Assembly: GCA_902779185.1 (NCBI GenBank)
Contig: CACZAM010000013.1
Location: 1 to 43,150, forward strand
From: an uncultured Eubacteriales bacterium
Lineage (GTDB): Bacteria; Bacillota; Clostridia; Peptostreptococcales; Anaerovoracaceae
DNA: 43,150 nucleotides
Reading direction: 5' to 3'
Shown: positions 1 through 43,150 of the stretch, piece after piece
Numbering within the stretch: position 1 is the stretch's first letter
How the letters are laid out: every line of letters begins with the position of its first letter
Notes under the pieces: model-generated
Told to the model about the DNA's origin: nothing
Seen by the model: the letters and a program-made list of their open reading frames with translations, nothing else
The model's database searches: none
Translations under genes and position numbers: made by a program

Positions 1-30
1 GCATTTGCAAGACTTTCAGCTTTGTAGCAT

Positions 31-55
31 CAAAACAGCCCGCCGTTAGGCGGGC
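31..55 (-). terminator. Intrinsic terminator of the cobalamin locus
   Basis: Read on the minus strand, a perfect 7-bp stem GCCCGCC/GGCGGGC with a TAAC loop (38-55) is followed by TGTTTTG. It lies about 60 bases past the stop of the MoxR gene, with no other minus-strand gene between, so it probably ends the long biosynthetic transcript. Confidence 0.7.
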
Positions 56-62
56 AAGTTAA

Positions 63-106
63 GAGGCTGCCACACTTTTTATTGTGCGACAGCCCCTTTT
101 TTCTTT
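63..106 (+). terminator. Intrinsic terminator facing the cobalamin locus
   Basis: A long imperfect hairpin (arms around 63-75 and 84-96, GAGGCTG pairing with CAGCCCC) is followed on the plus strand by six T residues at 97-102. The T run shows it terminates a plus-strand gene that would lie left of the window. The hairpin can also slow minus-strand transcription, so the two terminators form a convergent boundary. Confidence 0.65.
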
Positions 107-112
107 ATGTTG

Positions 113-1615
113 CTAAAGCCCGAGTTCTTCCATCTGTTTTTTTATCGCGATGTCTCTCTCATCAAGAAGAAGGCCTTTGTTATGCCTGAAATATTCATCA
201 CAGCCATATATGCTGATGAACGAAACACTGTCAGGATCAGCCGTGAGTTCCGTCGCAGCCATCAGCATCTCCTTTTCTTCGCCCCAGCACTTCTCAGCGA
301 ACCTGAAAAGGTTGTCCATCCTGCTCCGGGTATGTTCCGCTTTCTCATTGTGAGCGGCAGCAAGTTTTCCGTAAGCCTCCCGCATGGCCTCAAAAGAAGC
401 TTCATAATCAGGAACTTCCGACACAAGGTCTGCCATATCATACAGGCACGATACAGTTCTCAGCATGCGGTCTGACTCTTCGCGTGTGAGCGAATGGGCT
501 TTCAGTCCTGCCTCACGTCCTGATTCGATCCGGGCGATAAGCCGTTTGATATTATCCGCCGGCGCCGTGTCTTCTGAGGCTGCCGCCTTAAACTCCCGGA
601 CGCACAGCTTAACGGATTCGAGCAGACGGCGCTCTTCCATACGTTCACGCACTTCTTCCTTCACATTGCCCAGCAAAAGACCGATCAGCGTGTATACCTC
701 GTCGAATCCTGCTTCGGAAGCTCTTTCCGCCAGTCCTTCAGGGATATCCCCTTCCAGTATCGAATCTACAGGGTATTCCTCTTTGTACTTGTTGAAAAGA
801 TCCAGATAGACCGAGAATTCCTTTGCGGTCTTTGCGTTCTGAAGATACTGAACTATCAGGTCCTCATCCGCAGTGATCCCGTTCGCCTCGTACAGAAGAA
901 GCATTTTGCTCAGATCTTCCCATCCTCTCGGGGTCACAATGGATTTGCCGCTGGCAGTGGTCTCAACGTGATAGAAGTGGTTCCTCTTATTCTGAAGGAA
1001 AGACATGACAGCCGGGTGCATGTGAACTGCGGAAGCGTATTCCTTCCATGCATCGAAATCCGGCTCGACTTCTATCTTTTTCAGTCTGTCAAGAGTCACG
1101 ATGTCGAACTCCCTGGCTGAATCATTGTACTCGGACGGATTGCCCGCCGTAACGACTATCCATCCCTCAGGCAGCCTGTGTCCGCCGAATACTTTATACT
1201 GCAGGAACTGCATCATGAGCGGTGACAGCGTCTCGGATACGCAGTTGATCTCATCCAGGAATAGAATGCCCTGTCTGACTCCCGTCGTCTCCATTAGGTC
1301 ATATACCGAAGCTATTATCTCGCTCATCGTGTATTCGGTGACATCACATTCCTCTCCGCCATAGGACTTGCGGCTTATGAACGGGAGCCCGATAGCGCTC
1401 TGACGGGTGTGATGGGTCATCGAATAGGAGATGAGGCCTACGCCGAGTTCTGACGCGAGCTGCTCCATTATTGCGGTCTTGCCTATTCCCGGCGGGCCTA
1501 TCAGGAGCACCGGTCTCTGCTTTTCGACCGGTATGACATAATTGCCCAGGTCATCCTTTGTGAGATACGCTGTGATAGCGTTTCTTATCTGTTCTTTTGC
1601 CTTGCTGATGTTCAT
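113..1615 (-). CDS. MoxR-type AAA+ ATPase
   Basis: A 500-residue AAA+ ATPase. Walker A GPPGIGKT is at residues 40-47, Walker B GILFLDE near 116-122, and sensor-like TAGNPSEYND near 156-165, the pattern of the MoxR family. The C-terminal 250 residues are charged and helical with no domain I recognise. MoxR ATPases act as chaperones or metal-insertion motors together with a VWA partner, and a VWA protein is encoded just upstream. The ATG at 1615 has an AAGGA site 8 bases away. It is the last gene of the cobalamin locus. The same ATPase-VWA architecture is used by magnesium chelatase (BchI/BchD) and aerobic cobaltochelatase (CobS/CobT), but no large chelatase subunit is present, so a metal-insertion role is only an inference. 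Confidence 0.85.
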   Translation of the reverse strand: MNISKAKEQIRNAITAYLTKDDLGNYVIPVEKQRPVLLIGPPGIGKTAIMEQLASELGVGLISYSMTHHTRQSAIGLPFISRKSYGGEECDVTEYTMSEIIASVYDLMETTGVRQGILFLDEINCVSETLSPLMMQFLQYKVFGGHRLPEGWIVVTAGNPSEYNDSAREFDIVTLDRLKKIEVEPDFDAWKEYASAVHMHPAVMSFLQNKRNHFYHVETTASGKSIVTPRGWEDLSKMLLLYEANGITADEDLIVQYLQNAKTAKEFSVYLDLFNKYKEEYPVDSILEGDIPEGLAERASEAGFDEVYTLIGLLLGNVKEEVRERMEERRLLESVKLCVREFKAAASEDTAPADNIKRLIARIESGREAGLKAHSLTREESDRMLRTVSCLYDMADLVSEVPDYEASFEAMREAYGKLAAAHNEKAEHTRSRMDNLFRFAEKCWGEEKEMLMAATELTADPDSVSFISIYGCDEYFRHNKGLLLDERDIAIKKQMEELGL

Positions 1616-1640
1616 GTCTTTGTCCTTGCTGAGTACAGCT

Positions 1641-1667
1641 ATTATACATGTTCAAATGGTATCACAA
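1641..1667 (-). promoter_or_regulatory. Possible internal promoter before the MoxR gene
   Basis: On the minus strand a perfect TATAAT (1641-1646) lies 15 bases after TTGTGA (1662-1667), within the 46-base gap between the VWA gene and the MoxR gene. The spacing is short and the -35 is poor, so this is a weak suggestion only. Confidence 0.25.
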
Positions 1668-3020
1668 TTCGTCAGGTCTGAGCACGACTTTCATTGCCCA
1701 TACCGGCACTTCAGGCACATTGTACCCGCTCTCCACGAATACGAAAGCCGTTTTGTAAGCCGGCTTTGAAGCAGGATAGATGCCAAGCCCGTCAGTGAAG
1801 TAAATGAGCCCTTTCAGATCGCTGAACGCCCCTTCTTTCACCAGCCTGTCCATATAATCGAACACAGGTCTGAAATCCGTGCCGCCGAGGCCTCTTATCT
1901 CCATGTTTTCGAGATATCTGTCGAAGTCCTCCGGGGAAGTGATGACCTCATCGGACTGTATCTGTGCGTCGCACTGAATTATGTGAACGTTTATCCTGTT
2001 ATGGAACGATTCGCGGCTTTTCAGGATGTTGTAAGTTTTCTGAAGAAATGTCTGCACTTCCTCACCCGCGACCGATCCGGAAGTGTCTATCGCGATCACA
2101 AAATCCCTTATCCGGCTGTCTTCGCGGTATTCGAGCGGCTCTATGAGCGGCATCTTATGATAATGCTGAAGTCCGTAATTGTAGTATATGTAATCGAACT
2201 CATCGTCCGAGACTTTTACTGTTTCGTTGATCGCCGCGAACTTTCTGAGAAAGCCGGAGTAATCGTATTTTTCACGGTTCACAGCCCTCAGGTTCTGAAC
2301 CAGGGATGAGGCGAATCTGCCGCGGATCTTTGCGAAGGTCTCTATCTCCATCTCGATCTGTGCGGCTATCTCCTTCCACTCGCCTTCCGTGCTGATGTCA
2401 TCCTGTTCAGGCATAGATTCACCTGATAATACTGTCTGAACAGCCGGAGGCTGCTCCTCTCCCCTGTACCACTCCGAATGCTCATCCGCCCTGAACAGGT
2501 CTTCGAGCTGCTTCAGTTTCTCAGGAGTGTCCACTGGTTCCAGTTCACACTTGCGGAGTGCGCTGTAGATCTTTTCAGCAGTAAGAAATCCTGTTTCCCT
2601 GCGTATCTTCCTCAGAACGTCACGCCTGCTGCCGTCTTCGTCCGACCTCGTGCACGGGAGATCGAGTTCACAGATGACCGACTCAGCTGCCATATCGCAG
2701 ACCAGATCCCACAGTCTTCTGTCCGTATCAGGACCAACAAACGGATGGCAGAACACGCAGTGGAGCACCAGATGAAGATAGGTCCTCGTCAGCATCTCTC
2801 TGGATTCGCGATATGTCCTGAGCACAAAAGCCGGGTCATAATAAAGGACGCGTCCGTCTGTAGAAAAGCTTCCATGATACACCTTTCTGTCATGAAATGT
2901 CAGGGCGACATCCATGTACCTCAGGTTCACAAGCAGCCTTCCCCTGGCTAAATCCAGAACGTCCGCGGCCAGTTCCTCCAGTTTTGTTTTATTATTTTCG
3001 AAGCGGTTCTCTTCAGTCAT
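1662..3020 (-). CDS. VWA-like domain protein (DUF2201 type), partner of MoxR
   Basis: About 452 residues starting at the ATG at 3020; a longer reading from 3110 would run into the previous gene and begins with a sequence unlike the family. The N-terminal half resembles the metallopeptidase-like region of DUF2201 proteins, with a degenerate zinc-type stretch LVLHCVFCHP. The C-terminal third is a von Willebrand factor A domain with the MIDAS motif DTSGS and a conserved GGTDFRP. It overlaps the upstream dehydrogenase gene by 8 bases and precedes the MoxR ATPase, so the two probably act together. The substrate is unknown; position in a tetrapyrrole operon makes metal or cofactor maturation a reasonable guess. 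Confidence 0.8.
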   Translation of the reverse strand: MTEENRFENNKTKLEELAADVLDLARGRLLVNLRYMDVALTFHDRKVYHGSFSTDGRVLYYDPAFVLRTYRESREMLTRTYLHLVLHCVFCHPFVGPDTDRRLWDLVCDMAAESVICELDLPCTRSDEDGSRRDVLRKIRRETGFLTAEKIYSALRKCELEPVDTPEKLKQLEDLFRADEHSEWYRGEEQPPAVQTVLSGESMPEQDDISTEGEWKEIAAQIEMEIETFAKIRGRFASSLVQNLRAVNREKYDYSGFLRKFAAINETVKVSDDEFDYIYYNYGLQHYHKMPLIEPLEYREDSRIRDFVIAIDTSGSVAGEEVQTFLQKTYNILKSRESFHNRINVHIIQCDAQIQSDEVITSPEDFDRYLENMEIRGLGGTDFRPVFDYMDRLVKEGAFSDLKGLIYFTDGLGIYPASKPAYKTAFVFVESGYNVPEVPVWAMKVVLRPDEL

Positions 3021-3477
3021 CTCTCTTGTCGCCGAGCAGCTTCCGGAAATACGCTGACGCTTTTGCCGTAAGGCTGTGATCTTCTCCGGATGATGTGACG
3101 CCCACAACAAGCGGATCCTTTCTTGCTATCCCCGGGAAATAAAAATCACATATCGTTTTATCGCTGGCTGCGTTCACCAGTATTCCACGGCGCCTGCACA
3201 TGCCCGCTATGCGCACATCAGTGCCCGCGTGTCCGGTCGAAGTTATAACAATATCCGCACCATCCAGGTCTCTCTCATCGAACCTTCTGCGGTGCAGCGA
3301 AATACGCCCCTCTTCGTCCAGCGCAACGATGGACGCGTCGGCCTCAGGTGAAACCACCTTGATGCTCCCCACAAAATCGAGCATGGTTTTTATCCTGCCG
3401 GTGTTGACACGGCCTGCGCCAACGAAAAGCACATTCTTTTCTGAAAGATCCATAAACAACGGAAAATACAGACTCAT
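3013..3477 (-). CDS. Precorrin-2 dehydrogenase (Met8/SirC-like, short form)
   Basis: A 154-residue NAD-binding protein with the dinucleotide motif GAGRVNTGR at residues 20-28, and the later signature NAASDKTICDFYFP followed by a VGVTSSGEDHSLTAK stretch, both matching the CysG N-terminal/Met8/SirC family. It would oxidise precorrin-2 to sirohydrochlorin, the substrate of CbiK, and so links CobA to cobalt insertion. It is shorter than typical SirC or Met8 (about 200 residues or more) and lacks most of the C-terminal helical part; the glycine motif is also unusual (GAG rather than GGG). It overlaps the neighbours on both sides (4 and 8 bases), suggesting tight translational coupling. Confidence 0.85.
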   Translation of the reverse strand: MSLYFPLFMDLSEKNVLFVGAGRVNTGRIKTMLDFVGSIKVVSPEADASIVALDEEGRISLHRRRFDERDLDGADIVITSTGHAGTDVRIAGMCRRRGILVNAASDKTICDFYFPGIARKDPLVVGVTSSGEDHSLTAKASAYFRKLLGDKRDD

Positions 3478-4166
3478 TCGTAATACCTCTTTTTCACGAA
3501 ATGATTGAGGACACCGCCCACGGCTATTATAGCCAGTGCGATATATATCACCTGCAGGGCCGCATCCTGAGTGTCAGCTATAGTGCCGCCATCTTCATTC
3601 AATTCTATCATAACTGTACCGTCCGGCAGACTGTCAGCCAGAAATACTATATTTCTGTCATACCATTTCTGCTTCTTTTTACTGAAAGCGGCGCATGGGA
3701 TCTCCTTGTTGAGCGCTTCAACAGAGATGCTGAAGCTTCCGTATCCGTCCTTCTCATCTGCGGCTATCCATTCGCTGCTGTCAGCGGCGGCCGCCTGCTC
3801 CGCTGTTCCCTGGAATACATATGCGTAGCTGGTGCTCGAGATGGTTATGACAGCGTCCATTCTGCCATCTTTATTGATAAGATCAGAATGGATGATATTG
3901 AAAAAGCGCGAGTCAGATATCACGTCCGGCTCATAATCGCCCTCCCGGACATCTTCAGGGTACACTGGAGTCATGCTGTACACCAGGGTCCCGTCCTGCA
4001 GGCTCCTGTCCCTCTGAGGCGCAGATCCGCTCTCTTCGACACCTATCCCCTTTGATTCATCCTTGATAACTATAGGCTCAGCAAAAGCATCCCATATGCC
4101 GCCCGGCACAAGGATCACAAAAGTCATTATCAACGATGCTGCAATTGCTGATACGCGTTTCATCAT
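3474..4166 (-). CDS. Membrane-anchored surface protein with NEAT-like region
   Basis: A 230-residue exported protein. Residues 1-29 look like a signal peptide ending at AFA, and residues about 203-222 form a C-terminal membrane helix followed by KKRYYE, so the middle faces outside. The central region (about 80-185) contains SDSRFFNI, a KDGRM turn, ISSTSYAYVFQGTAEQA and KKKQKWYDR. The same pattern occurs in the lipoprotein at 29097-29939, so I read it as a beta-sandwich of the NEAT or NEAT-like type. It overlaps the permease gene by one base and the dehydrogenase gene by four. A role in binding a tetrapyrrole or metal complex at the surface is inferred, not shown. Confidence 0.6.
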   Translation of the reverse strand: MMKRVSAIAASLIMTFVILVPGGIWDAFAEPIVIKDESKGIGVEESGSAPQRDRSLQDGTLVYSMTPVYPEDVREGDYEPDVISDSRFFNIIHSDLINKDGRMDAVITISSTSYAYVFQGTAEQAAAADSSEWIAADEKDGYGSFSISVEALNKEIPCAAFSKKKQKWYDRNIVFLADSLPDGTVMIELNEDGGTIADTQDAALQVIYIALAIIAVGGVLNHFVKKRYYE

Positions 4167-4897
4167 CAGAGGTTCTTCTTGCGGTAAATAAATACTACTG
4201 AAATCGAGCCGAGGATCACGAGCCAGCCGGCGATCACCGCGAATCCGATCATCTCCGGCGCCTCTCCCTGAGCTATGCTTCTTATCATGCCGCTTGCCTG
4301 TGACAGCGGTATTATCTCGATGATCTGCCTGAATCCGTCAGGTATCTCCTCAGTCGAGAAGAATGTGTTGCACAGGAAGGTCATCGGCATGATTATGTAT
4401 GTATTGAATCTCGGAGCATCTGAGTATGTCTTCGCCAGGAATGACAGCACAAGGGCAAGAGTCGCGAATACCATGCCGTTGAGCAGCATGATAAAGAATG
4501 ACAGCCCGTTGAACACCAGCCCGTGTCTCACAGGAGTCGTAAGCACCAGGATCACACAGGCCGCGTACATCCCCCTGAGGCTTCCGCCGATTATCTGTCC
4601 GAGTATGAACTGCCACAGCGGAGTCGGCGATACCATCACCTGATCGAGCGCCTTCTCATATAATCTCTGCACGCTCATGTTCTGGGCGATAGCGCTGAAG
4701 CTGCCCGTCATGGTGCACATTGCCACGAGGCCCGGCACAAGGAACTGTATGTACGGCTGCCCATGGGAAGTGACTCTGATGCCGAGCCCGAAGATTATCA
4801 GGTACATCAAAGGAGAGATCATCGCCGCAACGGTGATCTTATAGAAGTCTCGTCTGAATTCGACCCATTTTTCCCAGAGTACTGTAATTATGCCCAT
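4166..4897 (-). CDS. ABC-2 type transporter permease
   Basis: A 243-residue integral membrane protein with about six hydrophobic segments. The order and motifs (FLVPGLVAMCTMTGSFSAIA, EKALDQVMVSPTPLWQFILG, IIPLSQASGMIR) are typical of ABC-2 permeases that export lipids, drugs or polysaccharides. It directly follows its ATPase with a 5-base gap and directly precedes the surface protein, so the three genes may form one exporter or surface-assembly unit inside the corrin operon. The cargo cannot be read from the sequence. Confidence 0.85.
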   Translation of the reverse strand: MGIITVLWEKWVEFRRDFYKITVAAMISPLMYLIIFGLGIRVTSHGQPYIQFLVPGLVAMCTMTGSFSAIAQNMSVQRLYEKALDQVMVSPTPLWQFILGQIIGGSLRGMYAACVILVLTTPVRHGLVFNGLSFFIMLLNGMVFATLALVLSFLAKTYSDAPRFNTYIIMPMTFLCNTFFSTEEIPDGFRQIIEIIPLSQASGMIRSIAQGEAPEMIGFAVIAGWLVILGSISVVFIYRKKNL

Positions 4898-4902
4898 CTC
4901 TT

Positions 4903-5739
4903 TTATTGCAGTTTGCGTCCTGCGACGTCTATGAATACATCCTCAAGCGTCGTCTGTCTGAGGACCGACCCTGCTCCTGTGTTTTCCAGGTAACGGATCG
5001 CTTCTTCCCTTGTAGCAAAGTGTGAACTCTTAAGGTCACCTTCACCGGTCTCATCCACTGTGAATTCTCCCAGCTCTTGAATAAGCGCCTGAGGAGAATC
5101 GAGTTTCTGCAGTCTGCCGCGGTTGATCATGGCCACCCTGTCGCACAGAGCCTCCGCTTCTTCAATATAGTGAGTCGTAAGGAGAATGGTCATGTCCCTG
5201 TTGTTGACCTGCTTGAGAAGGTTCCACATCTGACGCCTGGACAGCGCGTCCATGCCAGCTGTAGGTTCATCGAGCAGAAGTATTTCAGGCTCTATAAGGA
5301 GTGCGCGGCATATCATGAGCTTGCGCTTCATTCCGCCCGACAGATGTCTGACCGTTCTTCTGTGGTAATCTGACAGCCCCGCAAATTCGAGCAGCTTTGC
5401 GGAGCGCTCTTTGATCTGTTTGCGCGGCATATAATAAAGGCGCCCCTGATATTCCATGACCTCATCCATGGTCATATCCTGACGCATCGAATACTCCTGT
5501 GTTATGACGGCGAGCTTGCGCTTCTGCTCGGAAGCGGCTCTTGTAAGCTTAGTTCCGTCGATATATATCTCGCCCGAACTCGGAAGCAGCACGGTAGACA
5601 TCATGCTGATCGTGGTGGTCTTGCCTGCGCCGTTCGGCCCGAGCAATCCAAAGAACTCTCCCGTTTTTATCTCAAAGGAGAGTCCGTCGACAGCGGTGAA
5701 GTCACCGAATTTCTTTGTCAGCCCGCGCAGTTCGATCAT
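4903..5739 (-). CDS. ABC-2 transporter ATP-binding protein
   Basis: A 278-residue ATPase with Walker A GPNGAGKT, signature LSGGMKRK, Walker B ILLLDEPTAGMD and the switch histidine in LLTTHYIEEAE. The GMKRK signature and C-terminal extension ending TLEDVFIDVAG are typical of the drug- and lipid-export (DRA-type) subfamily rather than importers. It overlaps the stop of cbiL by one base, which places it in the corrin transcript. Its permease follows immediately. Confidence 0.9.
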   Translation of the reverse strand: MIELRGLTKKFGDFTAVDGLSFEIKTGEFFGLLGPNGAGKTTTISMMSTVLLPSSGEIYIDGTKLTRAASEQKRKLAVITQEYSMRQDMTMDEVMEYQGRLYYMPRKQIKERSAKLLEFAGLSDYHRRTVRHLSGGMKRKLMICRALLIEPEILLLDEPTAGMDALSRRQMWNLLKQVNNRDMTILLTTHYIEEAEALCDRVAMINRGRLQKLDSPQALIQELGEFTVDETGEGDLKSSHFATREEAIRYLENTGAGSVLRQTTLEDVFIDVAGRKLQ

Positions 5740-6455
5740 CAGATGCTGCTTTCTTTCTTTTCTTTAGCGATTATCAGGGTGAAGTAGCCCGCTTCATCCG
5801 GTATCTCATCGACTGACCTGTAGAGCTTTTCGTTCTCCATGCTGCAGTTTTCAGCCGCGATCACATCATAGCCCGATGACGAGAGCTTTTTCTTTACCTC
5901 AGGCATTCTGCTCGCTGACTTCATGAGGACGTAATTGCCTGGCCATTCCAGAGCGCCTTCATGCGTATTGTGAAGAGCAGGCATCACATGCAGCGATTCA
6001 TTCCACTCCGTGAGCGATGTTCCCAGCCTTGCCGCCGCCGCGCAGAACGAAGGGATGCCGCTGACCAGCTCCACATCGTATCCGTCAGCCTCAAGTATAT
6101 GCTGTATATAGCTGAATGTGCAATAAATCGTCGAATCACCGAGTGTAAGGTAAACGACATTGCGACCGGAATCCAGATAACACTTGATCAGAGCAGCCGC
6201 TTTTGCATGGCTTTCCCTTATGACCTCCCTGTCCCTCACCATAGGCATATAGACAGGCACCAGCTCCTTCTCCGCGAGCTCAGGCACAGCCTGCACCGCA
6301 ATCTTATACGCGACCGCTTCCTGCGGAACTTTTCCCGGCACGGCGATCACATCATTCTCACGTATCAGCCTGCATGCTTTCAGCGTCATCAGTTCCGGGT
6401 CTCCCGGGCCTACGCCTACGCCATACGCAATGCCCTTTTGTTTTTTATCGTTCAT
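5739..6455 (-). CDS. cbiL: Cobalt-precorrin-2 C20-methyltransferase CbiL
   Basis: A 238-residue SAM-dependent tetrapyrrole methylase. The N-terminal GVGVGPGDPELMTLKA and the mid-protein LTLGDSTIYCTFSYI are characteristic of CbiL/CobI, which methylates C20 of cobalt-factor II or precorrin-2. The ATG at 6455 is chosen because AGGAG lies 8 bases before it; the ATG at 6461 is too close to that site, and a further start at 6509 would overlap the upstream gene with non-family residues. It lies 25 bases after the cobA-hemD fusion. Confidence 0.9.
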   Translation of the reverse strand: MNDKKQKGIAYGVGVGPGDPELMTLKACRLIRENDVIAVPGKVPQEAVAYKIAVQAVPELAEKELVPVYMPMVRDREVIRESHAKAAALIKCYLDSGRNVVYLTLGDSTIYCTFSYIQHILEADGYDVELVSGIPSFCAAAARLGTSLTEWNESLHVMPALHNTHEGALEWPGNYVLMKSASRMPEVKKKLSSSGYDVIAAENCSMENEKLYRSVDEIPDEAGYFTLIIAKEKKESSI

Positions 6456-6480
6456 TTGCATCTCTCCTGTATTTGCCTGC

Positions 6481-8031
6481 TTAGCTTTCTTTACCGGTAA
6501 GTTCTTCACTTGCCTGCATAAGCCTTTCTGCCAGAGATATAAGAGTAGCTTCTTCAGATATCCATACCTTCATGCTGTGCTTCTCTGCTTCAGCTGCTGT
6601 CATGGCTCCAATGCACACAGCCTTTACTGCGGAATGGTCCATAGCCGGATAAGCGCTGACAAAACCTCTTACTCCTGAAGCGCTGGTGAACAGCGCAAAT
6701 GTATGAGGATCAGCGAGCTCCTTCGCCGCGTCGAACCATACCGGCGCGCGGTACACGGTGTCATAGGTGGCAATATCGTCGATGACGACGCCTTCCGGCT
6801 TTGAAAGTTCCTCATTGAGAGCCTTGTTTCCTATGGCTGCCCTTGGAATGAGCACCTTGTCTCCCGCCCTGAGCAGTTTGCTGAGCTCTGCGCCGAGAGT
6901 GCGTCCGTCGAATCTTGAAGGCAGCATGTCTGCATGTATGCCTCTTTTTGCGAGTTCCGATTCGGTGCCTTTTCCTATCGCGGCTATCCTGCAGCCCGCA
7001 AGCACTCTTGCATCAGCTGTCTTCATCAGCTCATCAAAGAACACCCTCGCGCCGCTCGGGCTTGTGAGTACGACCCACTGATAGTATCCCTCTTTCAGCT
7101 TTCCGATCGCGTCCTGCAGCCTGTCATTGTCTCTTACAGGTTCTATGCCTATGACCGGGACTTCAATAACTTCTGCGCCTCTTTTACGGAGCATCAACGC
7201 CAGTCCCGATGAGAGTTCCCTCGGTCTGGTCACTACGGCCCTGACACCGTTCAGAGGCAGGCTGCCGCGCCATCCGAACCGCTCCGCCAGTCCTGCTACA
7301 GCTCCTATTACGATCACAGCCGGTGCTTCAGCATGCCTGATCTCTGCAGTCTCTTTAAGATGAGTCAGGTCAGTAGTCAGCACTCTCTGTGATGAAGTCG
7401 TACCCTTCTCCACGATAGCTGCAGGAGTATCTTCTGCCATCCCAGCGTCAAGGAGTCCGCTCATTATTATGTCAATCGTGGACATACCCATCAGAAAGAC
7501 GAGCGTGTTGCCTGTCTCAGCGAGGGCTTTGAAATTTACATCCAGAACGCCGTTGCTTCTCCTGTGTCCGGTTATGACAGAAACGCCCCTGCAGAAGTCC
7601 CTGTGGGTCACAGGTATGCCTGCATATGCAGGAGCCGCGAAAGCGCTTGTCACTCCCGGCACTATCTCGAAATCGATGCCGTTCTGCACAAGCAGCTCGA
7701 GTTCTTCTCCGCCGCGCCCGAAAAGGAATGGATCTCCGCCCTTGAGCCTGACTACCCTTTTGCCTTCGAGAGCTTTCTCAAGCAGAAGAGAGTTTATTTC
7801 CTCCTGCCTCATGGTATGATTTCCGGCGCGTTTGCCAACGTATATGAGCTCAGCCTTTTCAGGCAGAAGCGACATCATTCCGCCCCTTACAAGAGCGTCA
7901 TAAATCACCACATCCGCCTCTGCAAGCACCTCTTTGCCCTTAAGAGTGATGAGTGACACCTCTCCCGGCCCGGCTCCGACAAGCCATACTTTGCCATTCT
8001 CTTTGTTAACACATATATTATTATCGCTCAT
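6481..8031 (-). CDS. cobA-hemD: Uroporphyrinogen-III methyltransferase / uroporphyrinogen-III synthase fusion
   Basis: A 516-residue fusion. Residues about 13-250 are a SUMT/CobA methylase: VGAGPGEVSLITLKG, YVGKRAG, VVRLKGGDPFLFGRGGEE, and GIPVTHRD are all diagnostic. It makes precorrin-2 from uroporphyrinogen III. Residues about 260-516 are a HemD domain (PLNGVRAVVTRPR start, VVLTSPSGARVFF, FALFTSASGVRGF), which closes hydroxymethylbilane to uroporphyrinogen III. The order CobA-HemD in one chain is known from Clostridia and Bacilli. The gene overlaps the stop of hemC by 11 bases, giving the ordered set hemB, hemC, cobA-hemD. Confidence 0.95.
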   Translation of the reverse strand: MSDNNICVNKENGKVWLVGAGPGEVSLITLKGKEVLAEADVVIYDALVRGGMMSLLPEKAELIYVGKRAGNHTMRQEEINSLLLEKALEGKRVVRLKGGDPFLFGRGGEELELLVQNGIDFEIVPGVTSAFAAPAYAGIPVTHRDFCRGVSVITGHRRSNGVLDVNFKALAETGNTLVFLMGMSTIDIIMSGLLDAGMAEDTPAAIVEKGTTSSQRVLTTDLTHLKETAEIRHAEAPAVIVIGAVAGLAERFGWRGSLPLNGVRAVVTRPRELSSGLALMLRKRGAEVIEVPVIGIEPVRDNDRLQDAIGKLKEGYYQWVVLTSPSGARVFFDELMKTADARVLAGCRIAAIGKGTESELAKRGIHADMLPSRFDGRTLGAELSKLLRAGDKVLIPRAAIGNKALNEELSKPEGVVIDDIATYDTVYRAPVWFDAAKELADPHTFALFTSASGVRGFVSAYPAMDHSAVKAVCIGAMTAAEAEKHSMKVWISEEATLISLAERLMQASEELTGKES

Positions 8032-8923
8032 AATTCATCATCCTGTACGCAAGCTCTCTCCCGAGCGCTTCGGCATCTGATGCCGGGCCGCAGATACTGT
8101 CTTTCAGCACTTTTTGCCTTTCAGCATCGTATCTCAGGCACATTATTTTTATCTGATCACCGCTGATCTGCGCAAATGCCGTATCAGGCGAGCCGCAGTC
8201 CGCGCCGATCGCTTTGACAAATGCCCTCTCAGCGAGCGCGCATCTTCCGGAGTCAATATCATTGATTTTGCCGATAAGAGCTGTGCTCTCACCTGCTCTT
8301 GTCTGAATTCCCAGTATTCCCTGACAGGCCGCCGGGATCATCTCTTCAGGGCTGAAATACCTGCTTATCCTGTCTTCCAGACCCAGTCTCTTAAGACCGG
8401 CGGCCGCAAGCACCAGCGCTGAATACTGACCTTCATCAAGCTTGCGGAGTCTGGTCTCCACATTGCCCCTTATAGGAGCAGTAGTAACTTCGGGCATCAG
8501 CTCTTTTATCTGAAGGGAACGTCTGAGGCTCGAAGTGCCGACAGGAAGCGACCTGTCTATTTCGGTATTTCCCGCAGGCAGAACGAGCACATCCCTCGGA
8601 TCTTCTCTGTGGGAAAAAGCAGCTAGCGGAAGGTCTTCCGGAATTACTCCCGGAAGGTCCTTGAGGCTGTGTACGGTGAGATCGACTTCCCCGGCTCTCA
8701 GAGCCTCATCGAGCTCCTTTACGAAAAGCCCCTTTCCTCCGATCTGATCGAGTGTTTTATCCAGAATTTTGTCGCCCGTGGTCTTCATGGTGACCAGCTC
8801 AGCTTTTACTCCCGGGCAGGCATCTTCTATCTGCCTAATCACTATCTCAGACTGTATCACCGCAAGCCTGCTGGCCCGGCTCCCGACTCTTATTATGTTT
8901 TTTATGCTTTTGTCGTCCGTCAT
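8021..8923 (-). CDS. hemC: Porphobilinogen deaminase (hydroxymethylbilane synthase)
   Basis: A 300-residue HemC. It polymerises four porphobilinogens to hydroxymethylbilane. Visible family features: GSRASRLAVIQS at the N-terminus, the catalytic Asp in HSLKDLP (residue 89), arginine-rich TSSLRRSLQ, and IRGNVETRLRKL. The cofactor-binding cysteine is in the segment GADCGSP (Cys243); the family usually has GGCQVP here, so the local sequence is slightly unusual but the Cys is present. It lies 10 bases after hemB. Confidence 0.95.
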   Translation of the reverse strand: MTDDKSIKNIIRVGSRASRLAVIQSEIVIRQIEDACPGVKAELVTMKTTGDKILDKTLDQIGGKGLFVKELDEALRAGEVDLTVHSLKDLPGVIPEDLPLAAFSHREDPRDVLVLPAGNTEIDRSLPVGTSSLRRSLQIKELMPEVTTAPIRGNVETRLRKLDEGQYSALVLAAAGLKRLGLEDRISRYFSPEEMIPAACQGILGIQTRAGESTALIGKINDIDSGRCALAERAFVKAIGADCGSPDTAFAQISGDQIKIMCLRYDAERQKVLKDSICGPASDAEALGRELAYRMMNYER

Positions 8924-8933
8924 CTCTGCCTGG

Positions 8934-9929
8934 CTATCCTATCCTGCCTTCCTTGATATATCCGGCAAGTTCTTCCGCGAAATATGTCTCATAAATCTGC
9001 GCTCCGGCGCGGAATGCTCCCACCGCCATCTCGCAGATAATGGATGCTTCATCGATCCATCCGTTTGCGGCCGCGGCCTTCACCATTGCGTATTCACCGC
9101 TGACACTGTATGCGGCTACCGGAACGTTCACCGCATCCCTGACTTCACGGATCATGTCGAGGTATGACATCGCCGGTTTTACCATGACAATGTCCGCTCC
9201 CTCTTCAACATCGAGCAGGGCTTCCTTGATGCCCTCTCTCCTGTTGTGAAAATCCATCTGGTAGCTTTTTCTGTCGCCGAAAGTCGGCGCCGAGCCCGCT
9301 GCCTCACGGAACGGTCCGTAGAACGATGACGCGTACTTGACCGCGTACGACATCAGAGGCGTGCTGGAGAATCCCTCCGCATCAAGTGCTTCCCTTATGG
9401 CTCTTACCCTCCCGTCCATCATATCTGAAGGAGCTACCATGTCCGATCCTGCCTTTACCTGCGAGACTGCCACCTTCTGCAGGAGTTCAAGCGTACTGTC
9501 ATTATCCACGTCGTAGTGACCGCCACATTCATGCAGCATGCCGCAGTGGCCGTGCGAAGTGTACTCGCACATGCATACATCAGTGATCACGTACATCTCC
9601 GGATAACGTTCCTTTATGTGTGAAACCGCTCTCTGGATGATGCCGTCCTCAGCATATGCCTGCGTGCCGAGCTCATCCTTGTGCTCAGGTATACCGAAGA
9701 GCATGATGCTGCCCACTCCGGCTTTTAACAGATCCTCTATCTTGCCGTCGGTCATGTCAACGGTGTAGCGGTTCTGTCCCGGAAGAGCCTTTATCTCCTC
9801 TATCCTGCCAATCCCATCGGTCACGAACATCGGATAAATCAGTGACGACGCGTCCACTCTTGTTTCTCTTACCATCTTGCGCAGCCCGGGCGTGGAACGC
9901 AGCCTGCGCGGTCTTTCGATCATTTGCAT
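8934..9929 (-). CDS. hemB: Delta-aminolevulinic acid dehydratase (porphobilinogen synthase)
   Basis: A 331-residue HemB that condenses two 5-aminolaevulinates to porphobilinogen. The zinc-site cysteines Cys119, Cys121 and Cys129 (DVCMCEYTSHGHCG) are all present, marking the zinc-dependent class. The Schiff-base lysines are in YAVKYASSFYGPFR (Lys198) and MVKPA (Lys251). The ATG at 9929 follows GAGG by 7 bases. HemA and HemL, which would supply its substrate, are not in the window. Confidence 0.95.
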   Translation of the reverse strand: MQMIERPRRLRSTPGLRKMVRETRVDASSLIYPMFVTDGIGRIEEIKALPGQNRYTVDMTDGKIEDLLKAGVGSIMLFGIPEHKDELGTQAYAEDGIIQRAVSHIKERYPEMYVITDVCMCEYTSHGHCGMLHECGGHYDVDNDSTLELLQKVAVSQVKAGSDMVAPSDMMDGRVRAIREALDAEGFSSTPLMSYAVKYASSFYGPFREAAGSAPTFGDRKSYQMDFHNRREGIKEALLDVEEGADIVMVKPAMSYLDMIREVRDAVNVPVAAYSVSGEYAMVKAAAANGWIDEASIICEMAVGAFRAGAQIYETYFAEELAGYIKEGRIG

Positions 9930-9963
9930 TTTTAAACCTCTTTATATTATCAATGTTTTATTT

Positions 9964-11214
9964 TCACAATCCCAGGGATACGGCAACTATCGTCCCCAGA
10001 TAATTGCCGATCACATAACCGAATGTTCCGATCAGCATGGACGGTCCCACCAGATCGACCCAGCCCTGTGAGATAGCCATACCGGCAGCTGTTGTCGGTC
10101 CGCCTATATTCGCGTTGGAAGCGATTATGGCATCCTCGAGGTTGAACTTAAGTATCCTGGCCGCTCCGAAGCAGAAGAGCATGTTCATGAACACCATGAT
10201 GACGGTGAGCACGAGCAGAAGCGGGCTTTTTGTTATAACGGTGTATATATTCGCGGGCACTCCTATCACGAAAAGAAACATGTATATACAGAATGTCCCG
10301 ATCTCCTGTGACCCGTGTATTTCCCTGACTCTCTCAGCCATTGACGTGGCGACAAGCACGGATATCGTTGTGATCCATACATACTGCGATCCGAAGAACT
10401 TCACAACGAAGTTCATCAGAAGCCCGTCCGGTTCAAGGCCGCTGAAGACACCGGCTATCAGCCTGGATATCCAGACTACCGCTGCCGAATATGCGATGTT
10501 GGCAGCTATATCCTTAAGAGATATATCCTTCCGGCTCCAGAAAGCGGCGGCAAGGGTCTTTTCATCACCGGCTTCCGCCTCTCCGGACTCGATCTGATCT
10601 ATCAGCGGATGGCTGAACCTGCTGCGGAACCAGCTGCATCCGGCAAAGAAAATGAGAACGAAGAAGTACAGAGCCATCGTCAGGTTGTCTGCTACTATGG
10701 CAGCAGCCGTAACATCTTCGCCTGCAGCGTACTGGGATGCCATTGCGGCAAGATTCACGCTGCCTCCGGTGTAAGTACCGGTCATCATGGAAGCTACTCT
10801 CGCGAGATCCCCCGCGTTGCCATAAGGACCCTTAAGCAGGAAATACGCAAGATACGCGCCAAGCACTGTCCCAACGGAACCTACCAGAAATATCACCAGC
10901 ATTCGCCCTGTTTCAGCCCAGATCTTCTTCAGATCGCAGCGCAGAAGCAGCATCGGGATGCCGAGGGGAACTATTATTCCCCAGGCGACATCATCATAAA
11001 GCACAGAAGAAGTCGGGATGATCCCGAGGTTGGCAAGTACCATTGCTGTTACAAGAGCAATGATGCATCCGGATACTTTTGACGCCCATGTATATTTTTG
11101 CTCAAGCAAGATGGCAAAGAAAACGCCGATGGCCATGACCGCGAGCAGCCCCCATGTGTCATCAGCAGCGATCAGAGACTCGCGTCCGACCACTCCCATC
11201 CAGAATGAAGACAT
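9964..11214 (-). CDS. DUF819 family membrane protein
   Basis: A 416-residue polytopic protein with roughly ten hydrophobic segments. The pattern (LLAVMAIGVFFAILLEQKY start, GTYTGGSVNLAAMAS in the middle, and a late NANIGGPTTAAGMAISQGW) matches the DUF819/YjcL family of uncharacterised transporter-like proteins, which have two similar halves, each with a glycine-rich Asn-containing turn. It has a very strong ribosome site (AGGAGG, 7 bases before the ATG). It is embedded between the Cys-rich protein gene and hemB, so a transport role connected with cobalt, an intermediate or a precursor is possible but unproven. Confidence 0.8.
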   Translation of the reverse strand: MSSFWMGVVGRESLIAADDTWGLLAVMAIGVFFAILLEQKYTWASKVSGCIIALVTAMVLANLGIIPTSSVLYDDVAWGIIVPLGIPMLLLRCDLKKIWAETGRMLVIFLVGSVGTVLGAYLAYFLLKGPYGNAGDLARVASMMTGTYTGGSVNLAAMASQYAAGEDVTAAAIVADNLTMALYFFVLIFFAGCSWFRSRFSHPLIDQIESGEAEAGDEKTLAAAFWSRKDISLKDIAANIAYSAAVVWISRLIAGVFSGLEPDGLLMNFVVKFFGSQYVWITTISVLVATSMAERVREIHGSQEIGTFCIYMFLFVIGVPANIYTVITKSPLLLVLTVIMVFMNMLFCFGAARILKFNLEDAIIASNANIGGPTTAAGMAISQGWVDLVGPSMLIGTFGYVIGNYLGTIVAVSLGL

Positions 11215-11235
11215 ATAAACAACCTCCTGAGTCTG

Positions 11236-11484
11236 TTATTTCTCTTCCCTTTCCCTTAGTCTCTTTATCACTTCATCATAGTTTTCAGCCCTGTGCGGGA
11301 AAGTGCATCCCGTACATACTTTGATTCTTCTGCCGCCCTTTTCCTTAAAAACAGGTTCCCCCGGGCAGTCCTCAAGATGATAAAGCGGGCAATAACAGAA
11401 CAGACAATTGATTTCCTCTATGCCATCATGGCAGGGATAGTATTCACAACCCCTGTTTGCAAAGAACTTATGTGAATTATCCAT
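11236..11484 (-). CDS. Cysteine-rich small domain protein
   Basis: An 82-residue protein with eight cysteines in a regular order: GCEYYPCH, NCLFCYCPLY, DCPG, VCTGCTFPH. This matches the Cys-rich small domain family (Pfam family often found next to cobalamin genes). The spacing suggests a bound metal or cluster. It overlaps cbiA by 8 bases. The function is not known; proximity suggests handling of cobalt or a corrin intermediate. Confidence 0.8.
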   Translation of the reverse strand: MDNSHKFFANRGCEYYPCHDGIEEINCLFCYCPLYHLEDCPGEPVFKEKGGRRIKVCTGCTFPHRAENYDEVIKRLREREEK

Positions 11485-12877
11485 CTTGCCTCTTCTTTCT
11501 GTAATCTACCATGGCAGAAACGAACCTTTCGGTCAGCTGCGGACACGACGGGTACCACAGATGAGGATATCCCCATATATGATCGCTTCCAGCGTGCATG
11601 CATTCCCAGGACCTTCCGCTGCCCGGTTTTTCAGCCATGGCATCAGTCCCGTTGCTGCTGCTGTCAAAATAGTGGAATTCGTGCGCTTTCACACTCAGTC
11701 CGCTCAGAAGCGTGCCATCCGCAGTCCCCCTTATTTCCGCGTAGCCGAATCTCGAGAGCTTTCCGGTCCATGCGGATCTGCCATGTATGACTCCTGCCAT
11801 GCTATATACATTGCCGTCCTTGTCTTCGAGCTCATCCAGCAGATACATGAAGCCGCCGCATTCCGCGAGGCTCGGTTTGCCTGACCTGATTGCGTCCCTT
11901 ATGGATTCGATCATTCCGGTGTTGGCGCTCAGTTCAGCCGCATGCAGCTCCGGATAGCCGCCTCCCAGCAGCAGTCCGTCAGCCTCTTCAGGTACGCGGC
12001 TGTCATGCAGCGGGGAGAATTCCTTTATCCTGATGCCGGCATTTCTCAGCATGCGGATGTTTTCCTCGTAGTAGAAGCAGAATGCTTCATCTCTTGCCAC
12101 CGCCAGGCACGGCCCGGCGCATTCCCCGTGACCCGCCTTACCACGGATATCTCTATCATCAAGGTCCGGCGCACTCCGCATTACCTCCGCAAGTGCTTCC
12201 ATGTCAATATTTTCCTCTATAAGGTCAGCTGCGTGTGACAGCTGATCTTTAAGGCCGTCTATATCTCCCGGCATGAGCAGGCCCAGATGCCTGCTCTCCA
12301 GATTTATGTCCTTGCACGCTGGTATGCCTCCGAGAAGCTTTACCGCGCTTCCCCGTTCAGCGGATATCCCGCTCAGCATACTGCTTACAAGAGGTCCGAT
12401 CTGGCTGTAATACCCTTTGGATATCCTGTTGAGAACGATGCCCTTTATAAGAAAATGCCTGTCGTCACGCAGTATCCCCTTTATGACCGACAGCATGGTC
12501 TGTCCCATGCCTTTTACGTCGATCACGAGTATCACAGGTGTTGAGGAGGCTGAAGCGACATCATAGCATGAGCCTTTTCCCCGCATCCCTGTGACGCCGT
12601 CGTAAATGCCCATAACTCCCTCTATAACGGCTGCTTCAGAGCCGCAGTCTGCAAGGGTCTTCCTTATCTCTTCATCTCCTGAGAAGTAGGTGTCGAGATT
12701 GCCTCCCGGTATACCGAGCACGCTGCGGTGAAACATCGGATCGATATAATCCGGTCCGCACTTATACGCCCTGACATCTGTGCCTCCGCGTTTCAGTGCC
12801 TCAAGCAGCCCGCATGTTATCAGTGTTTTGCCGCTGCCGCTTTTAGGCGCGGCTATCATCACGCGCGACAGCTTCAT
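11477..12877 (-). CDS. cbiA: Cobyrinate a,c-diamide synthase CbiA
   Basis: A 466-residue glutamine-dependent amidase. It converts cob(II)yrinate to the a,c-diamide using ATP and glutamine. The N-terminal P-loop APKSGSGKT (10-18) and CGPDYIDPMFH belong to the dethiobiotin-synthetase-like half; the C-terminal glutaminase half has GGGYPELHA and the nucleophile Cys340 in LAECGGFMYLL, and a late AHEFHYFD. It overlaps the upstream fusion gene by four bases. Confidence 0.95.
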   Translation of the reverse strand: MKLSRVMIAAPKSGSGKTLITCGLLEALKRGGTDVRAYKCGPDYIDPMFHRSVLGIPGGNLDTYFSGDEEIRKTLADCGSEAAVIEGVMGIYDGVTGMRGKGSCYDVASASSTPVILVIDVKGMGQTMLSVIKGILRDDRHFLIKGIVLNRISKGYYSQIGPLVSSMLSGISAERGSAVKLLGGIPACKDINLESRHLGLLMPGDIDGLKDQLSHAADLIEENIDMEALAEVMRSAPDLDDRDIRGKAGHGECAGPCLAVARDEAFCFYYEENIRMLRNAGIRIKEFSPLHDSRVPEEADGLLLGGGYPELHAAELSANTGMIESIRDAIRSGKPSLAECGGFMYLLDELEDKDGNVYSMAGVIHGRSAWTGKLSRFGYAEIRGTADGTLLSGLSVKAHEFHYFDSSSNGTDAMAEKPGSGRSWECMHAGSDHIWGYPHLWYPSCPQLTERFVSAMVDYRKKRQDG

Positions 12878-14880
12878 GGCCTGCCTCCCAGTGTGAACGC
12901 GGCTATCATTACAGGATTCTCCGCGGTCATGAGGTGATAACTCCCGAGCTCCCTCGACCTGCTTACCGATATCTGCTCTACCGACAGATCATTTATCGCG
13001 AAGTCCTTCAGTACATTATGTATCTCTGCCATGGTCTCAAGGCTAACGGCGTTTATTACGACACGCACGCCGCTGCCTGCATCATTAAGCGCGTTGAGAA
13101 TCTCTCTGAGCTCACCTGAGCTTCCGCCTATGAACGCATGTGTAGGAGGATCGAGCCCTTCCATTGCTTCCGGGGCTGTCCCCTGTATCAGTTCTATATT
13201 TGAAAGGCCGAATTTCGCAGCATTCTGTTCAATAAGGCTGCAGGCCTCCTCTTTCTTCTCTATCGCGTATACCTTTATACTTCTGTCCTGGACGGCTATC
13301 TCGCACGCTACCGATCCCGTTCCGCTTCCTATGTCGTATACTGTGTCTCCCTTTGTGAGACCGAGTTTCATGACGCTGAGGTGTCTGATGTTCTCTTTCG
13401 TCATAGGCACTTTGCCCCTGATCATCTCGTCATCGCTGATCAGCGGAAGCAGCTGTCTGACCGCAGGTTCCCTGTTGATCACTATCGCCGTGTAAAGCCC
13501 CGGCTCATTCACCATGCCGCAGTTCTCCGCGCGTATGGTGCCGACTATTTCCTCAGGATATGACAGCTGGTAGCCCAGTATGATGCTGACCTCTCCGAGG
13601 CCGTTTCCGGCAAGGAGCTCTCCCATCAGCTTTACATCATCAGCGCCTGAGAGGAGCACGAATGTCTTTTCGTTGTATCTGACCGAGTTCACCAGCTCGT
13701 CCGCTGCCCTTCTGTCGCCCGAGCATCCATGTATGCTTACGAGCCTTGCGTCCTGATAGCTCACTCCTGCCTTTGCGGCAAGGTAAGCGAACGAGGATAT
13801 TCCCGGATGCAGTTCAACAGCGCACTCTGTTTGTGACGCGTATGCCCACTTCCTCAGTGCAGGAGCAAGTTTTTCTGCCCCGCTGTAAAAACCGGTGTCG
13901 CCTGAGAACAGCACCGCAGCTCTTGCCGGCAGCTCCCTTTCGAGAACTGGTATTATGTCTTCCGCCCTGTAGTACGGGTATGCCTTTCTGCCGTCATATC
14001 CGCTTATCATGCGCGAAGCTCCGAAGATTATGTCAGCCTTTTCGACAGCTTCTGCCGCGTCAGCTGTAAGAAGGCCCTTGCTTCCCGGGCCAACGCCTAT
14101 CAGGTCCACTTTCATGCTGTTTCTGATGTCGAAATACTTCGCAAGCACTCCGTTGACTGACATTCCGGTCTCTTCAGACGGGCGCCCTATCATGAACACT
14201 GGGATACCCGCTTTTGCAGCCGCTTTTATCTTGTCAGGCGCGCCGCCGGCCGAACCGCTTGATTTAGTTACAAGCGTCTTTATATCGAACTGACGGATCA
14301 GCGCCAGGTCTGTTTCCATGCTGAACGGTCCCTGCATCGCTATTATGTGCTTGCCGCTCAGACCGGCATCCTCGCAAAGAGAGATGCTCTCATGTGAAGG
14401 CAGCACCCTGGTGTACAGCCTGCCGCGGACAGCTTCATCAGCAGCATATACGCTGAGTTCCTTGCTCCCGGTCGTCAAAAGGATGTTCCCCTCTGTCTCC
14501 GCAAGCGCCTTCGCGCAGGAAGCCGTGTTTTCAAACAGACGTATATCCGCTTCCTCCGGGAAAAGCTCGCTGTCTGTGTCCCTGAGTATCCTCACGTACT
14601 CCTTGTCTGCCGCCAGGCAGGCTGTCAGGATATTGTGAGAAACATCCGCAGCGTAGGGATGAGTCGCGTCGAACACCTTATCCGCTTCGAACTTCATAAG
14701 ATCGTACATCTCAAGCGCGGTCATGCGCCCCGTACGTACATCGGCCAGTTCGCTCGGCTCCATGACAAGCTCACCGTATTCGGTTGCCACACACACGATG
14801 TGCGCTATGCCGGATTCGGTCAGCTTTTCAGAGAGCGTTCTTCCTTCTGTTGTGCCTGAGAATATAAGAGGTCTTTTCAT
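12874..14880 (-). CDS. cbiJ-cbiET: CbiJ-CbiE-CbiT trifunctional corrin enzyme
   Basis: A 668-residue three-part fusion. Residues 1-255 are cobalt-precorrin-6A reductase (CbiJ/CobK): FSGTTEGRTLSEKL, FDATHPYAADVS, and MQGPFSMETDLALI. Residues about 257-470 are the CbiE methylase (VDLIGVGPGSKGLLTADA, FSGDTGFYSGAEKL). Residues about 480-668 are the CbiT class I methyltransferase with SAM motif DIGSGTGS (516-523) and FIGGSSGEL. Together they reduce precorrin-6A, methylate C5 and C15 and remove the C12 acetate carboxyl. CbiE-CbiT fusions (CobL) are common; the additional N-terminal reductase is less usual. It overlaps both neighbours by four bases. Confidence 0.93.
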   Translation of the reverse strand: MKRPLIFSGTTEGRTLSEKLTESGIAHIVCVATEYGELVMEPSELADVRTGRMTALEMYDLMKFEADKVFDATHPYAADVSHNILTACLAADKEYVRILRDTDSELFPEEADIRLFENTASCAKALAETEGNILLTTGSKELSVYAADEAVRGRLYTRVLPSHESISLCEDAGLSGKHIIAMQGPFSMETDLALIRQFDIKTLVTKSSGSAGGAPDKIKAAAKAGIPVFMIGRPSEETGMSVNGVLAKYFDIRNSMKVDLIGVGPGSKGLLTADAAEAVEKADIIFGASRMISGYDGRKAYPYYRAEDIIPVLERELPARAAVLFSGDTGFYSGAEKLAPALRKWAYASQTECAVELHPGISSFAYLAAKAGVSYQDARLVSIHGCSGDRRAADELVNSVRYNEKTFVLLSGADDVKLMGELLAGNGLGEVSIILGYQLSYPEEIVGTIRAENCGMVNEPGLYTAIVINREPAVRQLLPLISDDEMIRGKVPMTKENIRHLSVMKLGLTKGDTVYDIGSGTGSVACEIAVQDRSIKVYAIEKKEEACSLIEQNAAKFGLSNIELIQGTAPEAMEGLDPPTHAFIGGSSGELREILNALNDAGSGVRVVINAVSLETMAEIHNVLKDFAINDLSVEQISVSRSRELGSYHLMTAENPVMIAAFTLGGRP

Positions 14881-15632
14881 AATCTGTATCCCCTCGGTGT
14901 GATGAGCCTGCCGTCAATAATGCGGCTCTGGGAATTGCCGATGAACACTGTCGTGAACATGTCGACTTCAGTATCCCTGAGTTCTGCCAGCGTGCATGCG
15001 CGGAACTCCTCTCCGTCCCTTCCGATGCTGCGGACATAGCCGCATGCCCTTTCAGGCTCCGCTGTTTCTAGAAGTATGTCGCAGGCCTTCCGCAGATGAT
15101 CATGTCTTTTTTTGCTTGAAGGATTGTAGATCGCGATTGCGAAGTCTCCCTCAGCGGCTGCCCTCAGCCTCTTTTCGATCAGCTCCCACGGAGTGAGCAG
15201 ATCTGACAGGCTTATGACGCAGAAGTCGTGGTTGAGCGGTGCTCCCAGAACAGCCGCTCCGCTCGAAGCTGCCGTGATCCCCGGTATCACGTCTATGTCG
15301 ATACCGGCAGCGTCATCTCTGAGCTCTTCCCTGATCTCGAACATGAGTGACGCCATGCCGTAGATGCCTGCGTCCCCACTGCAGACCATGGCCACACTTC
15401 TGCCTTTGGCTGCCTCGGCAAACGCAAGCCTGCAGCGCTCCGTCTCCTGCTTCATAGGAGTCGAGAGCAGCTCCTTGCCCGCGAACCTCTCACCAAGCAG
15501 GTCCAGATATACGGTGTACCCGACTATAACATCGGCAGCATCAAGCGCCTCAAGAGCCTGCTGAGTCATCATGGATTCCCTGCCCGGCCCCATGCCTACA
15601 ACTTCTATGCGTCCATTGCCTTTACTTTCCAT
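14877..15632 (-). CDS. cbiH: Cobalt-precorrin-3 C17-methyltransferase CbiH
   Basis: About 251 residues. RIEVVGMGPGRESMMTQQA, GYTVYLDLL, and VCSGDAGIYGMASLMFE are diagnostic of CbiH/CobJ, which methylates C17 and drives ring contraction. IYNPSSKKRHDHL and the C-terminal FTTVFIGNSQS agree. The ATG at 15632 is preferred: the upstream reading to 15671 adds basic residues not typical of the family and overlaps cbiG. The site before it is GGCAGG, weak. Confidence 0.93.
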   Translation of the reverse strand: MESKGNGRIEVVGMGPGRESMMTQQALEALDAADVIVGYTVYLDLLGERFAGKELLSTPMKQETERCRLAFAEAAKGRSVAMVCSGDAGIYGMASLMFEIREELRDDAAGIDIDVIPGITAASSGAAVLGAPLNHDFCVISLSDLLTPWELIEKRLRAAAEGDFAIAIYNPSSKKRHDHLRKACDILLETAEPERACGYVRSIGRDGEEFRACTLAELRDTEVDMFTTVFIGNSQSRIIDGRLITPRGYRL

Positions 15633-15645
15633 ATACTGCCTGCCT

Positions 15646-16605
15646 TTATTTCTTTCTCTCCGCGACCGCAATGGTCATGCCGTCACGCGCGGTTTTCTTT
15701 ATTCTTATCTGCGAGCCCCTGCCCGCTGCAAGTACAGCCGCGCGCTCGCATACGTTGTCTACTCCGACTTTTTCAAGTACTGTATCTGAATGGCTGAACT
15801 CTCCCTCTGCCTTTGCAAGCAGCCCGGCTTCGAATGTTATCAGCGGCATGCGCCATGCCTGCGACAGGCGTTTCAGCCCCTCTTCATCCTTTTTAACATC
15901 TATGGTTGCGATGCAGCCCGCATCGCTTAAGTCGATCCCGTTATCACGCAGCACCTCTTCGGCGAATGATCTGAGTTCTTCAAATGACTTGCCCCGGCGG
16001 CAGCCCATGCCGACCGCATACTTCTTAGGGCATAAAACGATTTTTGCCGTGCCCTTCAGGCTGTCTGCCGCCTCTTCATCCGCGATCAGCACATCGACCG
16101 GTTCTGCAGGCGGATAATCCTTTATGCATATGGTCACAGGCTTCCCTTCAAGCGCGGAAGCTGACACTTTAGCTATCCCCTCGCGGTTGGCTATCCTGAG
16201 TCCGTTCTCCTTTGCGAACACATCAACGGAGAACGCGCCGCTCACGTCAGTGGCTGTGGTGATTACAGGCTGAGCGCCGGTGACTTCAGCAAGCTCCAGC
16301 GCAAGGCTGTTGGCTCCTCCTACATGTCCGGAAAGAATCGGTATCACAAAGCTGCCGTTTTCATCCATTACTAAAACAGGAGGGTCCTTCAGCTTGTCCT
16401 TAACAAACGGAGCAATTGCCCTTACGGCTATTCCTGCGGCACCGATAAACACAAGAGCCTCGTTGTCTGCAAACGCATCACCGCATACAAAGGCAAGCGG
16501 CACCCCTTTGGGCACTACAACTGTGTCGTGCCCGGTGAGGCCGACCTTCAGCCTTTCAGCTAATGCTTTTCCTTTATCTGTAAAATACAGGACCTTTATC
16601 CTCAT
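15646..16605 (-). CDS. cbiG: Cobalt-precorrin-5A hydrolase CbiG
   Basis: A 319-residue CbiG. It opens the ring-A delta-lactone with release of acetaldehyde. Features are the N-terminal segment with VFIGAAGIAVRAIAP, ILSGHVGGANSLALE and ITTATDVSGAFSVD, and the C-terminal domain with AVGMGCRRGKSFEEL and CIATIDVKKDE. It follows cbiF after a 3-base gap and precedes cbiH. Confidence 0.93.
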   Translation of the reverse strand: MRIKVLYFTDKGKALAERLKVGLTGHDTVVVPKGVPLAFVCGDAFADNEALVFIGAAGIAVRAIAPFVKDKLKDPPVLVMDENGSFVIPILSGHVGGANSLALELAEVTGAQPVITTATDVSGAFSVDVFAKENGLRIANREGIAKVSASALEGKPVTICIKDYPPAEPVDVLIADEEAADSLKGTAKIVLCPKKYAVGMGCRRGKSFEELRSFAEEVLRDNGIDLSDAGCIATIDVKKDEEGLKRLSQAWRMPLITFEAGLLAKAEGEFSHSDTVLEKVGVDNVCERAAVLAAGRGSQIRIKKTARDGMTIAVAERKK

Positions 16606-16608
16606 GGT

Positions 16609-17379
16609 CTATTCTTTCGCCTTGCGGAACTCCGTCGTAAATGTTTCATCGTAAAGTTTTGATTTCTCATAGCCTGATTTGCCGATAGCATCGCCGACAA
16701 GAATGAGCGCCGTCTTAGTGATGCCGTGTTCGGCAGCTGTTGCGGCCAGATCTCCGACCCTGCAGAAATAGAATTCTTCATCAGGCCATGTAGCTTTGTA
16801 TATTATGGCTGCCGGGGTATCCTCCTTATACCCGCCGGTGATAAGTCTTTTGCTGAGTTCTTCGAGCATGCCGGCGCTCAGATATATCGCCATCGTAGAG
16901 TCATGAGCAGCCCAGCTCTCTATGCTCTCCTTTTCAGGCACAGCCGTGCGGCCGGCCATCCGTGTTATCACCAGAGACTGTGAGAGTCCCGGAAGTGTGT
17001 ACTCGAGGTCCATGGCTGCGGCAGCTCCGAAAGCTGCGGATACTCCCGGACAGGACTCATAAGTTATGCCAAGTCCGTCAAGAGCGTCCATCTGCTCTCT
17101 TACTGCTCCGTAGAGACTCGGGTCACCGGTGTGGAGCCTTACCACTGTCCTGTCTTCCGCGGCAGCGCTCTTCATCACATCGAGCACCTCTTCAAGCGTC
17201 ATGTACGCGCTGTTGTGGATCTCAGCTCCTTCGCGGGCATAGCTGAGCAGTTCGGGGTTCACAAGCGAGCCGGCGTAAATGATTACATCCGCGTCTGCGA
17301 TAAGCTTTGCTCCCCTTACCGTGATGAGATCAGCCGCTCCCGGTCCGGCTCCGACAAAATATACCTGCTTCTTATCCAT
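16609..17379 (-). CDS. cbiF: Cobalt-precorrin-4 C11-methyltransferase CbiF
   Basis: A 256-residue tetrapyrrole methylase: VYFVGAGPGAADLITVRGA, VIIYAGSLVNPELL, RLHTGDPSLYGAVREQM, and ATWPDEEFYFC are all CbiF/CobM hallmarks. It methylates C11. It overlaps the cbiD stop by 8 bases. Confidence 0.95.
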   Translation of the reverse strand: MDKKQVYFVGAGPGAADLITVRGAKLIADADVIIYAGSLVNPELLSYAREGAEIHNSAYMTLEEVLDVMKSAAAEDRTVVRLHTGDPSLYGAVREQMDALDGLGITYESCPGVSAAFGAAAAMDLEYTLPGLSQSLVITRMAGRTAVPEKESIESWAAHDSTMAIYLSAGMLEELSKRLITGGYKEDTPAAIIYKATWPDEEFYFCRVGDLAATAAEHGITKTALILVGDAIGKSGYEKSKLYDETFTTEFRKAKE

Positions 17380-18496
17380 TCCACTGCTCCCTGTTATCCC
17401 TGATCATCGCTTCAGCCCCGTCAGACGCCGCGATGAGTCCGTTCTCCTTTGTGTACATGATGCATTCCGTGCGCAGCCTGCCTCCAGACCGCCTGCCCAG
17501 ACTGGCAAGTATGCCGTCCATCAGTCTCGCTGCCGTGCGATCCGCCATGGCGCTGTCTGTTTCTCTGAGTTTCGCGAAAGCCTCTTCTGTCGTCAGGCAA
17601 CCGAGTATGCTGAGTATGAGCTCCGTTCCTGCCCCCTCTTTTGCCGCGGCCGCCGAAATTATCTCCATGCGGCAGTCAGCCTCGCGGGAGTGCGTGTTCA
17701 TGATGCCGCCGGCCACCTTTACCAGCTTGCCGGCATGTCCCGTGAGAAGCATCCCTTTGAAACCCAGCTCTTTTATCATGTCGACAGTCAGGCCGATGTA
17801 ATTGCTGCACTTCACGCTGCGGTCCAGATCCATGCCATAGTTTTCCTTCATGAAATCCAGTCCGTAATTCCCCGGTGAAATGAAAGCGATCGTATTGCCT
17901 TCAGCTTTCTGCTGCCTGAGCTCAACTTTTATTGTGTCGAGTATGGCCTGCTCGCTCATCGGCTCCACGACTCCTGACGTCCCGATGATCGATATCCCTC
18001 CCTCGATACCGAGTCTAGGATTGAATGTGCGGGCAGCTATCTCTTCGCCGCCCGGGACTGAGATGATCACCTCAAATCCGCCATCGTATCCATATGCGTC
18101 AGCCACCTCTGCGATTTCCTGTTTTATCATTGAGCGCGGCACTGAATTGATTGCCGCTTCTCCTACAGGCTGGTCGAGGCCCGGGCGGGTCACTCTGCCG
18201 ACGCCCTCGCCCCCGTCAAGCCTTATGCCTTCTGAATCTGAAAGCCTGACCTCTGCATATATAAGAGCTCCTGTGGTGACATCAGGGTCATCGCCGCCGT
18301 CCTTTCTGACGGCGCATTTTACGCTGTCAGCTGCCTTTTGTATATCAAGGATATTCGCATCAAAAGCGGCGCCTTTCGGTGTGATGATCGAAATATTCGT
18401 TTTCTCAGTTCCTGTCAGGAGCATCCATGCGGCCGCCTTCGCAGCGGCAGCAGCGCAGCTCCCTGTCGTGAACCCGCTTCTGAGTTTTTTATCCAT
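17372..18496 (-). CDS. cbiD: Cobalt-precorrin-5B C1-methyltransferase CbiD
   Basis: About 374 residues from the ATG at 18496, giving the family-typical start LRSGFTTGSCAAAAAKAA. Other signatures: VTRPGLDQPVGEAAINSVPR, and GTSGVVEPMSEQA. It methylates C1 in the anaerobic pathway, so its presence (with CbiG and CbiK, and without CobG or CobN) marks the cobalt-early route. An in-frame TTG at 18550 would abut the upstream cbiC stop; neither start has a good ribosome site, so the exact N-terminus is uncertain. Confidence 0.92.
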   Translation of the reverse strand: MDKKLRSGFTTGSCAAAAAKAAAWMLLTGTEKTNISIITPKGAAFDANILDIQKAADSVKCAVRKDGGDDPDVTTGALIYAEVRLSDSEGIRLDGGEGVGRVTRPGLDQPVGEAAINSVPRSMIKQEIAEVADAYGYDGGFEVIISVPGGEEIAARTFNPRLGIEGGISIIGTSGVVEPMSEQAILDTIKVELRQQKAEGNTIAFISPGNYGLDFMKENYGMDLDRSVKCSNYIGLTVDMIKELGFKGMLLTGHAGKLVKVAGGIMNTHSREADCRMEIISAAAAKEGAGTELILSILGCLTTEEAFAKLRETDSAMADRTAARLMDGILASLGRRSGGRLRTECIMYTKENGLIAASDGAEAMIRDNREQWNG

Positions 18497-18550
18497 TTTT
18501 TCAGTCTTTTGCGTATTTTTCAGTCTGATTCCGGTTTTCCGCCGCTTCAA

Positions 18551-19186
18551 TTACATCGTATACAGCAGCGCGTTCACGATAGCTGCCGCGACATTGCTGC
18601 CGCCCTTGCGGCCGCGGTTGACTATATGTGGGATATCAGTTTCAAGTATCAGCTCCTTAGCTTCGACTACATTGACGAAACCCACCGGGACTCCAATGAC
18701 AAAGTCCGGTTTGAATATTCTTTCATCATACATCTCACGCAGAGTGATGAGCGCCGTCGGAGCATTGCCTATAGCGAAGATCGTCTTCTTCCCCGATGCC
18801 TTCGCGTCACGCGCCGCGTGTTCCATGCTGACCGACGCTCTTGTGACTCCGCGTTCCCTAGCTTCTGCCGCTACACTTTCGTCAGCCATGTAGCAGCGGG
18901 CACTCCCGCCATACTCTGCAAGCCGCTTCTTGTTGATCCCGGTCAGAGCCATGTTGGTATCGGTGACGATATCCGCTCCTTCACGTATAAGTTCTTTTGC
19001 AATCCGGACAGCATCGTCCGAAAAGCACAGCGTATGAGCGTAATCAAAATCAGCAGAGGTGTGGATGGCGCGCCTTATAACCGGATCCTTGTCCGCGTCG
19101 AGCAATATCCCCCTGTCAGCGAGCTCTTTCGCAATGATTTCAAAGCTTCTGGCTTCTATGTCATGAGGTTTTACATGTTCTATCAT
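18551..19186 (-). CDS. cbiC: Cobalt-precorrin-8 methylmutase CbiC
   Basis: A 211-residue CbiC/CobH. It moves the C11 methyl to C12 to give cobyrinic acid. Signatures: RRAIHTSADFDYA with the catalytic histidine, TDTNMALTGINKKRL, IFAIGNAPTALITLREM, IGVPVGFVNVVEAKE, and GRKGGSNVAAAIVNALL. It overlaps the cobD stop by four bases. Confidence 0.95.
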   Translation of the reverse strand: MIEHVKPHDIEARSFEIIAKELADRGILLDADKDPVIRRAIHTSADFDYAHTLCFSDDAVRIAKELIREGADIVTDTNMALTGINKKRLAEYGGSARCYMADESVAAEARERGVTRASVSMEHAARDAKASGKKTIFAIGNAPTALITLREMYDERIFKPDFVIGVPVGFVNVVEAKELILETDIPHIVNRGRKGGSNVAAAIVNALLYTM

Positions 19187-20268
19187 GACTGTTTTCTTCG
19201 TTTGCCTTCCTGTCCGAGAACTTTACCGAGAACATTTATCAGTTCTTCATTATCCTTGTGCTGTCTGACAGCGATTCTGAAGAATGAATCATCCAATCCG
19301 CTGAAATTTGAGCATTTTCTAATGAGGATTCCCCTCTCCAGGAGCCTTTCATACAGATCGGATTCGCTTCTGATGAGCAGGTAATTCGTGTCGCTGCCGT
19401 ACACCCTGACTCCCAGTCTCTCCAACTCCCCGGCGAGGTATTCCCTCTCCTGCTGTATCAGACGGACAGAATCCTTAAGGTAATCCGTAGAAGCAAGCAT
19501 CTCCGCTGCAGCCTCGCCCGTGCGTTCCGCTATTCTCGAAACATTCCATTCAGGCAGGTGCTTTCTGATCTTACCGAGTATCTCTGTATCATTCGAAAGC
19601 ATATATCCGATCCTGATTCCGGGTATGGCAAAAGTCTTGGTGAAAGCCCGCAGATGAATCGCATTGTCTGTTACCGCTTCACCTTCGGCTCCTGCCCAGG
19701 TCAGCGGATAAAAACATTCATCGATCACCAGAACAGCCCCGCATTCCCCGCACTTCGCGGTGACCGCTTTTTTCAGAGCCGGCTCAATGAGCCTTCCGTT
19801 CGGGTTATTCGGGTCAGCGATGAATACCATGTCTATATCGTCATTTATCTGATCAAGTATGCCGTCATCAAGAGTGAAGTTCTTCTTCTCATCAAGGAGA
19901 TACTCCACGATTTCAGCATCCGAAGCCTTCAGCGCCACTGCATATCCCGCATAGCACGGCGCGGTAATCAGCGCCTTTCGCGGCATCACGGCATGAACTG
20001 CCGCCATCAGCAGTTCGGACGCGCCGTTTCCACAGACTACATTTTCTGCACTAACACCTTCAAGCACCGCGATCCTGCTCCGGAGCTTCTGCTGCACCGG
20101 ATCCGGATACTGGTTTATTTCAGCAAGCCCTGCCTGCATAGCTTCAGTTACTTCTGAAGGCATAGGAAAAGGATTGAGATTGACTGAATAATCAAGTATC
20201 ACCTCGTTCCGGTACACATCCCCGCCATGCAGCATTTCTATTTTCTTGTTTTCAGCATCATTACTCAT
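19183..20268 (-). CDS. cobD: L-threonine-O-3-phosphate decarboxylase (CobD-like aminotransferase)
   Basis: A 361-residue fold-type I PLP enzyme. The N-terminal HGGDVYRN and LDYSVNLNPFP are typical of CobD rather than histidinol-phosphate aminotransferase; the PLP lysine is Lys211 in AFTKTFAIPGIRIGY, and ADPNNPNGRLI is the substrate-cofactor loop. It makes the (R)-1-aminopropan-2-ol phosphate arm used by CbiB, the gene immediately upstream. It is the first gene after the promoter at 20288-20315. There is no clear ribosome site before the ATG at 20268. A HisC role cannot be fully excluded from sequence alone. Confidence 0.88.
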   Translation of the reverse strand: MSNDAENKKIEMLHGGDVYRNEVILDYSVNLNPFPMPSEVTEAMQAGLAEINQYPDPVQQKLRSRIAVLEGVSAENVVCGNGASELLMAAVHAVMPRKALITAPCYAGYAVALKASDAEIVEYLLDEKKNFTLDDGILDQINDDIDMVFIADPNNPNGRLIEPALKKAVTAKCGECGAVLVIDECFYPLTWAGAEGEAVTDNAIHLRAFTKTFAIPGIRIGYMLSNDTEILGKIRKHLPEWNVSRIAERTGEAAAEMLASTDYLKDSVRLIQQEREYLAGELERLGVRVYGSDTNYLLIRSESDLYERLLERGILIRKCSNFSGLDDSFFRIAVRQHKDNEELINVLGKVLGQEGKRRKQS

Positions 20269-20287
20269 TTTGATAATTTCGCTCGTA

Positions 20288-20315
20288 TTTATAACTTTGC
20301 TCGTAATGTTGTCAA
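20288..20315 (-). promoter_or_regulatory. Sigma-A type promoter for cobD and the downstream corrin operon
   Basis: On the minus strand TTGACA (20310-20315) is followed after 16 bases by TATAAA (20288-20293). The start point would be near 20281, only about 12 bases before the cobD ATG. Two copies of ACGAGC (20281-20286 and 20299-20304) lie at the start point and in the spacer. The 128-base gap 20269-20396 holds this promoter and nothing else I can identify; no terminator for cbiB is evident. Confidence 0.65.
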
Positions 20316-20396
20316 TTCACCTGCTCCATCCAAGTTTTGACAAGTTTCAGAAAGTCAGGCGATCCGCGTTCTGTCTGCGAAGGATTCTTCCAATCT

Positions 20397-21416
20397 CTAT
20401 GTTACGATGCAGCTTGCCGCATAAATGCCCAGCATGCATAGAGCAAAGCCGATAAAGGACGCGGCTGTCATGAGCCTGTTGACCCTGACTATATCGAAGG
20501 CCTCGATCTCTCTCGTCTTATCGCCGATGAAAGGCTTTCGCACTACCTTTCCGAAGTACTGCGCGTCCCCTGCCAGCTGCAGTCCGAGGGAGCCGGCCGC
20601 CGCACTCTCTGTCTGGGCGGCGTTAGGACTCTTGTGATTAGTCCTGTCGCGCTTCCATATACGTAAGGCTCCAGCCGCATCATAGCTTTTGCCGCAGACC
20701 GCGCTTGCGGCGATCAGGAGAAGCGCGCTTATCCTTGCCGGTATGAAATTTGCGATATCGTCTAGTTTAGCTGCCGCGGTACCGAACCACATGTATCTGT
20801 CGTTCTTATATCCGATCATGGAGTCCATGGTGTTGATGGCTTTGTAAATCAGTCCGAGAACCGGTCCGCCTATTGCTGCGTACAGCATCGGCGCGAATAC
20901 GCCGTCAGAGAAATTCTCAGCCACAGTCTCTACGGCAGCCTTCGTAACGCCCTTTTCGTCAAGCACCTTGGTATCGCGGCCGACTATCATCGAGACAGCC
21001 TTTCTCGCGCTGTCAAGAGTCCCGTCTTTCAGCTCGCGGTAGACTTTCATGCTCTCACGTCTGAGGCTGGTCTGCGCGAGCAGGTAGCATGTGAGTACTG
21101 CTTCGACGATCACGCCTGCGGCTGGTGAAATGCGGTATGCCGCAAACGTAATTGCCGCGGTAAGGGCTGCGGTCACCGTTATTACAATGAGTACCAGCAG
21201 GAGCCCTTTTCTGCGCTCCGCTGTTTTATCTCTCGTTTCCGGGTCGCTTTTTTCTGCCTGGATGTCTCCCAGAAGACTTTTGTCGAGCCGCCCTATAAGC
21301 CTACCTATCCATACTATCGGATGGGGTATACCGTGGGGGTCTCCAACCATCAGATCCAGCATGAAGCCCGCCGCAAAAGCGATCATATGCAGTTGAAGCA
21401 GTGACATTCCCTGCAT
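20397..21416 (-). CDS. cbiB: Adenosylcobinamide-phosphate synthase CbiB
   Basis: About 339 residues, polytopic membrane protein. FMLDLMVGDPHGIPHPIVWIG at the N-terminus, GTLDSARKAVSMIVGRDT, ETVAENFSDGVFAPM and MDSMIGYKNDRYMWFG are diagnostic. It attaches the aminopropanol (phosphate) arm to cobyric acid. The ATG at 21416 has GGAG 7 bases upstream and is preferred over longer readings. The start lies inside the 3' end of cobC, an overlap of 116 bases. Confidence 0.92.
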   Translation of the reverse strand: MQGMSLLQLHMIAFAAGFMLDLMVGDPHGIPHPIVWIGRLIGRLDKSLLGDIQAEKSDPETRDKTAERRKGLLLVLIVITVTAALTAAITFAAYRISPAAGVIVEAVLTCYLLAQTSLRRESMKVYRELKDGTLDSARKAVSMIVGRDTKVLDEKGVTKAAVETVAENFSDGVFAPMLYAAIGGPVLGLIYKAINTMDSMIGYKNDRYMWFGTAAAKLDDIANFIPARISALLLIAASAVCGKSYDAAGALRIWKRDRTNHKSPNAAQTESAAAGSLGLQLAGDAQYFGKVVRKPFIGDKTREIEAFDIVRVNRLMTAASFIGFALCMLGIYAASCIVT

Positions 21417-21957
21417 CGTCAATCTCCACTTCGATAATATAACCTGCGCCATTCGGCGCGTTGAATGCAAAATAGTCCTCGCCGGTGAGCTTGCTCATAA
21501 CTGCCATTATCGTACCGCCATGAGCAACGATGCAGATGGATCCCGCACCTTTTTTCACAGCATGACTGACTGCCGCTTTGAACCCGCGCCATGTTCTGGC
21601 GCTGAAGCTCCCTATGCTTTCTCCTCCGGGTATAGGGGCATATCCTCCGCTGTCGAGCCACGCCTGATATTCGGGATCGCCGTCCAGCATCTTATGATTC
21701 TTTCCTTCGAATTTGCCGAAGTGCATCTCCCGCAGATCACTGATTACAACGGGTTTTACTCCGGGGAACATAATGGCAGCGGTTTCGAGCGCCCTTGTCA
21801 TCGGGCTGACGAAAAGCATCGATCCGCGTACCGCGCCTTCGACTTCTTTCAGCGCTTCCCGCCCTTCCCTGGTCAACGGTTCATCGGTACCGCTGCCGCT
21901 GAAATGCAGAGCGTTATTGCCTTCCGTTATGCCGTGTCTTATAAGGTAGCATTTCAT
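21301..21957 (-). CDS. cobC: Alpha-ribazole-5'-phosphate phosphatase CobC (histidine phosphatase family)
   Basis: A 218-residue phosphoglycerate-mutase-like phosphatase. The catalytic RHG (residues 7-9, LIRHGITEGN), SPMTRALETA, EMHFGKFEGK and the late VAHGGTIMAVMS form the complete histidine phosphatase set. It would remove phosphate from alpha-ribazole phosphate or adenosylcobalamin phosphate. The last about 40 codons overlap the start of cbiB in another frame and are not a recognisable part of the domain, so they are probably a read-on tail. Confidence 0.88.
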   Translation of the reverse strand: MKCYLIRHGITEGNNALHFSGSGTDEPLTREGREALKEVEGAVRGSMLFVSPMTRALETAAIMFPGVKPVVISDLREMHFGKFEGKNHKMLDGDPEYQAWLDSGGYAPIPGGESIGSFSARTWRGFKAAVSHAVKKGAGSICIVAHGGTIMAVMSKLTGEDYFAFNAPNGAGYIIEVEIDDAGNVTASTAYDRFCGGLHAGSDGWRPPRYTPSDSMDR

Positions 21958-21974
21958 CTCCGGTCACCGCCTTT

Positions 21975-22763
21975 TCACATTGGCATTGTAATTGCTGTTA
22001 TGCCTGCGGCTGCGGCGATGGCAGTCTCACAGATCACAACGAAGTATCCTGCCGTATCTCCGGTAATGCCGCCGAACTGCCTGTAGCTCAGGTGCTTATA
22101 CCACGCGAAGCTCAGAGCCGCGGCTGCAAGCATTATGTACTCCACAGGCCATGTGAAGTACACCATTGCCCATATGGACGCAGCACCGGTTATAGCTATA
22201 AGGATCAGATTGACCTTACGGCCTCCGGCTGCGGAAGTTGCTTCATAGTATAGCATGCCCTCTTTTTTTGCCGACCTGAAGGTAAGTACTGAAAGCGCGC
22301 TGAGGCACCTTGAGAGCACAAATCCTGCGGCGATGCCCGCCATCAGCCTGGTGCCCGCGTCTGAAGCAGCCACGATGATGAGCGATGCGATGTAAATAAG
22401 TCCGCATACGGCGATTCTTATGACAGCGAAAGCTCCTATGTGAGGATCCTTCAGTATTTTCAGCTTCTCCTCCCTGGTCTTATAGGAGCTGAGCGCGTCG
22501 GCAACATCCATGAAACCGTCGACGTGGAATCCTCCCGTAATTATGAGTGGGACCGCGGTCAGCAGAAGCGCTGTAGCGGTATCGGGCAGATCAAAATACT
22601 GAGCGCATCTGAACACGCCAAAGAACACGAGGCCGATCACAGCTCCGACCAGTGGGAAAGCCGCGAGGCTATACCGCATGTCCTCCTCTTTCCACTCGAA
22701 GCGCGGCACCGGTATTCTTGAGTATTGCGCGAACGCGACTGCTATGGCTTTCAGTATTATCAT
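21975..22763 (-). CDS. cobS: Adenosylcobinamide-GDP ribazoletransferase CobS
   Basis: A 262-residue membrane enzyme: FAQYSRIPVPRFEW at the N-terminus, FPLVGAVIGLVF, GGFHVDGFMDVADAL (the metal-binding catalytic segment) and REEKLKILKDPHIGAFAVI are CobS signatures. It joins adenosylcobinamide-GDP to the lower-ligand riboside, completing the nucleotide loop. It sits 6 bases after the cobT-cobU fusion. Confidence 0.95.
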   Translation of the reverse strand: MIILKAIAVAFAQYSRIPVPRFEWKEEDMRYSLAAFPLVGAVIGLVFFGVFRCAQYFDLPDTATALLLTAVPLIITGGFHVDGFMDVADALSSYKTREEKLKILKDPHIGAFAVIRIAVCGLIYIASLIIVAASDAGTRLMAGIAAGFVLSRCLSALSVLTFRSAKKEGMLYYEATSAAGGRKVNLILIAITGAASIWAMVYFTWPVEYIMLAAAALSFAWYKHLSYRQFGGITGDTAGYFVVICETAIAAAAGITAITMPM

Positions 22764-22769
22764 CCTATC

Positions 22770-24359
22770 TCATATCCTTATGGTCTTATCGGCCAGCCCG
22801 CTTACCATATCGTTCAGCATGTCTAGCGTCTCCGCGTAAAAACGGGTCTCTTCATCAAATGATTCTTCGATCTCAAAGTGGTTGCTGACGATAACGAGGT
22901 TCCCGGCCCGCTGCGCGATCCGTTTGATATCTTCATATAGCCTTCCGAGCATTTCATCTCTGCCGGAACGTCTTTCAAACAGTTCATTCGCGACGAGATT
23001 TGACAGGCATTCAAGCAGCACGGTCATGTCGCCAAGCCTGCTTCCATTGCTCATGTTATATTCACTCAGCGAGCTGCAGATATCGAAAGGAGCTTCGATC
23101 GTGATAAAGCCCTTTCCGTACCTCATCATGCGGTGCCTCTCGACCCGTTCCCTGCCTTCTTTGCCGTACGGGATCATCGTCGCGACATATATCCTGTGGT
23201 CAGGATCTGACAGCTCCGTTACGATATTCTCAGCCATGGCCGACTTGCCGCTGTTCGGTGTGCCGATGATAAATACAGTAGTACCGCCTGCGGATTCCGC
23301 GTCAAAGTCATGATACTGCTCGACCGTCGTATCCGCAAAGCTGAGCCCCTTTGAATAAAGGGCAAGCACTGTGTCAAGCACAGGCATGAGCATGACAGCA
23401 CCGGTGCCCTCACCAAGCGCGAGCATGCCGTCGATGACAGGCTCCAGACCGAGTATGTCGAGTATATACTTCATGCCCGGCTCCTTTCCCATGTGAGAAG
23501 CTATCATGAAGTTTCTGGTCCCCGGCACCAGCCTTTCAGCGATCAGAGCGGCTACAGCGCTTATGAAACCGTCTATGATCACAGGGATGTGGTTCATCGC
23601 GCCTCCGATAAAAACTCCGGCAAGGCCTGCTATATCTAGGCCTCCTACGCACGAGAGCATGTGCATAGCGTACTCGGGACTTGCTCTTCCGGTCTCATCG
23701 GCAGGATCATATTTTTCAAGAGCAGCGCTGATCACCTGCGTCTTTTTTCTGAGTCCTTCGTTACTGAGACCCGCGCCCCTGCCGGTTACGGTATCAGCGT
23801 CCAGACCGAGAAGAGCAGCGGCAAGAGCCGAACTTGTCGTAGTATTGCCTATACCCATCTCCCCGGTAGCCAGCAGCCTGTAGCCTCCGGCGCTGCAGTC
23901 GCAGACTATGTCGATCCCGGCCTCTATGGCCTGCATGCACTCATCTTCAGTCATGGCAGGCTCATGCGCGAAGTTCCTGGTGCCCTTCATCACCTTGCGG
24001 TTTATGACACCCTTCGGGCTGCCTTCCATATTGATGCCGACATCAACAGGAATGGTATCGGCTTTAGCTTCTCTGGCCATGCGGCAGACAGAGCTCTCGC
24101 CCCTTCCCATCCATTCGGCGACAGCGCGGGTCACGTCCTGTCCGGACTGGCTCACGCCTTCGGCGACTATGCCGTTGTCAGCGCACATGATAATGACGGC
24201 GCGCTTCCTTATATCTATATCAGCCGAGCCCTGTACCGCGCCTATGCGCGCCGTGATCTCCTCAAATCTGCCGAGACTGTTAAGCGGCTTCGCGATGCTG
24301 TCCCATCTGGCTCTGATCTCGTCGTATTTATCTTTGTCAAAAGGTACTATGTTGATCAA
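22770..24359 (-). CDS. cobT-cobU: CobT-CobU fusion: lower-ligand phosphoribosyltransferase / cobinamide kinase-guanylyltransferase
   Basis: A 529-residue fusion. Residues 1-350 are nicotinate-nucleotide:base phosphoribosyltransferase CobT, with [42 protein letters not shown], and the catalytic Glu317 in ALGEGTGA. Residues about 360-529 are CobU: P-loop GTPNSGKS (366-373), [11 protein letters not shown] with the nucleotidylated-His region, and [12 protein letters not shown]. One chain therefore activates both halves of the nucleotide loop: the lower base and the cobinamide. The CobU P-loop is slightly unusual (GTPNSGKS; the family usually has GGxRSGKS). It overlaps cobQ by four bases. Confidence 0.93.
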
Positions 24360-25849
24360 AATGCTGCCTCCCTGAGCATGGAGTAAATGCAGTCCATATC
24401 GAGATTTTCCCTCAGAATGACCGCCAGCCTGTCGTATTCCTTCTCTTTGAATTCCCTGTGGCCTGAAGAATCTCCGCCACTGAGCACAACACCCTTTCTC
24501 TCTGCCAGTGCATTAACAACAGCGGCAGCAATGCCTTCCCTGTCGAACACTCCGTGTATGTACGTTCCGTAAACATCGCCCTCACAGACACCGGTATCAT
24601 CCGATGTAAAGTCTGATGAACACTGAGCGATGCAGCCGTCAGGGAAGGTCCTTCCCATATGGATCTCATAGCCTTCTATCTCAAGTCCGGAGAGCGCTTC
24701 GAAAATGCCTTCGACCTTTTCGAATCTTCCGCTGAACTGCTCAGTCCGCTTTTCTCCGGCAAGCACTGTGATGACCGGCAGAAGGCCAAGTCCGCTGACT
24801 TCTCCGCCACCCTCTACACCTTCAGGATCGGATACTTCGACCCCGAGCATCTGGTATCCTCCGCAGATACCGAATACGGGAACGCCTTCCTTTTTCATTC
24901 TGAGCATCTCACTGTCAAAGCCGTTTTCACGCAGCCATGTGAGGTCAGCGATAGTGCTTTTTGATCCCGGAAGAACCACCATGTCAGCGCCACTGAGTCC
25001 GGCAGTTTCCGATACATACCGCACGGATACGTCCGGGAACTGCTCAAACACATCGAAGTCGGTGAAGTTGGATATCTTAGGCAGCCTTACGACCGCTATG
25101 TCCACCAGGCCCCGGCGGTTTGCGGAGAGCCTGTCCGAAAGTGAGTCCTCATCCTCCACCTTTATATCCATATAAGGCACAGTACCGATTACAGGCACTC
25201 CGCCCTTTTCCTCGAGCATCTCTATGCCGCTGTCCAGAAGCGACGCGTCGCCTCTGAATTTATTGATTATGAGTCCCTTGACTCTTTCCTTTTCATTATC
25301 CTCAAGGAGCATCAGCGTACCGAGCAGCTGCGCGAAAACTCCTCCCCTGTCTATGTCTCCGACCAGCAGCACCGGCGCGTCCACCATTTCGGCGAGTCCC
25401 ATGTTAACGATGTCATTTTCCTTAAGGTTGATCTCGGCAGGAGAACCCGCGCCTTCGATCACGATTATATCGAACTGATCCTCGAGTTTGCGGAATGCCT
25501 CCTTAATGACAGGGATCAGTTCTTTCTTGAATCTGAAGTAATCGCGCGCCTTCATATTGCCTATCGATTTTCCGTTTATGATCACCTGCGAGCCCTGGTC
25601 GTCTGTCGGCTTCAGGAGTATTGGATTCATGCAGACCAAAGGATCGGTCCCGGCAGCTTCAGCCTGCACCACCTGCGCGCGGCTCATTTCAAGGCCTTCC
25701 TTCGTCGCAAAGGAATTGAGCGCCATGTTCTGGGATTTGAAAGGCGCCACCCTGTATCCGTCCTGTCTGAAAATGCGACACAGTCCCGCGGCAAGAAGGC
25801 TCTTGCCGGCATTTGACATCGTGCCCTGTACCATTATTACCTTAGCCAT
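24356..25849 (-). CDS. cobQ: Cobyric acid synthase CobQ/CbiP
   Basis: A 497-residue amidotransferase that adds four amides to adenosylcobyrinic acid diamide. [13 protein letters not shown] with the P-loop variant, [20 protein letters not shown], the glutaminase nucleophile Cys329 in [10 protein letters not shown] and a late TYIHGVFD give a full-length, intact enzyme. It overlaps the BtuD-type gene by 8 bases, so uptake and biosynthesis are translated from the same message. Confidence 0.95.
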
Positions 25850-26627
25850 TTTTTTCTATGCTCTTTACAAAACCCGAATAAACTTCCCTGAGTCTTCCGT
25901 CTCCCAGGCTGTACAGACTGCTAATTAGCTCATCCGTGAATACCTCTTCAGGACTCCCGGTTTTCACGACTTTTCCATCAGCGGAGACACATATCACCTT
26001 GTCCGCTATGAGATGCGCGAGCTCGAGCTCGTGCATCGACATTATCACGCCTATCTCCTTCTCCTGAGTGAGGCTCCTCAGCAGGTCGAGGAATTCCAGC
26101 TTGTGCCTGATATCCAGATAGGATGTCGGCTCATCGAGTATCATTATTTCAGGCTCCTGACAGATCGCTCTGGCCAGCAGCACTCTCTGTCTCTGTCCGT
26201 CGCTGATATGGTCATAATTCCGGTCAGCCAGCTCTGTCACATGCACCAGTTCCATGGTGTCGCGGACGATCTTTTTATCGTTTTCCGAGAGTATGCCGAG
26301 CCTTCCGGTGTATGGATACCTTCCGAGCGAGACCACCTCTTCACAGGTCATCTTCTCCGCAGGCTTTCTCTCCGTGAGCATCACGGCCTGCTTTTTCGCT
26401 ATATCCGTAAGACTGTATGCTGATCGCTCCGCGTCCCCTATATAAATGGTTCCGGCTATAGGCTCGAGCTGCCCTGCTATCGTCTTGAGGACTGTCGACT
26501 TGCCTGCGCCGTTCGGACCGATCAGCGTCACGATTTCACCCGGCTGCACCAATAATTCCGCGCCGGCGACTATCACCTTGTGCCCGTACCCCGAATCGAG
26601 GCGCTCAGCTCTTATAACCGATCTCAT
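25842..26627 (-). CDS. ABC importer ATPase, BtuD/FecE type
   Basis: A 261-residue ATPase with Walker A GPNGAGKS, signature ISDGQRQRV, Walker [13 protein letters not shown] and switch histidine SMHELELA. These features mark the siderophore/cobalamin importer class. The gene follows the permease after 4 bases. The location directly before cobQ and in a riboswitch-led cluster argues for a corrinoid or cobalt-tetrapyrrole substrate, but heme or a siderophore cannot be excluded by sequence. Confidence 0.9.
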
Positions 26628-26631
26628 GACA

Positions 26632-27636
26632 TCACCTCTTCTTTCGTCCGATAAGCATCGCTATCACCACCGGAGCTCCAAAGACAGCTGTCATTGAGCT
26701 GATGCTCATTTCAGTCGGCGCGAACAGGCTCCTCGCGAGCAGATCGCAGAAGAGGCAGAACACCGAGCCGCCCAGGAAGCACTGAGGAATCATGACAACA
26801 GGCTTAGACGTGTCAGTTATCGATCTTATGATGTGCGGCACTGCTATCCCAACGAATGATATCGGTCCCGCGAAAGCTGTGACTGTCGCTGACAGAATGC
26901 TTGAGAGAGTTATAAGACCGATCCTGAAAGAGCGGATATCCACTCCGACACTGACCGCGTACTGCTCACCCATCTGGAATGCGTTCATCGGCTTTGAGAG
27001 CAGGAATGAGACTATCACGGCTATCAGTACAACAAGCGCTATGACGCTGATGTTGTCCCAGCTGACAGCCGAAAAGCTCCCCATCGACCAGTTATGAAGA
27101 TTCACTATATTGGAATCGTCCGCGAATGTGACGAGGAATTCCGTGACTGCCGAGCATATGTATCCGACCATGACGCCGCAGACTATCAGCACGGCCATGC
27201 TCCTCACCTTGCCCGAGATCAGCAGTATCACTCCCGTGACAGCAAGCGAGCCCGCAAAAGCAGCGATGATCATAACAAGCGAGTGCACCATCATGCCGTG
27301 GCTGAGCGCGAATATCATGACACACGCCACTACCAGTTTAGCGCCGGAGGAGATGCCGAGTATATAAGGCCCGGCGATCGGATTCGCGAAAAAGGTCTGC
27401 AACAGAAATCCGGATACAGAAAGAGCTCCTCCGAGAAGAGCCGCCGCAAGGATCCTAGGCATGCGTATATCCCATACGATCTTGCCGTATTTGGATACCG
27501 TGTCATGCGAAAAGAGTATCTTTAAGGCATCCCCCATCGTCATCGAGGAGCTTCCTATAAGTATATTCAGTAGTATCAGTACCAGGAGCAGAACTCCCAG
27601 CAAAGCGTAGCACGCTTTGATCCTGCTGTTTCTCAT
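26632..27636 (-). CDS. ABC importer permease, FecCD/BtuC type
   Basis: A 334-residue protein with about ten hydrophobic segments and FecCD signatures: VWDIRMPRILAAALLGGALS, GAPVVIAMLIGRKK at the end, and FVGIAVPHIIR. It forms the membrane pore of a type II importer. It lies 15 bases after its binding-protein gene and 4 bases before the ATPase gene. Confidence 0.92.
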   Translation of the reverse strand: MRNSRIKACYALLGVLLLVLILLNILIGSSSMTMGDALKILFSHDTVSKYGKIVWDIRMPRILAAALLGGALSVSGFLLQTFFANPIAGPYILGISSGAKLVVACVMIFALSHGMMVHSLVMIIAAFAGSLAVTGVILLISGKVRSMAVLIVCGVMVGYICSAVTEFLVTFADDSNIVNLHNWSMGSFSAVSWDNISVIALVVLIAVIVSFLLSKPMNAFQMGEQYAVSVGVDIRSFRIGLITLSSILSATVTAFAGPISFVGIAVPHIIRSITDTSKPVVMIPQCFLGGSVFCLFCDLLARSLFAPTEMSISSMTAVFGAPVVIAMLIGRKKR

Positions 27637-27651
27637 CAGTTCACCCGCCGT

Positions 27652-28812
27652 TTAGTCCAGCCTGTGGAAATACTCCATGCCGCTGTCATCCGCGGCGCCC
27701 GCAAAAATCTTATTCATTTCAACTATCATATCAGCTGCGCCGGTTGTCCTCTGGAATGTGCTGGCATCGGTGCACCACACATTTCCGTTCTTTACCGCCG
27801 CAAAATCGCTGAATCTGTCTGACAGCGCGATCAGGTCACTCATACCTGACAGGCCGCCTTCAATGGTGCTGTTATAGATGAGTATATCAGCATCCACAGC
27901 TTTATCATAGAACGCTTCCATCTGCATGTTCATAGTCGAAAGCGCATTGTCATCTTCATTTGCGATATCGTTAAGGGCATAAGTCCCTCCGGCCGTTTCT
28001 ATCATCTTTGTTACATAGTCTCCCGGCTTTCTCACGACTACCGAGCCGTTTGAGTTGACCGAGAAGAAAGCCACTGAAGGCGCCTTCTCAATGGCATCGG
28101 TGTCCACAGCTTCTACCTTCGCCACGGCCTCATCGAAGAACTTCTGCGCCTCTTCATCCTTTCCGAAAAGGAGGCCATACAGCCTGATCCATTCCAGTCT
28201 TCCCAGCGGGTCCGATTCGTAGCTCGATCTTTCCACAAGCACCGGGATCCCAAGCTCTTCGATAGCTTCCTTAATCTGCGGACTGTGATATATCATGGTG
28301 GACTCTATCGCGAGGTCCACATCACCCTCAAGCAGCGCCTCATAATCCGGCGCGCGGTATTTGCCAATGTAGCGGATCGTGCCGTCCTCCACAAGATCTT
28401 TGATCTTCCCAATTCCCCAGTCGCTTGCCTGAGTGCTGGTCATGACGACCGAGTCAAGCGCTCCTGCCGCATCGATGAGATCCATTGCTGATGAAGCGGC
28501 GTTGTACACCTTATGCGTCGGAGCAGCAATTACGGTCATACCGCTGAGCTCATCCTTTGGCAACCATTCCGGCAAAGCCTCCGCATCCTCAGTCACAAGA
28601 TATCTGAGGCCATCCTCTACTGTGACCACCGAAATGCCGTCTTCATAGTAATCCACATGGAACTGATCCGCATACTTCAGCTCCATCGAACCCGTGAGAT
28701 GCTCATCCCAGGCACCGGCAGAGCCACCTTCTTCAGCGCTACTGCCGCATCCGCTCAGCGGAAGCGTCAGACAAAGCAATATGATTAATAAAAGTGTTTT
28801 TAATGCTTTCAT
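27652..28812 (-). CDS. ABC importer substrate-binding lipoprotein, BtuF/FepB type
   Basis: A 386-residue lipoprotein. The signal peptide ends in the lipobox LSGC (Cys22). The mature part has a class III binding-protein layout: an N-lobe with the TSTQASDWGIGKIKDL segment, a long linking helix (LEWIRLYGLLFGKDEEAQKFF) and a C-lobe. It would pass its ligand to the FecCD-type permease. The ribosome site is weak (a GGGGA about 13 bases upstream). The 54-bp tandem repeat lies directly in front of the gene, and may affect its expression. Confidence 0.88.
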   Translation of the reverse strand: MKALKTLLLIILLCLTLPLSGCGSSAEEGGSAGAWDEHLTGSMELKYADQFHVDYYEDGISVVTVEDGLRYLVTEDAEALPEWLPKDELSGMTVIAAPTHKVYNAASSAMDLIDAAGALDSVVMTSTQASDWGIGKIKDLVEDGTIRYIGKYRAPDYEALLEGDVDLAIESTMIYHSPQIKEAIEELGIPVLVERSSYESDPLGRLEWIRLYGLLFGKDEEAQKFFDEAVAKVEAVDTDAIEKAPSVAFFSVNSNGSVVVRKPGDYVTKMIETAGGTYALNDIANEDDNALSTMNMQMEAFYDKAVDADILIYNSTIEGGLSGMSDLIALSDRFSDFAAVKNGNVWCTDASTFQRTTGAADMIVEMNKIFAGAADDSGMEYFHRLD

Positions 28813-28821
28813 CTAAGAGTA

Positions 28822-29055
28822 TTATTCCCCATCAGCCATACACCGTATGGCTATACCGTATGCCAAGTCCCGGAAATCATGTACCGCGCACATACACAGT
28901 ATGGCTGCGTTGTATGCTAAATCCCGAAAATCATGTGCCGCGCACATACACAGTATGGCCATACCGTATGCCAAGGAGCAGAATAATACCTCTTTGCACA
29001 TACAGAGTATGGCCACACTGTATGCCGGACCGCGGTAAAACAGTCCGGCGCACAT
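28822..29055 (-). CDS. Possible small Cys-rich repeat protein (uncertain)
   Basis: A 77-codon open frame made almost entirely of the tandem repeat: because the unit is 54 bp, it reads as four 18-residue repeats of the form MC....F..-AY..AI.C. An AGG lies 8 bases before the ATG at 29055. All three plus-strand frames have similar repeats open too, so openness is not proof of coding. No family is recognised. I list it because it is a readable and periodic frame, but a non-coding role of the repeat is at least as likely. Confidence 0.2.
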   Translation of the reverse strand: MCAGLFYRGPAYSVAILCMCKEVLFCSLAYGMAILCMCAAHDFRDLAYNAAILCMCAVHDFRDLAYGIAIRCMADGE

Positions 29056-29062
29056 ACAATTT
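28837..29062. repeat. 54-bp tandem repeat with small palindromes
   Basis: Four full units and a fifth partial unit with an exact 54-base period: the motif CATACNNNGTATG starts at 28837, 28891, 28945 and 28999, and CATAC recurs at 29053. Each unit has a 5-bp triloop inverted repeat, and some units carry an additional GTATGGCCATAC palindrome. It fills most of the 284-base gap between the NEAT-like lipoprotein gene and the BtuF-type gene. No -35/-10 pair, terminator or second riboswitch was found in this gap. Confidence 0.85.
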
Positions 29063-29096
29063 ACCTGCAGCAGGCAGCTTGTCCTTGCCAGGCAGC

Positions 29097-29939
29097 TTAC
29101 TTTATTGAAGAAGAATCGAATAAAAGCGTATATTCGATCTCATGCGGCTCGCTCATCGCGGTGGTATCCGCGATCACTTCAAGCGGGCTGTCCAAAGACG
29201 CGACCGGTATCTCGAATACCGAGTTGCCGTCGGTGTTCACCGGCTCGTATTTCTGTCCGTCCACTATCATATAGTCATAGTACGGGCTGCTCCAGGTGAT
29301 GACCGCGATGATCTCATCCCCGCTTTTGCGTATCACAGCCGGGCTGTCTACCGAAGCTTTGCCGGTGCCGCCTTCGAGAGTGACCTCGATGGTATGCTCT
29401 CCATCAGCTATATCAGGCACTGCAGCACTGCCCTCTGCGGCATCCCCGTTTATGACCGCCTGGATATCGTCACCTTCTACAGGGTCAGATACGATCACTT
29501 TGTGGTCGTACCAGTTGCCGTGAGTTCCTATGAGCGCTACGTCAAACTCCTCGTCAAGCGCAGGCACAGGGATGTCATAACCGTACACCTCATCTTCATA
29601 GCCATCGCTGTAAATGACTTTATCGATGGTTGGCTCGAGCAGTTCAGCACCTTCCTTTTGGGCATCCTCTGCCGGTCCCGGATAGAGATTTACTATCTTC
29701 TTGGACTGAAGGCTGACGTGGATCGTCATCTTCCCGTCCTTGACAGTCAGTATGCCTCTGTCCTGATTGGCCTCGCTGACATGGAACATCGTGCTATCTG
29801 ATTTGAAGGTAGCGACATACGTGCCGTCAGCGATACCCGGATCAGCAGCCTTCTCCGTGCCGCCGCAGCCTGCTGTCATGAGCATTGCCACGGCAAGTAC
29901 AACATATAAAAGTATTCGGGATAATCTGAGTTTTTTCAT
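29097..29939 (-). CDS. Lipoprotein with two NEAT-like domains
   Basis: A 280-residue lipoprotein with lipobox MTAGC (Cys25). Two repeats follow. Repeat 1 (about 37-150) starts IADGTYVATF and contains SDSTMFHVS, KDGKM, NLYPGPAEDA, IPVPALDEEF and NWYDHKVIVSDP. Repeat 2 (about 165-278) starts IADGEHTIEV and contains SSPYYDYMIVDGQKY, FEIPVASLD and HEIEYTLLFD. The layout is that of NEAT or NEAT-like beta-sandwiches, used by Gram-positive bacteria to bind heme at the surface; the YYDYM segment is where a NEAT ligand tyrosine would lie. It stands between an exported CbiK and a BtuFCD-type importer, so a tetrapyrrole-relay role is inferred. The family assignment needs a profile search. Confidence 0.65.
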   Translation of the reverse strand: MKKLRLSRILLYVVLAVAMLMTAGCGGTEKAADPGIADGTYVATFKSDSTMFHVSEANQDRGILTVKDGKMTIHVSLQSKKIVNLYPGPAEDAQKEGAELLEPTIDKVIYSDGYEDEVYGYDIPVPALDEEFDVALIGTHGNWYDHKVIVSDPVEGDDIQAVINGDAAEGSAAVPDIADGEHTIEVTLEGGTGKASVDSPAVIRKSGDEIIAVITWSSPYYDYMIVDGQKYEPVNTDGNSVFEIPVASLDSPLEVIADTTAMSEPHEIEYTLLFDSSSIK

Positions 29940-29975
29940 TCCTTGAACCTGTTGTTCAGTCTGCGTTCATTCAGC

Positions 29976-31214
29976 CTACTGCGCCATTGCCTCAGCGGTA
30001 TGAGCAGTGTAGAGCTTCTGTACGTCTTCGATCCTTCCGAGTCCTGCGATCTGGCAGCTTACATTGTCAGCACCGAGTCCCGCGCCTACATCTACAGCTT
30101 CATCAGCGCCCTCGACTTCGAATTCGCCGCCATTGACAAATCCATAGTACCAGGTGCCTTCCTCATCGCCGGCCATGTCGTTGTTGGCGTGGTCACCTGC
30201 TACTACCATCAGAGGTCTGAGGATCACCTTTTTGTATCCGGCATCCTCAAGAGCTTTCTTCACTGCAGGGAATGCTGTGTCTTCAGGCTTGCCTTCTACT
30301 GTGCCTACGAATACGTTGCTGTATCCGAGCTGCTTCATCTGCTCCTGCATCTGGTCGTAAGTGACAGCAGCCTGGTGTGACGTGCCATGTCCCAGTAATA
30401 CGATTGCGGTACCGTCCGCAGCCGCGGCGTCGAGCGAGTCGAATCCGGCTTCTGAAACAGCCTGCGCAACTACAGCCCTGGCAACTGCTTCCTTGTCAGC
30501 GTTAACTACAGTTGCGTCCTCGCCTACGGTTCCGAGAAGCGGCTCCGCGAGCTTGACTGTCTCGAATTTATCTTTATAGCTGTCGAGCGCTGCGATGAGT
30601 TCATCATACTCCGCGCCGTGCATCAGGTGCGTCGGCTGTACTACGAGGTTCTTTACTCCGTTGTCTGCAGCTCTCTGAAGAGCCTGATCAACGTTGTCGA
30701 TCTTCTCGCCGTCACGCGCATAGATGTGATTGATGATGATCTGTGCAGTAAACGCTCTTCTGACTGACCAGTCAGGATTTGCTGCCTGGAGCGCCTTCTC
30801 TATGCCACCGATGTCCTCCGCGCGGCTGTCATTGAACGATGTGCCGAAGCTCACGACGAGAAGCTCGTTTTCGCCGATGTCATCCTGGTTGAGCGGATCG
30901 TCCTTGGAAGCGTCGCCTGTATCTCTTCCGAAATAATCAGGGCTGGCTTCTTCACCCTCAACCTGCTCTTTCTGTTCATCTGTCAGAGCGTCCCATGCTG
31001 CTTTAGCAGCTTCACACTGTGCGTAAGTATCCTCTGTGTAATTCTGAACATAGATAGCATCGATCAGGGCAGCACATTCTGCAACAGGATCCGCCGATTC
31101 TTCTGCAGCAGGTTCTTCAGTCTGTGCTTCATCGTTGCTTCCGCACCCCGCCAGAAGCGAGAACGAGAGGATCATAGCCAGTCCAAGCATCAAAACCAAT
31201 AACTTTTTCTTCAT
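29976..31214 (-). CDS. Exported CbiK-type cobaltochelatase lipoprotein
   Basis: 412 residues from the ATG at 31214 (AGGAG 8 bases before it; longer readings run back into the riboswitch leader). A signal peptide ends in the lipobox LLAGC (Cys24), so the protein should sit outside the membrane. Residues about 40-90 are an acidic helical linker (WDALTDEQKEQVEG). Residues about 115-412 are a complete CbiK domain: LVVSFGTSFNDSR, VVQPTHLMHGAEY, His276 in LLGHGTSHQ, Glu307 in GTVEGKP and His342 in VAGDHANNDMAG, the metal- and substrate-binding set of CbiK. CbiK inserts cobalt into sirohydrochlorin; outside the cell this is odd and scavenging or metal removal is a possibility. It is the first gene after the riboswitch. 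Confidence 0.88.
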   Translation of the reverse strand: MKKKLLVLMLGLAMILSFSLLAGCGSNDEAQTEEPAAEESADPVAECAALIDAIYVQNYTEDTYAQCEAAKAAWDALTDEQKEQVEGEEASPDYFGRDTGDASKDDPLNQDDIGENELLVVSFGTSFNDSRAEDIGGIEKALQAANPDWSVRRAFTAQIIINHIYARDGEKIDNVDQALQRAADNGVKNLVVQPTHLMHGAEYDELIAALDSYKDKFETVKLAEPLLGTVGEDATVVNADKEAVARAVVAQAVSEAGFDSLDAAAADGTAIVLLGHGTSHQAAVTYDQMQEQMKQLGYSNVFVGTVEGKPEDTAFPAVKKALEDAGYKKVILRPLMVVAGDHANNDMAGDEEGTWYYGFVNGGEFEVEGADEAVDVGAGLGADNVSCQIAGLGRIEDVQKLYTAHTAEAMAQ

Positions 31215-31260
31215 GTCGATATTCTCCTTTTCAACTATGAATAATTTCGGCTTTCTCATT

Positions 31261-31293
31261 AAAAAAGCCTCTTTCCACTCACGGCAAAAAGGC
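31261..31293 (-). terminator. Intrinsic terminator in the riboswitch leader
   Basis: On the minus strand an 8-bp stem (GCCUUUUU pairing with AAAGAGGC, one G-U pair) is followed by six U residues. It lies between the riboswitch and the start of the exported CbiK gene, so it is the likely expression platform: high cobalamin would favour termination. A perfect GGAGCA-T-TGCTCC palindrome (31305-31317) lies just upstream; GAAACAG (about 31394-31400) can pair with CUGUUUC (31297-31303) as part of an alternative fold. Confidence 0.75.
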
Positions 31294-31410
31294 GACAGAA
31301 ACAGGGAGCATTGCTCCTTCTTGACTGTACGACCAATTCCACGTGATCGGGAAACCGCCTTATCCGCCCAAGGCACTGCCGGCCGGATGCAGGCTGTTTC
31401 CTGTACTTAA

Positions 31411-31590
31411 GCACCGGCAGGTCTCCTGGCTGAAGAACTTACCATATCAGTCCGCCTTCCCGGGATGCTTTACACTTCCCAGTGACATAATGGGCTGACA
31501 CGCTCTATCACAGTGACGGGATCGCGCGGGATTCACACCCGCTTCCCTATTCTCCCCGCCTGCTAACGGGGCACCGGAACTTCATATATT
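31411..31590 (-). ncRNA. Cobalamin riboswitch
   Basis: Read on the minus strand the leader contains the B12 box AGCCAGGAGACCUGCC (31416-31431), the core GCGGGUGUGAAUCCCGC, a GUCACUGUGA segment and CACUGGGAAG followed by CCGGGAAGGCGG, in the order of the adenosylcobalamin-class aptamer. The gene-free stretch 31215-31659 is made up of this aptamer, a terminator, a promoter and a palindrome. It controls the exported CbiK gene and probably the uptake and cob genes after it. Edges are approximate. Confidence 0.95.
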
Positions 31591-31596
31591 TAATTA

Positions 31597-31611
31597 TTTT
31601 GCAGTGCAAAA
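31597..31611. promoter_or_regulatory. Perfect palindrome at the predicted start point
   Basis: TTTTGCA-G-TGCAAAA is a perfect 7+1+7 inverted repeat. Its centre (31604) is where transcription from the -10 at 31614 would begin, so it could be an operator for a repressor acting in addition to the riboswitch. Which regulator is unknown. Confidence 0.45.
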
Positions 31612-31613
31612 GT

Positions 31614-31622
31614 ATTGTAGCA
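31614..31622 (-). promoter_or_regulatory. Extended -10 promoter of the riboswitch transcript
   Basis: On the minus strand TGC-TACAAT forms an extended -10 (TGN then a hexamer differing from TATAAT at one position). No good -35 is found at 17 bases; TTGATA nearby is only 12 bases away. The predicted start is near 31607, about 15-20 bases before the aptamer. Confidence 0.5.
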
Positions 31623-31659
31623 CCGTCAGAGTATCAAAGTACTACATTATTGAAAAACT

Positions 31660-32469
31660 CTATAGCTGCCCGTCTAAAGATGCGATCGCTCTATCAGCGT
31701 GATCAGCGTAGATGCTCCTGACTGCCGGCAGCTGACCCAGGCCCTCAATGATACACAGCGTTTCATATCCTTCAGCGGTAAAACGCGAGTACCAGGAATC
31801 CGGATCGTCAGGTGATGCCATATCGTTTACCGCGTGGTTTCCGGCAACAAGCATCAATGGCCTCAGCACTACCCTTTTATAGTGCCCTCTGCGGACATCT
31901 CTGATCACATCATCAAGTGATGGTTTGGCTTCTACAGTTCCTACGAAGTAATCTTCCTTTCCCTTGCTGTCAAACGCGGCCTGCATCTTATCGTAGATTC
32001 CGTTTGCGGCAGCTTCAGTACCATGCCCCATGAGCACGACAGCAGTCTCTCCGTCCTCATATCCGGCAAAAGCATCAATAAGCGCATCTGCGACTCTGTC
32101 GAAATCTTCATTAGAGGTGAGAAGCGGATCGCCCATAGCGACCCTGGCAAATGAGTCCGCCTGATCTTTCAGCATTACGCAGAGCTTATCGTACTCAATG
32201 CCTTTCATCAGGTGTGTTGGCTGTACAACAAGGTTTTTAACGCCTGTGGCAGCAGCCCTTTCCAGCGCCTCGGCGATGTTGTCAATTTTGATGTCTTCCT
32301 TCCGGGCTATGATATTTATGACAGTCTGCGAAGTGAAGCATCTGCATACGCTCCACTCTTCTCCGGCAGCTTCGCGTATTGCCTGCTCAACATATTCTAT
32401 ATTCAGCCGGCGGCTCTCAGCAGAAGTTGTGCCGAAGCTCACTACAAGCAGTTCATTTTCAGTAATCAT
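31660..32469 (-). CDS. cbiK: Sirohydrochlorin cobaltochelatase CbiK (cytosolic)
   Basis: 269 residues from the ATG at 32469; it has no signal peptide, unlike its neighbour. ENELLVVSFGTTSAESR, VVQPTHLMKGIEY, His149 in LMGHGTEAA, Glu180 in GTVEAKP and His212 in VAGNHAVNDMAS give a full CbiK active site. It inserts cobalt into sirohydrochlorin, the entry step of the anaerobic corrin branch. A longer reading to 32607 would overlap the upstream methyltransferase by over 100 bases. It closes the methyltransferase unit, 19 bases after it, and no clear terminator follows. Confidence 0.92.
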   Translation of the reverse strand: MITENELLVVSFGTTSAESRRLNIEYVEQAIREAAGEEWSVCRCFTSQTVINIIARKEDIKIDNIAEALERAAATGVKNLVVQPTHLMKGIEYDKLCVMLKDQADSFARVAMGDPLLTSNEDFDRVADALIDAFAGYEDGETAVVLMGHGTEAAANGIYDKMQAAFDSKGKEDYFVGTVEAKPSLDDVIRDVRRGHYKRVVLRPLMLVAGNHAVNDMASPDDPDSWYSRFTAEGYETLCIIEGLGQLPAVRSIYADHADRAIASLDGQL

Positions 32470-32488
32470 CCTTTTTCTCTTTTTCCTG

Positions 32489-33706
32489 TCAGATGATGAG
32501 ACCGTACCTGCGCGCCAGCGGAGCAAGCTCTTCATCGGAAAGACTTCCGGCATAAAGCGCCCTGCCCTGATAAAGCGCCAGCGCGTCTGAAAGAAGATTC
32601 GCGTCATCGCAGACTATGCACAGCGGCTTGCGTATCGCATACTGAGCCGCTTCGAACTCATCTATATCCGGCTCGCTGCTTATCCTTACAGTGATTATCT
32701 GCGAGTCGCTTTTGTTTGCTTTTCTTATCTGTTCTTCGAGATCCGGTCCGCATCCGATGATCTCCCCTGCTTCAATGCCCGGTTCAAGAATGAACACATC
32801 CTTTTCGGTGGCGCAGACTATCTTATCCCTGTACTGAGGATCAGGCTTTCTCAGCTCAAAACCTTTCAGCTCAGGCGCTATCTTCGCGATATACTCCGGC
32901 CCTGTGCCGCAGCAGCCTCCAAAAAGGCATGCTCCCATCTCCGCGAACTCCTTTGTATGCTTCACGAATTCGTCCGGCGGACAGTCATATACCGTTTCTC
33001 CGTTTACGGTCTTAGGAAGTCCGGCATTAGGCTTTATGGCGACAGGCACTTCAGCGAGATCGCGCAGGCGCTTTGACTGCTCAAGCATCTCCGCGGGACC
33101 TGTGCTGCAGTTGAGCCCGAAAGCATCTATGCCCATGCTTTGCAGTATTACAAGGGCTGCCCTTACGTCTGATCCTGTAAGAGTGCGGCCGTTTTCATCG
33201 CAGGTGAATGATACGAGGACCGGCTTGTCACTCACATCCTTCACTGCCAGAAGAGCTGCACGAGCGTCAGGCACTGTCATGATGGTCTCGATCACGAACA
33301 GATCCACACCGGCTTCTTCCATAGCTTCAGCCTGTTCATGGTAGAGGTCGTAAAGCTCACTGAAAGAGATATCTCCAAGCGGCGCGAGAAACTTGCCGCT
33401 TGTAGCTATGTCTCCTGCTACAAGAGCTTTGCCGTCCGCAGCTTCCTTCGAGATCGCCACAAGGCGTTTGTTGAAATCCGCTACCATATTGAAGATGCCG
33501 TTTTCTTCGAGCTTCACACGGTTGGCCCCGAAGGTAGGCGCGTAAACGATGTCACTGCCGGCTTCTATGTATTCCTCCTGCAGCTGCTTCATCACTTCAG
33601 GGTGCTCCAGCACCCATGCTTCGGTGCACTTGCTGCCGTCATAGCCTCTCTTCTGAAGTTCTGTTCCGTTTGCTCCGTCCAGTATTAGCGGGAAGTACAG
33701 TTCCAT
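32489..33706 (-). CDS. Homocysteine S-methyltransferase family protein
   Basis: A 405-residue protein. The first 280 residues match the homocysteine-binding module of MetH and BHMT: ILDGANGTELQKRG, YAPTFGANRVKL, and zinc ligands Cys200 (GLNCSTGP) and Cys265-Cys266 (GGCCGTGPEYI). It would pass a methyl group to homocysteine to give methionine. It lacks the folate, cobalamin and activation modules of MetH; the preceding gene encodes a corrinoid domain that could be the donor. The last about 120 residues (281-405) are an extra domain that I do not recognise. Confidence 0.88.
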   Translation of the reverse strand: MELYFPLILDGANGTELQKRGYDGSKCTEAWVLEHPEVMKQLQEEYIEAGSDIVYAPTFGANRVKLEENGIFNMVADFNKRLVAISKEAADGKALVAGDIATSGKFLAPLGDISFSELYDLYHEQAEAMEEAGVDLFVIETIMTVPDARAALLAVKDVSDKPVLVSFTCDENGRTLTGSDVRAALVILQSMGIDAFGLNCSTGPAEMLEQSKRLRDLAEVPVAIKPNAGLPKTVNGETVYDCPPDEFVKHTKEFAEMGACLFGGCCGTGPEYIAKIAPELKGFELRKPDPQYRDKIVCATEKDVFILEPGIEAGEIIGCGPDLEEQIRKANKSDSQIITVRISSEPDIDEFEAAQYAIRKPLCIVCDDANLLSDALALYQGRALYAGSLSDEELAPLARRYGLII

Positions 33707-33730
33707 ATCTTTTCCTCTGTTTTCTTGTTT

Positions 33731-35494
33731 TCAGGACAGCATCTGAATGGCGGCGCGCGCGGCTGCCGCCGCGTCCGGCGTGTACATGTCCGCGCCGGTC
33801 TGTTCGCAGAATTCCTGCGTAACAGGCGCGCCGCCGATAAGTATCTTCACCTTGTCGCGAATATTCCTTTCTATCGCCAGCTTTACCACGCGGTCTATCT
33901 CGCCCATGCTTGTAGTCAGCAATGTTGAGCAAGCGATTATATCGCATTCGCCGTCAATGGCAGCCTGAATGAAATCCTCAGCGCTTACATCGCAGCCCAG
34001 ATCTATGACTTCAAGGCCGCTGCCTTCCATCATTATCTTCACCAGATTCTTGCCTATGTCATGCAGGTCGCCTCTGACTGTTCCCAGGCATACCCTGCCC
34101 GCGGCAGCGCTCCCTGCTCCGCCTGCAAGCAAAGGCTTTAATATCTCTGTTGCCGCGGACATGCAGTTTGCCGCCCTCAGCATCTCCGGCACGAATACCT
34201 CACCGAGTGAGAAATCCTCACCCAGCTCATTCATGCCTCTCACGAGTCCATCGGTCAGTACAGACTGAGCATCCTCGCCCTGATCCAGAGCAGCCCTGAC
34301 CGCTTCTACAGTAGCGCTGACATCTCCTTCCTGCAGAGCTTCGGATATCTCGTCGAAGACCGTTCTTCCTGTTTTTGCCTCATCCCTTGCGTCCGCCTTC
34401 ACGCTCTCCTTGACCGCGCATGCATCAGCCGCGTCTTCGCGGGCAATGTCAAGTCTCACAGGATTCCTTCTCACCGCAGACGGATTCATATACCTCGGAA
34501 GATGGACTCCCTCATTGTATTTTCTTATCTCGTCATCTATCCACGGGTCAACATGTTTGTATACAGTACCCGCGAGTCCGTATGTAATCGACGGTACGTA
34601 GTGCCCGCCCGGGCAATACGTATGCAGAGCATCGTGCACATATCTGCGCACCTCTTCCTCGCCCGCATCCTCTCTGTCGATGGCGGCGCCGATGCCTCCC
34701 ATCAGCACCATGCGGCCTTTGAGTATCTGCTGCAGCGCCGGTATATCATTCTCAGGAAGAACTCCCTGCCATACCTGGATGCCTATCTCCGCCATGTCTT
34801 CCACTATAGGAGCAAGATATGAATCGGCATGGTGTATGGCAATGACACCCTGCTCCCTTATGTATCCGTAGAACCTGCGGTACGGTTCTTTGTAGAATTC
34901 GCGCCACATATCCGGCTTCATGAAAAGAGCGTCCTTTGTGCCCCAGTCATCATGCGAAAAGATCACATCAGGTTTAAGGTTCTCTATCAGGTGCTTCACA
35001 TAGGCGAGCCTGAAGTCAGTGATGTATTCTATAAGCTCATGCATCTCCTTCGGATGGTCATACAGATTTGTCAGCACATCCCGGAACGGCATAAGAAAGT
35101 GACATTGCTCAAATATGCCTGTTGCCATGAAGCCTGCCACCAGACGCTCATCACCGGCGAGCTCTCTGGTTTTTGCACGTAATCCCGCCCAGGCCTCCGG
35201 ATCACTGCTGTAAGGAATAAAATCCGGAGCATGCACATAATCACGCCATCTGGTTATGTCCTTTATTACCTTGTTTTCTTCAGTTACCAGAGGCATCGAG
35301 CCCGGCGCGTCGGCCGGCCAGTCTATCACAGTACCCCAGCGGTCAGTAATGGTAGCGCCCGGCCTTCTCCCCATATGCAGATACCCGCCGATCGGGTCGC
35401 CGAGCGCCATCTGAAGGGCCTCGTACTGCACAAGCTGTCTCTCCGGTCTTCCGTCCGGCTTCAGTAATTCAAGAAAAATCTCTTTTGCTGTCAT
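33731..35494 (-). CDS. Corrinoid methyltransferase fusion (uroporphyrinogen decarboxylase-like plus B12-binding)
   Basis: 587 residues from the ATG at 35494 (AGGTG 5-6 bases before it). Residues 1-350 have the uroporphyrinogen decarboxylase fold used by MtaA/MtbA-type methyltransferases. Residues about 385-465 are the helical cap of corrinoid proteins and 470-587 are the B12-binding Rossmann domain with GDLHDIGKNL; His478 is the lower axial cobalt ligand. Such proteins move methyl groups between a methylated substrate, the bound corrinoid and an acceptor. The two parts are usually separate proteins; here they are one chain. The next gene is a homocysteine methyltransferase, so methionine formation from an unknown methyl donor is a plausible route. 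Confidence 0.88.
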   Translation of the reverse strand: MTAKEIFLELLKPDGRPERQLVQYEALQMALGDPIGGYLHMGRRPGATITDRWGTVIDWPADAPGSMPLVTEENKVIKDITRWRDYVHAPDFIPYSSDPEAWAGLRAKTRELAGDERLVAGFMATGIFEQCHFLMPFRDVLTNLYDHPKEMHELIEYITDFRLAYVKHLIENLKPDVIFSHDDWGTKDALFMKPDMWREFYKEPYRRFYGYIREQGVIAIHHADSYLAPIVEDMAEIGIQVWQGVLPENDIPALQQILKGRMVLMGGIGAAIDREDAGEEEVRRYVHDALHTYCPGGHYVPSITYGLAGTVYKHVDPWIDDEIRKYNEGVHLPRYMNPSAVRRNPVRLDIAREDAADACAVKESVKADARDEAKTGRTVFDEISEALQEGDVSATVEAVRAALDQGEDAQSVLTDGLVRGMNELGEDFSLGEVFVPEMLRAANCMSAATEILKPLLAGGAGSAAAGRVCLGTVRGDLHDIGKNLVKIMMEGSGLEVIDLGCDVSAEDFIQAAIDGECDIIACSTLLTTSMGEIDRVVKLAIERNIRDKVKILIGGAPVTQEFCEQTGADMYTPDAAAAARAAIQMLS

Positions 35495-35505
35495 AAAAAC
35501 ACCTT

Positions 35506-36066
35506 TCAGTCGATCAGCACACAGGATGTAAAGCACATCGTGTTTTCGCCATAGTTATACTTCAGTCCCGATCGTATAGCCACGTCACTCACAAGAAGTC
35601 CGTATGCTTCCATCGAGGAAACCATTTTGTCGGGATGCCTGCACGGTCTGTCCGGGTAGGTGCATGAGCGGCAGATCCTGCATGTGCCCGCGCCCATTGG
35701 CAGGCAATCCGGATAAAAGTTTCTTATCTGTCTTACCAGAGTATCAAAATCTTTTCTGTGTCTCCGCATTATGGAAGCCGTTCCGTCCATGTCGAAACTG
35801 TCAGACAGAGTCCCGGCAGTCTGGACTATTATGCCGCGGTGATAGGCTCTCGCGCGCTCCTTTGCCCTTGCCACACTGCATACGGCAGGCGGACAGCTCC
35901 AGCTTTTCCCGTAGCTTTTGCAGCGGTCCTCAGCGCACATGCTGCGGACTTCTTCCCTGAATTCAAGCGAATCCATCGCAAGAGGCGCAGCGTAAGTAAA
36001 CCCTGCCTCTTTCGCAAGAACTGTAAGCTCATCTATATCCGGCTTGTACCCTGACTCTGTGATCAT
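35506..36066 (-). CDS. DUF2284 predicted metal-binding protein
   Basis: About 186 residues from the ATG at 36066. Cysteines occur in the DUF2284 pattern CxxxxCxxYGxxxxCPP (MCAEDRCKSYGKSWSCPP) and in GTCRICRSCTYPDRPCRHP, which looks ferredoxin-like. Such proteins occur beside corrinoid methyltransferases, where they may serve in reduction or metal handling. A TTG at 36093 would extend the frame into the mgtE terminator and is disfavoured. It is separated from the methyltransferase by 11 bases. No good ribosome site was seen. Confidence 0.8.
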   Translation of the reverse strand: MITESGYKPDIDELTVLAKEAGFTYAAPLAMDSLEFREEVRSMCAEDRCKSYGKSWSCPPAVCSVARAKERARAYHRGIIVQTAGTLSDSFDMDGTASIMRRHRKDFDTLVRQIRNFYPDCLPMGAGTCRICRSCTYPDRPCRHPDKMVSSMEAYGLLVSDVAIRSGLKYNYGENTMCFTSCVLID

Positions 36067-36084
36067 TTTTCTCTGATTTTGACA

Positions 36085-36090
36085 ATTATA
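36085..36090 (-). promoter_or_regulatory. Candidate -10 box for the DUF2284-methyltransferase unit
   Basis: A perfect TATAAT on the minus strand directly after the mgtE terminator. No -35 is found at the usual distance. The start point would be about 12 bases before the DUF2284 ATG. Weak support. Confidence 0.3.
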
Positions 36091-36126
36091 CAAAATGCTG
36101 CTGCCTTGATGCGGGCAACAGCATTT
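36091..36126 (-). terminator. Intrinsic terminator after mgtE
   Basis: On the minus strand AAATGCTGTTGCC pairs with GGCAGCAGCATTT (13-bp stem with one mismatch, 8-base loop), followed by TTTTG. It starts 21 bases after the mgtE stop and separates the pcrA-ligA-mgtE unit from the corrinoid genes. Confidence 0.8.
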
Positions 36127-36146
36127 CTTCTGATCAGTTACTTACA

Positions 36147-37544
36147 TCATATGTGCAGGAAAAGTCCTGCCATTATGAAATATGTGCAAAGTGAAATCAT
36201 ATCGGTGATCGATGCCATCATAGGTCCCGCCATCAGCGCAGGGTCGATGCCGATTCGCTTAGCGATCATAGGCAGCATCGAACCTATCAGCTTCGCGATA
36301 ATGACTATGAGTATCATGGATACACATACCGTGATCGCTACAAGAGGCGGATTATGATCGAGATATACGATCCTGAAGTAGTTGAGAATACTCAGACATA
36401 TACCGACTATCACGCCGACTCTGATCTCCTTCCACATTACCTTTATGAAATCTCCAAGCTCGAGTTCACCGGTCGCCATACCACGGATGACCAGTGTGGA
36501 TGACTGTGAGCCCGAGTTACCGCCGGTACCCATCAGCATCGGCATGTAGATTACCAGAGCTATGACAGCCGACATCGCGTCCTCGAATCTTGCCAGTATG
36601 CCTCCTGTTACAAAGTATGAGCACATGAGCAGAAACAGCCACGGCAGTCGCGCCTTGACGTGCTGCCAGACGGACCGGTCGAGATACTCCCTGTCCGAAG
36701 TGTCGATGACTCCGCCCATACGCTCGATATCCTCGGTCGTCTCTTCTTCGATGACTTCGAGAATGTCGTCGACGGTAACGATACCGACGAGTCTGAATTC
36801 ATTGTCTACTACCGGAATGGCCAGATAACCGTATCTGGTGAACAGCTCGGATACTTCCTCCTGGTCATCATCAACATGAGCGACAACCGGGTCGTCATGC
36901 ATGAGGTCTGACACCTTCATGGTATCCGGCGATATGACCAGAGACTTGAGCGATACTACACCGATAAGCTTGCGTCCGCTGTCGACCACGTAGCAAGTGT
37001 ATATCGTCTCAGAATCTAGTCCTGCATCCTTTATATGATCGAGCGCTTCTCTTACCGTAGCATCCTTCCTGAGGTTGATGTACTCCGGCGTCATCAGGGC
37101 TCCGGCGCTGTCTTCCTTGTACTTCAGGAAGGTGTTGATCAGACGCCTTTCGCTCTTAGGAGTCTTGTCGAGAATCTTATCGACTATGTTCGACGGAAGC
37201 TCTTCAAGGACGTCGATCATATCATCGAAGTCGAGCTCATCGAGTATGTATCTGATTTCGGGATCGGTTATGATATTGATGATATCTACCTGATCCTCTA
37301 CACTCAGCTCGGCAAAGACATCGACGCTTATATCCTTCGGAAGCGCTCTGAAGAGGACGACCATTGTCTTCAGGTCGAATTCTCTCCTGATGTCCACCAG
37401 CATTTCAGCTATCTCGACTTCATTATGCTTAAGGAGTTCATCTCTGGCATGAAAATATTTCTTTGTTTCGAGGAGTTCGATTATTTTGTAAAAGGAATCC
37501 TCGTATGCCTGATCCATGTCAGGAACCATGTTTACGTTCTCCAT
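36147..37544 (-). CDS. mgtE: Magnesium transporter MgtE
   Basis: A 465-residue MgtE channel. Residues about 15-145 are the acidic helical N domain, 150-270 are two CBS domains (SAGALMTPEY and VSDLMHDDPVVAH), then a plug helix and five membrane helices with TGGNSGSQSSTLVIRG and ITDMISLCTYF. It imports Mg2+, gated by cytosolic Mg2+ at the N and CBS domains. Some MgtE proteins also carry cobalt, which would be relevant here, but that cannot be read from sequence. The ATG has a strong AGGAGG site. It follows ligA by 26 bases. Confidence 0.95.
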   Translation of the reverse strand: MENVNMVPDMDQAYEDSFYKIIELLETKKYFHARDELLKHNEVEIAEMLVDIRREFDLKTMVVLFRALPKDISVDVFAELSVEDQVDIINIITDPEIRYILDELDFDDMIDVLEELPSNIVDKILDKTPKSERRLINTFLKYKEDSAGALMTPEYINLRKDATVREALDHIKDAGLDSETIYTCYVVDSGRKLIGVVSLKSLVISPDTMKVSDLMHDDPVVAHVDDDQEEVSELFTRYGYLAIPVVDNEFRLVGIVTVDDILEVIEEETTEDIERMGGVIDTSDREYLDRSVWQHVKARLPWLFLLMCSYFVTGGILARFEDAMSAVIALVIYMPMLMGTGGNSGSQSSTLVIRGMATGELELGDFIKVMWKEIRVGVIVGICLSILNYFRIVYLDHNPPLVAITVCVSMILIVIIAKLIGSMLPMIAKRIGIDPALMAGPMMASITDMISLCTYFIMAGLFLHI

Positions 37545-37570
37545 TGGTCCGTCCTCCTTTCTCGGTTAAA

Positions 37571-39529
37571 CTACTTGTTGAGCATCTCCATTATCTGCTC
37601 TTCAGTTATTATTTCCACTCCCAGTTCACGGGCCTTCTTATTTTTGGAAGAACCTGAATTGGGATCGTTCGTTATGAGATAATCCGTCTTCGCGGACACC
37701 GAGCCGGCTACCTTTCCGCCCTCAGCCTCGATCTCAGCCTTCAGATCCTTGCGGTTCACATAATGCTCAAGGCTTCCGGTTATGACGAAAGTTTTGCCGT
37801 CAAGACTTGTTCCCGCGGCCTCATAGCTCTCATCGATGGAAAGCACGCTGAGAAGATCAGCTATATCCGCCTTGTTTTTTTCATCGGCAAAGAATCCTGC
37901 GTAATCGCGGGCCATGACGGAACCAACCCCGTCTATGTCCGTGAGAGCCTCCTCATCGAGACTCTGAATTTCTTCCCATTTGTTCCGGCATGAGCGCGAG
38001 ATCATATTGGAAGTCGTGACTCCTATCCCCGGAACACCGAGACCGTAGAGCAGCCTCGCCGGCGTAGTACGTGATGCCCTCCTTGCCGAATCTATAAGGT
38101 TATCATACGACTTTGCGCCGAAACCTTCCATACCAATAATATCATTTTTATGTTCTTCAAGCCTGAACAGATCGGCAAAATTTTTGAGCGCGCCTATCCC
38201 TATCAGCTTGAGAAGTCCTGATTCAGACAGCCCTTCTATATTCATGGCGTCTCTCGAAACAAAGTGAGAGAACTTCTTTACATGCTTGGCAAGGCAGTCC
38301 GGATTAGTGCAATTGAGAGTTTTAGTGCCTTCTTCATCCTTTATGCGGGTCGGTCCGCCGCACACCGGGCATACATCCGGTATCTCCATATTTCCGCTTC
38401 TTGTGAGGTTCCCCGCGATCTGCGGGATTATCATATTGGCTTTATAGACCTGTATGGTGTCACCTATGCCGAGCTGGAGATCTTCCATTATATTGATGTT
38501 ATGCACTGAAGCGCGGGATACCGTTGTTCCTTCAAGCTCGACAGGATCGAAAATCGCTACCGGATTCAGAAGCCCGGTGCGTGAAGGGCTCCATTCTATC
38601 TCGCGGAGCACGGTCTCAGCCTGCTGATCGCGCCATTTGAACGCAATGGAGTCTTTAGGGAACTTCGCTGTCTCACCCAGGGTCGCCGCATACGCGAGGT
38701 CATCCATGCTCAGGACCAGTCCATCAGATGGAATATCAAAATCAGGGATAGCTGCTTCGAATTTATCGATGGTGTCAATAAGATTTTCTTTGTCCACCAG
38801 AACGGAGTCGACTGTTTCAAAGCCCTGTGACTTCATCCAGTCAATCTGTTCATGTCTTGTACCGAAATTCAGGCCATCGCACTGCATCAGCGAGAAAGCA
38901 TAGAAGTTGACGCTCCTTTCAGCTGTCACCTTGGGATCGAGCTGACGGATGCTTCCGCTGCAGAGATTACGCGGATTCTTGTATTTTGCGTCTGTATCCT
39001 CTATTGCTTCATTTATTTTTTCGAAATCCGAGTATCTGATGACCGCCTCTCCCCTCAGCACAGTCCTGCCCTTATGCGGGATCGCTTTAGGAACATTGCG
39101 GCATGCGAGCACGTTGGCTGTAATGAGCTCGCCCTCTACGCCGTTTCCCCTGGTGACACCCTGAACGAGTCTTCCGTTCTCATAAGTGATGCCAACAGTA
39201 AGACCGTCCAGCTTCCATGAGAGCAGGCCCTTCTGATCGCCAAGCCAGGCTTTCAGCTCATCCCTGTCCTTGGTCTTGTTCAGCGAGAGCATCTTTGTCT
39301 CATGCACTATCTTCGGAAGTCCGGCAGCGGTCTCAAAGCCGACATTGATGGACGGGCTGTCATCTCTGATGTATCCCGTCTCGTCCTCAAGCGCCAGGAG
39401 CTCATCATACATGGCGTCGTATTCGTAATTCGTCATCATCTCGACGCCGTCCGTATAGTAAGCGCGCGATGCCTCGTTCAGCTTTTCCGTCAGGAAATCT
39501 ATCCGGTTTTTCTTTTCTTCGATGGTCAT
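37571..39529 (-). CDS. ligA: NAD-dependent DNA ligase LigA
   Basis: A 652-residue LigA. The adenylation lysine is Lys106 in SWKLDGLTVG; an OB fold with VSRASVHNINI, a four-Cys zinc finger (CPVCGGP and NCTNPDC), helix-hairpin-helix repeats and a C-terminal BRCT domain (about 575-652, DGKTFVITGSL) follow in the usual order and length. It seals nicks in replication and repair. It overlaps pcrA by four bases, the standard pcrA-ligA pairing of Firmicutes. Confidence 0.97.
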   Translation of the reverse strand: MTIEEKKNRIDFLTEKLNEASRAYYTDGVEMMTNYEYDAMYDELLALEDETGYIRDDSPSINVGFETAAGLPKIVHETKMLSLNKTKDRDELKAWLGDQKGLLSWKLDGLTVGITYENGRLVQGVTRGNGVEGELITANVLACRNVPKAIPHKGRTVLRGEAVIRYSDFEKINEAIEDTDAKYKNPRNLCSGSIRQLDPKVTAERSVNFYAFSLMQCDGLNFGTRHEQIDWMKSQGFETVDSVLVDKENLIDTIDKFEAAIPDFDIPSDGLVLSMDDLAYAATLGETAKFPKDSIAFKWRDQQAETVLREIEWSPSRTGLLNPVAIFDPVELEGTTVSRASVHNINIMEDLQLGIGDTIQVYKANMIIPQIAGNLTRSGNMEIPDVCPVCGGPTRIKDEEGTKTLNCTNPDCLAKHVKKFSHFVSRDAMNIEGLSESGLLKLIGIGALKNFADLFRLEEHKNDIIGMEGFGAKSYDNLIDSARRASRTTPARLLYGLGVPGIGVTTSNMISRSCRNKWEEIQSLDEEALTDIDGVGSVMARDYAGFFADEKNKADIADLLSVLSIDESYEAAGTSLDGKTFVITGSLEHYVNRKDLKAEIEAEGGKVAGSVSAKTDYLITNDPNSGSSKNKKARELGVEIITEEQIMEMLNK

Positions 39530-41856
39530 TCCACTCTCTCCATCTTGACGTAGCCTTTTCCAAGCTTCTTCTGTCCGAATTCATCGAACATTACCGTCAT
39601 GGTCTTATCGTCCTGTTCTATCACCATGCCTTCTCCGAACTTAGGATGCTTTACGATATCCCCGTTCGCGAATTCCTGATGTATTTTTGCCTTGTTTGCA
39701 GTCTGTCTCCGTGAGGCTGACAGACTGTCGAACGGCCTTGATGCCGGTTCGCCTGCATATCCGTCTGCCGTTCCGTATGAGCGCCCTCCGAAATAATAGT
39801 CACCGAGATACGAACCCTCACCTCTTAATCCGGAACCTGTCTTGACCTTGTCGTTAACAAGCATGTCGCCGTCCATGCACTCCCTGTCCATCTCGTCGAG
39901 GAACTTCGACTCCACCTGAAAGTCCGTCCGTCCGTATACAGTGCGCACCTGCGCTCCGGTAAGGTAGAGCTTCTTCATCGCGCGGGTTATTCCCACGTAA
40001 CAAAGTCTTCTCTCCTCCTCCATGCCGTGCTCTTCATCAAAGGCACCCAGTCCCGGGAACATCCCGTTCTCCATTCCCGGCATGAACACGACCGGGAATT
40101 CCAGTCCCTTTGCGGAATGAAGAGTCATAAGCACTACGGCATCCTCATCCTCGTCATGATTGTCTATGTCTGCCATAAGCGTGATCTGTTCCAGGAAAGC
40201 TGACAGATCAGACGGCTCATCGGCTTCGATGTTTTCACCCATGAGGGCAAGCCTCTCCGCTCTGATCTCGTCACGCAGAGCCTGCGCGCTTCCGTCAGCA
40301 AGCCCTTTTTCAAACTCAGCTATGACGGATTTGAATTCCATTATGTTCTCTATGCGGCTTTCGGCCTCGACCGTGCCTGCATCCTCGAGCGCTTTCAGAT
40401 ATCCTGAGCGGTTGAGCACATTGTCATACAGGTCGCTCAGAGTAAGGTTTTCCTGCTCCTGCCTGATATCAGACAGCATGCCTGTAAATGCTTCTACTGA
40501 CGCCCTCAGCTTCGGGCCGAATGTGGCAAGCAGTTCCCTGTCGCACAGAGCCTCGAACATTGTCATATTATACGCTTTGGCATATTCCTCTATGCCGGCC
40601 AGGGTCTTGCCGCCTATACCGCGCTTTGGTTCGTTGATCACCCTCATCATCGACACATTGTCTCCCGGGTTTTCAATAAGACGAAGGTATGCCATCACGT
40701 CCTTGATCTCTTTGCGGTCGTAGTATCTGAGTCCGGCCAGCACCCTGTAAGGTATGCCGCGGAAGCTGAATTTTTCTTCAAAGCTTCTCGACTGCGCGTT
40801 CTTGCGGTACAGGATCGCGAAGTCCTTGTAGCTGTAGCCTTCCGTCTCACGGAGTCTTTCTATCTCAGAGCCGATCCACCAGGCCTCCTGCTTTTCGTCT
40901 GCAAGCCGTTTATATGTGATCTTCTCTCCGTCTTTTCTGTCGGTCCAGAGAGCCTTTGCCTTTCTCTCTCTGTTGTTCTTTATGACCGAGTTTGCGAGCT
41001 TAAGGATATTGCCGTCCGACCTGTAGTTCTGCTCAAGCCTTATCGTGAGGACCTTTTTGAAATCATTCTCGAAGTCAAGTATGTTGCGGATATCCGCCCC
41101 GCGCCACTGATATATGCACTGGTCATCATCTCCGACAACACACAGGTTTCCGTGTGCAGAGGCCAGCATTTTTATCAGCTTATACTGCAGATAGTTGGTA
41201 TCCTGGTACTCGTCCACCATTATGTATCTGAACCGGTTCGAGTAGTATGCGAGGATGTCGGGATTCTGCTCGAGAAGCTTCACTCCGTTCCACAGAAGAT
41301 CATCGAAATCCATCGCATTTGCACTCATCAGGTCTTCCTGATAGCGCTTGTACACATCATAAATATGCTTTTCGTAAAGCAGTCCCCTGGCAGACGCCAG
41401 AAATTCTTCAGGACCTTCCTCGTTCTCCTTGCACTTGCTGATGACCGCCATGATCATTGCCGGCGAGGATACCTTGTCGTTTATGTCGAGTTCCTTGCAT
41501 ATTCTCTTTATGAGAGTCTTCTTGTCGGTCTCGTCATAGACAGTAAATCCGGCCTTGTATCCGAGCCTTTCGGGTGAATATCTGAGCATGCGAAGGCACA
41601 TGGCATGGAAAGTCATTATCCACATGCCGTATACTTCGCCGGCCAGGTCTTCTACACGGCTCCTCATTTCTCCTGCCGCCTTGTTGGTAAATGTGACGGC
41701 GAGGATACTGTGCGGGTCGATGCCCTGTTCTATCATGTAAGCCATGCGGTGCGTCATGGTCGCAGTCTTGCCCGAACCCGCTCCGGCGAGTATCAGGACC
41801 GGACCGTCCAGCTGCCTCACGGCCTTATTCTGTTCACTGTTTAAAGTCTTGCGCAT
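39526..41856 (-). CDS. pcrA: ATP-dependent DNA helicase PcrA/UvrD
   Basis: A 776-residue superfamily 1A helicase. Motif I LAGAGSGKT (residues 23-31), DEE-box motif II VDEYQDTN, motif III GDDDQCIYQWRGA, motif IV LEQNYRS, motif V TLHSAKGLEF and motif VI VGITRAMKKL are all present. The C-terminus has the tudor-like RNA-polymerase-binding domain GDIVKHPKFGEG. It is first in an operon with ligA and mgtE. The predicted start point of its promoter falls on or next to the ATG at 41856, and no ribosome site is seen. Confidence 0.97.
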   Translation of the reverse strand: MRKTLNSEQNKAVRQLDGPVLILAGAGSGKTATMTHRMAYMIEQGIDPHSILAVTFTNKAAGEMRSRVEDLAGEVYGMWIMTFHAMCLRMLRYSPERLGYKAGFTVYDETDKKTLIKRICKELDINDKVSSPAMIMAVISKCKENEEGPEEFLASARGLLYEKHIYDVYKRYQEDLMSANAMDFDDLLWNGVKLLEQNPDILAYYSNRFRYIMVDEYQDTNYLQYKLIKMLASAHGNLCVVGDDDQCIYQWRGADIRNILDFENDFKKVLTIRLEQNYRSDGNILKLANSVIKNNRERKAKALWTDRKDGEKITYKRLADEKQEAWWIGSEIERLRETEGYSYKDFAILYRKNAQSRSFEEKFSFRGIPYRVLAGLRYYDRKEIKDVMAYLRLIENPGDNVSMMRVINEPKRGIGGKTLAGIEEYAKAYNMTMFEALCDRELLATFGPKLRASVEAFTGMLSDIRQEQENLTLSDLYDNVLNRSGYLKALEDAGTVEAESRIENIMEFKSVIAEFEKGLADGSAQALRDEIRAERLALMGENIEADEPSDLSAFLEQITLMADIDNHDEDEDAVVLMTLHSAKGLEFPVVFMPGMENGMFPGLGAFDEEHGMEEERRLCYVGITRAMKKLYLTGAQVRTVYGRTDFQVESKFLDEMDRECMDGDMLVNDKVKTGSGLRGEGSYLGDYYFGGRSYGTADGYAGEPASRPFDSLSASRRQTANKAKIHQEFANGDIVKHPKFGEGMVIEQDDKTMTVMFDEFGQKKLGKGYVKMERVE

Positions 41857-41864
41857 AGATATTA

Positions 41865-41873
41865 ATTATAGCA
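41865..41873 (-). promoter_or_regulatory. Extended -10 promoter of pcrA
   Basis: On the minus strand TGC-TATAAT is a perfect extended -10. A -35 is poor (GTGACT at 41888-41893, 17 bases away). The predicted start is near 41858, two or three bases before the pcrA ATG, which would make the message leaderless or nearly so. Confidence 0.6.
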
Positions 41874-41921
41874 TTTTTTCAGGTAATAGTCACAAAACAG
41901 GCAAGTAAATATCAGCCGTAA

Positions 41922-43150
<1,229 letters not shown>

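Follow-up and report, generated by a model that had tools for sequence, protein, structure and literature searches.

What does a lipoprotein form of the chelatase CbiK do outside the cell, and what is carried in by the importer encoded next to it? The question is raised by the minus strand of the window (the whole analysed stretch of 43,150 nucleotides), which carries a cobalamin riboswitch, an exported CbiK, a NEAT lipoprotein, a FecBCD-family importer and then cobQ. The most probable reading is a cassette for cobalt acquisition, controlled by the B12 riboswitch, that serves de novo B12 synthesis in place of the ECF transporter CbiMNQO.

Components of the cassette

The presence of these elements on one strand was proposed earlier by a sequence-only reading and is confirmed by Rfam, Pfam, NCBIfam and AlphaFold2. 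The riboswitch at the head of the cassette (31399-31593, minus strand; RF00174, 119.9 bits at a cut-off of 31.5) is the only Rfam match of the window above its cut-off. Downstream of it, 9 terminator-like hairpins are found in the region versus 5.6 in shuffles.

The exported CbiK is encoded from ATG 31214 to 29976 of the minus strand. It passes the cut-off of the Pfam family CbiK (PF06180; 210.9 versus 26.2 bits) and misses that of the NCBIfam equivalog SiroCoChCbiK (163.9 versus 400 bits). The signal peptide contains the lipobox LLAGC with Cys24 and is followed by a small N-terminal helical region. The predicted structure has the class II cobaltochelatase fold and is nearest to CbiK (1qgo), CbiKP (2xvx) and FetB (9b86), with TM-scores of 0.90 to 1qgo (normalised by 1qgo) and 0.85 to 2xvx. 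FetB, which we take to be the same protein as IhtB, is also the top PDB sequence match (112 bits). The His/Glu/His active site, described earlier as complete, is formed by the intact H276, E307 and H342. Together with Cys24 these residues are invariant across 11 aligned exported CbiKs, and the site is present by motif in 79/79 exported homologues (80 exported-CbiK loci from genome contigs, less L064, dropped by the core-offset rule). Export of the enzyme, on which the sequence-only reading hinged, agrees with the lipobox pattern (permissive) that precedes the chelatase core in 72 of these 79.

A conserved cytosolic isoform made from an internal start was rejected, since an ATG backed by an SD-like site occurs in only 13/79 loci and has no fixed place. 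An ATG, GTG or TTG with such a site is present in 39/79 and a start codon of any kind in 66/79; the linker of the window's CbiK, read by eye, has no in-frame ATG, GTG or TTG. Judged by these motifs, a second, cytosolic form of the exported CbiK is not conserved, though it may exist in some genomes.

Upstream of the riboswitch lies a second CbiK gene (31660-32469, minus strand; Pfam 229.3 bits), absent from the earlier reading. Its product, whose start was set by choice at the ATG preceding ITENELLV, has no signal peptide and is taken as cytosolic; it too falls below the SiroCoChCbiK cut-off of 400 bits (205.2 bits).

The next gene of the cassette (29097-29939, minus strand) encodes a lipoprotein in which two NEAT-like repeats had been suspected. 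The AlphaFold2 model (mean pLDDT 86.9) bears this out: it consists of two beta-sandwich domains, A (residues ~38-155) and B (~178-276), and its 15 best PDB matches in Foldseek are all NEAT proteins (TM 0.70 to IsdX1, normalised by IsdX1, over 122 columns). Structure prediction, suggested earlier as a check for both lipoproteins, thus gives a CbiK fold closest to 1qgo and a tandem NEAT fold. The NEAT identity rests on the fold search, since a sequence search of the PDB with this lipoprotein found nothing and a profile search gave weak matches to unrelated proteins only (best E 0.036). The Pfam NEAT model (PF05031) has a single sub-threshold match in the window's lipoprotein (23.1 versus 32.8 bits) and matches 22 of the 28 members of its family at E <= 0.01, at best 1.4e-8. 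Known NEAT domains bind heme, with a YxxxY ligand motif in the last strand, and the fold binds tetrapyrroles. At the corresponding site, located by the strand order of the model only, this motif is not found in either domain: Y144xxxV148 stands in A and H266xxxY270 in B. All four residues are invariant in the 28-member alignment.

The importer is formed by a substrate-binding lipoprotein (27652-28812; Peripla_BP_2, 111.2 bits), a FecCD-family permease (26632-27636; Pfam 264 bits) and an ABC ATPase (25842-26627; Pfam 103.6 bits), all on the minus strand. The ATPase gene is overlapped by the following gene of the operon, which encodes the cobyric acid synthase CobQ (24356-25849, minus strand; NCBIfam PRK00784, 639.8 bits). 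The earlier label "BtuFCD-type" holds for the importer at the family level but not beyond it: BtuC is the top NCBIfam model for the permease, and its cut-off is missed (212.1 versus 334 bits). The binding protein weakly resembles IsdE (22.9 bits at a cut-off of 298.65) and has no PDB sequence match at E <= 0.01. Pfam scans of the ten neighbouring proteins show no TonB-dependent receptor (IhtA-like).

Conservation and genomic distribution

The gene arrangement is not a product of chance, which is far exceeded by the conservation counts across other loci. For these counts 60 loci were selected on the exported CbiK alone, with at least 6 kb of downstream sequence present. NEAT-A was found in 60 of them, NEAT-B in 52, the binding protein in 49 (hence absent downstream in 11), FecC in 49 and the ATPase in 48; all five components are present in 46/60. 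The genome survey proposed with the sequence-only reading therefore reveals a widespread combination rather than a lack of co-occurrence. A second exported CbiK subfamily is accompanied by NEAT in 21/21 loci and by the binding protein in 20/21, versus 0/64 and 1/64 in control regions (cytosolic CbiK or cytosolic-only genomes). In 34 of the 36 additional loci that were scanned, a riboswitch immediately precedes the exported CbiK; part of these scans was on 21 of the 80 exported-CbiK loci, picked by size and for isolates.

Gene fusions link the same components. CbiK is fused to NEAT-A in 23/79 loci and NEAT-B to the binding protein in 26/79; CbiK-A-B fusions occur at L083 and L123, and A-B-binding-protein fusions at L093 and L100. 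Of six ATPase proteins read over their full length, fusion to CobQ is seen in three (L077, L104, L105) and fusion to CbiD in another two (L094, L132). Because of this co-occurrence and these fusions we read CbiK, NEAT lipoprotein and importer as one unit; their joint action, supposed earlier from the single locus, is strongly supported by the comparison of sequences.

The distribution of the cassette was followed in 250 Lachnospiraceae-type genomes, related members of one family taken at about one per genus. A wider sample of 293 genomes from across the class, of which 88 had a CbiK match, contained too few exported CbiKs and served only to pick this family. CbiK matches (182 of 183, a 261-nt fragment of G543 being omitted) were classed as the exported long type by a match of 813 nt or more in a frame of 380 aa or more, signal peptides not being read singly, and as short types by reading the N-termini. 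CbiD is present in 79/80 genomes with an exported CbiK versus 66/170 without it (Fisher, 6e-23).

Cobalt- and nickel-type CbiM are told apart by frame length. With this division, and with matches below 40 bits omitted, cobalt-type CbiM among the 145 CbiD genomes is found in 0/51 exported-only genomes (in one of which, G443, a second CbiK is matched in part), in 6/28 with both CbiKs and in 39/57 cytosolic-only ones; in two of the nine genomes with no full CbiK (G543 and G603) the gene is represented by broken or contig-edge pieces. Thus 6/79 CbiD genomes with exported CbiK possess cobalt-type CbiM versus 39/66 without it (p = 1e-11). The nickel-like long frames, used as a control, show no such difference (16/79 versus 15/66, p = 0.84). 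Inclusion of weak matches gives 2/51, 9/28 and 40/57 for the three classes, or 11/79 versus 41/66 (p = 1e-9); counting seven ambiguous cobalt/nickel frames as cobalt gives 8/79 versus 41/66, and any CbiM or NikM-like match 24/79 versus 47/66 (p = 1e-6). Other cobalt routes exist as well, since 27 of the 66 cassette-free CbiD genomes also have no cobalt-type CbiM; the transporters searched for were of the CbiM type.

The same picture is seen in the window's own family, where cobalt-type CbiM is present in 5/5 cytosolic-only genomes and in 0/16 exported ones, the window's included (a weak match of G076, 25.1 bits, is omitted). In three of the 16 (G011, G095, G036) the lipoprotein CbiK is not adjoined by the same importer. 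The window's genome is 79% complete and also has the cytosolic CbiK, and the absence of CbiM from it carries little weight. A tree of 73 CbiD proteins requires at least eight changes between the exported and cytosolic states, six of them forced by well-supported branches; 40 family genomes in it were preselected as exported-only or cytosolic-with-CbiM, and it counts switches, not rates. According to this tree, the switch is a repeated one.

In 50 cassette genomes, a part of the 80 loci picked for isolates and long contigs and including many MAGs of unstated completeness, the exported CbiK is the sole CbiK in 34. The search for CbiX covered these 50 genomes, where 47/47 matches fall inside CbiK places. 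Provisionally, the exported CbiK appears to be the only chelatase in 34/50, the types searched for being CbiK and CbiX.

The imported ligand

The cassette's association with CbiD and its mutual exclusion with cobalt-type CbiM narrow the choice of ligand, and point to cobalt for B12 synthesis as the likely one, rather than heme or corrinoid salvage. At low AdoCbl the riboswitch would permit expression of the cassette. The lipoprotein CbiK at the outer face of the membrane would capture Co(II) and then, rather probably, insert the metal into sirohydrochlorin or a closely related tetrapyrrole. From NEAT-A, the partner of CbiK, the ligand would pass to NEAT-B, the partner of the binding protein, and further to the binding lipoprotein; the FecCD/ATPase importer would bring it into the cell, to be consumed by the corrin pathway. 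We infer cobalt as the metal, chelation outside the cell, the direction of the relay and the imported species. If the function is cobalt supply, a cobalt-tetrapyrrole is a likelier cargo than free Co(II).

The source of such a tetrapyrrole may be looked for in a candidate partner system (3474-5739, minus strand) encoded at the other end of the cluster. It comprises a NEAT-like membrane protein (3474-4166; similar to domain A of relatives, with no Pfam match), an ABC-2 permease (4166-4897; ABC2_membrane, 77.7 bits) and its ATPase (4903-5739; ABC_tran, 115.3 bits), and is flanked by a SirC-like gene (3013-3477) and CbiL (5739-6509). An ECF cobalt transporter identity for the frames beside CbiL was rejected, as Pfam shows an ABC-2 exporter. 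It is conceivable, though we hold it only tentatively, that cobalt insertion for B12 has been moved outside the cell. The exporter with its NEAT-like partner would send out metal-free sirohydrochlorin (or a relative), surface CbiK would load it with cobalt, and the NEAT relay and FecBCD importer would return cobalt-sirohydrochlorin to CbiL, so that the cell's own B12 precursor would act as a cobaltophore. The exporter genes sit between SirC/CobA-HemD and CbiL, and the same cluster is present in related loci. Among loci with HemC or CobA-HemD, the exporter occurs in 10/10 from cassette genomes and 0/8 from cytosolic-only ones, in a small set to which some genomes, or sister genomes, contribute several loci. 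It is not within 2.5 kb of CbiL in 11 of the 22 cassette-genome loci holding CbiL, and none turned up in 20 CbiD regions from exported-only genomes. Consistent with the handling of a metal-free ring on one side, 8 of the 9 exporter-side NEAT-B copies inspected have Val or Leu in place of the import-side His. The 34/50 cassette genomes with neither another CbiK nor a separate CbiX give a hint of outside insertion.

The cobalt reading also has a variant, in our estimate an unlikely one, where exported CbiK and NEAT merely scavenge Co(II), the importer takes up the free ion, and chelation is performed in the cytosol by cytosolic CbiK or another chelatase. The precedent of CbtJKL speaks for it, as does the cytosolic CbiK present in 28/79 cassette genomes with CbiD and in the window's. 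It is at odds with the 34/50 genomes just mentioned, with the catalytic residues retained in 79/79 and with the NEAT fold as a tetrapyrrole binder.

Salvage of corrinoids, with NEAT, CbiK and the binding protein catching cobalamin, cobinamide or analogues for a BtuFCD-like importer and CbiK serving as a mere tetrapyrrole clamp, would agree with the B12 riboswitch, with BtuC as the nearest curated permease model and with the fusion of some ATPases to CobQ, a late corrin enzyme. We consider it improbable: the cassette is nearly limited to makers of the corrin ring (79/80), whereas auxotrophs would be expected too; the exclusion of cobalt-type CbiM would be left unexplained; and the intact chelatase site would be needless.

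Acquisition of heme or another metalloporphyrin is less probable still. Here exported CbiK would strip or swap the metal of NEAT-delivered heme, and the importer would take up the metal or the porphyrin. The best PDB sequence match, FetB, is a structurally characterised exported homologue of CbiK; this, the NEAT fold and the weak resemblance of the binding protein to IsdE (22.9 versus 298.65 bits) are consistent with it, but YxxxY is replaced by YxxxV in A and HxxxY in B. It is ranked down because of the riboswitch (34/36 loci), the tie to CbiD and the fusions of the ATPase to CbiD or CobQ, despite the Iht precedent, where such a lipoprotein is outlined together with a binding protein, permease and ATPase (PMC10913741). 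Production or modification of an extracellular metallo-tetrapyrrole for another use, with a separate importer ligand, is very improbable: a review passage reports FetB-dependent MnPPIX, a manganese porphyrin, in P. gingivalis (PMC13402209), but the CbiK-NEAT-A and NEAT-B-binding-protein fusions tie the enzyme to the importer, and the B12 riboswitch also argues against it.

Comparison with known systems

If the cobalt-acquisition reading is true, cobalt reaches a large number of gut and rumen Clostridia via a surface chelatase and a chelate importer, many "CbiK" annotations denote an external enzyme, and one step of a core biosynthetic pathway, the insertion of the metal, may lie outside the cytoplasm. 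The exported-only genomes allow a direct test of cassette function. As far as its relevant passages go, a genome survey lists 13 B12-making species without an assignable cobalt transporter (PMC2667541), and a gut-microbiome reconstruction treats CbiK/CbiX as a plain pathway gene (PMC6593275). Such reconstructions would presumably enter exported CbiK forms as cytosolic enzymes.

CbiMNQO with cytosolic CbiK supplies cobalt to the early-insertion B12 pathway, a need that the cassette would meet as well. In contrast to the cassette, CbiMNQO is an integral-membrane ion importer and chelation is cytosolic; the two alternate across genomes. Isd-type heme uptake shares the tandem NEAT fold, and Isd systems have a binding lipoprotein and a FecCD-type importer. 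The cassette differs from them in the residues at the heme-ligand motif and in its corrin context.

The cbiK gene of the Desulfovibrio B12-element operon presumably encodes the periplasmic CbiKP, which has the same fold as exported CbiK (2xvx, TM 0.85). In the passages of PMC545781 concerned, a B12 element precedes cbiK-cbiL and btuCDF in Desulfovibrio, delta-proteobacteria with cbiK, Geobacter excepted, have no known cobalt transporters, and cbtX is proposed as a candidate one. This operon differs from the cassette in its diderm host and its candidate transporter cbtX, and those passages mention no NEAT domains. CbtJKL of Sinorhizobium meliloti, a Co(II) transporter, combines an adenosylcobalamin riboswitch with a BtuF-like binding protein (PMC7689651). 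It resembles the cassette at the family level, as a BtuF-family binding protein with an ABC importer under a cobalamin riboswitch; unlike for the cassette, no exported chelatase or NEAT domains are mentioned in the relevant part of that source.

A close parallel in gene content is Iht of Porphyromonas gingivalis (IhtA-E), outlined as a system in which a surface lipoprotein homologous to CbiK is joined by a permease, an ATPase and a periplasmic binding protein (PMC10913741). In contrast to the cassette, Iht has a TonB receptor and a link to heme and iron, and the passages on it mention no B12 riboswitch; NEAT domains, the cobalamin riboswitch and fusions to corrin genes distinguish the cassette. 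The combination, which the earlier reading did not know as a described system, is partly foreshadowed by Iht, with its exported CbiK and importer (PMC10913741), and in Desulfovibrio by the B12 element (PMC545781).

Gene order of the cassette and its exported chelatase

The cassette occupies 24356-31593 on the minus strand and comprises, in order, a cobalamin riboswitch, an exported CbiK, a NEAT-like lipoprotein, a binding lipoprotein, a FecCD permease, an ATPase and cobQ. It is surrounded by a large anaerobic B12 cluster (Pfam, with the other gene names read from the translations), which carries hemB/hemC/cobA-hemD and a sirC-like gene at its low end and B12-linked methyltransferase genes at its high end. 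Next to the riboswitch, on its upstream side, 31660-32469 encodes another CbiK, which lacks a signal peptide; apart from this pair, no CbiK was found in the genome of the window (79% complete). A repeat, GGCATAC...GGCCATAC...GTATG, occurs three times at 28837-29026 (minus strand), in the gap that separates the NEAT gene from the gene of the binding protein; it has in part a 54-base period and was found nowhere else in the window.

In the exported CbiK, read from the ATG at 31214, a signal peptide and a lipobox (Cys24) are joined by a low-confidence linker to a small helical region, after which comes the chelatase domain. With a pLDDT of 83.7, the model of this protein resembles Salmonella CbiK, the periplasmic CbiK of D. 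vulgaris and FetB of P. gingivalis (TM-scores normalised by target 0.90, 0.85 and 0.85, respectively). Its closest named relatives among the matches listed come from rumen and gut MAGs (uncultured Clostridiales, 92%; Mogibacterium sp., 90%), so the window probably derives from an animal-gut member of Anaerovoracaceae.

The catalytic His/Glu/His motifs are kept in all 79 exported homologues, and a permissive pattern places a lipobox ahead of the chelatase core in 72 of these 79. The non-matching proteins comprise those of loci L084 and L126 with plain signal peptides, L062 and L091, truncated by the contig start, L096 and L112 with a CGC lipobox overlooked by the pattern, and L122, which was not placed in any category. 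At locus L043 (9932-11728) a single 598-aa frame encodes a lipoprotein that carries two CbiK domains, and the genes of the NEAT protein and the importer come next. In locus L050 (384-986 and 7320-8911) a short frame resembling the start of the exported CbiK stands behind a riboswitch of its own; the complete pair of riboswitch and CbiK follows ~7 kb downstream.

Recurrence of the gene set and its NEAT domains

The first survey of the window's family gave a CbiK match in 27 of 99 genomes, and the same gene set recurs round many of these matches. Scanning of genome_contigs with the exported CbiK alignment yielded at least 593 stretches encoding a CbiK relative. The best 80 loci belong, by record title, mostly to Lachnospiraceae and other gut Clostridia, including Eubacterium ramulus, Faecalibacterium longum, Gemmiger formicilis, Pseudobutyrivibrio and Butyrivibrio; one MAG is titled Spirochaetaceae. 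Among the 60 loci with at least 6 kb downstream, the first NEAT-fold domain (NEAT-A) was found in 60, the second (NEAT-B) in 52, the binding protein in 49, FecC in 49, the ATPase in 48 and all five in 46. A second exported CbiK subfamily of the family sample is accompanied by NEAT domains in 21/21 cases, and no NEAT domain was found in 64 regions that surround a cytosolic CbiK or come from cytosolic-only genomes. A riboswitch lies ahead of the exported CbiK in 8/9, 5/6, 14/14 and 7/7 loci of four sets; at one miss (L049) the contig ends 372 bases upstream, and at the other (L036) the lipoprotein CbiK adjoins a different importer.

One of the 64 control regions, L190 (genome G441), has a binding protein and a permease: its 509-aa CbiK without signal peptide adjoins a cassette-type binding protein and FecC, with no NEAT domain, and may be an intermediate. 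L041 has a 269-aa CbiK that lacks a signal peptide and, around it, a pair of cassette-type binding proteins together with FecC and an ATPase; the same genome carries its exported CbiK and its NEAT protein on another contig, that of L050.

Pfam gives a single weak NEAT match for the NEAT protein of the window. Its AlphaFold2 model has two domains, and the top 15 PDB matches are NEAT proteins. Tyr144 and His146 in domain A and His266 and Tyr270 in domain B are, among others, invariant in 28 relatives. In known NEAT domains the heme-ligand motif is YxxxY. The strands harboring Tyr144, His266 and Tyr270 (E143-155 and E264-275) are presumably the place of this motif; judged by strand position in the model, domain A would have YxxxV there and domain B HxxxY.

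NEAT-A is fused with CbiK in 23/79 loci and NEAT-B with the binding protein in 26/79, while both domains are fused with CbiK in L083 and L123 and with the binding protein in L093 and L100. That NEAT-A goes mostly with the enzyme and NEAT-B mostly with the importer suggests a relay. Six ATPase proteins were read over their whole length; the fusions of three of them to CobQ (L077, L104, L105) and of two to CbiD (L094, L132) tie the importer to corrin synthesis.

Link to B12 synthesis and distribution of CbiM

CbiD is present in 50/50 cassette genomes and CbiM of any kind in 18/50. In a 250-genome sample of the Lachnospiraceae-type family (name inferred; about one genome per genus, at least 90% complete), CbiD was found in 79/80 genomes with exported CbiK vs 66/170 others. 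Such near-confinement to B12 makers is not expected of a corrinoid-salvage importer, and neither is exclusion of the cobalt importer. In the 145 CbiD genomes, cobalt-type CbiM (assigned by frame length) occurs in none of 51 with exported CbiK only (2 ambiguous), in 6 of 28 with both CbiK kinds, in 39 of 57 with cytosolic CbiK only (2 ambiguous) and in none of 9 without a full CbiK. The contrast stays when weak CbiM matches are added (11/79 with exported CbiK vs 41/66 without, p = 1e-9) and is weaker, still present, when every CbiM or NikM-like match is counted (24/79 vs 47/66, p = 1e-6); nickel-like long CbiM frames show none in these 145 genomes (p = 0.84). In the window's family, cobalt-type CbiM is found in 5/5 cytosolic-only genomes and 0/16 exported ones.

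CbiM (cobalt-type 45, ambiguous 1) lies within 6 kb of a listed cytosolic CbiK in 26/46 genomes. Together with the distribution described, this means that two exchangeable cassettes exist: an ion importer with a cytosolic chelatase, and a surface chelatase with NEAT domains and a chelate-type importer. On a tree of 73 CbiD proteins, no fewer than 8 switches from one cassette to the other are required. In L035, L140 and L149, from genomes with cobalt-type CbiM, CbiK stands behind an ABC-ATPase-like part in frames of ~555-570 aa, which, from their N-termini, are taken as putative CbiO-CbiK fusions.

Possible direction of transport and known systems

An ABC-2 permease, an ATPase and a NEAT-like membrane protein (3474-5739, minus strand), located between the sirC-like gene and cbiL, form a candidate tetrapyrrole exporter. 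The row order at related loci is CbiL, ATPase, ABC-2 permease, often a CbiK, NEAT, SirC, HemC, CobA-HemD, and in L064, L066 and L071 the row directly follows the exported CbiK and NEAT lipoprotein. Permease homologues are found at these three loci and at L042, L043, L044, L053, L054, L061, L074, L114 and L124. The exporter is present at 10/10 loci holding HemC or CobA-HemD from cassette genomes vs 0/8 from cytosolic-only ones, and within 2.5 kb of CbiL at 11/22 vs 0/22; 20 regions around CbiD in exported-only genomes showed none. The NEAT-B residue after AMSxP is His in 66 of 73 domain hits from the 80 loci (Val in 5), and Val or Leu in 8 of the 9 exporter-side copies listed (His in L124); the exporter-side protein of the window has an A-like domain only. 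This residue contrast and the exporter distribution, from a small sample with repeated lineages, fit a metal-free ring going out and a metalated ring coming in.

CbtJKL is a known BtuFCD-like, riboswitch-controlled importer carrying cobalt (PMC7689651). The same review states that, at the buffered cobalt level of the cytosol, sirohydrochlorin acquires negligible cobalt unless the insertion is catalysed, and that CbiK sustains it. The exported CbiK is the sole CbiK found in 34/50 cassette genomes, and the CbiX matches in the 50 lie inside CbiK places (47/47). Since neither a second CbiK nor a separate CbiX was found in those 34, and the carrier is of NEAT fold, it is more likely that a cobalt-tetrapyrrole would be made outside the cell and then imported; this argument falls if a cytosolic chelatase was missed.

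Individually, the cassette parts are of known kinds. P. gingivalis Iht shares the exported CbiK and binding-protein importer, with iron removal from heme suggested (PMC10913741), and in Desulfovibrio, too, a B12 element precedes cbiK and btuCDF (PMC545781). No paper pairing CbiK with a NEAT domain, or a NEAT domain with a cobalamin riboswitch, was found among the open-access papers searched. The new aspect is therefore the Gram-positive, NEAT-containing, B12-regulated combination, the distribution of which marks an alternative to CbiMNQO.
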